A stretch of DNA of 64,000 nt from Rugalucina vietnamica. Taxonomy: Eukaryota; Mollusca; Bivalvia; Lucinida; Lucinidae. Positions within the stretch are counted from its first letter, which is position 1; every line of letters begins with the position of its first letter. Location of the stretch: assembly GCA_964017185.1 (NCBI GenBank), contig OZ024870.1:67332312-67396311 (forward strand). The letters run 5' to 3'. The notes under the pieces are model-generated. The model was not told the DNA's origin, ran no database searches, and was given only the letters and a program-made list of their open reading frames with translations. This document shows, piece by piece, positions 1-64,000 of the stretch. The translations under genes and the position numbers were made by a program.

Positions 1-1127
1 TCATCTTTTACAGCTATTTTATCTATCTTAGATTGCATAGCAGAACCAACTTCGTTGTCTGTTGACAACCTTTGGAATTCACTATCTTTTCGTATCTGAA
101 TATCATCAAAGTTAATGTCATATTCTTTCAACAGCAAAATATTATCTGGATCCTTCAAAGGGTCCAATATTTCTTCGTTGGTATCACCTTCTGTCTTAGA
201 TTTTGATCCACCAGTATCAACATAGAGATGAGCACCATTGCAATTACCTGTAGTTCCTGCATTAATATCAATATCATGCAAACTGTACTCCTGAGGAATC
301 GATAAGGGCAGATCTGAGTTACTGCCCTTTTCAATTGTGGCTAACGACCTTATGGATGGGGTGTCAACATCTATGGCACTATCTGGGGGGGATTCAGGTC
401 CTGACATTTTCGTGCCAAAACTTTCTAAAAGAGTATTGATTTCTAGATCAGCATTTGCTAAAAGAGCTTCAACGTCTACATGTTTATGCTTAGGATTTGT
501 TGGGCTTACAGTTTTGGCTCTTCTTGCGTATTGGGCTGACAGTGAGGGTGGCTTCCTAAGTTCACCTAAATGGCCATTTACAGCACCATTTTGTTTATTG
601 TCAACTTTTCGTTGTAACACCTTTCTGTGTCTAAATCTAAGTCTAGTTCTATTAGAAAGCAATGCATCTCTGACAGAATTTCCGTCTGTTGGACTAGTTG
701 CCTGATTTGACTCCTCGGCAAACCTCCTGCGTAGTGGCGAGTTTTCATTCAACAATCTATTCAGTGTCCTTGAGTTCAAATGTAAGCGCTCCTTCACGGA
801 CAAAACAGATCCACTTTCAGAAGGCTCTAGACTGGTAAAGCATTCCCTTGACCTTGAATTTTTGTAGTGGCCTACTTCCCTGTCCCAGTTAGTCATAGGT
901 CGCTCTGACCTATATGATTTCAAGGACATATCGTCCACAATTTCATCTTCAAATTTTACATGTGGCTTCGGGTTGAAGAGTTTACGCCCTGCATCTCTTG
1001 CCTCCCGCCTTCTCTGGAATGCTCTTGGATACTTCTGGTACAATTCTTGGTAAAACTTGGAGGTCAGCCTAGGATTGGTCAGCTGAAGGTCACTGTCCAA
1101 GGTCAGGTCTCCTACTGATCTGTGCAC
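1..1127 (-). CDS. Large internal exon of an unrecognised protein (partial, runs off left edge)
   Basis: On the minus strand a frame stays open from a splice acceptor (TTTTGCAG before 1127) to the window edge, about 375 codons with no stop. It begins VHRSVGDLTLDSDLQLTNPR and continues with a charged stretch (KFYQELYQKYPRAFQRRREA). The rest is Ser/Arg/Asn-rich and looks disordered, with acidic stretches near the left edge. I see no membrane segment or catalytic motif and do not recognise the family. The acceptor is phase 0 and matches the phase-0 donor of the short first exon at 12153-12278, so I infer that the two belong to one gene. The open length and coding-like composition make a real exon likely; a scaffold or cytoskeletal/centrosomal protein is only a guess from its composition. 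Confidence 0.7.
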   Translation of the reverse strand, partial: MHRSVGDLTLDSDLQLTNPRLTSKFYQELYQKYPRAFQRRREARDAGRKLFNPKPHVKFEDEIVDDMSLKSYRSERPMTNWDREVGHYKNSRSRECFTSLEPSESGSVLSVKERLHLNSRTLNRLLNENSPLRRRFAEESNQATSPTDGNSVRDALLSNRTRLRFRHRKVLQRKVDNKQNGAVNGHLGELRKPPSLSAQYARRAKTVSPTNPKHKHVDVEALLANADLEINTLLESFGTKMSGPESPPDSAIDVDTPSIRSLATIEKGSNSDLPLSIPQEYSLHDIDINAGTTGNCNGAHLYVDTGGSKSKTEGDTNEEILDPLKDPDNILLLKEYDINFDDIQIRKDSEFQRLSTDNEVGSAMQSKIDKIAVKD

Positions 1128-1197
1128 CTGCAAAATGCAAAGCATCTTGATCAATTCAAATCAACCTCATCACAGTAACTGCACAGGTGGTCAGGGA

Positions 1198-1360
1198 CTT
1201 TGCTTTTGCATTATGCAATGTTAAATCTCTCATCTTCTTAAAATCTGATATTTCAAGCTTCTAGTCTTCTTCCCTGACTGTAAAGGCCAGTTTGTGTTGT
1301 ACCTGGTTGTAAACCCTTAGGACAAGTTTTTCTCGTGACAGGGATTGAATACTTATTGAG
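1198..1360. repeat. Fragment of GAGCC foldback MITE family
   Basis: It contains the family's conserved inner block (TTTCAAGCTTCTAG, then GGCCAGTTTGTGTTG, then a terminal TTTCTCGTGAC) but lacks the central hairpin and the left terminus. Confidence 0.5.
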
Positions 1361-1642
1361 CTACCCAGGCCGTCAACTTCTAATATTAAATGTACATTCA
1401 TTAAAAATATGATGATTATTAAATCATTTAGAATCTAGTACATTTTATCGATCCCAATTAATTTTTCAAGTGTATGAAAATTTAGAGTAAAATTTAAAAT
1501 GATTACCCTAAGTTTGCCCTAAATTGATCACCACATTTTACAGGGCAATCATAAATATGTTTATTATAAAGACCTTAATAAATTGATATGCCCAAGAGTT
1601 GAAGATGACACTGGTAAACTGATTAGTTTTATTGATGATATT

Positions 1643-1891
1643 TGAGCCACGTCATGAATATACATTGTACCTGTCTTGGGGGTTTCCGACCAGGTCTGTC
1701 ACAAACCAGGCTGTGCGGTCGCAGTAAAAGGCTAGAAGCTTGAAATTTTGTATTTATGAAGAAGATGGATTGTACTATCTCAGCTAGTGTATCAAAAACA
1801 AAGGCAATGTCCGCTGTGCAGATACCGCACTGCTGATCTGCCTGTTTGTTTTCGCATAGGCTAAGACCCAGTTTTCTCATGATGAAGCTCA
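1643..1891. mobile_element. GAGCC foldback MITE copy
   Basis: Termini are TGAGCCACGTCATGA on the left and TCATGATGAAGCTCA on the right. Between them are the family block GGTTTCCGACCAGGTCTG, the block CTAGAAGCTTGAAATTT, and a decayed AAACAAAGGC...GCCTGTTTGTTT hairpin. Confidence 0.6.
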
Positions 1892-2619
1892 TTGGTATCT
1901 TTGAGGTTCTTTACATAATTGATTCATTGATTTCGCCTTTCTACATTCCGCAGGATTGGGAATAAATATCTTATTACAATCAGTAAAACATGCTAAAGAA
2001 GTTTGAAAATCTAAGGTCCAAGTTTTCTAAAAATCCAAGGTCCTATGGTGTGCATAATGGGACCTAGTGGTAGTGAGTCAGACTCCAATTTAACCCTCAC
2101 TGGTGGTGAGTTGTGTTCTTGAGCAAGAAGACACAGTAACCTATAACTCAGTCTAATTACCCAGGAGGCGGTGGCTCTGTCCCTACATCACTGACGTACA
2201 TCACAGAGGTTGCTCTAGCCTCATTGATCATAAACAGGCTGTGCAGCGGTTGCAGTGTCTACATATAAGCAGGAGTAGGATAACCAAATAAGCGGACTAT
2301 CCCTCAAGTTTTGACAGTATCTGTCAGTTTTCATTTCGGATTTAATGCTTGTTTGTATAAGAATTTAAGAAAGACTTAGTTCAGTTTACACTGCCATACC
2401 AAGTTAAAATGAATGAAACATTTTATGAAAAGATGGCTTTGAGAATTGATTATAGGTATATTGAGCAAATAAAATCTAAATAAACCAGGCACTTGAGAAA
2501 TTCTTTGTATAACAAAAATATTTTACTTTATGTCAGATCATAAATATTGGTACCACAAAAGACGACTCCTTTAAAACATAAAACAAAATTTATAATGAAT
2601 ATAATTATATAAATAGAGG

Positions 2620-2715
2620 ATCTTACACAAGTGGTCATTTCATAATTATGAAATTTAATAAACAAGCCTTTGGCGAGTTTTATAATTTCATATGAAATGA
2701 CCATGAGTGTAAGAT
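2620..2715. repeat. Imperfect inverted repeat (foldback remnant)
   Basis: The arm ATCTTACACAAGTGGTCATT pairs with AATGACCATGAGTGTAAGAT across an AT-rich loop. Weaker complementarity continues outward to about 2530-2780, suggesting an old MITE. Confidence 0.4.
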
Positions 2716-3220
2716 ACCTTTTATCATATGACTTCTTAAATACGATTAAATTTTTATCACCTTTAAAGTGGACATACATGTATTTCCAATGAAGAAAATT
2801 AACATTGTTGTTAAGGACGTCGTCAATGACGTTACGTATTGCCGCAAAAGTGTTTTAAAATACATGTGTGGTCATAACACTTTCATTACATGACGTTATC
2901 CACTGGAAAACAGCGACGTCATATGATAAATATTTTTCTTGCATACCAGATAAAGAAATCCTATGTTTTACCCCATGTGAGAAATTCTTATCCCACCCTT
3001 GTTATCTCACCCCGGTCGAACCCTGCGTTCAAATGTTCTTTTTTAACATTGGTTGTATAGGACGTCACATAATTTCGTCGCTAAGCGCAAACGTCACAAT
3101 GACGTCAAAACGTTTTAATTCAAAATGGCGGACACCATAATTGTAGCATTTTTCTAGATAAATAGTATTAAAATCAAGCTTCCCCACATTAAGGCATGCA
3201 AGAAAAAGAATCCATCATGT

Positions 3221-3336
3221 GTGTAAGGTATGGATAGACAAATCTGTCCCTCGGGTCACAGTTTCGCATTACTCGGCGAGCCTCGTGATGCCAAAATGTG
3301 ACCCTCCAGATGGATTTGTCTATCCATACCTGACAC
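3221..3336. repeat. Imperfect inverted repeat
   Basis: The arms carry GTATGGATAGACAAATC on the left and GATTTGTCTATCCATAC on the right, with GGGTCACA and TGTGACCC inside. A foldback element is likely. Confidence 0.45.
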
Positions 3337-3510
3337 TCATGTAAGATTCTTACACTATTAAATGAGTGCTCCATTTTCCAAAATGCAGTGAGATCACAAG
3401 TCCTAGCAGCGGGCAAGGTGATGCAAGGAGCTAGCACGATATCACACTGGTTATCCAGAGACAATAAACACGTCTGAGAGCAACCAACATGAATGAAATC
3501 AATAAACAAC

Positions 3511-3601
3511 AATATTGAGTAAATACCTGTCTGGGAACAACTTGAAATAGATAAAAATGATTCATTGTAAGTTGTTCCCATACAGGTATTTGCATAATAT
3601 T
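3511..3601. repeat. Inverted repeat with ~33-bp arms
   Basis: The left arm contains AAATACCTGTCTGGGAACAA and the right arm TTGTTCCCATACAGGTATTT, separated by a loop of about 25 nt. Confidence 0.5.
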
Positions 3602-3980
3602 ATGACAGCCTTATATTGTTGTTCTCTGTCGACAACAAATGACCTTGAGTTCCTTTAACTAACTTTTGCTGTTAACAGGTTAAGATGTCAACTTAATTTT
3701 TCGTTTCTATAAAAAATTTACATAAATTGCAAAACTTGTTCTTGTATTATATGCATGCGTCTATCTGGATGAGAAATTCAGTAAATACAAATACATGTAT
3801 TGAATACATAAATTGTCTACAAATATAAAAGGGCGAAAAATAAATAATGGTTAAACTTTTTAAAGTATCAGTATGCTTTAAACCTACCAGAATGAAATTA
3901 TCCATTTTTTTTTATCCAGAAAATTTAAAAGGAAACCAGAAAATTTTCAAGTTACACTGTGACTGAATTTTCTCACTTAA

Positions 3981-4595
3981 AGCCCGTCTCACACAGAACA
4001 CACGGTTTACACGGTTGGCCACCCGTGTAAACCGTACATACAACCGAATAAACCGTGGCCTTGTCCGACTTACACTCGGGCCATTCGAGTGTATCCGTGT
4101 AAGCCGTGTATGATTTTTAAAACTTTTAAAAAACTGGCACGGGTGCGATGTCCGTGTATAATCGTATAAGTGATCGTACAAGACCGTGAGAGACCGTGTG
4201 AGCCCGTACGAGACCGTATATACAACCGTACATGAAGCACAAAGCACGAGTAAGCTCAACCGTGTCAAAATCGTATATAAATCGTATGGAATAAATGTCC
4301 AGTAAATCGTGTAAACGTCGTGTTTAATCGTACTTGGCCGTAACAGACCGAACTAGACCGTACTTGGAACCGTAAAACAATCGTATGAAAATCGTTTGCA
4401 AATCGTGTTCAAACCGTGACAAACGTTGCTTGATCGAGTATATCCGTGCTTTGTTCGTACTCACTCTTGCTACATTCGAGTCTAAATCGTACCTCAGGCA
4501 CGGTTGGAGCTCAATACTCGTACCAGTCAATCCGTGTATAACCGAGTAAACCGTATGGGAACCGTGTGCCCAACCGTGTTCTGTGTGAGACGGCC
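3981..4595. mobile_element. TTAA-flanked TIR element filled with ACCGTG-type repeats
   Basis: TTAA lies at 3977-3980 and again at 4596-4599. The terminal inverted repeats read AGCCCGTCTCACACAGAACA and, on the other strand, GGCCGTCTCACACAGAACAC. The 615-bp interior is a degenerate array of short words such as CGTGTAAACCGTA in both orientations. There is no coding capacity. A TTAA target fits piggyBac or Kolobok mobilisation; the superfamily is not determined. Confidence 0.65.
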
Positions 4596-4682
4596 TTAAG
4601 GTAGAATTTTGACAATGACTTATCTTTACTTTGATATAATCCTATAAACAAAGTATTGGAAATGGACAGTAGTTTATCAATA

Positions 4683-4880
4683 GGGCTTTGAGAAAACTGG
4701 TCTTCAGGGTTTCTGACCAGGTCTGACACAAACTGGTCTGTACAGTCACAGAAAAAGGCTAGAGGGCTTGGAATTGTTTATGTAAAGTAGTGGAGGAATT
4801 GTACTATCTCCGACAGTGTAGTGAAAATAAAGGCACAGCTGATCTGTGCCTTTGTTTTTACAAGTGCCTTTATTTTACAT
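4683..4880. mobile_element. Truncated GAGCC foldback MITE copy
   Basis: It carries TTTCTGACCAGGTCTGACAC, CTAGAGGGCTTGGAA, GAGGAATTGTACTATC and a short AAAGGCACAGCTGATC...GTGCCTTTG hairpin. The termini are degraded. Confidence 0.5.
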
Positions 4881-5173
4881 ACACATGGTGTGGCTCAATA
4901 AAGAGGTATTCCCAAATACATATTAATGACCCTGTAATTTGTAACCATGACCACCACCCTCAGCCAATAGGAGGGCCAGGAAACTATCCAGGGTTTAACT
5001 TTTGCACAGTCGCTGCAATGCGTGGAAATACCTAGGATTTATATTATACATAAGGGCAGTGATATGTAAAGACAGCAGACTAACAAAACAGCTGCAGATC
5101 TCCAATTTTCTGCATAGAAGGTAAAACTTGCACTCTAAATTGTTGTTTACATGTTAAGCTAAAAACAATAATA

Positions 5174-6490
5174 CACTATAGCTCGATTTTGACCTCAGAT
5201 GCGTCATAAGATCGACAAGTCTACTTAGTAGCATGTGAAGGGATATTCAGACTGTCAAAGTACAAATTTATACTTACTGCGCATGAATGGGGTGCCGTTT
5301 TACTATTTATTCCCTATTTATGGACATCCATAATTCATTTTTGGATATCCAAAATTCATTTTTGGATATCCATAATTCATTTTGGATATCCATAATTCAT
5401 TTTTGGATATCCTAAAATCGATTTATGGATATCCTTAATTTGGCTGAATATTGGATATCCACAAATTGATTTTAGGATATCCTAAAATCGAATTATGGAT
5501 ATCCTAAAATACAATCCTATTTTTGGATATCCATAATTTGATTTAAAGATATCCTAAAATCGGGCTAATATTGGATATCCATAATTCGATTTATGGATAT
5601 CCATAATTCGATTTATGGATATCCATAAATGAATTATGGATATCCTAAAATAGGACTGTATTTTAGGATATCCATAATTCATTTAAGGATATCCTTAAAT
5701 CACAAAAAATGATGTACGTGCCTAAGGGATACAATGATTTCTCCCTAGTCAGAGAATGGAGGCATCCGGTGTGGTTGAATAAACAACTATTTTTTTTCGC
5801 TGGGTTTACATTAACAAATGCGTATTACACAGGAGAAATCATTATTGAAAAGAAATATTTTTAAAAATGAATTATGGATATCCTAAAATCGATTTATGGA
5901 TATCCTTAAATCAGATCATTTAAGGATATCCTAAAATAGAATTATGGATATCCAAAAATCGAATTATGGATAACCTAAATTCAAGATTATTTTTGGATAT
6001 CCTACAATACATTTAAGAATATCCTTAAATAAGCTGATTTAAGGATATCCATAATTCAATTTTTGGATATCCAAAAATCGAATTATGCATATCCATAATT
6101 CATCTTGATTTTTGGATATCCAAAAATGTATTTTAGGATATCCAATCCATAATTCAATTAAGGATATCCATAATTCATTTAAGGATATCCATTTTTCATT
6201 TATGGATATCCATAATTGATTTATGGATATCCATAATTCATTTTAGGATATCCAAAAATATTAATGGATATCCTTAATTATTTTAGGGTATCCATAAATG
6301 AATTAAGGATTATGGATATTCTTAGATAAATTATGGATATCCAAAAATAGGGAATAAAAAGTAAAACGGCACCCCATACGCATGCAACCGAAGTGTAACA
6401 AAAAAACTTGAGGTATTTTGTACTGATTTACCTTTAATGTGCTACCGGCGTAGATCTTGACGCCTCTGAAGTCAAAACAGCGCTATAATG
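5174..6490. mobile_element. Large foldback element with a GGATATCC array
   Basis: Outer arms pair: CACTATAGCTCGATTTTGAC on the left, and on the reverse strand of the right end CATTATAGCGCTGTTTTGAC. An inner pair of arms at 5288 and 6376 (TGGGGTGCCGTTTTACT on each strand) encloses dozens of copies of the self-complementary octamer GGATATCC, separated by AT-rich linkers such as ATAATTCATTT in either orientation. A non-repetitive island sits at about 5705-5860. No ORF is present. It may be one element or one nested inside another. Confidence 0.6.
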
Positions 6491-6655
6491 CAAATACTTA
6501 ATTTTAAAATAACAGTATACTTTCATTATACATTTTACATAAATGTCACTTACAAATGTTGCATATTATTCCGGTACAGTATATGTATATTTTTTCTTTA
6601 TTATAGTCCTATGTAAAAGAAAGAGTCAAAAAAGGGCATTTTATTTTATAACATA

Positions 6656-6891
6656 TGAGCCGCCTCGTGGGAAAACCAACAATGTGGTTTCCGAACAGGT
6701 CTGACACAAACCGACCTGTACAAGCACAGAAAAGAGCTAGAAGCTTGAAATTTCGGATTTAAGTAGAAGAAGAGTTGTACTATCCGAGTAGCGAAAACAA
6801 AGACGCTGATCAGCTTCGCGGTTACCGCGAAGCTGATCTGCGTCTTTGTTTTCGCATATGCAGATTGTTGGTTTTCCCATGAGGCGGCTCA
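6656..6891. mobile_element. Intact GAGCC foldback MITE, 236 bp
   Basis: TIRs of about 28 bp begin TGAGCCGCCTCGTGGGAAAA and TGAGCCGCCTCATGGGAAAA on opposite strands, with TA on both sides (6654-6655, 6892-6893). A long central palindrome is built from GCGAAAACAAAGACGC and CTTCGCGGTTACCGCGAAG. It has no ORF. TA duplication and TIRs suggest a Tc1/mariner-type partner. It lies in the opposite orientation to the copy at 8067. Confidence 0.75.
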
Positions 6892-7021
6892 TATGTAGGT
6901 GATAACAGTTAAGTATTTCTTTTTGAATTTTAGTTACTTTTTTCAAGGATAAGTTCATTACACCATATTTCCAAAAGATATGAAATAGATCAATTTTCAA
7001 TACATTCATGGAAGTGTTCGG

Positions 7022-7232
7022 CACCATGAGAAGACCAGGTTTTTGGCAATGCGAAAACAAAGGTAAACAGCTGAACAGCGCCTTTGTTTTCGCATTGCCA
7101 CAGATAGTACAATTCCTCTTCTTCTTAAATTTGAAATTTCAAGCTTCTATCCATCTTTTGTGGCTGCCTAGACCGGTTTGTTTCAAACCTGGTCGGAAAC
7201 TCCAAAAACCGTTTTTCTCGCATCGCAGCTCA
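7022..7232. mobile_element. GAGCC foldback MITE copy (left end degraded)
   Basis: It holds the GCGAAAACAAAGG...GCGCCTTTGTTTTCGC palindrome, GATAGTACAATTCCTC and a right end TTTTTCTCGCATCGCAGCTCA. Confidence 0.55.
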
Positions 7233-7343
7233 TATAAGTTCTGTCTTTGAAGGCTGATTATGAGCCACAGAGCCAGATCATGTGACCACCTGCTTTTGGT
7301 ATATTGCACAGCTGATCAGCACCTTTGCTTTGCTTTAACATCA

Positions 7344-7603
7344 CATCAGGAAAACATGTCCATGAAATATTTACCCCCTTAAACCCCATTTTTATATAGC
7401 AAAACTGGGGTAAGCGGGGGTATGCCTATTTTTCTTATTTTTGCTCCAAAACATAGATTGTGGGTACTCGTTAGAACCGACGTGTACCCACAATCTATGT
7501 TTTGAGCAAAAATAAGAAAAATATCAAAATTATTGCAGTGAAAATTTTCATTTTTACACCCAAAAGATTTTCTGTATATTGCATGGGCATGTTTTCGTAA
7601 TGA
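7344..7603. mobile_element. Foldback MITE, CATCAGGAAAACATG family, copy 1
   Basis: Terminal CATCAGGAAAACATG pairs with CATGTTTTCGTAATG. The centre is a hairpin in which CTCCAAAACATAGATTGTGG and CCACAATCTATGTTTTGAG flank a loop containing GTTAGAACCGACGTG. A close relative sits at 58703. Confidence 0.6.
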
Positions 7604-7635
7604 TACAACTAGTACAATCCCAACAATTTCTTAAA

Positions 7636-7829
7636 TGAGCCTTCGCATGAGAAAACCAACAATTTAGGTTTCTGACCAGGTCCGACACAAACCTGACTGT
7701 ATTGCCACAAATAGCTTAAAGTTGGAAATTTTAGATTAAGAAAGAAGAGGTATTGTACAATCTGTGGAGCAAAAACAAAGGCACTGTTTTTGCAAATGCA
7801 GATTGTTGGTTTTCTGATGCAGTGGCTCA
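7636..7829. mobile_element. GAGCC foldback MITE copy
   Basis: Ends are TGAGCCTTCGCATGAGAAAA and, on the right, GGTTTTCTGATGCAGTGGCTCA in degraded form. The central palindrome is largely lost, making it shorter than 236 bp. Confidence 0.6.
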
Positions 7830-8066
7830 AATTTCAAATTTAGGTTTCAGAAGAACAGCCAATTACGTGTATTTTGTGACTTCGAAGTCCATTTTTTTTT
7901 TTATCTAACTGGATTGTAAGCAAGCCCTACAGACAGATTTTCTCAGTCCAACTCTCAACTACAAGGCCTCTGTCAACACCCTATAAAATTTTAAATAACA
8001 TTTGGCAAGCAACTGTATTTCTCAGCAGTATGCATATGTTACCATGAACCAGCTGTAGTACTGATA

Positions 8067-8302
8067 TGAGTCGTCTCATGGGAAAACCAACAATCTGCAT
8101 AGGCGAAAACAAAGACGCAGATCAGCTTCGCGGTAACCGCGAAGCTGATCAGCGCCTTTGTTTTCGCTACTCGGATAGTACAATTCCTCTTCTACTTAAA
8201 TCCGAAATTTCAAGCTTCTAGCTCTTTTCTGTGCTTGTACAGGCCGGTTTGTGTCAGACCTGTTCGGAAACCACATTGTTGGTTTTCCCACGAGGCGGCT
8301 CA
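8067..8302. mobile_element. Intact GAGCC foldback MITE, 236 bp
   Basis: It has the same length as the copies at 6656 and 59629, with TA on both sides (8065-8066, 8303-8304). It holds the full GCGAAAAC...GTTTTCGC palindrome with the TTCGCGGTAACCGCGAA core. Confidence 0.75.
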
Positions 8303-8447
8303 TATTGTTGTAAAAAGTGATCCTTTATTAATATTAATAAAGTATGTTTCATACAAAAAGTATCAATTAACTAAATTAATACATTAACATGTTTGATGGC
8401 CAAGCTAAAGTTAAATATGTTTAATTCCTGTTCAGCAGTTGTCTATC

Positions 8448-9030
8448 GTTTTAAACCACACATTCTAGCAGTTGTCTTTGGTTTTATGCCACACATTGTG
8501 GGGGTTGTGTTTGGTTTTATGCCACACATTGTGGGGGCTGTCTTTGGTTTTATGCCACACATTGTAGGGGGTGTCTTTGGTTTTATGCCACACATTGTGG
8601 GGGTTGTCTTTGGTTTTATGCCACACATTGTGGGTGGTTGTCTTTGGTTTTATGCCACACATTCTGGGGGTTGTCTTTGGTTTTATGCCACACATTCTGG
8701 GGGTTGTCTTTGGTTTTATGCCACACATTCTGGGGGTTTTCTTTGGTTTTATGCTGCACATTCTGGGGTTGTCTTTGGTTTTATGCCACACATTGTGGGG
8801 GTTGTCTTTGGTTTTATGCCACACATTGTGGGGGTTGTCTTTGGTTTTATACCACACATTCTGGGGGTTGTCTTTGGTTTTATGCCACACATTCTGGGGG
8901 TTGTCTTTGGTTTTATGCCACACATTCTGAGGGTTGTCTTTGGTTTTATGCCACACATTGTGGGGGCTGTCTTTGGTTTTATGCTACACATTTGGGGGTT
9001 GTCTTTGGTTTAATGCCACACATTCTGGGG
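8448..9030. repeat. 33-bp minisatellite, about 17-18 units
   Basis: The unit is GGTTTTATGCCACACATT followed by STGGGGGTTGTCTTT, where S is C or G, and occasional units are one base short. Because 33 is a multiple of three and the unit lacks stops in several frames, long ORFs appear on both strands. They are periodic by-products of the repeat (for example GFMPHIVGVVF), not genes. Confidence 0.9.
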
Positions 9031-9664
9031 AGTGTTGACAGACTTTGATGATTCAGATGGCAGTATTATGCATAAAGCTGCATCATTCTGTTTGCGGAAA
9101 GTGCATTAAAGAATTTTTATTTCAGCATCAAACATGTCAAAGGTTCAGAAACTAAAACAATTAAAACCCTTTTTAAGAAGCTAGCAGACAAGAGGCATAA
9201 AGGACAAGATAAAATTCTTGTTTATTTTGCAGAAAGGGTTAAAGCTTTCTGTAAATATTTGTTTTACCTACAGATGAATGATAAAATGAATATGAGCCCT
9301 GTTGTGAGAAAACCTGCATTTTGGAAATGTGGTTCCAAAGAAAGGTGAAAATCGGCAGTGTAAAACAAAACACTGATAACCACCTTCTTCATCGATTGCA
9401 CAATATATAATGAATTGTCTACCTAGACCTACATTCAATTTTTCTGACCCCTGTACACCTTCCAAACTATAAATCAGTTTGTGTTTGACCACACTGTAAA
9501 TTCTAATAACCAGAATTACTCAGGAGGTAGCTCCTCTAGAAGTATTGACAAGCCAAGTTTTATGATTAGTTTGTCAAAGATAAGAGCATAACAATGGTTT
9601 TAGTAGACAAACCCTGAGATTAGATGTTAGAAGTGATTCTTCTTGTATTTCTAATTTATTTAAA

Positions 9665-9906
9665 TGAGCCGTTTCAAAGAGGAAATTGGATTTTTGTCAA
9701 TGCGAAAACAAAGACGCAGATCAGCTGTGCAGTAATTGCACAGATGATCAGCACTTTGTTTTTGCTACACAGATACTGTAGTACAATTCCTCTTCTTCCT
9801 AAATCTCAAATTTCAAGCTTCTAGCAATCTTCTGTAGCTGCACAGGCCGGTTTGTGTCACACCTGGTTGGAAACCCTTAGGACCAGTTTTCTCATGTTGC
9901 GGCTCA
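9665..9906. mobile_element. GAGCC foldback MITE copy
   Basis: The element runs from TGAGCCGTTTCAAAGAG to CTCATGTTGCGGCTCA. It contains GCGAAAACAAAGACGC, a decayed AGCTGTGCAGTAATTGCACAG core and the TTTCAAGCTTCTAGC block. Confidence 0.6.
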
Positions 9907-10008
9907 AGTACAAAAATCTCCTTTTGCGTAACTGGTAGAAATCATAATTATGGAAACAATGATTTCAATTTCAAGTACATATTTCAAATATTTTATATTT
10001 ACAACAAA

Positions 10009-10214
10009 TGAGCTGTGACACAAGAAAAACGGTCTTAGAGGTTTCCGACCAGGTCTAACACAAACCTTCCTCTATTAAGTTGGAAACTTTAAATGGGATT
10101 TAAGACGAAAAGAGATACTGTCCATGAAGTGAAAATAAAGATTGTGATCAGCTGTGCAGTTACTGTGTCTTTGTTTACACAATGGCAAAAACCGCCTTCT
10201 CATAATGTGGCTCA
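10009..10214. mobile_element. GAGCC foldback MITE copy, degraded
   Basis: The ends are TGAGCTGTGACACAAG and CTTCTCATAATGTGGCTCA. The block GGTTTCCGACCAGGTCT is retained. Confidence 0.5.
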
Positions 10215-10326
10215 AATGAAATTCTACCAATCATCTCTTTCACAAATTTACTTATTTTGCAATCTGCATTCACTGTTTAGTATCACCTTCAGTTATGCAG
10301 AATATTCGCAGTCATGATCAGTTATT

Positions 10327-10522
10327 TGAGCCACAACCTGAGAAAACCGTTCTGATCTGGTCCAACACAAACCGGCCTATACACCCACAGAAGAAAACTA
10401 GAATCTTGAAATTTTGGGTATAACTAAATGAGGAATTGTACTATCCATGAAGCTGATCTGCGTCTCTGTTTATCGCATAACCTAAAATCTGTTGTTGTTT
10501 TTTTTTTTCAAAATGCGGCTCA
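10327..10522. mobile_element. GAGCC foldback MITE copy, degraded
   Basis: The ends are TGAGCCACAACCTGAG and AAAATGCGGCTCA. A further fragment of the same family (AAGCCCTGTCGTGAAAA) follows directly at about 10525-10590. Confidence 0.5.
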
Positions 10523-12152
10523 TTTAAGCCCTGTCGTGAAAAAAGCTGTTTTCAGGACCTGGTATTCAGACCAAGTCGGACATGAACCCTAATTGCCTGA
10601 AAGTTTTGAAAAATTTACAAACTATTATATTTCTGAAAAAAAAAAAAATGTCACAGACCACAATGACTAGTTTGCATGGTAGAACAGCTGATATATATGT
10701 CAAGTTTTTGGTACAATATGTATGTGCTCAAAAAGGAGCATGTTTTCTCATCATACAACTCATTTTAAGGATAATCTGTCATATAAAGACCACAAAATTG
10801 AAAGTAATTGAATCACTACATATAATTAGAGTATAATTCAGTTTTCAATGAAATAAATCATTTAAATTTCTTCAATAAACTGATAAACATGATGAAATGT
10901 TGTGAATAGCAATTTATAATTCCAATCACATGACAGATTTGACGGCATAGTTTACAGTATGGTAGGAAGTTAGGAACCCATAATTACCCAAACTTTTGGC
11001 CAAATTTCAATACATTTAAGCCTAGCGTCCTATTTATAGGACATAGACAAACAGTATAGCCCCAGATGGGACACCGCAGAAAGCGGCGTCCCATCAGGGG
11101 CTATTCAGGTTGCTTAAAGAAAATTCTACGAAAAAAAAAAAATAATCAGAATCACTCCTGATTCCTCTAAAAATGAAAGTGGACTCATCCACAATGATAA
11201 TAAGGGGCAAGCCCATTTGTAACTAATGGATTAATTTGGAAGAAGCATGTTTTTGCTTTCTGGTCCAAAGTGCCAGTTTGTCAGTCATGTTGGAACAGAG
11301 CCACCCTTTCCTGCCTCTTACCAGTACAATGATGAGAAATTTCTGTGTCTTGCTCAAGGAAAAAACCTGGCACCAGTGAGGTTTAAAGCCAGGAACTCTC
11401 AGTCTTTGAAAAAAATCTTTTTTTCTTCTACTGGACAGCTGTCTGACAGATTTCAATTGCGTGCTGGACAAAAGCTTATTTTGCAGGACAGTGCCTTTAT
11501 ATTAATATTATAATCTTGTAAATTTTGTTGGACATTTGTCTGACAGAATGAAATTTTCTACTGGACATAATGAAACTTTGCTGATTGTGTCCGGTAGAAC
11601 AGCACTTTTGACAAAGATTGCTCTTAGGTCCAGAGTAATACACTCAATCACTAGGGTACTGCTCTGAGATTGGAGGAGGCATAATTCTCTTTGTATAAAC
11701 AAATTATTGTGTTCTGAAATCATTCATCATGGTTCAACGGCAGGAAAGTCTAACACATTTTGTTTTATAGTTTTTAATACAAGCAAAATCTATTTAGTAA
11801 ACAGCTACTTAAATTCCAGTTTCCCTTTCACATATTTTTGGACAAATCTCATAGTATACCACTACTTAGTGCACATTCTTTAATGCAACAGACTGGCAGT
11901 TCTAACTTGCTGTTCATGAAAACAAAAGAGTTTATACTTAATAAGAAAACCAAGTCTTCTTTCAGACTTCACATAAGAATATATGTGTTTGATTATTTAT
12001 AAAGCTCTATGATCACTAGCCACTTGCATCTCAAGCGACATTGGTATATTTAATTTATAAAGAAAAGTCTGTTAGTTCATATCAATTATTGATTTGGGGT
12101 TTAACATCCCACAAACAGCTACCGTCATAAAGAGACTAAAAAGGTGACTTAC

Positions 12153-12278
12153 CCATTTTCTGTCCAAAGCTGAAGTGGTTGGGGTATGTTGACCAGTCTC
12201 TAGGGACTGGTAGATGTCCATGTTGGAGCGTCTGTACTTTGGCGGGGACCCCAACCGATCCCTGTATGAAGCGGCCAT
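12153..12278 (-). CDS. First coding exon of the same unrecognised minus-strand gene
   Basis: The 42 codons start at ATG 12278 (MAASYRDRLGSPPKYRRSNM) and end in DRKW at a consensus donor GTAAGT (12152 downward). The donor falls between codons, which fits the phase-0 acceptor at 1127 and gives an intron of about 11.0 kb. An ATG seven codons upstream (12299) is also in frame, but the second ATG has the better context (ACAATGG). The sequence is basic and Ser/Pro-rich, as is common for N-terminal tails of scaffold proteins. Small exons could still lie between this and the 1-1127 exon. Confidence 0.6.
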
Positions 12279-12368
12279 TGTATCTATGTAGACTATCAAT
12301 TAACAGGTGTTGTCATGTCATGATTATGGTCTCCACTCAAACCTGGGAACAAATGCACAAAATTTATA

Positions 12369-12660
12369 TGAGCCGTGACGTGAGAAGACTGGTCTTTGGG
12401 GTTTCCATCCAGGTCTGACACAAACCAGTCTGGGCAGTCACAGAAGAGGGCAAGAAGCTTGAAATTTCGGATTTTACAAGAAGAGAAGTTGTACTACAAT
12501 TATAGCAAAAACATGGGCTCATACAGGAGCCATTAACCAGTCATTAGACTAATGACTGGTTAATGGCTCCTGTATGAGCCCATGTTTTTGAATAGATGGT
12601 CAGTAAAAACACAAACCAGTCCGTGACTGCCCAGACTGGTTTGTGTTTTTAACCTGTAAT
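12369..12660. mobile_element. GAGCC foldback MITE copy with a 41-bp-arm perfect palindrome
   Basis: The left part is the standard family (TGAGCCGTGACGTGAG, then AGGTCTGACACAAACCAGTC). The usual central hairpin is replaced by a palindrome with arms 12506-12546 and 12550-12590 around a GAC spacer. A second inverted repeat (ACACAAACCAGTC / GACTGGTTTGTGT) lies at 12609-12650. Confidence 0.6.
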
Positions 12661-13120
12661 GGTCAGTAGCATATAAGCTTTGCCTGGAAAGAAAGATATA
12701 CCCAAGGCCATGCCATCCTAACATAGCAGTTGTGCGACCCAGTCATTCAAACACCATGTATTTCTCAATTTTCTTCAGAAGTCCATCACACAAACCAAGG
12801 TCTCTCTGTAAACAGCCTGATAGAGAGAACTTGCACAAACACAGCAAATTTGTTTTTAACCCGTTCATTATGATTAATAGCCCGCTTTATCCTGCACCAC
12901 ATTAATGTCTGGGGCGACAGATGTACAGCACAAGTTCAAAATACCAGGTACAGGAGGGATGACTGTGAACTTTATTGGAAGTAGAAGTGCCTATCAATGG
13001 CATGTTTGAATCTGTCCACCGTGACATACTTACCAAATTTCATTACTATTTTTCTTCTGAATCCCCAAGTTAAAAATACAGCAATTTTGTAAATAATTTT
13101 ATGTCAAATAGCATAAAGGG

Positions 13121-13919
13121 TAGAGCTGTCATTGATTGGGCATTTTACATATCGATATATCGGTGGGAAATATTGTGATATATCGATACAAATATCGATA
13201 TACAATATTAATATACAAGTAATTTTTCAACAAAGTGGTTTGTTACTTTAATTGACCCATATTGTTTTCTTATGCTACTTTAAATTTGTATGTATACAAT
13301 ATAAAACTCCTTAGCCTTCTCTAACCTTTTAAGAAACACAATTGTAAGATAAAAGTTTAAACATCATTTTAAATTTTATTCGTAAAAGAGAAGAGACATA
13401 TATTACTTAAATTAAATTTGAACAGACATGATCAAAGTGCATGCACATCATAGCTAGCCTAATCAGAATGCATGTTGCCTGTGTCCTCTGGTTTTATTTC
13501 CTCGTAGGAAATTTGGCAAAATGACATTGCTAGAAATTAAGGATGGGTATTTGATGATATGGATGTAATTTCTCCACAAACGTGCTGTTAAGAGCTAACC
13601 CCAACCTTTAGGTAATGGTTAGACTCAGTTTAAACATTTGAAAACATTGCGCAGTGGGTACATGTATTTAATAACACTGCCTCATGTTTTATGTAAATAT
13701 ATATACATGTAACAAGACATCTCTAATTTATACAATATAAACTATCATTTTTGAAAATATTTGGGAAAATTAACTTGAAATACTATATGTCCTTGTTTGT
13801 ATTAAACTAAATACATGTACCACTTTTCAATATCGATATGTCTCTTTTCTGTATCGATATGAATATCGAAGCTCATTTTTATCGATACATCAATATCAGC
13901 GATATCAATGACAGCTCTA
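13121..13919. mobile_element. Non-autonomous hAT-like element with 8-bp TSD
   Basis: Terminal inverted repeats are TAGAGCTGTCATTGAT and its complement ATATCAATGACAGCTCTA. A perfect 8-bp direct duplication ATAAAGGG flanks them (13113-13120 and 13920-13927), the length typical of hAT transposons. Subterminal regions are dense in ATATCGATA words, which may be transposase binding sites. No ORF of transposase size is present in the 799 bp. Confidence 0.85.
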
Positions 13920-14486
13920 ATAAAGGGACCAGTGATCTATCAAAAATAGCCATGTTTGAAAAATTTGCGGATCAGACATGCATTGAAAAATGCATATCAT
14001 ACCATATCCAAGCTTGAACCTTCGCCATGATTTTCAATATGTCAATTTATGAAGTCATCATGTCACATTCTCAGTGACGTCATTTTAACACACCTGAATC
14101 AGGGTCAGAACACACCTGAATCAGGGTCAGGTGGACCAATGATCAATCACCTTCTTTTTCTTTCCAAAACCGTGGCTAACTTGGAAGGTATGTGCATTTT
14201 TAGAAAGAATAATTATTGTTTACCTCTAGCCATGAAACACAAAATGGAAATTTTCAGCAAGTTTTAAGAAATAGAGCAGCGAAATGAGGTGGTAAAACAG
14301 CATAAACGCCCATAGAAATTTGGAAAAGTGTTGAAAAACTGGCTAGAAAATCACAGAAATTGTCTATTAATCGCAGGGTTATCCTATACAATTTGGAATG
14401 CGGATCAGATTTGTTGAGTATGCAGTAAAGTTATAAAAATTAAGCCAGTCGGAACAAATGCAGATCATTTCATCTTGACGAATTTA

Positions 14487-14852
14487 TTGTTTTGTTTGTT
14501 TTTGGTTTGTTTTTTGTTACTCCCATCAATCAATTTCTGATTATTCTTGGGAGGTGTACATTGTACACTCCGGTGTGTTTGCAGGATGAGCCTCGGGGAT
14601 GAACCTACATGCATGAGGATACAACCTGTGTAGGGATCTTTAACCTGCACATGGGATGACTGTCCCTGCACAGGGGGCCTCCAGTTAACGTCCCAATCCG
14701 AAGGACGGCGCACTGTATCATGTCATTCCAGCAAATGACACGAAGGGAAGCGTGTTCAGACCAACAAATTTTCCTCGCCGCTGGCGGGGATCGAACCCGG
14801 GACCTCTAGCACAGAAGCCAGTGCGTTATCCACTCGGCTACCTCGCTTCCTT
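14487..14852 (-). mobile_element. tRNA-derived SINE (minus orientation)
   Basis: On the minus strand the 5' head resembles a tRNA: an A-box-like TAGCCGAGTGGATAACGC and a B-box GGTTCGATCC about 35 nt apart. A central body follows, then a 3' A-rich tail with interspersed C (visible on the plus strand as T/G-rich 14487-14520). The head lacks a good acceptor stem, so it is not a functional tRNA gene. RNA polymerase III transcription would be expected for such elements. Confidence 0.7.
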
Positions 14853-15403
14853 AATTGAACAATCATCGCTTTTAAGCAGTATAACTAAGACACCCTCTTA
14901 GTAAAGTGCCAGAAAATGCAAGATAAAAATTAAGCTATCCAAATAAATCTTAATTAATGTTTGTAAGGTAATATAATGCGCTTTAAGTGAGCCAGGGACA
15001 GTAGATTTCACTGAGTGAGCCTAGCATAAGATATACTTCAGGTATCCTTTGAGAATTAAGACAAAGTGTGGAAACTGATGTGACCAGCTAACTGTATGCA
15101 TAGAAAAAAAACCTGTAGAACTACGCAGTAGTAATAATAGGTTGGTAGCTAGATATACCATAATATTTGTTCTAATTAGCACACATGCTCCAATAAGTGC
15201 GCACCCTGGTCATTTCCGAAACACCCTACACATGCATAAGCGCACCCTGCATGACTAACATATTGATATTTTTTATAATAGCCGATAACCACAAGTTGAT
15301 CGATCACTGGTCCCTGATCGATCATTGGTTGCCTTACGCTACACACCTATGGCCTGATGTTGGTTGGCAAAGGCAATTCCAACTGTTATCAAATTATCCC
15401 TAA

Positions 15404-16052
15404 GGTAGCACTCCACAGTTTCGGGGGAGCGTCTCAGCTTTTTCCGCCAGTCATGTAAATAAACTAAGTTCTGAGCACTTACGCAGTAAGAAATGCAGTG
15501 CAATTCTATTTGAGTGAGCTGTTAACATGTCTAAAAATAGTTTCCAGCTATTACAAGCAACTACAAAGTCCATTTTCAAATTTTGCAACACTGACAATTT
15601 TACCCCACCCCCCTTTTTTGCCGAGCATTTTTCACCAAAATTTGCCTATTTCTGAAACCTCTGGCCAAGTCCATGCAAATGACTGGCCTATAAACCATGC
15701 AGATTCAGTCAGAGGACTTACTTATAAAGACTCTGAGCTACAACTGAATAGCTCCCATCCAGCTACTTTTTCTGATATTTTCTGTCAAAGATAGATACCC
15801 GGAAATTTACCTTTCAAAACACGGCGTTCCATTTCCAGTCACAGTTTCGTATAAAATGCAGCTCAGCCATTGGTTCAAATTTGGGATACAAAAAAGTACC
15901 TTTCTGGCATCTATAAAGCATGCTCAATCAAATAGATCAGCAAAACATGGTCTCTTAAGGGTCAAACTTATTTTAGGGGCCACAGATCAGCCCTACCCTC
16001 TAAAATTCAATATTTTCTCCCACCTCAAAAGTACGAAACTGTGAATGGAACC
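15404..16052. mobile_element. TTAA-flanked MITE-like spacer, copy 1 (left edge of array)
   Basis: The ends are near-inverted repeats: GGTAGCACTCCACAGTTTCG at the left and, on the other strand, GGTTCCATTCACAGTTTCG at the right. The right side abuts TTAA 16053-16056, whereas the outer left side has CTAA. An internal copy of the end motif (GTTCCATTTCCAGTCACAG) lies near 15823, so the element may itself be composite. Short ORFs inside have no credible product. The TTAA target suggests piggyBac or Kolobok ancestry. Confidence 0.75.
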
Positions 16053-17367
16053 TTAAAGCAAAATTTTTTTTTTTTTAATTTAAAGAAAAGACCCTTTTTT
16101 ATGTAAATTGTGACTATTTTATGCAGTATCTAAATGTTTTAGACCATTTCAAAAAGCCAAACTATGGTAATAGTGAGTTGAAACTGCCAGTCAGATCTCC
16201 GCGGCCAGGTCCCTATTTTGACACAATTTTTACAAATGGTCCATTTTCAGTTTTGCTGTCATTTTTAAAGGAGACCACTGACACTGATCATTTATTACCC
16301 TATTTATACAGTAGTCCTCAGATTTCAAATTATACAAGAAAGAAGCTATATACTATGTCTCATTAAGTCACAAGATGTCTCTGTTTCTGCATACCCCTTG
16401 AAACATGTACTATTTCAGTACAATTTGATTTTTTTTGGTCAATATTGACAATATTTGTCACCCTATTTGTGTTTTTATGTTTCATTTATAGTTTCAGCCA
16501 TTTTGAAAACAAATTTTAGCTGAAACTGTTTAGACTGGATGGGCAGAATGCAAACAACTATTGTCTCTTTACCATTACCCTCAAATTCAAAGGGAGATAA
16601 TTACAGGATCTCTGAGGACATAACATTTTTGAAATGGTCTCAGCAGCCTGTACTTGATGCCAGTTTCCATTTCTTTGTATTTAATTTTAGAAAATAGGCA
16701 AGTAAATAAAAATAATGTGAATTTGTATTGCATAAACTGATTTTCGTTTGTATATTTTGTATATAACTATGTCTCGGGGCAGAAACAAAGACACACAAAT
16801 GTCAGAAGACTAATGACACCTGAAGGTAGCCTCTAGAAGCAGAAGTGGCAGCAGCAGTTGCACCTGTTATGTAAAATCTGTCTGTTGTCTTGTTCTCACA
16901 GCAATTTGATGGTCAGTAGTCTTTCCACAATATCGCCTGGTAAATAGAGACCTAAAAGAATAAGGAGAGAAAAAATTCTATCCATCTTGAATGCTTCTGC
17001 AGTATACCCAAATGAAACAAATAAACACTTCTTGGTTACCATGGCAACTGCATCTTATCTACCAAATTAGATAGTATCAGGTCAAAAATATAAACAATGA
17101 TGATAAGGTGGTGTGTTTCAGTTGTTCTTTGTGAGTTGTATAGTGCAGAAGTTGTTAAAGAAGGAATTTATACATATTGACTATTCACGGCTTAATTTTT
17201 ATTTGTTGCTGCTGATAACTGTTTTTGCTGTTATTGTTACAATTGTCATCTTGTTTTACACTGCTTTTGTTAATGGAACTTTTGTTCAGTGGCATTTTGC
17301 AAGCAAAAGAATTCAGATAAACTAATTGGATTTTACTGACTCTTGTGTTTTTACTTTTGTTACCAAA

Positions 17368-19269
17368 ATGTCTTCCAGAAGGAAAAGTTACAAGCAGAAC
17401 AAAAAAAGATGGTGTACTCAATTTAAGAAAGGTCATAACTTTAACAAGGAGTATTCTTCAAAGGGTACAGAACTACTTTCTGAACCACAAATAAATACTG
17501 CCTGTACTTACCCTGAAATCAAAACTGTTAGGCCAAGTGCTGAGGAATACTTAGACGCTTGTAGAATTGTAGATAGTGATGAGACGGTGAATCATGAACT
17601 GCTCTGTCCAACTCGGCTCAGACCTAAAACGAAACAATCAGAACTTGATTACACGAAATCAAATGAGGAGACAAAAGAAGAAAATGTAATAGTGAATTTT
17701 GACAAGTTGTCTTCCTTAGTTGCTGGGTTCCAGCATACATGTAAAAGGCCTTTTCCTGTAGTGAAATTGGAGAAAAGAAAGGGTCTCTGTATAACTGCAA
17801 GAACATGTTGCAAGAATTGTAAGTTTAATTCACAGCCTTGTGAGTTATTCACTTCCATAAAGAAGAAAAGAGGACCCACAGCAGGCTCTCTAAATGATGC
17901 ATTGGCAATACCTGTGCTTAAATCTAAAATGGGTGTCACTGACATACGATACTTATTAAGTTGCATAAATGTCCAGTCACCAGCACCAAGTGGACTCCAC
18001 AGAAAAGTCTGTCAAGCTGCGGATGAGATGGTTAACTTGAACTCGGCTTCCATGTCTGATAATCAACGGTATGTGGAAAGGGTCATGGAAGTGTCTGGAA
18101 GAAAGCATGAAGTGAATGTGGAAACTGACTTGTCTTTTAACAACAGGCCACAGTCAGGCTATGAAGCAGCAACACAATCCTTCTGCCCCATGGTGGAGCA
18201 AGATACTGACAAGAAGCTTGTTCTTTCAATGGCTACAGCCAATAAACTGTGCAGCAAAAAGAACTGTAACCATCAAAACATTAAGTGCAAAAAGAACTTT
18301 GGTACTGCTGAGAGCATTTCCTCAAGTGAGTCTAAACTTGTGCATCAAAACTTAGAAAGTATTGATGGCAGTGGTATAGTAAAAGTAAAGTCCCTGACAT
18401 CAGATGCAAGCACTCAGATTGATAAAAGTTTGCGCAGCTACGCACAAGTGAAGAGACGAAATATTCCACATTTCAAGTGTTTTGTTCATAAACTACGCAC
18501 CGTTCAGAAACATGTAAGGTACATAAAATTATCAAGTAGACTTCCAGGTTGTGATAAAGAAATATATTCAATCAGACTTTCTTCAGCAGTTAGAGCTAGA
18601 GTCCGCCTTGAGCTAGTAAGAGTAAAAAAGTTTTACAAGACAGCTCCTATGTTTGTCGCATATGCTGAAATTGCAGTCAAAAATATTTTACACTGTTTCT
18701 CTGGTAATCACATAAATTGTATAAGAAATTCAATGGTTTGTAATGCACATCTTCTTGACTCATACACCACAAATCATTTACCATATAACAAACATCTTGA
18801 ACTGAACAAGACGGACATGCTTCAGTTGCAGAGAGTGCTCGATAGTGACTTTTCACGAGAAAATTTGCGGAAGATTTCTCGTCTCTCAACAACTAACCGA
18901 TCTGAGAGCTTGCACCACAGGGTCTTTACTTACGCACCAAAATGTACAGTGTGGAGTAGAAATTTCACAGGCTTATGTCACTCCGCTGTTCATTCTTCTA
19001 GCGTAGGAACTGGACAGTCGTCGCTATCTCTAGCCGCAAGAGTTGGAATCCGCTTTAAATATACTGACCCTCTCTTCAAGCATATGAAGGCCTTAGATGC
19101 TACAAACAGTTACCATTTAAAGAGGAAATCCTCTCAGCAGTACAAACTTTCACGACATCTTGCAAGAAAGCGAAGATGCAGCCAAAGAATAAAAGATAAC
19201 TCAGTATACGCAGGTGCAGATGCAAGTGTGTCCAATGAGCATGCATATGGAATAAACATTAACAAGTGA
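17368..19269 (+). CDS. Mutator/Kolobok-like DDE transposase, copy 1
   Basis: A 633-aa protein predicted to cut and join transposon ends in the nucleus. I start it at ATG 17368 (MSSRRKSYKQNKKRWC), which has A at -3; the open frame reaches 42 bp further but without ATG. Visible landmarks: a basic N-terminus, a Cys cluster at 141-158 (CITARTCCKNCKF), candidate catalytic residues D254 (ETDLSFNN), D346 (LTSDAST) and E513 (NRSESLHH), a Cys/His insert before E513 (CFSGNHINC...MVC, 443-458), the block VWSRNFTGLCHSAVHSSS (528-545), and a Lys/Arg-rich tail. From memory these blocks match metazoan Mutator-like transposase-domain proteins related to Kolobok, whose elements duplicate TTAA, as seen at both unit ends. 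Exact superfamily is less certain than the DDE call. The frame is intact. Confidence 0.75.
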   Translation: MSSRRKSYKQNKKRWCTQFKKGHNFNKEYSSKGTELLSEPQINTACTYPEIKTVRPSAEEYLDACRIVDSDETVNHELLCPTRLRPKTKQSELDYTKSNEETKEENVIVNFDKLSSLVAGFQHTCKRPFPVVKLEKRKGLCITARTCCKNCKFNSQPCELFTSIKKKRGPTAGSLNDALAIPVLKSKMGVTDIRYLLSCINVQSPAPSGLHRKVCQAADEMVNLNSASMSDNQRYVERVMEVSGRKHEVNVETDLSFNNRPQSGYEAATQSFCPMVEQDTDKKLVLSMATANKLCSKKNCNHQNIKCKKNFGTAESISSSESKLVHQNLESIDGSGIVKVKSLTSDASTQIDKSLRSYAQVKRRNIPHFKCFVHKLRTVQKHVRYIKLSSRLPGCDKEIYSIRLSSAVRARVRLELVRVKKFYKTAPMFVAYAEIAVKNILHCFSGNHINCIRNSMVCNAHLLDSYTTNHLPYNKHLELNKTDMLQLQRVLDSDFSRENLRKISRLSTTNRSESLHHRVFTYAPKCTVWSRNFTGLCHSAVHSSSVGTGQSSLSLAARVGIRFKYTDPLFKHMKALDATNSYHLKRKSSQQYKLSRHLARKRRCSQRIKDNSVYAGADASVSNEHAYGININK

Positions 19270-19286
19270 TACTACCTTCAGTGGTG

Positions 19287-19664
19287 TCACAGTATACAGC
19301 TTCTGTAGCCACAATGGCCAATACATTCTCCATTAAGAATGCATGTTTTTCGTTTATTATTAGTGTCATGTGGTTCTAATGACAGATGTTCAAAATTTAT
19401 ACAGCTTTTATTGTGGCATAAATGAGAAACATGCAAATTTTTCAAGTCGATAAATCCACTTCTGATGTAATATACTAGCCGATGAGCCCGAACTTTCACC
19501 CTTTTACCCCGAAACTGAAACTGAATCATGCCATAACCGTCCCTATCTTTCGATCCCTTCCAAACATAACAATTTTCAGTAATCAAAGTGTGTCTCCGAA
19601 TCACTCTATTACAATATTGCACTTCGGTTTCACTAAAACGGGTGCTGAACACCACTTTTGCCAT
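19287..19664 (-). CDS. His-Me finger (HNH, I-PpoI-like) endonuclease, copy 1
   Basis: A 125-aa protein encoded convergently to the transposase, stop codons 17 bp apart. The N-terminal half (YVWKGSKDRDGYGMIQF then GKRVKVRAHRLVYY) resembles phage-type HNH proteins. The core VSHLCHNKSCINFEHL carries the expected catalytic His81 and zinc ligands C83, C88, H93. N102/N103 are candidates for the metal-binding Asn. A second Cys/His cluster follows (C108, C114, H117, C118, C123), the arrangement seen in the zinc-binding homing endonuclease I-PpoI. It should cleave DNA with a divalent metal. Being inside every unit suggests a role in the element's mobility, or a homing gene that settled in it. All key residues are intact. 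Confidence 0.75.
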   Translation of the reverse strand: MAKVVFSTRFSETEVQYCNRVIRRHTLITENCYVWKGSKDRDGYGMIQFQFRGKRVKVRAHRLVYYIRSGFIDLKNLHVSHLCHNKSCINFEHLSLEPHDTNNKRKTCILNGECIGHCGYRSCIL

Positions 19665-20009
19665 TATAGGGAGAAATGTACTGGCTTATGTGCTTCAGTT
19701 TTGTCTGGAAAAAGCAAAAATGCATTTAACCAGTATAAAAAACATCTAAAATGACATAACTTCACTCTACGAAAGAAAAAAATATAAGCAGAGCTTGATG
19801 AGAATGGCCAAAATGACTTTAAAAATTGTTCGCAAAAACCGAGAAATTCCAGTTATTTCCCTTGCCAGGGGATGAAAATTTTAAATTTGCAATAGCATAC
19901 TTATTTACCACTCTATATCCTGGAAACTTCTACACAATCATTGTGAAAGGATCAATTTCAGATTTGAAACATGCTAGTTTGGATCCCTGAACAATGACTT
20001 TTCCTTTAA

Positions 20010-20658
20010 GGTAGCACTCCACAGTTTCGGGGGAGCGTCTCAGCTTTTTCCGCCAGTCATGTAAATAAACTAAGTTCTGAGCACTTACGCAGTAAGAAAT
20101 GCAGTGCAATTCTATTTGAGTGAGCTGTTAACATGTCTAAAAATAGTTTCCAGCTATTACAAGCAACTACAAAGTCCATTTTCAAATTTTGCAACACTGA
20201 CAATTTTACCCCACCCCCCTTTTTTGCCGAGCATTTTTCACCAAAATTTGCCTATTTCTGAAACCTCTGGCCAAGTCCATGCAAATGACTGGCCTATAAA
20301 CCATGCAGATTCAGTCAGAGGACTTACTTATAAAGACTCTGAGCTACAACTGAATAGCTCCCATCCAGCTACTTTTTCTGATATTTTCTGTCAAAGATAG
20401 ATACCCGGAAATTTACCTTTCAAAACACGGCGTTCCATTTCCAGTCACAGTTTCGTATAAAATGCAGCTCAGCCATTGGTTCAAATTTGGGATACAAAAA
20501 AGTACCTTTCTGGCATCTATAAAGCATGCTCAATCAAATAGATCAGCAAAACATGGTCTCTTAAGGGTCAAACTTATTTTAGGGGCCACAGATCAGCCCT
20601 ACCCTCTAAAATTCAATATTTTCTCCCACCTCAAAAGTACGAAACTGTGAATGGAACC
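20010..20658. mobile_element. TTAA spacer element, copy 2
   Basis: Flanked by intact TTAA on both sides (20006-20009, 20659-20662), between units 1 and 2. No difference from copy 1 was seen. Confidence 0.75.
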
Positions 20659-21973
20659 TTAAAGCAAAATTTTTTTTTTTTTAATTTAAAGAAAAGACCC
20701 TTTTTTATGTAAATTGTGACTATTTTATGCAGTATCTAAATGTTTTAGACCATTTCAAAAAGCCAAACTATGGTAATAGTGAGTTGAAACTGCCAGTCAG
20801 ATCTCCGCGGCCAGGTCCCTATTTTGACACAATTTTTACAAATGGTCCATTTTCAGTTTTGCTGTCATTTTTAAAGGAGACCACTGACACTGATCATTTA
20901 TTACCCTATTTATACAGTAGTCCTCAGATTTCAAATTATACAAGAAAGAAGCTATATACTATGTCTCATTAAGTCACAAGATGTCTCTGTTTCTGCATAC
21001 CCCTTGAAACATGTACTATTTCAGTACAATTTGATTTTTTTTGGTCAATATTGACAATATTTGTCACCCTATTTGTGTTTTTATGTTTCATTTATAGTTT
21101 CAGCCATTTTGAAAACAAATTTTAGCTGAAACTGTTTAGACTGGATGGGCAGAATGCAAACAACTATTGTCTCTTTACCATTACCCTCAAATTCAAAGGG
21201 AGATAATTACAGGATCTCTGAGGACATAACATTTTTGAAATGGTCTCAGCAGCCTGTACTTGATGCCAGTTTCCATTTCTTTGTATTTAATTTTAGAAAA
21301 TAGGCAAGTAAATAAAAATAATGTGAATTTGTATTGCATAAACTGATTTTCGTTTGTATATTTTGTATATAACTATGTCTCGGGGCAGAAACAAAGACAC
21401 ACAAATGTCAGAAGACTAATGACACCTGAAGGTAGCCTCTAGAAGCAGAAGTGGCAGCAGCAGTTGCACCTGTTATGTAAAATCTGTCTGTTGTCTTGTT
21501 CTCACAGCAATTTGATGGTCAGTAGTCTTTCCACAATATCGCCTGGTAAATAGAGACCTAAAAGAATAAGGAGAGAAAAAATTCTATCCATCTTGAATGC
21601 TTCTGCAGTATACCCAAATGAAACAAATAAACACTTCTTGGTTACCATGGCAACTGCATCTTATCTACCAAATTAGATAGTATCAGGTCAAAAATATAAA
21701 CAATGATGATAAGGTGGTGTGTTTCAGTTGTTCTTTGTGAGTTGTATAGTGCAGAAGTTGTTAAAGAAGGAATTTATACATATTGACTATTCACGGCTTA
21801 ATTTTTATTTGTTGCTGCTGATAACTGTTTTTGCTGTTATTGTTACAATTGTCATCTTGTTTTACACTGCTTTTGTTAATGGAACTTTTGTTCAGTGGCA
21901 TTTTGCAAGCAAAAGAATTCAGATAAACTAATTGGATTTTACTGACTCTTGTGTTTTTACTTTTGTTACCAAA

Positions 21974-23875
21974 ATGTCTTCCAGAAGGAAAAGTTACAAG
22001 CAGAACAAAAAAAGATGGTGTACTCAATTTAAGAAAGGTCATAACTTTAACAAGGAGTATTCTTCAAAGGGTACAGAACTACTTTCTGAACCACAAATAA
22101 ATACTGCCTGTACTTACCCTGAAATCAAAACTGTTAGGCCAAGTGCTGAGGAATACTTAGACGCTTGTAGAATTGTAGATAGTGATGAGACGGTGAATCA
22201 TGAACTGCTCTGTCCAACTCGGCTCAGACCTAAAACGAAACAATCAGAACTTGATTACACGAAATCAAATGAGGAGACAAAAGAAGAAAATGTAATAGTG
22301 AATTTTGACAAGTTGTCTTCCTTAGTTGCTGGGTTCCAGCATACATGTAAAAGGCCTTTTCCTGTAGTGAAATTGGAGAAAAGAAAGGGTCTCTGTATAA
22401 CTGCAAGAACATGTTGCAAGAATTGTAAGTTTAATTCACAGCCTTGTGAGTTATTCACTTCCATAAAGAAGAAAAGAGGACCCACAGCAGGCTCTCTAAA
22501 TGATGCATTGGCAATACCTGTGCTTAAATCTAAAATGGGTGTCACTGACATACGATACTTATTAAGTTGCATAAATGTCCAGTCACCAGCACCAAGTGGA
22601 CTCCACAGAAAAGTCTGTCAAGCTGCGGATGAGATGGTTAACTTGAACTCGGCTTCCATGTCTGATAATCAACGGTATGTGGAAAGGGTCATGGAAGTGT
22701 CTGGAAGAAAGCATGAAGTGAATGTGGAAACTGACTTGTCTTTTAACAACAGGCCACAGTCAGGCTATGAAGCAGCAACACAATCCTTCTGCCCCATGGT
22801 GGAGCAAGATACTGACAAGAAGCTTGTTCTTTCAATGGCTACAGCCAATAAACTGTGCAGCAAAAAGAACTGTAACCATCAAAACATTAAGTGCAAAAAG
22901 AACTTTGGTACTGCTGAGAGCATTTCCTCAAGTGAGTCTAAACTTGTGCATCAAAACTTAGAAAGTATTGATGGCAGTGGTATAGTAAAAGTAAAGTCCC
23001 TGACATCAGATGCAAGCACTCAGATTGATAAAAGTTTGCGCAGCTACGCACAAGTGAAGAGACGAAATATTCCACATTTCAAGTGTTTTGTTCATAAACT
23101 ACGCACCGTTCAGAAACATGTAAGGTACATAAAATTATCAAGTAGACTTCCAGGTTGTGATAAAGAAATATATTCAATCAGACTTTCTTCAGCAGTTAGA
23201 GCTAGAGTCCGCCTTGAGCTAGTAAGAGTAAAAAAGTTTTACAAGACAGCTCCTATGTTTGTCGCATATGCTGAAATTGCAGTCAAAAATATTTTACACT
23301 GTTTCTCTGGTAATCACATAAATTGTATAAGAAATTCAATGGTTTGTAATGCACATCTTCTTGACTCATACACCACAAATCATTTACCATATAACAAACA
23401 TCTTGAACTGAACAAGACGGACATGCTTCAGTTGCAGAGAGTGCTCGATAGTGACTTTTCACGAGAAAATTTGCGGAAGATTTCTCGTCTCTCAACAACT
23501 AACCGATCTGAGAGCTTGCACCACAGGGTCTTTACTTACGCACCAAAATGTACAGTGTGGAGTAGAAATTTCACAGGCTTATGTCACTCCGCTGTTCATT
23601 CTTCTAGCGTAGGAACTGGACAGTCGTCGCTATCTCTAGCCGCAAGAGTTGGAATCCGCTTTAAATATACTGACCCTCTCTTCAAGCATATGAAGGCCTT
23701 AGATGCTACAAACAGTTACCATTTAAAGAGGAAATCCTCTCAGCAGTACAAACTTTCACGACATCTTGCAAGAAAGCGAAGATGCAGCCAAAGAATAAAA
23801 GATAACTCAGTATACGCAGGTGCAGATGCAAGTGTGTCCAATGAGCATGCATATGGAATAAACATTAACAAGTGA
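21974..23875 (+). CDS. Mutator/Kolobok-like DDE transposase, copy 2
   Basis: 633 aa, identical in translation to copy 1, with the catalytic D, D and E all present. It converges on nuclease copy 2. Confidence 0.75.
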   Translation: MSSRRKSYKQNKKRWCTQFKKGHNFNKEYSSKGTELLSEPQINTACTYPEIKTVRPSAEEYLDACRIVDSDETVNHELLCPTRLRPKTKQSELDYTKSNEETKEENVIVNFDKLSSLVAGFQHTCKRPFPVVKLEKRKGLCITARTCCKNCKFNSQPCELFTSIKKKRGPTAGSLNDALAIPVLKSKMGVTDIRYLLSCINVQSPAPSGLHRKVCQAADEMVNLNSASMSDNQRYVERVMEVSGRKHEVNVETDLSFNNRPQSGYEAATQSFCPMVEQDTDKKLVLSMATANKLCSKKNCNHQNIKCKKNFGTAESISSSESKLVHQNLESIDGSGIVKVKSLTSDASTQIDKSLRSYAQVKRRNIPHFKCFVHKLRTVQKHVRYIKLSSRLPGCDKEIYSIRLSSAVRARVRLELVRVKKFYKTAPMFVAYAEIAVKNILHCFSGNHINCIRNSMVCNAHLLDSYTTNHLPYNKHLELNKTDMLQLQRVLDSDFSRENLRKISRLSTTNRSESLHHRVFTYAPKCTVWSRNFTGLCHSAVHSSSVGTGQSSLSLAARVGIRFKYTDPLFKHMKALDATNSYHLKRKSSQQYKLSRHLARKRRCSQRIKDNSVYAGADASVSNEHAYGININK

Positions 23876-23892
23876 TACTACCTTCAGTGGTG

Positions 23893-24270
23893 TCACAGTA
23901 TACAGCTTCTGTAGCCACAATGGCCAATACATTCTCCATTAAGAATGCATGTTTTTCGTTTATTATTAGTGTCATGTGGTTCTAATGACAGATGTTCAAA
24001 ATTTATACAGCTTTTATTGTGGCATAAATGAGAAACATGCAAATTTTTCAAGTCGATAAATCCACTTCTGATGTAATATACTAGCCGATGAGCCCGAACT
24101 TTCACCCTTTTACCCCGAAACTGAAACTGAATCATGCCATAACCGTCCCTATCTTTCGATCCCTTCCAAACATAACAATTTTCAGTAATCAAAGTGTGTC
24201 TCCGAATCACTCTATTACAATATTGCACTTCGGTTTCACTAAAACGGGTGCTGAACACCACTTTTGCCAT
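23893..24270 (-). CDS. His-Me finger endonuclease, copy 2
   Basis: 125 aa, identical to copy 1, with His81 and the Cys/His zinc ligands intact. Confidence 0.75.
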   Translation of the reverse strand: MAKVVFSTRFSETEVQYCNRVIRRHTLITENCYVWKGSKDRDGYGMIQFQFRGKRVKVRAHRLVYYIRSGFIDLKNLHVSHLCHNKSCINFEHLSLEPHDTNNKRKTCILNGECIGHCGYRSCIL

Positions 24271-24615
24271 TATAGGGAGAAATGTACTGGCTTATGTGCT
24301 TCAGTTTTGTCTGGAAAAAGCAAAAATGCATTTAACCAGTATAAAAAACATCTAAAATGACATAACTTCACTCTACGAAAGAAAAAAATATAAGCAGAGC
24401 TTGATGAGAATGGCCAAAATGACTTTAAAAATTGTTCGCAAAAACCGAGAAATTCCAGTTATTTCCCTTGCCAGGGGATGAAAATTTTAAATTTGCAATA
24501 GCATACTTATTTACCACTCTATATCCTGGAAACTTCTACACAATCATTGTGAAAGGATCAATTTCAGATTTGAAACATGCTAGTTTGGATCCCTGAACAA
24601 TGACTTTTCCTTTAA

Positions 24616-25264
24616 GGTAGCACTCCACAGTTTCGGGGGAGCGTCTCAGCTTTTTCCGCCAGTCATGTAAATAAACTAAGTTCTGAGCACTTACGCAGTA
24701 AGAAATGCAGTGCAATTCTATTTGAGTGAGCTGTTAACATGTCTAAAAATAGTTTCCAGCTATTACAAGCAACTACAAAGTCCATTTTCAAATTTTGCAA
24801 CACTGACAATTTTACCCCACCCCCCTTTTTTGCCGAGCATTTTTCACCAAAATTTGCCTATTTCTGAAACCTCTGGCCAAGTCCATGCAAATGACTGGCC
24901 TATAAACCATGCAGATTCAGTCAGAGGACTTACTTATAAAGACTCTGAGCTACAACTGAATAGCTCCCATCCAGCTACTTTTTCTGATATTTTCTGTCAA
25001 AGATAGATACCCGGAAATTTACCTTTCAAAACACGGCGTTCCATTTCCAGTCACAGTTTCGTATAAAATGCAGCTCAGCCATTGGTTCAAATTTGGGATA
25101 CAAAAAAGTACCTTTCTGGCATCTATAAAGCATGCTCAATCAAATAGATCAGCAAAACATGGTCTCTTAAGGGTCAAACTTATTTTAGGGGCCACAGATC
25201 AGCCCTACCCTCTAAAATTCAATATTTTCTCCCACCTCAAAAGTACGAAACTGTGAATGGAACC
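24616..25264. mobile_element. TTAA spacer element, copy 3
   Basis: 649 bp with TTAA on both sides, between units 2 and 3. Confidence 0.75.
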
Positions 25265-26579
25265 TTAAAGCAAAATTTTTTTTTTTTTAATTTAAAGAAA
25301 AGACCCTTTTTTATGTAAATTGTGACTATTTTATGCAGTATCTAAATGTTTTAGACCATTTCAAAAAGCCAAACTATGGTAATAGTGAGTTGAAACTGCC
25401 AGTCAGATCTCCGCGGCCAGGTCCCTATTTTGACACAATTTTTACAAATGGTCCATTTTCAGTTTTGCTGTCATTTTTAAAGGAGACCACTGACACTGAT
25501 CATTTATTACCCTATTTATACAGTAGTCCTCAGATTTCAAATTATACAAGAAAGAAGCTATATACTATGTCTCATTAAGTCACAAGATGTCTCTGTTTCT
25601 GCATACCCCTTGAAACATGTACTATTTCAGTACAATTTGATTTTTTTTGGTCAATATTGACAATATTTGTCACCCTATTTGTGTTTTTATGTTTCATTTA
25701 TAGTTTCAGCCATTTTGAAAACAAATTTTAGCTGAAACTGTTTAGACTGGATGGGCAGAATGCAAACAACTATTGTCTCTTTACCATTACCCTCAAATTC
25801 AAAGGGAGATAATTACAGGATCTCTGAGGACATAACATTTTTGAAATGGTCTCAGCAGCCTGTACTTGATGCCAGTTTCCATTTCTTTGTATTTAATTTT
25901 AGAAAATAGGCAAGTAAATAAAAATAATGTGAATTTGTATTGCATAAACTGATTTTCGTTTGTATATTTTGTATATAACTATGTCTCGGGGCAGAAACAA
26001 AGACACACAAATGTCAGAAGACTAATGACACCTGAAGGTAGCCTCTAGAAGCAGAAGTGGCAGCAGCAGTTGCACCTGTTATGTAAAATCTGTCTGTTGT
26101 CTTGTTCTCACAGCAATTTGATGGTCAGTAGTCTTTCCACAATATCGCCTGGTAAATAGAGACCTAAAAGAATAAGGAGAGAAAAAATTCTATCCATCTT
26201 GAATGCTTCTGCAGTATACCCAAATGAAACAAATAAACACTTCTTGGTTACCATGGCAACTGCATCTTATCTACCAAATTAGATAGTATCAGGTCAAAAA
26301 TATAAACAATGATGATAAGGTGGTGTGTTTCAGTTGTTCTTTGTGAGTTGTATAGTGCAGAAGTTGTTAAAGAAGGAATTTATACATATTGACTATTCAC
26401 GGCTTAATTTTTATTTGTTGCTGCTGATAACTGTTTTTGCTGTTATTGTTACAATTGTCATCTTGTTTTACACTGCTTTTGTTAATGGAACTTTTGTTCA
26501 GTGGCATTTTGCAAGCAAAAGAATTCAGATAAACTAATTGGATTTTACTGACTCTTGTGTTTTTACTTTTGTTACCAAA

Positions 26580-28481
26580 ATGTCTTCCAGAAGGAAAAGT
26601 TACAAGCAGAACAAAAAAAGATGGTGTACTCAATTTAAGAAAGGTCATAACTTTAACAAGGAGTATTCTTCAAAGGGTACAGAACTACTTTCTGAACCAC
26701 AAATAAATACTGCCTGTACTTACCCTGAAATCAAAACTGTTAGGCCAAGTGCTGAGGAATACTTAGACGCTTGTAGAATTGTAGATAGTGATGAGACGGT
26801 GAATCATGAACTGCTCTGTCCAACTCGGCTCAGACCTAAAACGAAACAATCAGAACTTGATTACACGAAATCAAATGAGGAGACAAAAGAAGAAAATGTA
26901 ATAGTGAATTTTGACAAGTTGTCTTCCTTAGTTGCTGGGTTCCAGCATACATGTAAAAGGCCTTTTCCTGTAGTGAAATTGGAGAAAAGAAAGGGTCTCT
27001 GTATAACTGCAAGAACATGTTGCAAGAATTGTAAGTTTAATTCACAGCCTTGTGAGTTATTCACTTCCATAAAGAAGAAAAGAGGACCCACAGCAGGCTC
27101 TCTAAATGATGCATTGGCAATACCTGTGCTTAAATCTAAAATGGGTGTCACTGACATACGATACTTATTAAGTTGCATAAATGTCCAGTCACCAGCACCA
27201 AGTGGACTCCACAGAAAAGTCTGTCAAGCTGCGGATGAGATGGTTAACTTGAACTCGGCTTCCATGTCTGATAATCAACGGTATGTGGAAAGGGTCATGG
27301 AAGTGTCTGGAAGAAAGCATGAAGTGAATGTGGAAACTGACTTGTCTTTTAACAACAGGCCACAGTCAGGCTATGAAGCAGCAACACAATCCTTCTGCCC
27401 CATGGTGGAGCAAGATACTGACAAGAAGCTTGTTCTTTCAATGGCTACAGCCAATAAACTGTGCAGCAAAAAGAACTGTAACCATCAAAACATTAAGTGC
27501 AAAAAGAACTTTGGTACTGCTGAGAGCATTTCCTCAAGTGAGTCTAAACTTGTGCATCAAAACTTAGAAAGTATTGATGGCAGTGGTATAGTAAAAGTAA
27601 AGTCCCTGACATCAGATGCAAGCACTCAGATTGATAAAAGTTTGCGCAGCTACGCACAAGTGAAGAGACGAAATATTCCACATTTCAAGTGTTTTGTTCA
27701 TAAACTACGCACCGTTCAGAAACATGTAAGGTACATAAAATTATCAAGTAGACTTCCAGGTTGTGATAAAGAAATATATTCAATCAGACTTTCTTCAGCA
27801 GTTAGAGCTAGAGTCCGCCTTGAGCTAGTAAGAGTAAAAAAGTTTTACAAGACAGCTCCTATGTTTGTCGCATATGCTGAAATTGCAGTCAAAAATATTT
27901 TACACTGTTTCTCTGGTAATCACATAAATTGTATAAGAAATTCAATGGTTTGTAATGCACATCTTCTTGACTCATACACCACAAATCATTTACCATATAA
28001 CAAACATCTTGAACTGAACAAGACGGACATGCTTCAGTTGCAGAGAGTGCTCGATAGTGACTTTTCACGAGAAAATTTGCGGAAGATTTCTCGTCTCTCA
28101 ACAACTAACCGATCTGAGAGCTTGCACCACAGGGTCTTTACTTACGCACCAAAATGTACAGTGTGGAGTAGAAATTTCACAGGCTTATGTCACTCCGCTG
28201 TTCATTCTTCTAGCGTAGGAACTGGACAGTCGTCGCTATCTCTAGCCGCAAGAGTTGGAATCCGCTTTAAATATACTGACCCTCTCTTCAAGCATATGAA
28301 GGCCTTAGATGCTACAAACAGTTACCATTTAAAGAGGAAATCCTCTCAGCAGTACAAACTTTCACGACATCTTGCAAGAAAGCGAAGATGCAGCCAAAGA
28401 ATAAAAGATAACTCAGTATACGCAGGTGCAGATGCAAGTGTGTCCAATGAGCATGCATATGGAATAAACATTAACAAGTGA
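26580..28481 (+). CDS. Mutator/Kolobok-like DDE transposase, copy 3
   Basis: Intact 633-codon frame, identical in translation to copy 1. Confidence 0.75.
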   Translation: MSSRRKSYKQNKKRWCTQFKKGHNFNKEYSSKGTELLSEPQINTACTYPEIKTVRPSAEEYLDACRIVDSDETVNHELLCPTRLRPKTKQSELDYTKSNEETKEENVIVNFDKLSSLVAGFQHTCKRPFPVVKLEKRKGLCITARTCCKNCKFNSQPCELFTSIKKKRGPTAGSLNDALAIPVLKSKMGVTDIRYLLSCINVQSPAPSGLHRKVCQAADEMVNLNSASMSDNQRYVERVMEVSGRKHEVNVETDLSFNNRPQSGYEAATQSFCPMVEQDTDKKLVLSMATANKLCSKKNCNHQNIKCKKNFGTAESISSSESKLVHQNLESIDGSGIVKVKSLTSDASTQIDKSLRSYAQVKRRNIPHFKCFVHKLRTVQKHVRYIKLSSRLPGCDKEIYSIRLSSAVRARVRLELVRVKKFYKTAPMFVAYAEIAVKNILHCFSGNHINCIRNSMVCNAHLLDSYTTNHLPYNKHLELNKTDMLQLQRVLDSDFSRENLRKISRLSTTNRSESLHHRVFTYAPKCTVWSRNFTGLCHSAVHSSSVGTGQSSLSLAARVGIRFKYTDPLFKHMKALDATNSYHLKRKSSQQYKLSRHLARKRRCSQRIKDNSVYAGADASVSNEHAYGININK

Positions 28482-28498
28482 TACTACCTTCAGTGGTG

Positions 28499-28876
28499 TC
28501 ACAGTATACAGCTTCTGTAGCCACAATGGCCAATACATTCTCCATTAAGAATGCATGTTTTTCGTTTATTATTAGTGTCATGTGGTTCTAATGACAGATG
28601 TTCAAAATTTATACAGCTTTTATTGTGGCATAAATGAGAAACATGCAAATTTTTCAAGTCGATAAATCCACTTCTGATGTAATATACTAGCCGATGAGCC
28701 CGAACTTTCACCCTTTTACCCCGAAACTGAAACTGAATCATGCCATAACCGTCCCTATCTTTCGATCCCTTCCAAACATAACAATTTTCAGTAATCAAAG
28801 TGTGTCTCCGAATCACTCTATTACAATATTGCACTTCGGTTTCACTAAAACGGGTGCTGAACACCACTTTTGCCAT
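28499..28876 (-). CDS. His-Me finger endonuclease, copy 3
   Basis: Intact 125-codon frame, convergent with transposase copy 3. Confidence 0.75.
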   Translation of the reverse strand: MAKVVFSTRFSETEVQYCNRVIRRHTLITENCYVWKGSKDRDGYGMIQFQFRGKRVKVRAHRLVYYIRSGFIDLKNLHVSHLCHNKSCINFEHLSLEPHDTNNKRKTCILNGECIGHCGYRSCIL

Positions 28877-29221
28877 TATAGGGAGAAATGTACTGGCTTA
28901 TGTGCTTCAGTTTTGTCTGGAAAAAGCAAAAATGCATTTAACCAGTATAAAAAACATCTAAAATGACATAACTTCACTCTACGAAAGAAAAAAATATAAG
29001 CAGAGCTTGATGAGAATGGCCAAAATGACTTTAAAAATTGTTCGCAAAAACCGAGAAATTCCAGTTATTTCCCTTGCCAGGGGATGAAAATTTTAAATTT
29101 GCAATAGCATACTTATTTACCACTCTATATCCTGGAAACTTCTACACAATCATTGTGAAAGGATCAATTTCAGATTTGAAACATGCTAGTTTGGATCCCT
29201 GAACAATGACTTTTCCTTTAA

Positions 29222-29870
29222 GGTAGCACTCCACAGTTTCGGGGGAGCGTCTCAGCTTTTTCCGCCAGTCATGTAAATAAACTAAGTTCTGAGCACTTAC
29301 GCAGTAAGAAATGCAGTGCAATTCTATTTGAGTGAGCTGTTAACATGTCTAAAAATAGTTTCCAGCTATTACAAGCAACTACAAAGTCCATTTTCAAATT
29401 TTGCAACACTGACAATTTTACCCCACCCCCCTTTTTTGCCGAGCATTTTTCACCAAAATTTGCCTATTTCTGAAACCTCTGGCCAAGTCCATGCAAATGA
29501 CTGGCCTATAAACCATGCAGATTCAGTCAGAGGACTTACTTATAAAGACTCTGAGCTACAACTGAATAGCTCCCATCCAGCTACTTTTTCTGATATTTTC
29601 TGTCAAAGATAGATACCCGGAAATTTACCTTTCAAAACACGGCGTTCCATTTCCAGTCACAGTTTCGTATAAAATGCAGCTCAGCCATTGGTTCAAATTT
29701 GGGATACAAAAAAGTACCTTTCTGGCATCTATAAAGCATGCTCAATCAAATAGATCAGCAAAACATGGTCTCTTAAGGGTCAAACTTATTTTAGGGGCCA
29801 CAGATCAGCCCTACCCTCTAAAATTCAATATTTTCTCCCACCTCAAAAGTACGAAACTGTGAATGGAACC
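29222..29870. mobile_element. TTAA spacer element, copy 4
   Basis: 649 bp with TTAA on both sides, between units 3 and 4. It is the last spacer before the junction that lacks one. Confidence 0.75.
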
Positions 29871-31185
29871 TTAAAGCAAAATTTTTTTTTTTTTAATTTA
29901 AAGAAAAGACCCTTTTTTATGTAAATTGTGACTATTTTATGCAGTATCTAAATGTTTTAGACCATTTCAAAAAGCCAAACTATGGTAATAGTGAGTTGAA
30001 ACTGCCAGTCAGATCTCCGCGGCCAGGTCCCTATTTTGACACAATTTTTACAAATGGTCCATTTTCAGTTTTGCTGTCATTTTTAAAGGAGACCACTGAC
30101 ACTGATCATTTATTACCCTATTTATACAGTAGTCCTCAGATTTCAAATTATACAAGAAAGAAGCTATATACTATGTCTCATTAAGTCACAAGATGTCTCT
30201 GTTTCTGCATACCCCTTGAAACATGTACTATTTCAGTACAATTTGATTTTTTTTGGTCAATATTGACAATATTTGTCACCCTATTTGTGTTTTTATGTTT
30301 CATTTATAGTTTCAGCCATTTTGAAAACAAATTTTAGCTGAAACTGTTTAGACTGGATGGGCAGAATGCAAACAACTATTGTCTCTTTACCATTACCCTC
30401 AAATTCAAAGGGAGATAATTACAGGATCTCTGAGGACATAACATTTTTGAAATGGTCTCAGCAGCCTGTACTTGATGCCAGTTTCCATTTCTTTGTATTT
30501 AATTTTAGAAAATAGGCAAGTAAATAAAAATAATGTGAATTTGTATTGCATAAACTGATTTTCGTTTGTATATTTTGTATATAACTATGTCTCGGGGCAG
30601 AAACAAAGACACACAAATGTCAGAAGACTAATGACACCTGAAGGTAGCCTCTAGAAGCAGAAGTGGCAGCAGCAGTTGCACCTGTTATGTAAAATCTGTC
30701 TGTTGTCTTGTTCTCACAGCAATTTGATGGTCAGTAGTCTTTCCACAATATCGCCTGGTAAATAGAGACCTAAAAGAATAAGGAGAGAAAAAATTCTATC
30801 CATCTTGAATGCTTCTGCAGTATACCCAAATGAAACAAATAAACACTTCTTGGTTACCATGGCAACTGCATCTTATCTACCAAATTAGATAGTATCAGGT
30901 CAAAAATATAAACAATGATGATAAGGTGGTGTGTTTCAGTTGTTCTTTGTGAGTTGTATAGTGCAGAAGTTGTTAAAGAAGGAATTTATACATATTGACT
31001 ATTCACGGCTTAATTTTTATTTGTTGCTGCTGATAACTGTTTTTGCTGTTATTGTTACAATTGTCATCTTGTTTTACACTGCTTTTGTTAATGGAACTTT
31101 TGTTCAGTGGCATTTTGCAAGCAAAAGAATTCAGATAAACTAATTGGATTTTACTGACTCTTGTGTTTTTACTTTTGTTACCAAA

Positions 31186-33087
31186 ATGTCTTCCAGAAGG
31201 AAAAGTTACAAGCAGAACAAAAAAAGATGGTGTACTCAATTTAAGAAAGGTCATAACTTTAACAAGGAGTATTCTTCAAAGGGTACAGAACTACTTTCTG
31301 AACCACAAATAAATACTGCCTGTACTTACCCTGAAATCAAAACTGTTAGGCCAAGTGCTGAGGAATACTTAGACGCTTGTAGAATTGTAGATAGTGATGA
31401 GACGGTGAATCATGAACTGCTCTGTCCAACTCGGCTCAGACCTAAAACGAAACAATCAGAACTTGATTACACGAAATCAAATGAGGAGACAAAAGAAGAA
31501 AATGTAATAGTGAATTTTGACAAGTTGTCTTCCTTAGTTGCTGGGTTCCAGCATACATGTAAAAGGCCTTTTCCTGTAGTGAAATTGGAGAAAAGAAAGG
31601 GTCTCTGTATAACTGCAAGAACATGTTGCAAGAATTGTAAGTTTAATTCACAGCCTTGTGAGTTATTCACTTCCATAAAGAAGAAAAGAGGACCCACAGC
31701 AGGCTCTCTAAATGATGCATTGGCAATACCTGTGCTTAAATCTAAAATGGGTGTCACTGACATACGATACTTATTAAGTTGCATAAATGTCCAGTCACCA
31801 GCACCAAGTGGACTCCACAGAAAAGTCTGTCAAGCTGCGGATGAGATGGTTAACTTGAACTCGGCTTCCATGTCTGATAATCAACGGTATGTGGAAAGGG
31901 TCATGGAAGTGTCTGGAAGAAAGCATGAAGTGAATGTGGAAACTGACTTGTCTTTTAACAACAGGCCACAGTCAGGCTATGAAGCAGCAACACAATCCTT
32001 CTGCCCCATGGTGGAGCAAGATACTGACAAGAAGCTTGTTCTTTCAATGGCTACAGCCAATAAACTGTGCAGCAAAAAGAACTGTAACCATCAAAACATT
32101 AAGTGCAAAAAGAACTTTGGTACTGCTGAGAGCATTTCCTCAAGTGAGTCTAAACTTGTGCATCAAAACTTAGAAAGTATTGATGGCAGTGGTATAGTAA
32201 AAGTAAAGTCCCTGACATCAGATGCAAGCACTCAGATTGATAAAAGTTTGCGCAGCTACGCACAAGTGAAGAGACGAAATATTCCACATTTCAAGTGTTT
32301 TGTTCATAAACTACGCACCGTTCAGAAACATGTAAGGTACATAAAATTATCAAGTAGACTTCCAGGTTGTGATAAAGAAATATATTCAATCAGACTTTCT
32401 TCAGCAGTTAGAGCTAGAGTCCGCCTTGAGCTAGTAAGAGTAAAAAAGTTTTACAAGACAGCTCCTATGTTTGTCGCATATGCTGAAATTGCAGTCAAAA
32501 ATATTTTACACTGTTTCTCTGGTAATCACATAAATTGTATAAGAAATTCAATGGTTTGTAATGCACATCTTCTTGACTCATACACCACAAATCATTTACC
32601 ATATAACAAACATCTTGAACTGAACAAGACGGACATGCTTCAGTTGCAGAGAGTGCTCGATAGTGACTTTTCACGAGAAAATTTGCGGAAGATTTCTCGT
32701 CTCTCAACAACTAACCGATCTGAGAGCTTGCACCACAGGGTCTTTACTTACGCACCAAAATGTACAGTGTGGAGTAGAAATTTCACAGGCTTATGTCACT
32801 CCGCTGTTCATTCTTCTAGCGTAGGAACTGGACAGTCGTCGCTATCTCTAGCCGCAAGAGTTGGAATCCGCTTTAAATATACTGACCCTCTCTTCAAGCA
32901 TATGAAGGCCTTAGATGCTACAAACAGTTACCATTTAAAGAGGAAATCCTCTCAGCAGTACAAACTTTCACGACATCTTGCAAGAAAGCGAAGATGCAGC
33001 CAAAGAATAAAAGATAACTCAGTATACGCAGGTGCAGATGCAAGTGTGTCCAATGAGCATGCATATGGAATAAACATTAACAAGTGA
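31186..33087 (+). CDS. Mutator/Kolobok-like DDE transposase, copy 4
   Basis: Intact 633-codon frame, identical in translation to copy 1. Confidence 0.75.
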   Translation: MSSRRKSYKQNKKRWCTQFKKGHNFNKEYSSKGTELLSEPQINTACTYPEIKTVRPSAEEYLDACRIVDSDETVNHELLCPTRLRPKTKQSELDYTKSNEETKEENVIVNFDKLSSLVAGFQHTCKRPFPVVKLEKRKGLCITARTCCKNCKFNSQPCELFTSIKKKRGPTAGSLNDALAIPVLKSKMGVTDIRYLLSCINVQSPAPSGLHRKVCQAADEMVNLNSASMSDNQRYVERVMEVSGRKHEVNVETDLSFNNRPQSGYEAATQSFCPMVEQDTDKKLVLSMATANKLCSKKNCNHQNIKCKKNFGTAESISSSESKLVHQNLESIDGSGIVKVKSLTSDASTQIDKSLRSYAQVKRRNIPHFKCFVHKLRTVQKHVRYIKLSSRLPGCDKEIYSIRLSSAVRARVRLELVRVKKFYKTAPMFVAYAEIAVKNILHCFSGNHINCIRNSMVCNAHLLDSYTTNHLPYNKHLELNKTDMLQLQRVLDSDFSRENLRKISRLSTTNRSESLHHRVFTYAPKCTVWSRNFTGLCHSAVHSSSVGTGQSSLSLAARVGIRFKYTDPLFKHMKALDATNSYHLKRKSSQQYKLSRHLARKRRCSQRIKDNSVYAGADASVSNEHAYGININK

Positions 33088-33104
33088 TACTACCTTCAGT
33101 GGTG

Positions 33105-33482
33105 TCACAGTATACAGCTTCTGTAGCCACAATGGCCAATACATTCTCCATTAAGAATGCATGTTTTTCGTTTATTATTAGTGTCATGTGGTTCTAATGA
33201 CAGATGTTCAAAATTTATACAGCTTTTATTGTGGCATAAATGAGAAACATGCAAATTTTTCAAGTCGATAAATCCACTTCTGATGTAATATACTAGCCGA
33301 TGAGCCCGAACTTTCACCCTTTTACCCCGAAACTGAAACTGAATCATGCCATAACCGTCCCTATCTTTCGATCCCTTCCAAACATAACAATTTTCAGTAA
33401 TCAAAGTGTGTCTCCGAATCACTCTATTACAATATTGCACTTCGGTTTCACTAAAACGGGTGCTGAACACCACTTTTGCCAT
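33105..33482 (-). CDS. His-Me finger endonuclease, copy 4
   Basis: Intact 125-codon frame; the nearest nuclease copy to the spacer-less junction. Confidence 0.75.
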   Translation of the reverse strand: MAKVVFSTRFSETEVQYCNRVIRRHTLITENCYVWKGSKDRDGYGMIQFQFRGKRVKVRAHRLVYYIRSGFIDLKNLHVSHLCHNKSCINFEHLSLEPHDTNNKRKTCILNGECIGHCGYRSCIL

Positions 33483-33823
33483 TATAGGGAGAAATGTACT
33501 GGCTTATGTGCTTCAGTTTTGTCTGGAAAAAGCAAAAATGCATTTAACCAGTATAAAAAACATCTAAAATGACATAACTTCACTCTACGAAAGAAAAAAA
33601 TATAAGCAGAGCTTGATGAGAATGGCCAAAATGACTTTAAAAATTGTTCGCAAAAACCGAGAAATTCCAGTTATTTCCCTTGCCAGGGGATGAAAATTTT
33701 AAATTTGCAATAGCATACTTATTTACCACTCTATATCCTGGAAACTTCTACACAATCATTGTGAAAGGATCAATTTCAGATTTGAAACATGCTAGTTTGG
33801 ATCCCTGAACAATGACTTTTCCT

Positions 33824-33827
33824 TTAA
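33824..33827. other. Empty TTAA site between units 4 and 5
   Basis: Here the sequence reads CTTTTCC TTTAA AGCAAAATT, while every other unit-unit junction has the 649-bp element plus a second TTAA. The difference is exactly 653 bp, with no bases gained or lost. This is the product expected from precise excision of a TTAA element, or a site that was never filled. Confidence 0.9.
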
Positions 33828-35138
33828 AGCAAAATTTTTTTTTTTTTAATTTAAAGAAAAGACCCTTTTTTATGTAAATTGTGACTATTTTATGCAGTAT
33901 CTAAATGTTTTAGACCATTTCAAAAAGCCAAACTATGGTAATAGTGAGTTGAAACTGCCAGTCAGATCTCCGCGGCCAGGTCCCTATTTTGACACAATTT
34001 TTACAAATGGTCCATTTTCAGTTTTGCTGTCATTTTTAAAGGAGACCACTGACACTGATCATTTATTACCCTATTTATACAGTAGTCCTCAGATTTCAAA
34101 TTATACAAGAAAGAAGCTATATACTATGTCTCATTAAGTCACAAGATGTCTCTGTTTCTGCATACCCCTTGAAACATGTACTATTTCAGTACAATTTGAT
34201 TTTTTTTGGTCAATATTGACAATATTTGTCACCCTATTTGTGTTTTTATGTTTCATTTATAGTTTCAGCCATTTTGAAAACAAATTTTAGCTGAAACTGT
34301 TTAGACTGGATGGGCAGAATGCAAACAACTATTGTCTCTTTACCATTACCCTCAAATTCAAAGGGAGATAATTACAGGATCTCTGAGGACATAACATTTT
34401 TGAAATGGTCTCAGCAGCCTGTACTTGATGCCAGTTTCCATTTCTTTGTATTTAATTTTAGAAAATAGGCAAGTAAATAAAAATAATGTGAATTTGTATT
34501 GCATAAACTGATTTTCGTTTGTATATTTTGTATATAACTATGTCTCGGGGCAGAAACAAAGACACACAAATGTCAGAAGACTAATGACACCTGAAGGTAG
34601 CCTCTAGAAGCAGAAGTGGCAGCAGCAGTTGCACCTGTTATGTAAAATCTGTCTGTTGTCTTGTTCTCACAGCAATTTGATGGTCAGTAGTCTTTCCACA
34701 ATATCGCCTGGTAAATAGAGACCTAAAAGAATAAGGAGAGAAAAAATTCTATCCATCTTGAATGCTTCTGCAGTATACCCAAATGAAACAAATAAACACT
34801 TCTTGGTTACCATGGCAACTGCATCTTATCTACCAAATTAGATAGTATCAGGTCAAAAATATAAACAATGATGATAAGGTGGTGTGTTTCAGTTGTTCTT
34901 TGTGAGTTGTATAGTGCAGAAGTTGTTAAAGAAGGAATTTATACATATTGACTATTCACGGCTTAATTTTTATTTGTTGCTGCTGATAACTGTTTTTGCT
35001 GTTATTGTTACAATTGTCATCTTGTTTTACACTGCTTTTGTTAATGGAACTTTTGTTCAGTGGCATTTTGCAAGCAAAAGAATTCAGATAAACTAATTGG
35101 ATTTTACTGACTCTTGTGTTTTTACTTTTGTTACCAAA

Positions 35139-37040
35139 ATGTCTTCCAGAAGGAAAAGTTACAAGCAGAACAAAAAAAGATGGTGTACTCAATTTAAGAA
35201 AGGTCATAACTTTAACAAGGAGTATTCTTCAAAGGGTACAGAACTACTTTCTGAACCACAAATAAATACTGCCTGTACTTACCCTGAAATCAAAACTGTT
35301 AGGCCAAGTGCTGAGGAATACTTAGACGCTTGTAGAATTGTAGATAGTGATGAGACGGTGAATCATGAACTGCTCTGTCCAACTCGGCTCAGACCTAAAA
35401 CGAAACAATCAGAACTTGATTACACGAAATCAAATGAGGAGACAAAAGAAGAAAATGTAATAGTGAATTTTGACAAGTTGTCTTCCTTAGTTGCTGGGTT
35501 CCAGCATACATGTAAAAGGCCTTTTCCTGTAGTGAAATTGGAGAAAAGAAAGGGTCTCTGTATAACTGCAAGAACATGTTGCAAGAATTGTAAGTTTAAT
35601 TCACAGCCTTGTGAGTTATTCACTTCCATAAAGAAGAAAAGAGGACCCACAGCAGGCTCTCTAAATGATGCATTGGCAATACCTGTGCTTAAATCTAAAA
35701 TGGGTGTCACTGACATACGATACTTATTAAGTTGCATAAATGTCCAGTCACCAGCACCAAGTGGACTCCACAGAAAAGTCTGTCAAGCTGCGGATGAGAT
35801 GGTTAACTTGAACTCGGCTTCCATGTCTGATAATCAACGGTATGTGGAAAGGGTCATGGAAGTGTCTGGAAGAAAGCATGAAGTGAATGTGGAAACTGAC
35901 TTGTCTTTTAACAACAGGCCACAGTCAGGCTATGAAGCAGCAACACAATCCTTCTGCCCCATGGTGGAGCAAGATACTGACAAGAAGCTTGTTCTTTCAA
36001 TGGCTACAGCCAATAAACTGTGCAGCAAAAAGAACTGTAACCATCAAAACATTAAGTGCAAAAAGAACTTTGGTACTGCTGAGAGCATTTCCTCAAGTGA
36101 GTCTAAACTTGTGCATCAAAACTTAGAAAGTATTGATGGCAGTGGTATAGTAAAAGTAAAGTCCCTGACATCAGATGCAAGCACTCAGATTGATAAAAGT
36201 TTGCGCAGCTACGCACAAGTGAAGAGACGAAATATTCCACATTTCAAGTGTTTTGTTCATAAACTACGCACCGTTCAGAAACATGTAAGGTACATAAAAT
36301 TATCAAGTAGACTTCCAGGTTGTGATAAAGAAATATATTCAATCAGACTTTCTTCAGCAGTTAGAGCTAGAGTCCGCCTTGAGCTAGTAAGAGTAAAAAA
36401 GTTTTACAAGACAGCTCCTATGTTTGTCGCATATGCTGAAATTGCAGTCAAAAATATTTTACACTGTTTCTCTGGTAATCACATAAATTGTATAAGAAAT
36501 TCAATGGTTTGTAATGCACATCTTCTTGACTCATACACCACAAATCATTTACCATATAACAAACATCTTGAACTGAACAAGACGGACATGCTTCAGTTGC
36601 AGAGAGTGCTCGATAGTGACTTTTCACGAGAAAATTTGCGGAAGATTTCTCGTCTCTCAACAACTAACCGATCTGAGAGCTTGCACCACAGGGTCTTTAC
36701 TTACGCACCAAAATGTACAGTGTGGAGTAGAAATTTCACAGGCTTATGTCACTCCGCTGTTCATTCTTCTAGCGTAGGAACTGGACAGTCGTCGCTATCT
36801 CTAGCCGCAAGAGTTGGAATCCGCTTTAAATATACTGACCCTCTCTTCAAGCATATGAAGGCCTTAGATGCTACAAACAGTTACCATTTAAAGAGGAAAT
36901 CCTCTCAGCAGTACAAACTTTCACGACATCTTGCAAGAAAGCGAAGATGCAGCCAAAGAATAAAAGATAACTCAGTATACGCAGGTGCAGATGCAAGTGT
37001 GTCCAATGAGCATGCATATGGAATAAACATTAACAAGTGA
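35139..37040 (+). CDS. Mutator/Kolobok-like DDE transposase, copy 5
   Basis: Intact 633-codon frame. Its upstream region begins at the empty TTAA rather than a spacer, so any promoter within the spacer would be absent here. Confidence 0.75.
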   Translation: MSSRRKSYKQNKKRWCTQFKKGHNFNKEYSSKGTELLSEPQINTACTYPEIKTVRPSAEEYLDACRIVDSDETVNHELLCPTRLRPKTKQSELDYTKSNEETKEENVIVNFDKLSSLVAGFQHTCKRPFPVVKLEKRKGLCITARTCCKNCKFNSQPCELFTSIKKKRGPTAGSLNDALAIPVLKSKMGVTDIRYLLSCINVQSPAPSGLHRKVCQAADEMVNLNSASMSDNQRYVERVMEVSGRKHEVNVETDLSFNNRPQSGYEAATQSFCPMVEQDTDKKLVLSMATANKLCSKKNCNHQNIKCKKNFGTAESISSSESKLVHQNLESIDGSGIVKVKSLTSDASTQIDKSLRSYAQVKRRNIPHFKCFVHKLRTVQKHVRYIKLSSRLPGCDKEIYSIRLSSAVRARVRLELVRVKKFYKTAPMFVAYAEIAVKNILHCFSGNHINCIRNSMVCNAHLLDSYTTNHLPYNKHLELNKTDMLQLQRVLDSDFSRENLRKISRLSTTNRSESLHHRVFTYAPKCTVWSRNFTGLCHSAVHSSSVGTGQSSLSLAARVGIRFKYTDPLFKHMKALDATNSYHLKRKSSQQYKLSRHLARKRRCSQRIKDNSVYAGADASVSNEHAYGININK

Positions 37041-37057
37041 TACTACCTTCAGTGGTG

Positions 37058-37435
37058 TCACAGTATACAGCTTCTGTAGCCACAATGGCCAATACATTCT
37101 CCATTAAGAATGCATGTTTTTCGTTTATTATTAGTGTCATGTGGTTCTAATGACAGATGTTCAAAATTTATACAGCTTTTATTGTGGCATAAATGAGAAA
37201 CATGCAAATTTTTCAAGTCGATAAATCCACTTCTGATGTAATATACTAGCCGATGAGCCCGAACTTTCACCCTTTTACCCCGAAACTGAAACTGAATCAT
37301 GCCATAACCGTCCCTATCTTTCGATCCCTTCCAAACATAACAATTTTCAGTAATCAAAGTGTGTCTCCGAATCACTCTATTACAATATTGCACTTCGGTT
37401 TCACTAAAACGGGTGCTGAACACCACTTTTGCCAT
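37058..37435 (-). CDS. His-Me finger endonuclease, copy 5
   Basis: Intact 125-codon frame, convergent with transposase copy 5. Confidence 0.75.
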   Translation of the reverse strand: MAKVVFSTRFSETEVQYCNRVIRRHTLITENCYVWKGSKDRDGYGMIQFQFRGKRVKVRAHRLVYYIRSGFIDLKNLHVSHLCHNKSCINFEHLSLEPHDTNNKRKTCILNGECIGHCGYRSCIL

Positions 37436-37780
37436 TATAGGGAGAAATGTACTGGCTTATGTGCTTCAGTTTTGTCTGGAAAAAGCAAAAATGCATTTAA
37501 CCAGTATAAAAAACATCTAAAATGACATAACTTCACTCTACGAAAGAAAAAAATATAAGCAGAGCTTGATGAGAATGGCCAAAATGACTTTAAAAATTGT
37601 TCGCAAAAACCGAGAAATTCCAGTTATTTCCCTTGCCAGGGGATGAAAATTTTAAATTTGCAATAGCATACTTATTTACCACTCTATATCCTGGAAACTT
37701 CTACACAATCATTGTGAAAGGATCAATTTCAGATTTGAAACATGCTAGTTTGGATCCCTGAACAATGACTTTTCCTTTAA

Positions 37781-38429
37781 GGTAGCACTCCACAGTTTCG
37801 GGGGAGCGTCTCAGCTTTTTCCGCCAGTCATGTAAATAAACTAAGTTCTGAGCACTTACGCAGTAAGAAATGCAGTGCAATTCTATTTGAGTGAGCTGTT
37901 AACATGTCTAAAAATAGTTTCCAGCTATTACAAGCAACTACAAAGTCCATTTTCAAATTTTGCAACACTGACAATTTTACCCCACCCCCCTTTTTTGCCG
38001 AGCATTTTTCACCAAAATTTGCCTATTTCTGAAACCTCTGGCCAAGTCCATGCAAATGACTGGCCTATAAACCATGCAGATTCAGTCAGAGGACTTACTT
38101 ATAAAGACTCTGAGCTACAACTGAATAGCTCCCATCCAGCTACTTTTTCTGATATTTTCTGTCAAAGATAGATACCCGGAAATTTACCTTTCAAAACACG
38201 GCGTTCCATTTCCAGTCACAGTTTCGTATAAAATGCAGCTCAGCCATTGGTTCAAATTTGGGATACAAAAAAGTACCTTTCTGGCATCTATAAAGCATGC
38301 TCAATCAAATAGATCAGCAAAACATGGTCTCTTAAGGGTCAAACTTATTTTAGGGGCCACAGATCAGCCCTACCCTCTAAAATTCAATATTTTCTCCCAC
38401 CTCAAAAGTACGAAACTGTGAATGGAACC
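37781..38429. mobile_element. TTAA spacer element, copy 5
   Basis: 649 bp with TTAA on both sides, between units 5 and 6. Confidence 0.75.
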
Positions 38430-39744
38430 TTAAAGCAAAATTTTTTTTTTTTTAATTTAAAGAAAAGACCCTTTTTTATGTAAATTGTGACTATTTTATG
38501 CAGTATCTAAATGTTTTAGACCATTTCAAAAAGCCAAACTATGGTAATAGTGAGTTGAAACTGCCAGTCAGATCTCCGCGGCCAGGTCCCTATTTTGACA
38601 CAATTTTTACAAATGGTCCATTTTCAGTTTTGCTGTCATTTTTAAAGGAGACCACTGACACTGATCATTTATTACCCTATTTATACAGTAGTCCTCAGAT
38701 TTCAAATTATACAAGAAAGAAGCTATATACTATGTCTCATTAAGTCACAAGATGTCTCTGTTTCTGCATACCCCTTGAAACATGTACTATTTCAGTACAA
38801 TTTGATTTTTTTTGGTCAATATTGACAATATTTGTCACCCTATTTGTGTTTTTATGTTTCATTTATAGTTTCAGCCATTTTGAAAACAAATTTTAGCTGA
38901 AACTGTTTAGACTGGATGGGCAGAATGCAAACAACTATTGTCTCTTTACCATTACCCTCAAATTCAAAGGGAGATAATTACAGGATCTCTGAGGACATAA
39001 CATTTTTGAAATGGTCTCAGCAGCCTGTACTTGATGCCAGTTTCCATTTCTTTGTATTTAATTTTAGAAAATAGGCAAGTAAATAAAAATAATGTGAATT
39101 TGTATTGCATAAACTGATTTTCGTTTGTATATTTTGTATATAACTATGTCTCGGGGCAGAAACAAAGACACACAAATGTCAGAAGACTAATGACACCTGA
39201 AGGTAGCCTCTAGAAGCAGAAGTGGCAGCAGCAGTTGCACCTGTTATGTAAAATCTGTCTGTTGTCTTGTTCTCACAGCAATTTGATGGTCAGTAGTCTT
39301 TCCACAATATCGCCTGGTAAATAGAGACCTAAAAGAATAAGGAGAGAAAAAATTCTATCCATCTTGAATGCTTCTGCAGTATACCCAAATGAAACAAATA
39401 AACACTTCTTGGTTACCATGGCAACTGCATCTTATCTACCAAATTAGATAGTATCAGGTCAAAAATATAAACAATGATGATAAGGTGGTGTGTTTCAGTT
39501 GTTCTTTGTGAGTTGTATAGTGCAGAAGTTGTTAAAGAAGGAATTTATACATATTGACTATTCACGGCTTAATTTTTATTTGTTGCTGCTGATAACTGTT
39601 TTTGCTGTTATTGTTACAATTGTCATCTTGTTTTACACTGCTTTTGTTAATGGAACTTTTGTTCAGTGGCATTTTGCAAGCAAAAGAATTCAGATAAACT
39701 AATTGGATTTTACTGACTCTTGTGTTTTTACTTTTGTTACCAAA

Positions 39745-41646
39745 ATGTCTTCCAGAAGGAAAAGTTACAAGCAGAACAAAAAAAGATGGTGTACTCAATT
39801 TAAGAAAGGTCATAACTTTAACAAGGAGTATTCTTCAAAGGGTACAGAACTACTTTCTGAACCACAAATAAATACTGCCTGTACTTACCCTGAAATCAAA
39901 ACTGTTAGGCCAAGTGCTGAGGAATACTTAGACGCTTGTAGAATTGTAGATAGTGATGAGACGGTGAATCATGAACTGCTCTGTCCAACTCGGCTCAGAC
40001 CTAAAACGAAACAATCAGAACTTGATTACACGAAATCAAATGAGGAGACAAAAGAAGAAAATGTAATAGTGAATTTTGACAAGTTGTCTTCCTTAGTTGC
40101 TGGGTTCCAGCATACATGTAAAAGGCCTTTTCCTGTAGTGAAATTGGAGAAAAGAAAGGGTCTCTGTATAACTGCAAGAACATGTTGCAAGAATTGTAAG
40201 TTTAATTCACAGCCTTGTGAGTTATTCACTTCCATAAAGAAGAAAAGAGGACCCACAGCAGGCTCTCTAAATGATGCATTGGCAATACCTGTGCTTAAAT
40301 CTAAAATGGGTGTCACTGACATACGATACTTATTAAGTTGCATAAATGTCCAGTCACCAGCACCAAGTGGACTCCACAGAAAAGTCTGTCAAGCTGCGGA
40401 TGAGATGGTTAACTTGAACTCGGCTTCCATGTCTGATAATCAACGGTATGTGGAAAGGGTCATGGAAGTGTCTGGAAGAAAGCATGAAGTGAATGTGGAA
40501 ACTGACTTGTCTTTTAACAACAGGCCACAGTCAGGCTATGAAGCAGCAACACAATCCTTCTGCCCCATGGTGGAGCAAGATACTGACAAGAAGCTTGTTC
40601 TTTCAATGGCTACAGCCAATAAACTGTGCAGCAAAAAGAACTGTAACCATCAAAACATTAAGTGCAAAAAGAACTTTGGTACTGCTGAGAGCATTTCCTC
40701 AAGTGAGTCTAAACTTGTGCATCAAAACTTAGAAAGTATTGATGGCAGTGGTATAGTAAAAGTAAAGTCCCTGACATCAGATGCAAGCACTCAGATTGAT
40801 AAAAGTTTGCGCAGCTACGCACAAGTGAAGAGACGAAATATTCCACATTTCAAGTGTTTTGTTCATAAACTACGCACCGTTCAGAAACATGTAAGGTACA
40901 TAAAATTATCAAGTAGACTTCCAGGTTGTGATAAAGAAATATATTCAATCAGACTTTCTTCAGCAGTTAGAGCTAGAGTCCGCCTTGAGCTAGTAAGAGT
41001 AAAAAAGTTTTACAAGACAGCTCCTATGTTTGTCGCATATGCTGAAATTGCAGTCAAAAATATTTTACACTGTTTCTCTGGTAATCACATAAATTGTATA
41101 AGAAATTCAATGGTTTGTAATGCACATCTTCTTGACTCATACACCACAAATCATTTACCATATAACAAACATCTTGAACTGAACAAGACGGACATGCTTC
41201 AGTTGCAGAGAGTGCTCGATAGTGACTTTTCACGAGAAAATTTGCGGAAGATTTCTCGTCTCTCAACAACTAACCGATCTGAGAGCTTGCACCACAGGGT
41301 CTTTACTTACGCACCAAAATGTACAGTGTGGAGTAGAAATTTCACAGGCTTATGTCACTCCGCTGTTCATTCTTCTAGCGTAGGAACTGGACAGTCGTCG
41401 CTATCTCTAGCCGCAAGAGTTGGAATCCGCTTTAAATATACTGACCCTCTCTTCAAGCATATGAAGGCCTTAGATGCTACAAACAGTTACCATTTAAAGA
41501 GGAAATCCTCTCAGCAGTACAAACTTTCACGACATCTTGCAAGAAAGCGAAGATGCAGCCAAAGAATAAAAGATAACTCAGTATACGCAGGTGCAGATGC
41601 AAGTGTGTCCAATGAGCATGCATATGGAATAAACATTAACAAGTGA
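39745..41646 (+). CDS. Mutator/Kolobok-like DDE transposase, copy 6
   Basis: Intact 633-codon frame, identical in translation to copy 1. Confidence 0.75.
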   Translation: MSSRRKSYKQNKKRWCTQFKKGHNFNKEYSSKGTELLSEPQINTACTYPEIKTVRPSAEEYLDACRIVDSDETVNHELLCPTRLRPKTKQSELDYTKSNEETKEENVIVNFDKLSSLVAGFQHTCKRPFPVVKLEKRKGLCITARTCCKNCKFNSQPCELFTSIKKKRGPTAGSLNDALAIPVLKSKMGVTDIRYLLSCINVQSPAPSGLHRKVCQAADEMVNLNSASMSDNQRYVERVMEVSGRKHEVNVETDLSFNNRPQSGYEAATQSFCPMVEQDTDKKLVLSMATANKLCSKKNCNHQNIKCKKNFGTAESISSSESKLVHQNLESIDGSGIVKVKSLTSDASTQIDKSLRSYAQVKRRNIPHFKCFVHKLRTVQKHVRYIKLSSRLPGCDKEIYSIRLSSAVRARVRLELVRVKKFYKTAPMFVAYAEIAVKNILHCFSGNHINCIRNSMVCNAHLLDSYTTNHLPYNKHLELNKTDMLQLQRVLDSDFSRENLRKISRLSTTNRSESLHHRVFTYAPKCTVWSRNFTGLCHSAVHSSSVGTGQSSLSLAARVGIRFKYTDPLFKHMKALDATNSYHLKRKSSQQYKLSRHLARKRRCSQRIKDNSVYAGADASVSNEHAYGININK

Positions 41647-41663
41647 TACTACCTTCAGTGGTG

Positions 41664-42041
41664 TCACAGTATACAGCTTCTGTAGCCACAATGGCCAATA
41701 CATTCTCCATTAAGAATGCATGTTTTTCGTTTATTATTAGTGTCATGTGGTTCTAATGACAGATGTTCAAAATTTATACAGCTTTTATTGTGGCATAAAT
41801 GAGAAACATGCAAATTTTTCAAGTCGATAAATCCACTTCTGATGTAATATACTAGCCGATGAGCCCGAACTTTCACCCTTTTACCCCGAAACTGAAACTG
41901 AATCATGCCATAACCGTCCCTATCTTTCGATCCCTTCCAAACATAACAATTTTCAGTAATCAAAGTGTGTCTCCGAATCACTCTATTACAATATTGCACT
42001 TCGGTTTCACTAAAACGGGTGCTGAACACCACTTTTGCCAT
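41664..42041 (-). CDS. His-Me finger endonuclease, copy 6
   Basis: Intact 125-codon frame, convergent with transposase copy 6. Confidence 0.75.
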   Translation of the reverse strand: MAKVVFSTRFSETEVQYCNRVIRRHTLITENCYVWKGSKDRDGYGMIQFQFRGKRVKVRAHRLVYYIRSGFIDLKNLHVSHLCHNKSCINFEHLSLEPHDTNNKRKTCILNGECIGHCGYRSCIL

Positions 42042-42386
42042 TATAGGGAGAAATGTACTGGCTTATGTGCTTCAGTTTTGTCTGGAAAAAGCAAAAATGC
42101 ATTTAACCAGTATAAAAAACATCTAAAATGACATAACTTCACTCTACGAAAGAAAAAAATATAAGCAGAGCTTGATGAGAATGGCCAAAATGACTTTAAA
42201 AATTGTTCGCAAAAACCGAGAAATTCCAGTTATTTCCCTTGCCAGGGGATGAAAATTTTAAATTTGCAATAGCATACTTATTTACCACTCTATATCCTGG
42301 AAACTTCTACACAATCATTGTGAAAGGATCAATTTCAGATTTGAAACATGCTAGTTTGGATCCCTGAACAATGACTTTTCCTTTAA

Positions 42387-43035
42387 GGTAGCACTCCACA
42401 GTTTCGGGGGAGCGTCTCAGCTTTTTCCGCCAGTCATGTAAATAAACTAAGTTCTGAGCACTTACGCAGTAAGAAATGCAGTGCAATTCTATTTGAGTGA
42501 GCTGTTAACATGTCTAAAAATAGTTTCCAGCTATTACAAGCAACTACAAAGTCCATTTTCAAATTTTGCAACACTGACAATTTTACCCCACCCCCCTTTT
42601 TTGCCGAGCATTTTTCACCAAAATTTGCCTATTTCTGAAACCTCTGGCCAAGTCCATGCAAATGACTGGCCTATAAACCATGCAGATTCAGTCAGAGGAC
42701 TTACTTATAAAGACTCTGAGCTACAACTGAATAGCTCCCATCCAGCTACTTTTTCTGATATTTTCTGTCAAAGATAGATACCCGGAAATTTACCTTTCAA
42801 AACACGGCGTTCCATTTCCAGTCACAGTTTCGTATAAAATGCAGCTCAGCCATTGGTTCAAATTTGGGATACAAAAAAGTACCTTTCTGGCATCTATAAA
42901 GCATGCTCAATCAAATAGATCAGCAAAACATGGTCTCTTAAGGGTCAAACTTATTTTAGGGGCCACAGATCAGCCCTACCCTCTAAAATTCAATATTTTC
43001 TCCCACCTCAAAAGTACGAAACTGTGAATGGAACC
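42387..43035. mobile_element. TTAA spacer element, copy 6
   Basis: 649 bp with TTAA on both sides, between units 6 and 7. Confidence 0.75.
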
Positions 43036-44350
43036 TTAAAGCAAAATTTTTTTTTTTTTAATTTAAAGAAAAGACCCTTTTTTATGTAAATTGTGACTAT
43101 TTTATGCAGTATCTAAATGTTTTAGACCATTTCAAAAAGCCAAACTATGGTAATAGTGAGTTGAAACTGCCAGTCAGATCTCCGCGGCCAGGTCCCTATT
43201 TTGACACAATTTTTACAAATGGTCCATTTTCAGTTTTGCTGTCATTTTTAAAGGAGACCACTGACACTGATCATTTATTACCCTATTTATACAGTAGTCC
43301 TCAGATTTCAAATTATACAAGAAAGAAGCTATATACTATGTCTCATTAAGTCACAAGATGTCTCTGTTTCTGCATACCCCTTGAAACATGTACTATTTCA
43401 GTACAATTTGATTTTTTTTGGTCAATATTGACAATATTTGTCACCCTATTTGTGTTTTTATGTTTCATTTATAGTTTCAGCCATTTTGAAAACAAATTTT
43501 AGCTGAAACTGTTTAGACTGGATGGGCAGAATGCAAACAACTATTGTCTCTTTACCATTACCCTCAAATTCAAAGGGAGATAATTACAGGATCTCTGAGG
43601 ACATAACATTTTTGAAATGGTCTCAGCAGCCTGTACTTGATGCCAGTTTCCATTTCTTTGTATTTAATTTTAGAAAATAGGCAAGTAAATAAAAATAATG
43701 TGAATTTGTATTGCATAAACTGATTTTCGTTTGTATATTTTGTATATAACTATGTCTCGGGGCAGAAACAAAGACACACAAATGTCAGAAGACTAATGAC
43801 ACCTGAAGGTAGCCTCTAGAAGCAGAAGTGGCAGCAGCAGTTGCACCTGTTATGTAAAATCTGTCTGTTGTCTTGTTCTCACAGCAATTTGATGGTCAGT
43901 AGTCTTTCCACAATATCGCCTGGTAAATAGAGACCTAAAAGAATAAGGAGAGAAAAAATTCTATCCATCTTGAATGCTTCTGCAGTATACCCAAATGAAA
44001 CAAATAAACACTTCTTGGTTACCATGGCAACTGCATCTTATCTACCAAATTAGATAGTATCAGGTCAAAAATATAAACAATGATGATAAGGTGGTGTGTT
44101 TCAGTTGTTCTTTGTGAGTTGTATAGTGCAGAAGTTGTTAAAGAAGGAATTTATACATATTGACTATTCACGGCTTAATTTTTATTTGTTGCTGCTGATA
44201 ACTGTTTTTGCTGTTATTGTTACAATTGTCATCTTGTTTTACACTGCTTTTGTTAATGGAACTTTTGTTCAGTGGCATTTTGCAAGCAAAAGAATTCAGA
44301 TAAACTAATTGGATTTTACTGACTCTTGTGTTTTTACTTTTGTTACCAAA

Positions 44351-46252
44351 ATGTCTTCCAGAAGGAAAAGTTACAAGCAGAACAAAAAAAGATGGTGTAC
44401 TCAATTTAAGAAAGGTCATAACTTTAACAAGGAGTATTCTTCAAAGGGTACAGAACTACTTTCTGAACCACAAATAAATACTGCCTGTACTTACCCTGAA
44501 ATCAAAACTGTTAGGCCAAGTGCTGAGGAATACTTAGACGCTTGTAGAATTGTAGATAGTGATGAGACGGTGAATCATGAACTGCTCTGTCCAACTCGGC
44601 TCAGACCTAAAACGAAACAATCAGAACTTGATTACACGAAATCAAATGAGGAGACAAAAGAAGAAAATGTAATAGTGAATTTTGACAAGTTGTCTTCCTT
44701 AGTTGCTGGGTTCCAGCATACATGTAAAAGGCCTTTTCCTGTAGTGAAATTGGAGAAAAGAAAGGGTCTCTGTATAACTGCAAGAACATGTTGCAAGAAT
44801 TGTAAGTTTAATTCACAGCCTTGTGAGTTATTCACTTCCATAAAGAAGAAAAGAGGACCCACAGCAGGCTCTCTAAATGATGCATTGGCAATACCTGTGC
44901 TTAAATCTAAAATGGGTGTCACTGACATACGATACTTATTAAGTTGCATAAATGTCCAGTCACCAGCACCAAGTGGACTCCACAGAAAAGTCTGTCAAGC
45001 TGCGGATGAGATGGTTAACTTGAACTCGGCTTCCATGTCTGATAATCAACGGTATGTGGAAAGGGTCATGGAAGTGTCTGGAAGAAAGCATGAAGTGAAT
45101 GTGGAAACTGACTTGTCTTTTAACAACAGGCCACAGTCAGGCTATGAAGCAGCAACACAATCCTTCTGCCCCATGGTGGAGCAAGATACTGACAAGAAGC
45201 TTGTTCTTTCAATGGCTACAGCCAATAAACTGTGCAGCAAAAAGAACTGTAACCATCAAAACATTAAGTGCAAAAAGAACTTTGGTACTGCTGAGAGCAT
45301 TTCCTCAAGTGAGTCTAAACTTGTGCATCAAAACTTAGAAAGTATTGATGGCAGTGGTATAGTAAAAGTAAAGTCCCTGACATCAGATGCAAGCACTCAG
45401 ATTGATAAAAGTTTGCGCAGCTACGCACAAGTGAAGAGACGAAATATTCCACATTTCAAGTGTTTTGTTCATAAACTACGCACCGTTCAGAAACATGTAA
45501 GGTACATAAAATTATCAAGTAGACTTCCAGGTTGTGATAAAGAAATATATTCAATCAGACTTTCTTCAGCAGTTAGAGCTAGAGTCCGCCTTGAGCTAGT
45601 AAGAGTAAAAAAGTTTTACAAGACAGCTCCTATGTTTGTCGCATATGCTGAAATTGCAGTCAAAAATATTTTACACTGTTTCTCTGGTAATCACATAAAT
45701 TGTATAAGAAATTCAATGGTTTGTAATGCACATCTTCTTGACTCATACACCACAAATCATTTACCATATAACAAACATCTTGAACTGAACAAGACGGACA
45801 TGCTTCAGTTGCAGAGAGTGCTCGATAGTGACTTTTCACGAGAAAATTTGCGGAAGATTTCTCGTCTCTCAACAACTAACCGATCTGAGAGCTTGCACCA
45901 CAGGGTCTTTACTTACGCACCAAAATGTACAGTGTGGAGTAGAAATTTCACAGGCTTATGTCACTCCGCTGTTCATTCTTCTAGCGTAGGAACTGGACAG
46001 TCGTCGCTATCTCTAGCCGCAAGAGTTGGAATCCGCTTTAAATATACTGACCCTCTCTTCAAGCATATGAAGGCCTTAGATGCTACAAACAGTTACCATT
46101 TAAAGAGGAAATCCTCTCAGCAGTACAAACTTTCACGACATCTTGCAAGAAAGCGAAGATGCAGCCAAAGAATAAAAGATAACTCAGTATACGCAGGTGC
46201 AGATGCAAGTGTGTCCAATGAGCATGCATATGGAATAAACATTAACAAGTGA
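44351..46252 (+). CDS. Mutator/Kolobok-like DDE transposase, copy 7
   Basis: Intact 633-codon frame, identical in translation to copy 1. Confidence 0.75.
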   Translation: MSSRRKSYKQNKKRWCTQFKKGHNFNKEYSSKGTELLSEPQINTACTYPEIKTVRPSAEEYLDACRIVDSDETVNHELLCPTRLRPKTKQSELDYTKSNEETKEENVIVNFDKLSSLVAGFQHTCKRPFPVVKLEKRKGLCITARTCCKNCKFNSQPCELFTSIKKKRGPTAGSLNDALAIPVLKSKMGVTDIRYLLSCINVQSPAPSGLHRKVCQAADEMVNLNSASMSDNQRYVERVMEVSGRKHEVNVETDLSFNNRPQSGYEAATQSFCPMVEQDTDKKLVLSMATANKLCSKKNCNHQNIKCKKNFGTAESISSSESKLVHQNLESIDGSGIVKVKSLTSDASTQIDKSLRSYAQVKRRNIPHFKCFVHKLRTVQKHVRYIKLSSRLPGCDKEIYSIRLSSAVRARVRLELVRVKKFYKTAPMFVAYAEIAVKNILHCFSGNHINCIRNSMVCNAHLLDSYTTNHLPYNKHLELNKTDMLQLQRVLDSDFSRENLRKISRLSTTNRSESLHHRVFTYAPKCTVWSRNFTGLCHSAVHSSSVGTGQSSLSLAARVGIRFKYTDPLFKHMKALDATNSYHLKRKSSQQYKLSRHLARKRRCSQRIKDNSVYAGADASVSNEHAYGININK

Positions 46253-46269
46253 TACTACCTTCAGTGGTG

Positions 46270-46647
46270 TCACAGTATACAGCTTCTGTAGCCACAATGG
46301 CCAATACATTCTCCATTAAGAATGCATGTTTTTCGTTTATTATTAGTGTCATGTGGTTCTAATGACAGATGTTCAAAATTTATACAGCTTTTATTGTGGC
46401 ATAAATGAGAAACATGCAAATTTTTCAAGTCGATAAATCCACTTCTGATGTAATATACTAGCCGATGAGCCCGAACTTTCACCCTTTTACCCCGAAACTG
46501 AAACTGAATCATGCCATAACCGTCCCTATCTTTCGATCCCTTCCAAACATAACAATTTTCAGTAATCAAAGTGTGTCTCCGAATCACTCTATTACAATAT
46601 TGCACTTCGGTTTCACTAAAACGGGTGCTGAACACCACTTTTGCCAT
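46270..46647 (-). CDS. His-Me finger endonuclease, copy 7
   Basis: Intact 125-codon frame, convergent with transposase copy 7. Confidence 0.75.
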   Translation of the reverse strand: MAKVVFSTRFSETEVQYCNRVIRRHTLITENCYVWKGSKDRDGYGMIQFQFRGKRVKVRAHRLVYYIRSGFIDLKNLHVSHLCHNKSCINFEHLSLEPHDTNNKRKTCILNGECIGHCGYRSCIL

Positions 46648-46992
46648 TATAGGGAGAAATGTACTGGCTTATGTGCTTCAGTTTTGTCTGGAAAAAGCAA
46701 AAATGCATTTAACCAGTATAAAAAACATCTAAAATGACATAACTTCACTCTACGAAAGAAAAAAATATAAGCAGAGCTTGATGAGAATGGCCAAAATGAC
46801 TTTAAAAATTGTTCGCAAAAACCGAGAAATTCCAGTTATTTCCCTTGCCAGGGGATGAAAATTTTAAATTTGCAATAGCATACTTATTTACCACTCTATA
46901 TCCTGGAAACTTCTACACAATCATTGTGAAAGGATCAATTTCAGATTTGAAACATGCTAGTTTGGATCCCTGAACAATGACTTTTCCTTTAA

Positions 46993-47641
46993 GGTAGCAC
47001 TCCACAGTTTCGGGGGAGCGTCTCAGCTTTTTCCGCCAGTCATGTAAATAAACTAAGTTCTGAGCACTTACGCAGTAAGAAATGCAGTGCAATTCTATTT
47101 GAGTGAGCTGTTAACATGTCTAAAAATAGTTTCCAGCTATTACAAGCAACTACAAAGTCCATTTTCAAATTTTGCAACACTGACAATTTTACCCCACCCC
47201 CCTTTTTTGCCGAGCATTTTTCACCAAAATTTGCCTATTTCTGAAACCTCTGGCCAAGTCCATGCAAATGACTGGCCTATAAACCATGCAGATTCAGTCA
47301 GAGGACTTACTTATAAAGACTCTGAGCTACAACTGAATAGCTCCCATCCAGCTACTTTTTCTGATATTTTCTGTCAAAGATAGATACCCGGAAATTTACC
47401 TTTCAAAACACGGCGTTCCATTTCCAGTCACAGTTTCGTATAAAATGCAGCTCAGCCATTGGTTCAAATTTGGGATACAAAAAAGTACCTTTCTGGCATC
47501 TATAAAGCATGCTCAATCAAATAGATCAGCAAAACATGGTCTCTTAAGGGTCAAACTTATTTTAGGGGCCACAGATCAGCCCTACCCTCTAAAATTCAAT
47601 ATTTTCTCCCACCTCAAAAGTACGAAACTGTGAATGGAACC
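46993..47641. mobile_element. TTAA spacer element, copy 7
   Basis: 649 bp with TTAA on both sides, between units 7 and 8. Confidence 0.75.
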
Positions 47642-48956
47642 TTAAAGCAAAATTTTTTTTTTTTTAATTTAAAGAAAAGACCCTTTTTTATGTAAATTGT
47701 GACTATTTTATGCAGTATCTAAATGTTTTAGACCATTTCAAAAAGCCAAACTATGGTAATAGTGAGTTGAAACTGCCAGTCAGATCTCCGCGGCCAGGTC
47801 CCTATTTTGACACAATTTTTACAAATGGTCCATTTTCAGTTTTGCTGTCATTTTTAAAGGAGACCACTGACACTGATCATTTATTACCCTATTTATACAG
47901 TAGTCCTCAGATTTCAAATTATACAAGAAAGAAGCTATATACTATGTCTCATTAAGTCACAAGATGTCTCTGTTTCTGCATACCCCTTGAAACATGTACT
48001 ATTTCAGTACAATTTGATTTTTTTTGGTCAATATTGACAATATTTGTCACCCTATTTGTGTTTTTATGTTTCATTTATAGTTTCAGCCATTTTGAAAACA
48101 AATTTTAGCTGAAACTGTTTAGACTGGATGGGCAGAATGCAAACAACTATTGTCTCTTTACCATTACCCTCAAATTCAAAGGGAGATAATTACAGGATCT
48201 CTGAGGACATAACATTTTTGAAATGGTCTCAGCAGCCTGTACTTGATGCCAGTTTCCATTTCTTTGTATTTAATTTTAGAAAATAGGCAAGTAAATAAAA
48301 ATAATGTGAATTTGTATTGCATAAACTGATTTTCGTTTGTATATTTTGTATATAACTATGTCTCGGGGCAGAAACAAAGACACACAAATGTCAGAAGACT
48401 AATGACACCTGAAGGTAGCCTCTAGAAGCAGAAGTGGCAGCAGCAGTTGCACCTGTTATGTAAAATCTGTCTGTTGTCTTGTTCTCACAGCAATTTGATG
48501 GTCAGTAGTCTTTCCACAATATCGCCTGGTAAATAGAGACCTAAAAGAATAAGGAGAGAAAAAATTCTATCCATCTTGAATGCTTCTGCAGTATACCCAA
48601 ATGAAACAAATAAACACTTCTTGGTTACCATGGCAACTGCATCTTATCTACCAAATTAGATAGTATCAGGTCAAAAATATAAACAATGATGATAAGGTGG
48701 TGTGTTTCAGTTGTTCTTTGTGAGTTGTATAGTGCAGAAGTTGTTAAAGAAGGAATTTATACATATTGACTATTCACGGCTTAATTTTTATTTGTTGCTG
48801 CTGATAACTGTTTTTGCTGTTATTGTTACAATTGTCATCTTGTTTTACACTGCTTTTGTTAATGGAACTTTTGTTCAGTGGCATTTTGCAAGCAAAAGAA
48901 TTCAGATAAACTAATTGGATTTTACTGACTCTTGTGTTTTTACTTTTGTTACCAAA

Positions 48957-50858
48957 ATGTCTTCCAGAAGGAAAAGTTACAAGCAGAACAAAAAAAGATG
49001 GTGTACTCAATTTAAGAAAGGTCATAACTTTAACAAGGAGTATTCTTCAAAGGGTACAGAACTACTTTCTGAACCACAAATAAATACTGCCTGTACTTAC
49101 CCTGAAATCAAAACTGTTAGGCCAAGTGCTGAGGAATACTTAGACGCTTGTAGAATTGTAGATAGTGATGAGACGGTGAATCATGAACTGCTCTGTCCAA
49201 CTCGGCTCAGACCTAAAACGAAACAATCAGAACTTGATTACACGAAATCAAATGAGGAGACAAAAGAAGAAAATGTAATAGTGAATTTTGACAAGTTGTC
49301 TTCCTTAGTTGCTGGGTTCCAGCATACATGTAAAAGGCCTTTTCCTGTAGTGAAATTGGAGAAAAGAAAGGGTCTCTGTATAACTGCAAGAACATGTTGC
49401 AAGAATTGTAAGTTTAATTCACAGCCTTGTGAGTTATTCACTTCCATAAAGAAGAAAAGAGGACCCACAGCAGGCTCTCTAAATGATGCATTGGCAATAC
49501 CTGTGCTTAAATCTAAAATGGGTGTCACTGACATACGATACTTATTAAGTTGCATAAATGTCCAGTCACCAGCACCAAGTGGACTCCACAGAAAAGTCTG
49601 TCAAGCTGCGGATGAGATGGTTAACTTGAACTCGGCTTCCATGTCTGATAATCAACGGTATGTGGAAAGGGTCATGGAAGTGTCTGGAAGAAAGCATGAA
49701 GTGAATGTGGAAACTGACTTGTCTTTTAACAACAGGCCACAGTCAGGCTATGAAGCAGCAACACAATCCTTCTGCCCCATGGTGGAGCAAGATACTGACA
49801 AGAAGCTTGTTCTTTCAATGGCTACAGCCAATAAACTGTGCAGCAAAAAGAACTGTAACCATCAAAACATTAAGTGCAAAAAGAACTTTGGTACTGCTGA
49901 GAGCATTTCCTCAAGTGAGTCTAAACTTGTGCATCAAAACTTAGAAAGTATTGATGGCAGTGGTATAGTAAAAGTAAAGTCCCTGACATCAGATGCAAGC
50001 ACTCAGATTGATAAAAGTTTGCGCAGCTACGCACAAGTGAAGAGACGAAATATTCCACATTTCAAGTGTTTTGTTCATAAACTACGCACCGTTCAGAAAC
50101 ATGTAAGGTACATAAAATTATCAAGTAGACTTCCAGGTTGTGATAAAGAAATATATTCAATCAGACTTTCTTCAGCAGTTAGAGCTAGAGTCCGCCTTGA
50201 GCTAGTAAGAGTAAAAAAGTTTTACAAGACAGCTCCTATGTTTGTCGCATATGCTGAAATTGCAGTCAAAAATATTTTACACTGTTTCTCTGGTAATCAC
50301 ATAAATTGTATAAGAAATTCAATGGTTTGTAATGCACATCTTCTTGACTCATACACCACAAATCATTTACCATATAACAAACATCTTGAACTGAACAAGA
50401 CGGACATGCTTCAGTTGCAGAGAGTGCTCGATAGTGACTTTTCACGAGAAAATTTGCGGAAGATTTCTCGTCTCTCAACAACTAACCGATCTGAGAGCTT
50501 GCACCACAGGGTCTTTACTTACGCACCAAAATGTACAGTGTGGAGTAGAAATTTCACAGGCTTATGTCACTCCGCTGTTCATTCTTCTAGCGTAGGAACT
50601 GGACAGTCGTCGCTATCTCTAGCCGCAAGAGTTGGAATCCGCTTTAAATATACTGACCCTCTCTTCAAGCATATGAAGGCCTTAGATGCTACAAACAGTT
50701 ACCATTTAAAGAGGAAATCCTCTCAGCAGTACAAACTTTCACGACATCTTGCAAGAAAGCGAAGATGCAGCCAAAGAATAAAAGATAACTCAGTATACGC
50801 AGGTGCAGATGCAAGTGTGTCCAATGAGCATGCATATGGAATAAACATTAACAAGTGA
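48957..50858 (+). CDS. Mutator/Kolobok-like DDE transposase, copy 8
   Basis: Intact 633-codon frame. It shows no decay although it is nearest the array edge. Confidence 0.75.
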   Translation: MSSRRKSYKQNKKRWCTQFKKGHNFNKEYSSKGTELLSEPQINTACTYPEIKTVRPSAEEYLDACRIVDSDETVNHELLCPTRLRPKTKQSELDYTKSNEETKEENVIVNFDKLSSLVAGFQHTCKRPFPVVKLEKRKGLCITARTCCKNCKFNSQPCELFTSIKKKRGPTAGSLNDALAIPVLKSKMGVTDIRYLLSCINVQSPAPSGLHRKVCQAADEMVNLNSASMSDNQRYVERVMEVSGRKHEVNVETDLSFNNRPQSGYEAATQSFCPMVEQDTDKKLVLSMATANKLCSKKNCNHQNIKCKKNFGTAESISSSESKLVHQNLESIDGSGIVKVKSLTSDASTQIDKSLRSYAQVKRRNIPHFKCFVHKLRTVQKHVRYIKLSSRLPGCDKEIYSIRLSSAVRARVRLELVRVKKFYKTAPMFVAYAEIAVKNILHCFSGNHINCIRNSMVCNAHLLDSYTTNHLPYNKHLELNKTDMLQLQRVLDSDFSRENLRKISRLSTTNRSESLHHRVFTYAPKCTVWSRNFTGLCHSAVHSSSVGTGQSSLSLAARVGIRFKYTDPLFKHMKALDATNSYHLKRKSSQQYKLSRHLARKRRCSQRIKDNSVYAGADASVSNEHAYGININK

Positions 50859-50875
50859 TACTACCTTCAGTGGTG

Positions 50876-51253
50876 TCACAGTATACAGCTTCTGTAGCCA
50901 CAATGGCCAATACATTCTCCATTAAGAATGCATGTTTTTCGTTTATTATTAGTGTCATGTGGTTCTAATGACAGATGTTCAAAATTTATACAGCTTTTAT
51001 TGTGGCATAAATGAGAAACATGCAAATTTTTCAAGTCGATAAATCCACTTCTGATGTAATATACTAGCCGATGAGCCCGAACTTTCACCCTTTTACCCCG
51101 AAACTGAAACTGAATCATGCCATAACCGTCCCTATCTTTCGATCCCTTCCAAACATAACAATTTTCAGTAATCAAAGTGTGTCTCCGAATCACTCTATTA
51201 CAATATTGCACTTCGGTTTCACTAAAACGGGTGCTGAACACCACTTTTGCCAT
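50876..51253 (-). CDS. His-Me finger endonuclease, copy 8
   Basis: Intact 125-codon frame, convergent with transposase copy 8. Confidence 0.75.
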   Translation of the reverse strand: MAKVVFSTRFSETEVQYCNRVIRRHTLITENCYVWKGSKDRDGYGMIQFQFRGKRVKVRAHRLVYYIRSGFIDLKNLHVSHLCHNKSCINFEHLSLEPHDTNNKRKTCILNGECIGHCGYRSCIL

Positions 51254-51598
51254 TATAGGGAGAAATGTACTGGCTTATGTGCTTCAGTTTTGTCTGGAAA
51301 AAGCAAAAATGCATTTAACCAGTATAAAAAACATCTAAAATGACATAACTTCACTCTACGAAAGAAAAAAATATAAGCAGAGCTTGATGAGAATGGCCAA
51401 AATGACTTTAAAAATTGTTCGCAAAAACCGAGAAATTCCAGTTATTTCCCTTGCCAGGGGATGAAAATTTTAAATTTGCAATAGCATACTTATTTACCAC
51501 TCTATATCCTGGAAACTTCTACACAATCATTGTGAAAGGATCAATTTCAGATTTGAAACATGCTAGTTTGGATCCCTGAACAATGACTTTTCCTTTAA

Positions 51599-52247
51599 GG
51601 TAGCACTCCACAGTTTCGGGGGAGCGTCTCAGCTTTTTCCGCCAGTCATGTAAATAAACTAAGTTCTGAGCACTTACGCAGTAAGAAATGCAGTGCAATT
51701 CTATTTGAGTGAGCTGTTAACATGTCTAAAAATAGTTTCCAGCTATTACAAGCAACTACAAAGTCCATTTTCAAATTTTGCAACACTGACAATTTTACCC
51801 CACCCCCCTTTTTTGCCGAGCATTTTTCACCAAAATTTGCCTATTTCTGAAACCTCTGGCCAAGTCCATGCAAATGACTGGCCTATAAACCATGCAGATT
51901 CAGTCAGAGGACTTACTTATAAAGACTCTGAGCTACAACTGAATAGCTCCCATCCAGCTACTTTTTCTGATATTTTCTGTCAAAGATAGATACCCGGAAA
52001 TTTACCTTTCAAAACACGGCGTTCCATTTCCAGTCACAGTTTCGTATAAAATGCAGCTCAGCCATTGGTTCAAATTTGGGATACAAAAAAGTACCTTTCT
52101 GGCATCTATAAAGCATGCTCAATCAAATAGATCAGCAAAACATGGTCTCTTAAGGGTCAAACTTATTTTAGGGGCCACAGATCAGCCCTACCCTCTAAAA
52201 TTCAATATTTTCTCCCACCTCAAAAGTACGAAACTGTGAATGGAACC
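51599..52247. mobile_element. TTAA spacer element, copy 8 (right edge of array)
   Basis: The element is complete to its GGAACC end, but the outer flank reads TAAAT instead of TTAA, consistent with loss of one T. The array therefore ends exactly at a spacer border. Confidence 0.75.
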
Positions 52248-52869
52248 TAAATAAAATTGTAAATATTTTTTTTCATTCACATAAGCGGCAGCAGGTGGCC
52301 GCCGTTTTTGAAACAAATCATCACAATTTTTTTCTGTCCTTGTAGAAATCTGTTGGTTAAAACAACTCTTGTCGAGTAGTTTATGATGAAGAAATTCATA
52401 ATTTACCTTCTTGACCAAATGACAAGCAATACGAATATGTTAATCTGAGCGAAAAAAACGAAATTCTTCAACAGTTTTTGCACCTGTCAAAAACTATTCC
52501 CGAATGCTTTGTGTAGTAACCTCATGACGTCATCAACTTTGGTGTACACAGAAAGTGGAACGTTCTATGCAGATGCTGCTGAAGAAGGAAGAGAAAATAT
52601 TACATTTTCATGTTTCTTTTATTTATATAGTAATATCAGTATAATCAATACTTGTAAAACAATAATTAGAATCTCAAAGAACATTCTGTTTTCAATCATT
52701 TATTTAAACACTATCTTTTAAGAGGAAAAAATGAGATTTTTTATTTATTTTTCAGCACCCCACCCACCTCTTCTCACTGTGTAGCAATACTGTTGAATAC
52801 TGAAATCGGACTGATTCACTGAGCATGAACTATTTAGGGGTGTGTGTGCAGATGTAAATTAATCGGGTG
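52248..52869. other. Right flank of the array, no gene seen
   Basis: AT-rich DNA with a T-rich run near 52265-52275. No long ORF, TIR pair or RNA gene could be recognised. Confidence 0.4.
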
Positions 52870-52873
52870 ATAG

Positions 52874-53369
52874 TGTAGTAGTGCTACAGTAGGTATAATA
52901 CACACTTGTATCGCCTTGCGGTACAAGCCGGCTTTTACAGCGACGCAATAGAGTGTTGGATTAGCACGCAAGAGACCCTGGTTCGATCCTCGGTCGAGGC
53001 AAAAAGATTATTTGCATCTTTTTCACCTGTTACATTTGGCGCCCAACGTAAAATGACCCATCCAATGGCTCGGAGCACATCCATGTCGAATTTAGGTTCG
53101 TGAACGTCTAATTGAGATTCGGGGACGAATCTAAAATGGAGGGGGAGTATGTAGTAGTGCTAGGTATAATACACACTTGTATCCTTGCGGTACAAGCCGG
53201 CTTTTACAGCGACGCAATAGAGTGTTGGATTAGCACGCAAGAGACCCTGGTTGCGGTACAAGCCGGCTTTTACAGCGACGCAATAGAGTGTTGGATTAGC
53301 AGGCAAGAGACCCTGGTTCGATCCTCGGTCGGGGCGAAAAGATTATTTGCATCTTTTTCACCTGCTACA
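52874..53369 (+). mobile_element. TRIM-type mini LTR retrotransposon, complete, with TSD
   Basis: A 161-bp 5' LTR (52874-53034, TGTAGTAG...GTTACA) and a 220-bp 3' LTR (53150-53369, TGTAGTAG...GCTACA) enclose 115 bp. Directly after the 5' LTR is a primer-binding-site-like TTTGGCGCCCAACGT. Directly before the 3' LTR is a purine tract AAAATGGAGGGGGAG. The 4-bp target duplication ATAG is at 52870-52873 and 53370-53373. There is no coding capacity, so it is non-autonomous. The 3' LTR is longer because of a 66-bp internal tandem duplication (starts 53185 and 53251). LTR divergence is low apart from indels. Confidence 0.85.
52914..53010 (+). ncRNA. tRNA-like segment inside the 5' LTR
   Basis: Possible acceptor arms GCCTTG and CGAGGC pair over six bases (one G-T). 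A D-arm/A-box-like TAGAGTGTTGGATTAGCA and a strong B-box GGTTCGATCC lie between them, but the anticodon arm is shortened or missing. It is not a functional tRNA. It could act as an internal RNA polymerase III promoter, and the motifs recur in the 3' LTR. Confidence 0.45.
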
Positions 53370-53389
53370 ATAGCGTTCTCCCTCCCCAT

Positions 53390-53815
53390 TGAGTTATGAC
53401 CCTCACACTCATTGCCTCCAGGAAGAACTGGAAAAGGTCCAAAATCGTGCGGCAAGGTTTGTGACTGGAAATTATGTCTTTGAAACTGGGAGCATGACTG
53501 GCATTTTAGGTCAGCTGAAATGGGAATCTCTTAAGAAAAGGAAGAAGGATAGTAGACTTATACTGCTGTACTAAGGTCTAAAGGGTTAGAGCCAGAATGA
53601 TGACCTTATCCCGAAGAATATGCGTTGCAGAAATCAACACTCTTTGGCTTTTCAGATACCTTCAGCTAGCAAAGAAGCGTACAAAAGTAGTTTCTTTCCA
53701 CAGACTATCAGGGATTGGAATGACCTCCCTGATTCTCTGATTTCCTCTGCTGAAATGTCTGATGACTGTGTGTCCAAGTTCATATCTTTTGTGAGAGCCA
53801 GGGACTGATTTCCCT
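53390..53815 (+). pseudogene. 3' remnant of a non-LTR retrotransposon reverse transcriptase
   Basis: Broken frames encode the C-terminal region typical of LINE proteins: LEKVQNRAARFVTGNY, then GILGQLKWESLKKRKKDSRL, and after a frameshift EAYKSSFFPQTIRDWNDLPD. The normal family order (QxRAARFV, LxWxSLxxRR, SFFPRTIxxWNxLP) is kept, but stops and shifts (near 53572) destroy it. Only the last part of the ORF is present, which fits 5' truncation. Confidence 0.7.
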
Positions 53816-53869
53816 CCTGGCTCCCCCCTCCCCCCTTCCATTTTCATTTATATAGTTACTGTGTCTGTT

Positions 53870-54068
53870 CAGTGGTCGAAATTCAGATTTTTCCCCACTA
53901 GCCCAAACAACCCTTATATTTTTAATCATTTGCCAAAATTTTCAACTAGCCCAACCTACATATATATATAGGTATATATAGGTAATGAGTTAAACAGAGA
54001 CAAACTACTAGCCCGACAACCCTTTAGCTAGTGTCGGGCTATCGGGCTAGTGCTAATTTCGATCACTG
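53870..54068. mobile_element. Short TIR element (~199 bp) between LINE remnants
   Basis: The ends are CAGTGGTCGAAATT and, on the opposite strand, CAGTGATCGAAATT. Inside, ACTAGCCC and GGGCTAGT words and a TA/GGTATATA simple run occur. CTGTT abuts both ends, a possible 5-bp target duplication. Confidence 0.55.
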
Positions 54069-54237
54069 CTGTTTTTTGACGGTCTAATGTTGGGATGTTG
54101 ATGCACTTGGAGAGAATTTTGAGACTAACTTGTTCTTGTCTTCCTTCATGTAGAGGTTTCCAACCCAGCTCATCCATCATCGATGTTACACTGCTTGTAT
54201 GATTGTAATCAGACTGGTTACAACAAATGTAAAGCAA
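54069..54237 (-). pseudogene. Second LINE reverse-transcriptase fragment, minus strand
   Basis: The minus-strand frame reads DYNHTSSVTSMMDELGWKPL followed by HEGRQEQVSLKILSK, which resembles the same C-terminal LINE block (TSSVTxMLxxLxWxxLxxRR) as at 53390 but from another, more decayed copy in opposite orientation. Confidence 0.5.
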
Positions 54238-54578
54238 GCCAGACCAGCAACATCTGTTTTTATTCAGTTTTACATCCCTTTCAAGATTATTTCACTCATA
54301 TGAGAAAAACCACCTGGCACTTTCACAAATTTGTACAAAACAGCTTGTCATAAATGTGCCTTGTGTCACATTTTAACCCACATTAGGCACAGTGGTGCAA
54401 GACTTTTTCTCAATAGAGACAAATCTGGGTCAGGTTTCCGGTCCCAAATTTTTTCCCAATTGGCTGAAAAAAATTCCAATTGGCCTGAAGCATTCCCAAT
54501 TAGCAGAAAAATCCAAATTTAAAAGGTAAAGTTTTCCAATTTGGCAAAAAATTGCACTATTTTTTTCCTGAAATCGGG

Positions 54579-54579
<1 letters not shown>

Positions 54580-54609
<30 letters not shown>
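54580..54609. repeat. 30-base poly(T) run
   Basis: Directly precedes the GCTCACCTGAGCC hairpin. Read on the minus strand it is a poly(A) tail after that hairpin, suggesting retroposition of the adjacent element. Confidence 0.7.
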
Positions 54610-54612
<3 letters not shown>

Positions 54613-55075
54613 CACCTGAGCCGAAGGCTCGCAGGTGAGCTTATAGTATACCCATGCTCCGTCGTTCGTTGTTGTCGTCATCGTTGTCGTCGTTGTTGTC
54701 TTCGTTGTTCACACTTTTCAAACATCTTCTCCTCAGAAACCGCTTGGCCAATCAAAGCCAAACTTCATGTGCAGCATCCGTAGGAAGGGGGAATGAAAAT
54801 TTATATAAAAGGTCAATGTCACATGACGAAGATGGTCGCCATGGCTATAAACAGCAAAAAACCTTTAAAAATCTTCTTCTCCAGAACCAGAAGGCCTATG
54901 ATTTTGAAACTTGGCATGAAGCATCAGGCAATAGAGCTCTAGTTATATAGCTAAAGTTTATATAAATCATGACCCTGGGATGACCTTGACCCATTTTATG
55001 GCAAGGTCAACTTAAGTCGCATATCCCAGTTTATAGGACCATTGGTCCTCTGGTTCTCTAACTCATACTATTTTT
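54610..55075. repeat. GCTCACCTGAGCC hairpin element, copy 1
   Basis: It begins with a stem-loop (GCTCACCTGAGCC / GGCTCGCAGGTGAGC), followed by a GTTGTCGTC-rich stretch, CATCTTCTCCTCAGAAACC and AAGGTCAATGTCACATGAC. A second member lies at 62259. The short ORFs inside are not credible genes. Confidence 0.6.
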
Positions 55076-55676
55076 CCCCAATTTCATCGGTACCAAACAA
55101 TTCCCCAAAATGTCAGCAAAAGCCCTGTGGTGAGATTTGCCACACTGCCACTGGGTTTGCTTTTTTCATTTGACATTTTCATAATTTGAAACTGTACCTG
55201 GTATTTTATCATAAGCAACATAACTAAAAATGTCAGAATTACCTGATCTCTCTGATTCTCTCATAGGGAATTATATATTTAAATATATTTGGGTTGGGGT
55301 CATTATATCTGAGATTTTTAGTAAACGCTACAAAGACACTGGGGTTTCTTTTGGCACAATTTGACATTGGGGCATTGTCATGTAGGCAAACAAAGGAAGC
55401 TGGATGCAAAATCATGGACAGGTTTGCCCTCTGACAGCTTGAGTATGCAGCTCTTACAAATGTATTTCTCTTTTTTCATGTTTATGCTGATTAGGTAGAA
55501 ATTTCATCTGGTATTTTTGAGGTACATGTAATTTTGAAAATTACGGGATGCTGAAAGGAATATATGTAGCAATTTATACATGTACACAAATACATGATAG
55601 TGTTAATCGTGTTAATTTAATGTAAACTACACATCAGCATTTACATCCTTATTAAAATGATTATTTTTATTTGCAG

Positions 55677-55740
55677 ACATATGAAATCCTTGTTTATTGG
55701 GCGGATGTTGAAGATATATAGAGACTAGAAAGTAGTAAAG
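55677..55740 (+). promoter_or_regulatory. Probable XPR1 5'-UTR exon segment with upstream ORF
   Basis: A good acceptor (TTATTTGCAG) ends at 55676. The segment to the start codon contains a 15-codon uORF (ATG 55681, TAG ending 55728) that stops 12 bases before the main ATG. The upstream non-coding exon and promoter were not found in the window. Confidence 0.5.
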
Positions 55741-55809
55741 ATGAAGTTTGCAGAGCATTTGGGTGCTCACATTACACCGGAGTGGAGGAAACAGTATATT
55801 CAATATGAG
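55741..55809 (+). CDS. XPR1: XPR1 coding exon 1
   Basis: 23 codons from ATG (A at -3) to QYIQYE, donor GTAATC, phase 0. Confidence 0.95.
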
Positions 55810-58800
55810 GTAATCAGTTGAGTTTTCCTAGTTAATGTTTTTTGTCATGAAACACTGCATTCTCTTTATAAAACAATTGTTTGTGTCATTCAAAAGCAAT
55901 TTGAGCCGCTGCATGGGAAAACCAACAATATGTATAGGCGAAAACAAAGGCGCAGATCAGCTTTGCAGTAACTGTGAAGCTGATCAGCGCCTTTGTTTTC
56001 GCTACAGGGGTAGTACAATTCCTCATCTTTATAAATCCGAAATTTCAGGCTTCTAGCCATCTTCTGTGACTGTACAAACCAGTTTGTGTCTGACCTGGTC
56101 GGAAACCCAAATTGTTGGTTTTCTCACACACGGGCTCATTTCTGTTTTCGCTTGGTTTGGTTATGGATTTACTTACCAATCATGTTGGGGCATAGCCATT
56201 AGCCACCACTTCCTGGGTATTATGGTAAGCTCAAGGAGACTGCATGGCAAAGGTAGATATATGGAACAATATCTGTGTTAGCTAATCAGTTTGTGTATAA
56301 TGAGATTACAGTATATAGATAAATAGCAAAATTAGTCTTAAGACCATTAGTCTGTGTAATATCCATAAATATTCAACCACCCCGCCACAAAAATATAGCA
56401 AAACGATTTTCAACGTACTCCGTAAATGCAGATATACCATCATGTAAATGCTCATAACTTTTGCAATCATTGCACTGGTTCAATTCCCTATCGGAAAATA
56501 ACCTGAAAACTAATGCCAATGCCAATGCATTATTTTGTCAAATAATGCTAATTAATGCCAATTCATTGTTTTTATAAGCTAATGCCGTTGCTAATGCCAA
56601 TGCTCCAAATCAGTTTTAATGCTAATGACAATGCATTACTTTGCTAACTAATGCTGCCCAAGCCTGTCCAAAATAGAGTTACAAGTGTAAAAAAGAGGTT
56701 AAGATATATGTATATTGGGCCCAGGCCAATTCTCAAGTAAGCTATCCAGTTTTCTAGTTGTCTGTGCAACACATATATCCAGGGGGAAATGTTGTAATAG
56801 AATCAGTGTCTACAATAGCCATTCAGTGTCCCGTACTTGTCTGGTTTTGTTGATATAAAATGAAACCAATATACGAGGGTGGGTCAGGAAGTTTTGTCAT
56901 AGGTGTTATATTACAATAAATAGACATGATAGGTTGCTGAATTATATATTGTTAGAAAGGGCAACATATCTCCTTTATAATGATACCAAATCCATGCCCA
57001 ATAGAAATAAATAGTTTAAATTATCCGTCTTGAAAGACAGGTGGGGTAAAACCACTGGCATGTTTTCTTGAAATTGTGAACCTTTTATTGTGTCTTTCAT
57101 GTGTTGTATATTTAAAACTACTGGTCATATTTTCTTCAAATTTTAAGTGATAAATTATGTTATATTTAGAAAAGCAATCCGGTCACAAGTCCGGTACTGA
57201 CTGTATAATGAAGCGATAAAGATGGCATCATCAGAATATGTACCCCTGTAACTGTTCAATACACGTACCACTGTATAATTATAATTGCTGGCATTATTAT
57301 GCTTTCACTTCAGAGCAGACTAAGATGATACAGTTAAATGGTTTTAAATGCATTTAAAGCTTCGAAGTTCATCCTTAGATGTTATTTTTTCTTTGAATTG
57401 AAACTGCAGTTTTAAAAAATACCAGGACAGGCCGATTCCAACATTTCGTTGTGCTATAAAACAATTAAATTAAGCTGAAGAAGTTTGAGTTTTGCAGTAT
57501 ATAATCACTCATATTCGAAGAATATATAGCACTTATGACTTTTTTTGGAAATCAGTTTACTGTTTATTTTTGCATTGTTTTCTTTAAAACATGCCAGTGT
57601 CAGGGAGTCACCGCTTTAAAAGTGATTTATTACATTTCATTCATGAAGAGCCACAAACAATTTTTATCACAGGTAATAGCTAGAGAAATGGTCTTTAAGA
57701 TGTTGCTATTTTAAAATAGTTTGCAATGACAGATACCGAGAAAAATATGGAGTGACAGAACCTTTTGACCAATCCTCGTAAACCGGTTTATCCTCGATGT
57801 TTCAGGCCCTCAAAGACATGCTGTATGAAGCACTTGAGCAGGCACCATCTTCAGAAGGTTAGAGCATTAATTGATAATATGAGTAGCTGTATAAGAAAAC
57901 CAACAAAATGCTTTGGAGAAAACAAAGGCACAGATCAGCTGTGCAGTCACTGCACAGCTGATCAGCGTCTTTGTTTTCACCACAAAGATACTACACTCCC
58001 TCTTCCTCTTAATTACAAAATTTCAGGCTTCTAGCCTGCTTCTGTGACTGTACAGACAGGTTTGGGTTGGAACTGGTCGGAACCCACTAATTGCCAATTT
58101 CTCATGTGAAGGCTCAATTATGATTATCAGCTGTGCAGCAATTGCACAACTGATCATTGTATCAGCTGTGCAGCAATTGCACAACTGATCATTGCCTTAG
58201 TTTTAGATTAAAGAATATAAAAATCCCTCTTCTTGTTAGGTCTGAACTTTAAAGCTTATAGCTTTCTTCTGTGACAGTTCAGACAGGGTTTTATTGGACT
58301 TGGTAAGGAACCCCCAAAGACAGTTTGTTTGTTTTTTTTCGTGATGAAGCATTGATTTTTTTCTCATTTGTTGATTCAAAAGACGGAAGATGTCAGTACA
58401 TAGTTAAACAAATATACCACATATTGGCACTCTACTTACTGGAAGCTGGCCCATAAAAGGGGTGTGTGATTAGGACAACTTGATCCACTAGGCATGATCT
58501 CATCTATTATCTCTGCAAGTTACACACTATAAAACAATACCCGTTATTACAGAGAAAGATAAGCTTTTCAAGCTGAATTACCTTTGATTGCATTGTCTGC
58601 TTCCAAAAAGCTCTAGTGAACGCTATATTTTTTTTTCAAGCAAAAACTCTAAATGTGTGCAAAGTATATGTTTGATAAAGTATTTGAGCAATGACGGTTG
58701 TTCATCAGGAAAACATGTCCGTGCAATATGTACCCCCTTAAACCCCACTTTTATATAGCAAAACTGGGGAATGCAGGGGTATACCTATTTTTCTTATTTT

Positions 58801-61800
58801 TGCTCCAAAACATAGATTGTGGGTACTCGTTAGAACCGCCTCGCCGTAGAACCGCCTCGGCGAGGCGGTTCTAACGTGTACCCACAATCTATGTTTTGAG
58901 CAAAAATAAGAAAAATATCAAAAATTTTCTGATGAAATTTTCAATTTTTGCTACCGAAAAAATTCTCCATATATTACCTGGGCAAGTTTTCATAATGTGT
59001 TTATTTTCATTCCACAGTGTCTGATGAAAGAGAGATTCACCGGTTCTTTGCCAGATTTGACGAAAAGTTTTTCCAGTTCTGCGACAAAGAACTATCAAAG
59101 ATCAACACATTTTTCTTTGGTATGTATTGATCAGTATTTAACTCATGTTGGTGACTTTATGAAATAAACAAAGGTGTTAGTTACTTTGTTAGAAAAAGTG
59201 TTTATTTTCGCATGTAATCATAATATCAATAATTCTTCAAAAACTGTAAATTCAGTTACTTTGTCAAACATGAAAAGAATGTTTCTTCCAAAGTCAATAC
59301 TTTCCTCATTAGTTTGTATTATTATATAAATTTTATTATTAAAGGCAGAAAAAATTAAGCTTTTGCAACCTAAATGATGTTTTCTAATATTGTACATGTA
59401 TATTGATTATGTTTCCTTTTCACTCTTTGTAAGAACAGAGTATGTGTTGTATCCAGGCAAATTTTTATAATTCACAAATCATAGTTTTGATACAGATGCA
59501 TGAATTGGTCTTGCAATCCCATGACCATTTCATTTGCAGAATTTCCGTAGGCCTAGATTTTGATGATTTTATGGGTAAATCCAAATTTATTTAGAACAAA
59601 ATTACCTACACATGTATTTGAACATAATTGAGCCGCCCCATGGGAAAACCAACAATCTGCAAAGGCGAAAACAAAGGCGCAGATCAGCTTCGCGGTAACC
59701 GTGAAGCTGATCAGCGCCTTTGTTTTCGCTACTCGGATAGTACTATTCCTCCTCTGCTTAACTCCAAAATTTCAAGCTTCTAGCTGTTTTCTGTGACTGT
59801 ACAGGTCGGTTTGTGTCGGACCTGTTCGGAAACCACATTGTTGGTTTTCCCACGAGGCGGCTCATATTTCTGCAGAGAAAATATCTGAAGCAACAAGGAA
59901 GTATGCCAGTCTGAAAGCAGAACTAGAACTGTACACAGAGCATGAACACAAACCCTCAACCCTACACTTCCGCCGTCGTGGCTCGACCGCATACAAGTTC
60001 TTCAAGGACAAAGAGAACACGGACATGAGTCGGACGAGGAAGCATCACGATCTGAAGCTGGCGTTCAGCGAGTTCTACCTCAGTCTGATTCTACTACAGA
60101 ACTATCAGACTCTCAACTTTACAGGGTTCAGGAAGATACTCAAGAAACATGACAAGGTAATTCTGCCCCAAAAGTTGTACATCTCTATATGAGCCTGTGC
60201 AAGAGAAAACCAGCAATTTGAGTTTCCAACCAGGTCCGACACAAATCGGCCTGTACATCTACTGAAGGCAAGGGGGTGGAAATTTTGGATTTAGAAAGTA
60301 GAGGAATTGTACTATCCATGTAGCGAAAACAAAGGCGCTGATCAGCTTCGCAGTTACATTCTATAAATAATATCCACTATCCATTTTGAACACTAGAAAG
60401 TCACACATTGCAACTAGACAAAAATAAGACAAATCAACAGACAACAAAAATTACAGACCATTAACCCAATTAGATATATTGCAGTGTATAAATATACAGA
60501 AAAAGTTAAAATGGCATTTATCAGGTAGCCTTCTTCAAAAACATATACAACTGAACTGTTTTAAATTGCATATTCGTGCAAATTTATTGAGTTACAATAT
60601 TTTTTACAATTATTCATTCATACATACATAATTTTGATTATACATGCTCATTCGTACATGGTGATGCCACATCTTCACACTTTCATGCTAAAAAAGTAAC
60701 AATATTGCATGTCTGTGTTACTCTTGTTTTCACCAGTTGATGCAGACAACTAGAGGTGTAGTATGGAGACAGACACATGTAGACACAGCAGCATTCTATA
60801 CTAACAAAGAAGTAGACCACTTGATAACAGAGACAGAGGTAGGACAATTCATGAAATATGTAAATCATGATTTAACATTACACAACACTGACAAATAAGA
60901 ATGAATATAAAATTGAAGTTTTTATCCCTTGCTGATAAAACAAGAACGCCGCGGAGGTCGATACCGCACTTGCATTGAGCAAAATCACTAAAAACGTGAT
61001 CAAGGGCACCAGGTCATGGTAAAATCTGAAAGGGTATGTCAAGGACATTTAATATGTAAAGTTTAACACTCGCAGCTATCACAGGTGCAGAGAAAACCAA
61101 ACTTCGACGTAAAAAATAACTAAGTCAATGGACCATGAAATATAGGTCAAGGGCACCGGGTCAAGGTGCATGCTTGAAGGGCATGTCAAGGACAATTACT
61201 ATACAAGCTTTCACACTCACAGCTATGACTGATGCAGAAAAAAAACAAACTTCGACATAAAAATTAACAACGTCAATGGACCGTGAAATATAGGTCAAGG
61301 TCAGTGGGTCAAGGTGCATGCTTGAAGGGTATGTCAAGGACAATTACTATGCAAGCTTTCACACTCACAGCTGTCACTGATGCAGAGAAAACCAAACTTC
61401 GACATAAAAATTAACCAAGTTAGTGGACCGTAAAATATAGGTCAACAGCACTAGGTCAAGGTGCGTGCTTGAAGGGTATGTCAAGGACCATTACTATGCA
61501 AGGTTTAACACTCGCAGCTATCACTGATGCAGAGAAAACGAAACTTCAACGTGAAAATTAACAAAGTCAATGGACCGTGAAATGTAGGTCAAGGTACGTG
61601 CTTGAAGGGTATGTCAAGGACAATTACTATGCGAGGTTTCAAACTCCTAGCTTTCACTAATGTAGAGAAAACCAAACTTCGATGTAAATGTTGACGAACG
61701 GACGGACAGAAATTTGGACTCCTATATCGCACCCTGCTATAAGCAGGTGCGATAAAAACAATCCTTATAGTGATGACTTTTAATGGATAGATGCTGTATG

Positions 61801-64000
61801 TTCCGCAAAGTGAGTGAAAAGCCCTGTTGTGGTAGCATATCAATTTCTACCTTGTTTTAGAGAATTTACCTAAAAATATAATAGTTTAACATAATAACAT
61901 CTTGCACTTTCAGCAAAATTTCACATCTAACCTAGAAGGTGGTAACAGGTCAAAGGCTATGAAGCGTCTCAGAGTGCCACCACTGGGAGATAAGGCAAGT
62001 TGTTTTTGTCTTGCTCTTTTTCAGTATAGGGATTAAACATGACATCGGTCATTTCCTTTTCCAGTAAATATTTAAATTGAGAGTCAAAATGTAAATGAGT
62101 ACTTATTTGCTTCATTTGATGTAAGTTTTGTATCTGTAGAACATGACCATAAAATACATGAGATGGTATTTTGCATGCAAACAATTTATACGCAAGCAGC
62201 TCCAAATTCAATTCCCACGTCTGCCAGTTCTTATTAGCACCAATAACTGACATTTATAGCTCACCTGAGCCGAAGGCTCACAAGGTGAGCTTATAGTATG
62301 ATGAGTCGGTGTCCATGCGTCCGGTGTCTGGCACCCGTTCACACTTTCAAATTATACAAATATCTCTGCAACTAGTCAGCCAATTGCAATCAAATTTTAA
62401 GTGAAACGTCATTGGGGTGGGGGAAAGGTTGCATTAGGTTTTGGACGAGGTTGGCGCAGAACACTGGTTTCCATGGCAACAGATAACTTCCATAGACCTA
62501 CAATGGGAAAAAACATAACACTATCTTTTCTGATACCACAAGGCCCAGAGCTTTTATTTTTGTGTGTGTAGTAATGTATAGTACTCCTGTTTAAAAACCC
62601 TGCTTACTGTGCCCCTGGGGTCCATACAGGCCATGCCCCAGGGGCATCATTATCTTCCATAGGCTTATAATGGAAATACATGAAAAAAAAAAAACGCCTT
62701 CTGTGAAACCGCAAGACCCAAAGCTTGTATATTTGGTATGCAGGAATGTCATGTGGAGCTCTACATAAATCCTGCCAATCATGTCCCTGGGGTCAAAAAT
62801 AGCCTCACCCCAGGGGTCATTATAGGACCTTATATGATGATTTTTTCAAATGAACCAAAATAGTGAACCAGAGAATAAACAATTCTTACAAGAGCTGTTG
62901 ATGTAAGTAGGGTTTCCAGGTCACATAACCAAGATGGCCCCCCATGCCCATATATGGTGAAAACCCCAACCACTTTGTCCAGTGACTGTACTTGTTGACT
63001 CTCAGGTGAGCGATCATTGCCCTTGGACTACTTGTGTTTACATAATTATGGTAAGCATCACTGGGGCTTTTGTTAAGAAACCAATGTGAATGCTTATGCA
63101 GGGCCCAGGGTTATAAAACTTTTTTCATGCTCAGCTCAGCTGAGACTACAATTTATCCTGCTCATAAATGTTAAAATGCCAACAATTGTTGGCATTTTAA
63201 CATTTATGAGCAGGATAAATTACTAGTTTTTGAGTTTTGAGCCTGAATTTTCTACTAATTTTGACTATTTCAACATTTATGAGCAGTTGAAATTTCATGC
63301 TCAGCTGAGCTGAGCTTGAAAAAAGTTTTATAACCTCGGGGCCAGGTAATGATTGCTTTGTTTCCTCCTTATTTACAGGAAAATCCAATGACAACATTCA
63401 GGGTTGGTTTCTATGCAGGTCTGTTTGCTGTTCTGGTTACAGTTGTTATTATCTCAGGTTAGTATACTGAAACCAGTTAGATATAAAAAAAAATCACTAT
63501 AATGCCTGAAGAATTAGAATGTCATACTGATACACATTGAGCCCTGTGTAGGATTGAACATGCATGATAACATTGGTAACCTCTTGCGAAGTTGTTGAAC
63601 ACATTGATAGTTGGTCCTTATTTATCTTTCTTAGATAAACAAAATATTGCAAATTCTTAAACGAATACACCCGCCAAAGAAACAAGAAGTATACAAATAA
63701 ATACATGTAAATAGAATAAAGAATGCAAGGTATTAAAGAAAGTGGTTTGACTAATTCATGGACATGGATGTTACATTTATTTATGCTAAGGATTTCTTGA
63801 ATTTACATCATTTATAGTGGCTGATTTTCTCTTTCAGCTTTCTTTGTAGAGCAAGAAAATCCCTGGGAGCCTGCGTTGAGAATGTATCGAGGCATGTTTA
63901 TTGTGATTCTGGACATTTTCCTGCTTGGCATCAACACCTACGGCTGGAGGTCGTCCGGGGTCAACCATGTGCTCATATTTGAGATTGATCCTAGGAGACA
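55741..64000 (+). CDS. XPR1: XPR1 phosphate exporter, 5' part, eight coding exons (partial)
   Basis: Exons 55741-55809, 57806-57857, 59018-59119, 59876-60156, 60737-60838, 61914-61994, 63379-63457 and 63838-64000 join in frame to give 309 residues. Residues 1-202 form the SPX domain, which in this family senses inositol pyrophosphates: it starts [19 protein letters not shown], and the block [17 protein letters not shown] plus the lysine-rich KILKKHDK (161-168) are near-identical to vertebrate XPR1. The linker [14 protein letters not shown] leads to a membrane segment ([18 protein letters not shown], about 238-255) and a second one in exon 8 ([18 protein letters not shown]). The EXS domain lies beyond the window. 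The protein exports inorganic phosphate at the plasma membrane. All splice sites are GT-AG except one GC-AG (intron 6). Confidence 0.95.
55902..56138. mobile_element. GAGCC foldback MITE in XPR1 intron 1
   Basis: Near full length (237 bp): TGAGCCGCTGCATGGGAAAA at one end, CTCACACACGGGCTCA at the other, and the GCGAAAACAAAGG palindrome in the centre. Confidence 0.7.
56872..57780. mobile_element. Tc1/mariner-like TIR element, non-coding
   Basis: The ends are TACGAGGGTGGGTCAGGAAG and, on the opposite strand, TACGAGGATTGGTCAAAAGG, with TA at each border. The CGAGGGT...GTTTTGTC motif resembles mariner-type termini. There is no transposase frame in the 909 bp. It ends 25 bp before exon 2. Confidence 0.6.
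57806..57857 (+). CDS. XPR1: XPR1 coding exon 2
   Basis: Encodes [17 protein letters not shown] plus the first base of a Val codon; donor GTTAGA, phase 1. Confidence 0.9.
57880..58116. mobile_element. GAGCC foldback MITE in XPR1 intron 2
   Basis: Starts only 22 bp after the exon 2 donor. The palindrome is GCACAGATCAGCTGTGCAG-type. A further degraded family copy with a duplicated TCAGCTGTGCAGCAATTGCA block follows at about 58120-58355. Confidence 0.6.
58703..58997. mobile_element. Foldback MITE, CATCAGGAAAACATG family, copy 2
   Basis: Closely matches the copy at 7344 in both arms. The hairpin loop differs: it holds a GC-rich inverted repeat (GAACCGCCTCG / CGAGGCGGTTC) with an extra partial unit. 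It ends 20 bp before exon 3. Confidence 0.65.
59018..59119 (+). CDS. XPR1: XPR1 coding exon 3
   Basis: Encodes [18 protein letters not shown], then [13 protein letters not shown]; acceptor TTCCACAG, donor GTATGT, phase 1. Confidence 0.95.
59629..59864. mobile_element. Intact GAGCC foldback MITE abutting XPR1 exon 4
   Basis: 236 bp, like the copies at 6656 and 8067. Its right TIR ends 11 bp before exon 4, so the polypyrimidine and branch-point region of that acceptor lies mostly inside the element. Confidence 0.75.
59876..60156 (+). CDS. XPR1: XPR1 coding exon 4
   Basis: Largest SPX exon, ending in [13 protein letters not shown]; acceptor TTTCTGCAG, donor GTAATT, phase 0. Confidence 0.95.
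60190..60356. mobile_element. Truncated GAGCC foldback MITE in XPR1 intron 4
   Basis: Begins TGAGCCTGTGCAAGAG and stops within the central palindrome after GCTGATCAGCTTCGCAG. Confidence 0.6.
60737..60838 (+). CDS. XPR1: XPR1 coding exon 5
   Basis: 34 codons, [20 protein letters not shown] to ITETE; phase 0 on both sides. Confidence 0.93.
60945..61755. repeat. ~145-bp tandem repeat, about five units
   Basis: The word ACCAAACTTCGAC recurs near 61097, 61247, 61391, 61540 and 61670 (variants), with ATGTCAAGGACAATTACTATG and TCACTGATGCAGAGAAAAC in each unit. The block ends in a hairpin (GCACCCTGCTATAAGCAGGTGC). Units are diverged, so this is old. Lies in XPR1 intron 5. Confidence 0.75.
61914..61994 (+). 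CDS. XPR1: XPR1 coding exon 6 (GC donor)
   Basis: 27 codons, [20 protein letters not shown] to PPLGDK. The donor is GCAAGT, a standard GC-AG type site; phase 0. Confidence 0.92.
62259..63042. repeat. GCTCACCTGAGCC hairpin element, copy 2
   Basis: Starts with the same stem-loop as the copy at 54610 and ends near CTCAGGTGAGCGATCATTG. It has no poly(T) in front. The body is only partly similar to copy 1. Confidence 0.55.
63102..63345. mobile_element. Foldback MITE with a 72-bp perfect palindrome
   Basis: Outer arms GGTTATAAAACTTTTTTCA and, on the opposite strand, GGTTATAAAACTTTTTTCA with GCTCAGCTCAGCTGAG next to them. The centre is perfect, arms 63150-63185 and 63186-63221 meeting at CAACAATTGTTG with no loop. 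GGGCCCAGG and GGGGCCAGG outside the arms may be a worn target duplication. In XPR1 intron 6. Confidence 0.65.
63379..63457 (+). CDS. XPR1: XPR1 coding exon 7
   Basis: Encodes [20 protein letters not shown] and the rest of the first membrane segment; donor GTTAGT, phase 1. Confidence 0.93.
63838..64000 (+). CDS. XPR1: XPR1 coding exon 8 (cut by window end)
   Basis: Encodes [20 protein letters not shown], then a second membrane segment and [14 protein letters not shown]; acceptor CTCTTTCAG. Confidence 0.95.

Follow-up and report, generated by a model that had tools for sequence, protein, structure and literature searches.

The stretch from 15404 to 52247 of the window (the whole 64-kb stretch of Rugalucina vietnamica DNA analysed here) is, judging from its sequence, very probably a multimeric KolobokP DNA transposon, of the kind with LTDRs of ~660 bp, that comprises eight interiors (INTs) and eight LTDRs and has one INT-INT junction. 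The original prediction had treated the 3949-bp TTAA-bordered unit at 16057–20005 as the transposon itself, which was wrong: this unit corresponds to the INT within an LTDR-INT-LTDR composite, and the element ends in 649-bp direct repeats, the LTDRs, that lie outside it. It had also held that no animal element with this pair of genes was described, whereas KolobokP was published with the same pair (Kojima and Bao, 2022, Mob DNA 13:24; PMC9587614). The two intact convergent genes that it placed inside the unit, encoding proteins of 633 and 125 amino acids with stop codons 17 bp apart, were both present as open reading frames.

All units of the array lie on the forward strand. LTDR 1 (15404–16052) is followed by INT 1 (16053–20009), with the DDE transposase gene at 17368–19269 on the forward strand and the I-PpoI-like His-Me nuclease gene at 19287–19664 on the reverse strand. 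The series continues with LTDR 2 (20010–20658), INT 2 (20659–24615; transposase 21974–23875, nuclease 23893–24270), LTDR 3 (24616–25264), INT 3 (25265–29221; 26580–28481, 28499–28876), LTDR 4 (29222–29870), and INT 4 (29871–33827; 31186–33087, 33105–33482). There, INT 4 directly abuts INT 5 (33824–37780; 35139–37040, 37058–37435); an LTDR and one TTAA are absent, and exactly one TTAA, at 33824–33827, is kept and common to both INTs. LTDR 5 (37781–38429), INT 6 (38430–42386; 39745–41646, 41664–42041), LTDR 6 (42387–43035), INT 7 (43036–46992; 44351–46252, 46270–46647), LTDR 7 (46993–47641), INT 8 (47642–51598; 48957–50858, 50876–51253), and LTDR 8 (51599–52247), the right end of the array, complete it. 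Gene positions in INTs 2 to 8 were placed by offset, with the same strands as in INT 1, and both genes of INT 2 were also matched by search. Each INT measures 3957 bp including the TTAA at both ends (16053–16056 and 20006–20009 in INT 1), and the eight copies in the window showed zero differences, as did the eight LTDRs. An Rfam search of the 64-kb window gave zero matches.

The terminal features belong to the LTDRs. Each LTDR starts with GGTAGC, ends with GGAACC, and has imperfect terminal inverted repeats (TIRs) of ~20 bp (GGTAGCACTCCACAGTTTCG / GGTTCCATTCACAGTTTCG), so that the array has the 5′-RR…YY-3′ ends of KolobokP in the form GG…CC. Comparison of the flanks identified a 3-bp target site duplication, TAA, at 15401–15403 (…CCCTAA/GGTAGC) and 52248–52250 (GGAACC/TAAATAAA). 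The length of 649 bp agrees with KolobokP LTDRs, which measure ~450 or ~660 bp and carry their own short TIRs, and the outer duplications, TAA here and TTA in a dimer 1.9 Mb away, fall within the 3–5 bp of KolobokP. The TTAA-specific 4-bp target duplication of the Kolobok superfamily was not found at these outer ends; TTAA occurred at the LTDR/INT borders. This discrepancy bears on a classic superfamily trait and not on KolobokP, because KolobokP target duplications are given as 3–5 bp without strong preference (PMC9587614). The multimeric form, with an INT-INT junction that retains one core, likewise corresponds to KolobokP, as does an I-PpoI-like His-Me nuclease gene downstream on the complementary strand, while solo LTDRs were seen as diverged copies only.

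A TTAA beside each INT, and the ability of one INT to abut another directly, would also suit a cut-and-paste transposon whose limits are the TTAAs of 16053–20009 and which alternates with an unrelated 649-bp satellite. This reading is extremely improbable, given that the 649-bp repeat, and not the INT, accounts for the TIRs, the 5′-GG…CC-3′ ends, and the outer target duplication, that LTDR-INT-LTDR was seen as a monomer in other families of this genome, and that LTDRs also occur alone elsewhere. The INT borders were accordingly rejected as transposon ends, with TIRs and target duplication sitting in or at the LTDRs. We also consider it very unlikely that the eight units arose in assembly from just one or two genuine ones. 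Although all are identical to the base, the array is flanked by unique sequence with a matching TAA on either side and has a single INT-INT junction, the dimer elsewhere has variants of its own, comparable arrays occur in two other families, and multimers have been described in other species (PMC9587614).

The proposed assignment to a Kolobok/Mutator-type DDE transposase and an I-PpoI-like His-Me nuclease was borne out by profile searches. The transposase matched Pfam PF20700 (E = 2.7e-35; 122.4 bits, cut-off 26.5), and the candidate residues D254, D346, and E513 were invariant in 27 aligned sequences, this one included, picked from 81 found. Also invariant in this alignment were the C/DxxH signature (C371/H374), a CCHC finger that follows the first D (C295/C300/H302/C307), and a zinc finger that precedes the last E (C443/H448/C451/C458). 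The DDE triad, C/DxxH, and both zinc fingers that characterize the KolobokP transposase were therefore all present. Among seven families of this genome, the triad and C/DxxH were kept in all seven, the aligned CCHC histidine in three and its second cysteine in six, and C443 and H448 in six each. The protein relatives (81 transposases and 13 nucleases, the latter including this one) were drawn from genome and metagenome sources; viral contig scans and a genome contig scan yielded zero relatives, and the transposase profile had zero matches by sequence among PDB chains. The transposase structure model was middling (mean pLDDT 71.6), with residues 508–513, E513 included, below 50. Predicted structures together with alignments support the RNase H-like and beta-beta-alpha folds suggested for the two proteins, with active sites as proposed.

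The nuclease matched PF05551 (E = 7.1e-11; 42.9 bits, cut-off 27) and PDB chains of I-PpoI, with E = 4.6e-4 as a single sequence and 5.6e-5 as a 13-sequence profile. H81 pairs with I-PpoI H98 and was invariant in all 13 sequences found, this one included; E97 and N102 were invariant as well, and S80 and H93 conserved in ≥90%. S80, H81, H93, E97, and N102 align to the catalytic or conserved I-PpoI residues S97, H98, H110, E114, and N119, and all five were kept in 7/7 families. I-PpoI was the best match of the predicted fold, but only just above the next ones (I-HmuI, 7.0; SMAD MH1, 6.6). I-PpoI comes from Physarum, where it is the homing endonuclease of a group I intron; His-Cys box nucleases of its type each cut at a specific site of their own and leave 3′ overhangs of 4 bases. 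While I-PpoI is intron-encoded, the nuclease described here is shorter and lies outside any intron, within a DNA transposon.

The pairing of the two genes extends across the 1.09-Gb genome. Scoring of 70 out of 102 candidate transposase matches gave seven families (A to G, with A represented by the window array) that retain an open transposase frame of full length, hence at least seven. The original prediction had named homologous elements consistently lacking the nuclease as evidence against the pairing; such a set did not occur, and the nuclease was located between the LTDRs, convergent with the transposase, in 7/7 of these open-frame families. LTDRs of the six other families measured 460–652 bp. 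Transposase and nuclease trees of the seven families agreed (exact Mantel, 5/5040), with the same topology for both genes down to ~20% transposase identity, one nuclease split having support of just 0.49. By this sequence evidence, the two genes have been co-inherited in the seven families. Given that an open nuclease frame at C10:42357076 stood without a transposase relic within 20.5 kb, the linkage is not absolute. Among the direct-repeat pairs listed, none flanked this frame. At the 14 loci examined, one broken copy (L025) gave no nuclease match, and locus L030 a weak match only.

This apparently free-standing frame, and a group I intron homing endonuclease as the nearest relative of solved structure, would fit a passenger role for the nuclease. 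In that case, a homing gene would at some time have invaded a Kolobok element and would be maintained by gene conversion between copies, with no help to transposition or array growth. However, a homing gene is expected to move between families, whereas the nuclease tree has the topology of the transposase tree and the gene was present and convergent in every open family, so that we regard a mere passenger as unlikely.

That transposase and nuclease cooperate is what we infer, as is also the case in PMC9587614. The transposase would probably recognize the LTDR ends and mobilize the element as a whole or one LTDR by itself; movement of a lone LTDR would lead to solo LTDRs and to an INT-INT junction with one TTAA. 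The dimer has five variants of its own that are common to its units; each array is uniform internally and differs from the other, and therefore each grew from one unit. Comparable arrays in two other families comprised 7 transposase matches spaced 4231 bp and 10 spaced ~4981 bp, the latter with one wider gap. The array pattern is compatible with both in-place unequal crossover and insertion of a ready-made multimer. It is conceivable, at somewhat less than an even chance, that the nuclease cuts inside the LTDR or at its edge and that repair from a misaligned sister LTDR adds LTDR-INT units in place, which would explain arrays each grown from one unit. Induced unequal crossover of this sort is the growth model of Kojima and Bao (PMC9587614).

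A more specific possibility is that the nuclease cuts the 4-bp core, here TTAA, at the LTDR borders, with the LTDR ends serving as I-PpoI-like half-sites, and thereby releases LTDRs precisely, which would give an INT-INT junction with one core, or opens LTDR-LTDR circle junctions. The INT/LTDR border of family A agrees with the I-PpoI site (CTCTCTTAAGGTAGC; PMC6294500) in 12 out of 15 bases, and no other of the 10542 positions scored in the element did as well; with both orientations scored, a border was the top site, alone or tied, in families A (3 mismatches), C (4), and F (4). A position drawn at random from the same element did as well as the border with P = 0.001, 0.021, 0.002, 0.131, 0.729, 0.001, and 0.032 in A to G, and the junction at 33824 retained exactly one TTAA. 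However, the match consists largely of a TTAA-like core and RR ends, which Kolobok has anyway, and with these fixed the values became 0.042, 0.168, 0.214, 0.623, 0.961, 0.010, and 0.268 (Fisher p = 0.027). Of 2000 scrambled sites that kept the core, 128 did as well. With 7 and 9 mismatches, the borders of D and E are unlike the site; family A is where the idea arose, and the LTDR ends share common descent. Border cutting is thus rather unlikely. The LTDR borders resemble the I-PpoI site, and beyond the shared TTAA-GG core sequence comparison lends this likeness marginal support (p 0.03–0.06). The family A unit contains two exact 10-mers of the site, while 108/2000 dinucleotide shuffles contained at least one and 23/2000 at least two, and the half-site tetramer TAGC was among the 7 best-fitting of 256 tetramers at 14 LTDR ends. 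It seems doubtful, on balance quite unlikely, that the nuclease has turned into a junction enzyme that reads LTDR ends as half-sites, cuts the 4-bp LTDR/INT core or the abutted LTDRs of circles, frees LTDRs precisely, and seeds break-driven tandem growth; if it has, a homing endonuclease would have become an amplifier of its own host element.

Nothing fundamental separates this array from KolobokP, for which 228 consensus sequences are published and which shares the LTDR-INT-LTDR composite with TIRs in the LTDRs, RR…YY ends, and LTDRs of ~450 or ~660 bp, the DDE transposase with a convergent I-PpoI-like nuclease, and the solo LTDRs, (LTDR-INT)n-LTDR multimers, and INT-INT junctions with one 4-bp core. 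Kol0, KolobokE, KolobokH, and KolobokD also have a Kolobok-type DDE transposase and ends, but other second proteins (KolX, lambda-type exonuclease, RecQ helicase, and DEDDh exonuclease) and no LTDR architecture (PMC9587614). Bacterial composite transposons, flanked by IS elements as in IS26 units, have direct-repeat ends that are possibly mobile themselves, as here (compared in PMC9587614), whereas the genes described here lie in the interior and not in the end repeats (PMC9587614). Besides PMC9587614, no second description of a transposase paired with an I-PpoI-like nuclease was found among the literature matches listed; PMC12750733 reports lncRNA sequences similar to Mytilus Kolobok elements and cites KolobokP, and PMC10294476 gives Kolobok counts.

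The array is of a known kind and its added value is modest, consisting of a further example with eight identical INTs and a test of co-divergence of the two genes. This genome contributes seven families with both genes together with young arrays, suited to mapping the nuclease target. The combination of a transposase, a homing nuclease, and long identical arrays offers a natural test of whether break-induced repair allows a selfish nuclease to drive copy number.

A repeat search of the window revealed two alternating repeats rather than one: a long terminal direct repeat (LTDR) of 649 bp and an interior segment (INT) of 3957 bp, each present in eight copies that showed no differences by exact matching. 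The 3949-bp TTAA-bordered unit at 16057-20005, taken as the transposon in the original prediction, is therefore INT without its TTAAs; the LTDRs lie outside it, and the element borders must be placed further out, at the LTDRs. The whole array (15404-52247) is flanked on either side by TAA and consists of four LTDR-INT units followed by four INT-LTDR units, with a single INT-INT junction, at which the LTDR is absent and two TTAAs are reduced to one. The LTDR starts with GGTAGC and finishes with GGAACC, and its ends are imperfect inverted repeats. Inside LTDR 1 the terminal repeat occurs once more, as TTCCAGTCACAGTTTCGTA at 15833-15851, in the opposite orientation to 16032-16050 close to the 3' end and separated from it by 180 nt; this extra copy could mark a route from an LTDR of ~450 bp to one of ~660 bp.

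The gene pair itself had been soundly observed. INT 1 holds intact open reading frames for a DDE transposase of 633 aa (17368-19269, forward strand) and an I-PpoI-like His-Me nuclease of 125 aa (19287-19664, reverse strand), convergent and 17 bp apart. Pfam searches assigned the transposase to PF20700, Mutator-like transposase (E 2.7e-35), and the nuclease to PF05551, the zinc loop of His-Me homing endonucleases (E 7.1e-11), and I-PpoI in the PDB aligned with the nuclease (E 4.6e-4 from the single sequence, 5.6e-5 from a profile). Beyond the array, the window contained AT-rich repeats around the palindrome GGATATCC at 5295-6310 (period ~21-22, with higher-order forms), a 33-bp sequence repeated 18 times in tandem at 8438-9030, spanned by several long open frames, and an open frame at 59797-60192, likely a host exon, which seems to resemble the SPX domain in phosphate exporters of the XPR1 type.

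The idea that this pair was undescribed in animals did not hold, as precisely such a pair was published as KolobokP, known from 228 families in seven animal phyla (Kojima and Bao, 2022; PMC9587614). As described there, KolobokP has LTDRs of ~450 or 660 bp, each with its own terminal inverted repeats, RR...YY ends, target duplications of 3-5 bp, and convergent genes for a DDE transposase and an I-PpoI-like nuclease, and also occurs as solo LTDRs, multimers and INT-INT junctions retaining one 4-bp core. Compared with this published description of structure and genes, the window array agreed in every feature tested, and it is almost certainly a KolobokP multimer.

In the assembly (1.09 Gb, 47 contigs), a transposase search gave at least 74 matches, with 70 of 102 candidates scored. 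The window's family, A, had eight copies in the window and two in a dimer on contig C2 at 65.46 Mb, and a diverged solo LTDR of this family on C11 (38229118-38229756) had its interior (bases 58-411) inverted between two correctly oriented ends. Apart from the window copies, we fetched 17 stretches representing 14 loci, including the dimer; the nuclease profile matched 16 of the 17 stretches, L030 weakly (E 0.0032), and gave no match in L025, where the transposase is broken. Among these loci and the window, seven families (A-G) had a full-length open transposase frame, all with an LTDR pair (460-652 bp) and a convergent nuclease. Genome-wide, 37 of 39 PF05551 matches adjoined a transposase match or sat within an array on C4, the exceptions being C10:42357076 and C2:71348180. 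The C10 orphan (42356905-42357336; L042:1706-2137) is an open frame of 144 codons that keeps the catalytic residues and shares 46% amino acid identity with family C. Within 20.5 kb of it, no match to the KolobokP transposase fell below E 0.07; no direct repeats flanked it among the pairs listed, and an open reading frame ~1 kb downstream looks like a LINE ORF1 on visual inspection. This orphan may be a relic or a free-standing nuclease.

The C2 dimer, 1.9 Mb from the window array, has the target duplication TTA, unlike the window's TAA. One substitution common to its three LTDRs and four common to both INTs, of which the one within the transposase is silent, were missing from the window's eight units. 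Thus, each array is internally homogeneous and distinct from the other, a pattern compatible with amplification from one unit, whether this took place before insertion or through unequal crossover in situ. The family E array on C12 (seven transposase matches, spacing 4231) finishes at its 3' end (L032) in ~134 bp of INT rather than an LTDR, and is therefore truncated at one end. The family G array (C4:68178499-68231791; ends in L036 and L037) had 10 transposase and 12 nuclease matches, spaced mostly ~4981 with one wider gap among the transposase matches, and two of the 12 nuclease matches contained a stop.

The LTDR borders are a lead as a candidate target of the nuclease in this element, abutted LTDR ends having been suggested earlier as a possible target (PMC9587614). 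I-PpoI recognizes CTCTCTTAAGGTAGC (PMC6294500), and its cut leaves 4-base TTAA overhangs (PMC9587614). The family A INT/LTDR border, TTCCTTTAAGGTAGC, is identical at 12 of 15 bases and was the single best of 10542 positions scored in the element. Considering all borders in both orientations, the best borders of families A-G had 3, 6, 4, 7, 9, 4 and 6 mismatches, and in A, C and F, unlike B, D, E and G, no other site in the element fitted better than the border. Part of this likeness is trivial, because Kolobok ends supply a TTAA-like core and purines anyway. Once the core and the first two bases of the ends were kept constant, Fisher's p was 0.027 over seven families whose ends are related by descent and which include A, the source of the idea, and an equally good fit was reached by 128 of 2000 scrambled sites; the support is marginal.

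The transposase and nuclease have evolved together: across the seven families, FastTree gave both genes an identical topology (one split in the nuclease tree was weak, 0.49), and their pairwise identities correlated (r 0.85, reached by 5 of 5040 label permutations). Nuclease S80, H81, H93, E97 and N102 and the transposase DDE triad were conserved in all seven families, and the aligned CCHC histidine of the transposase in only three. Across six nuclease frames (A, B, C, the near copy of C termed C2, H and the C10 orphan), synonymous divergence was close to saturation (pS 0.73-0.92), versus pN of 0.20-0.45 in 14 of 15 pairs, so purifying selection has acted on the nuclease.
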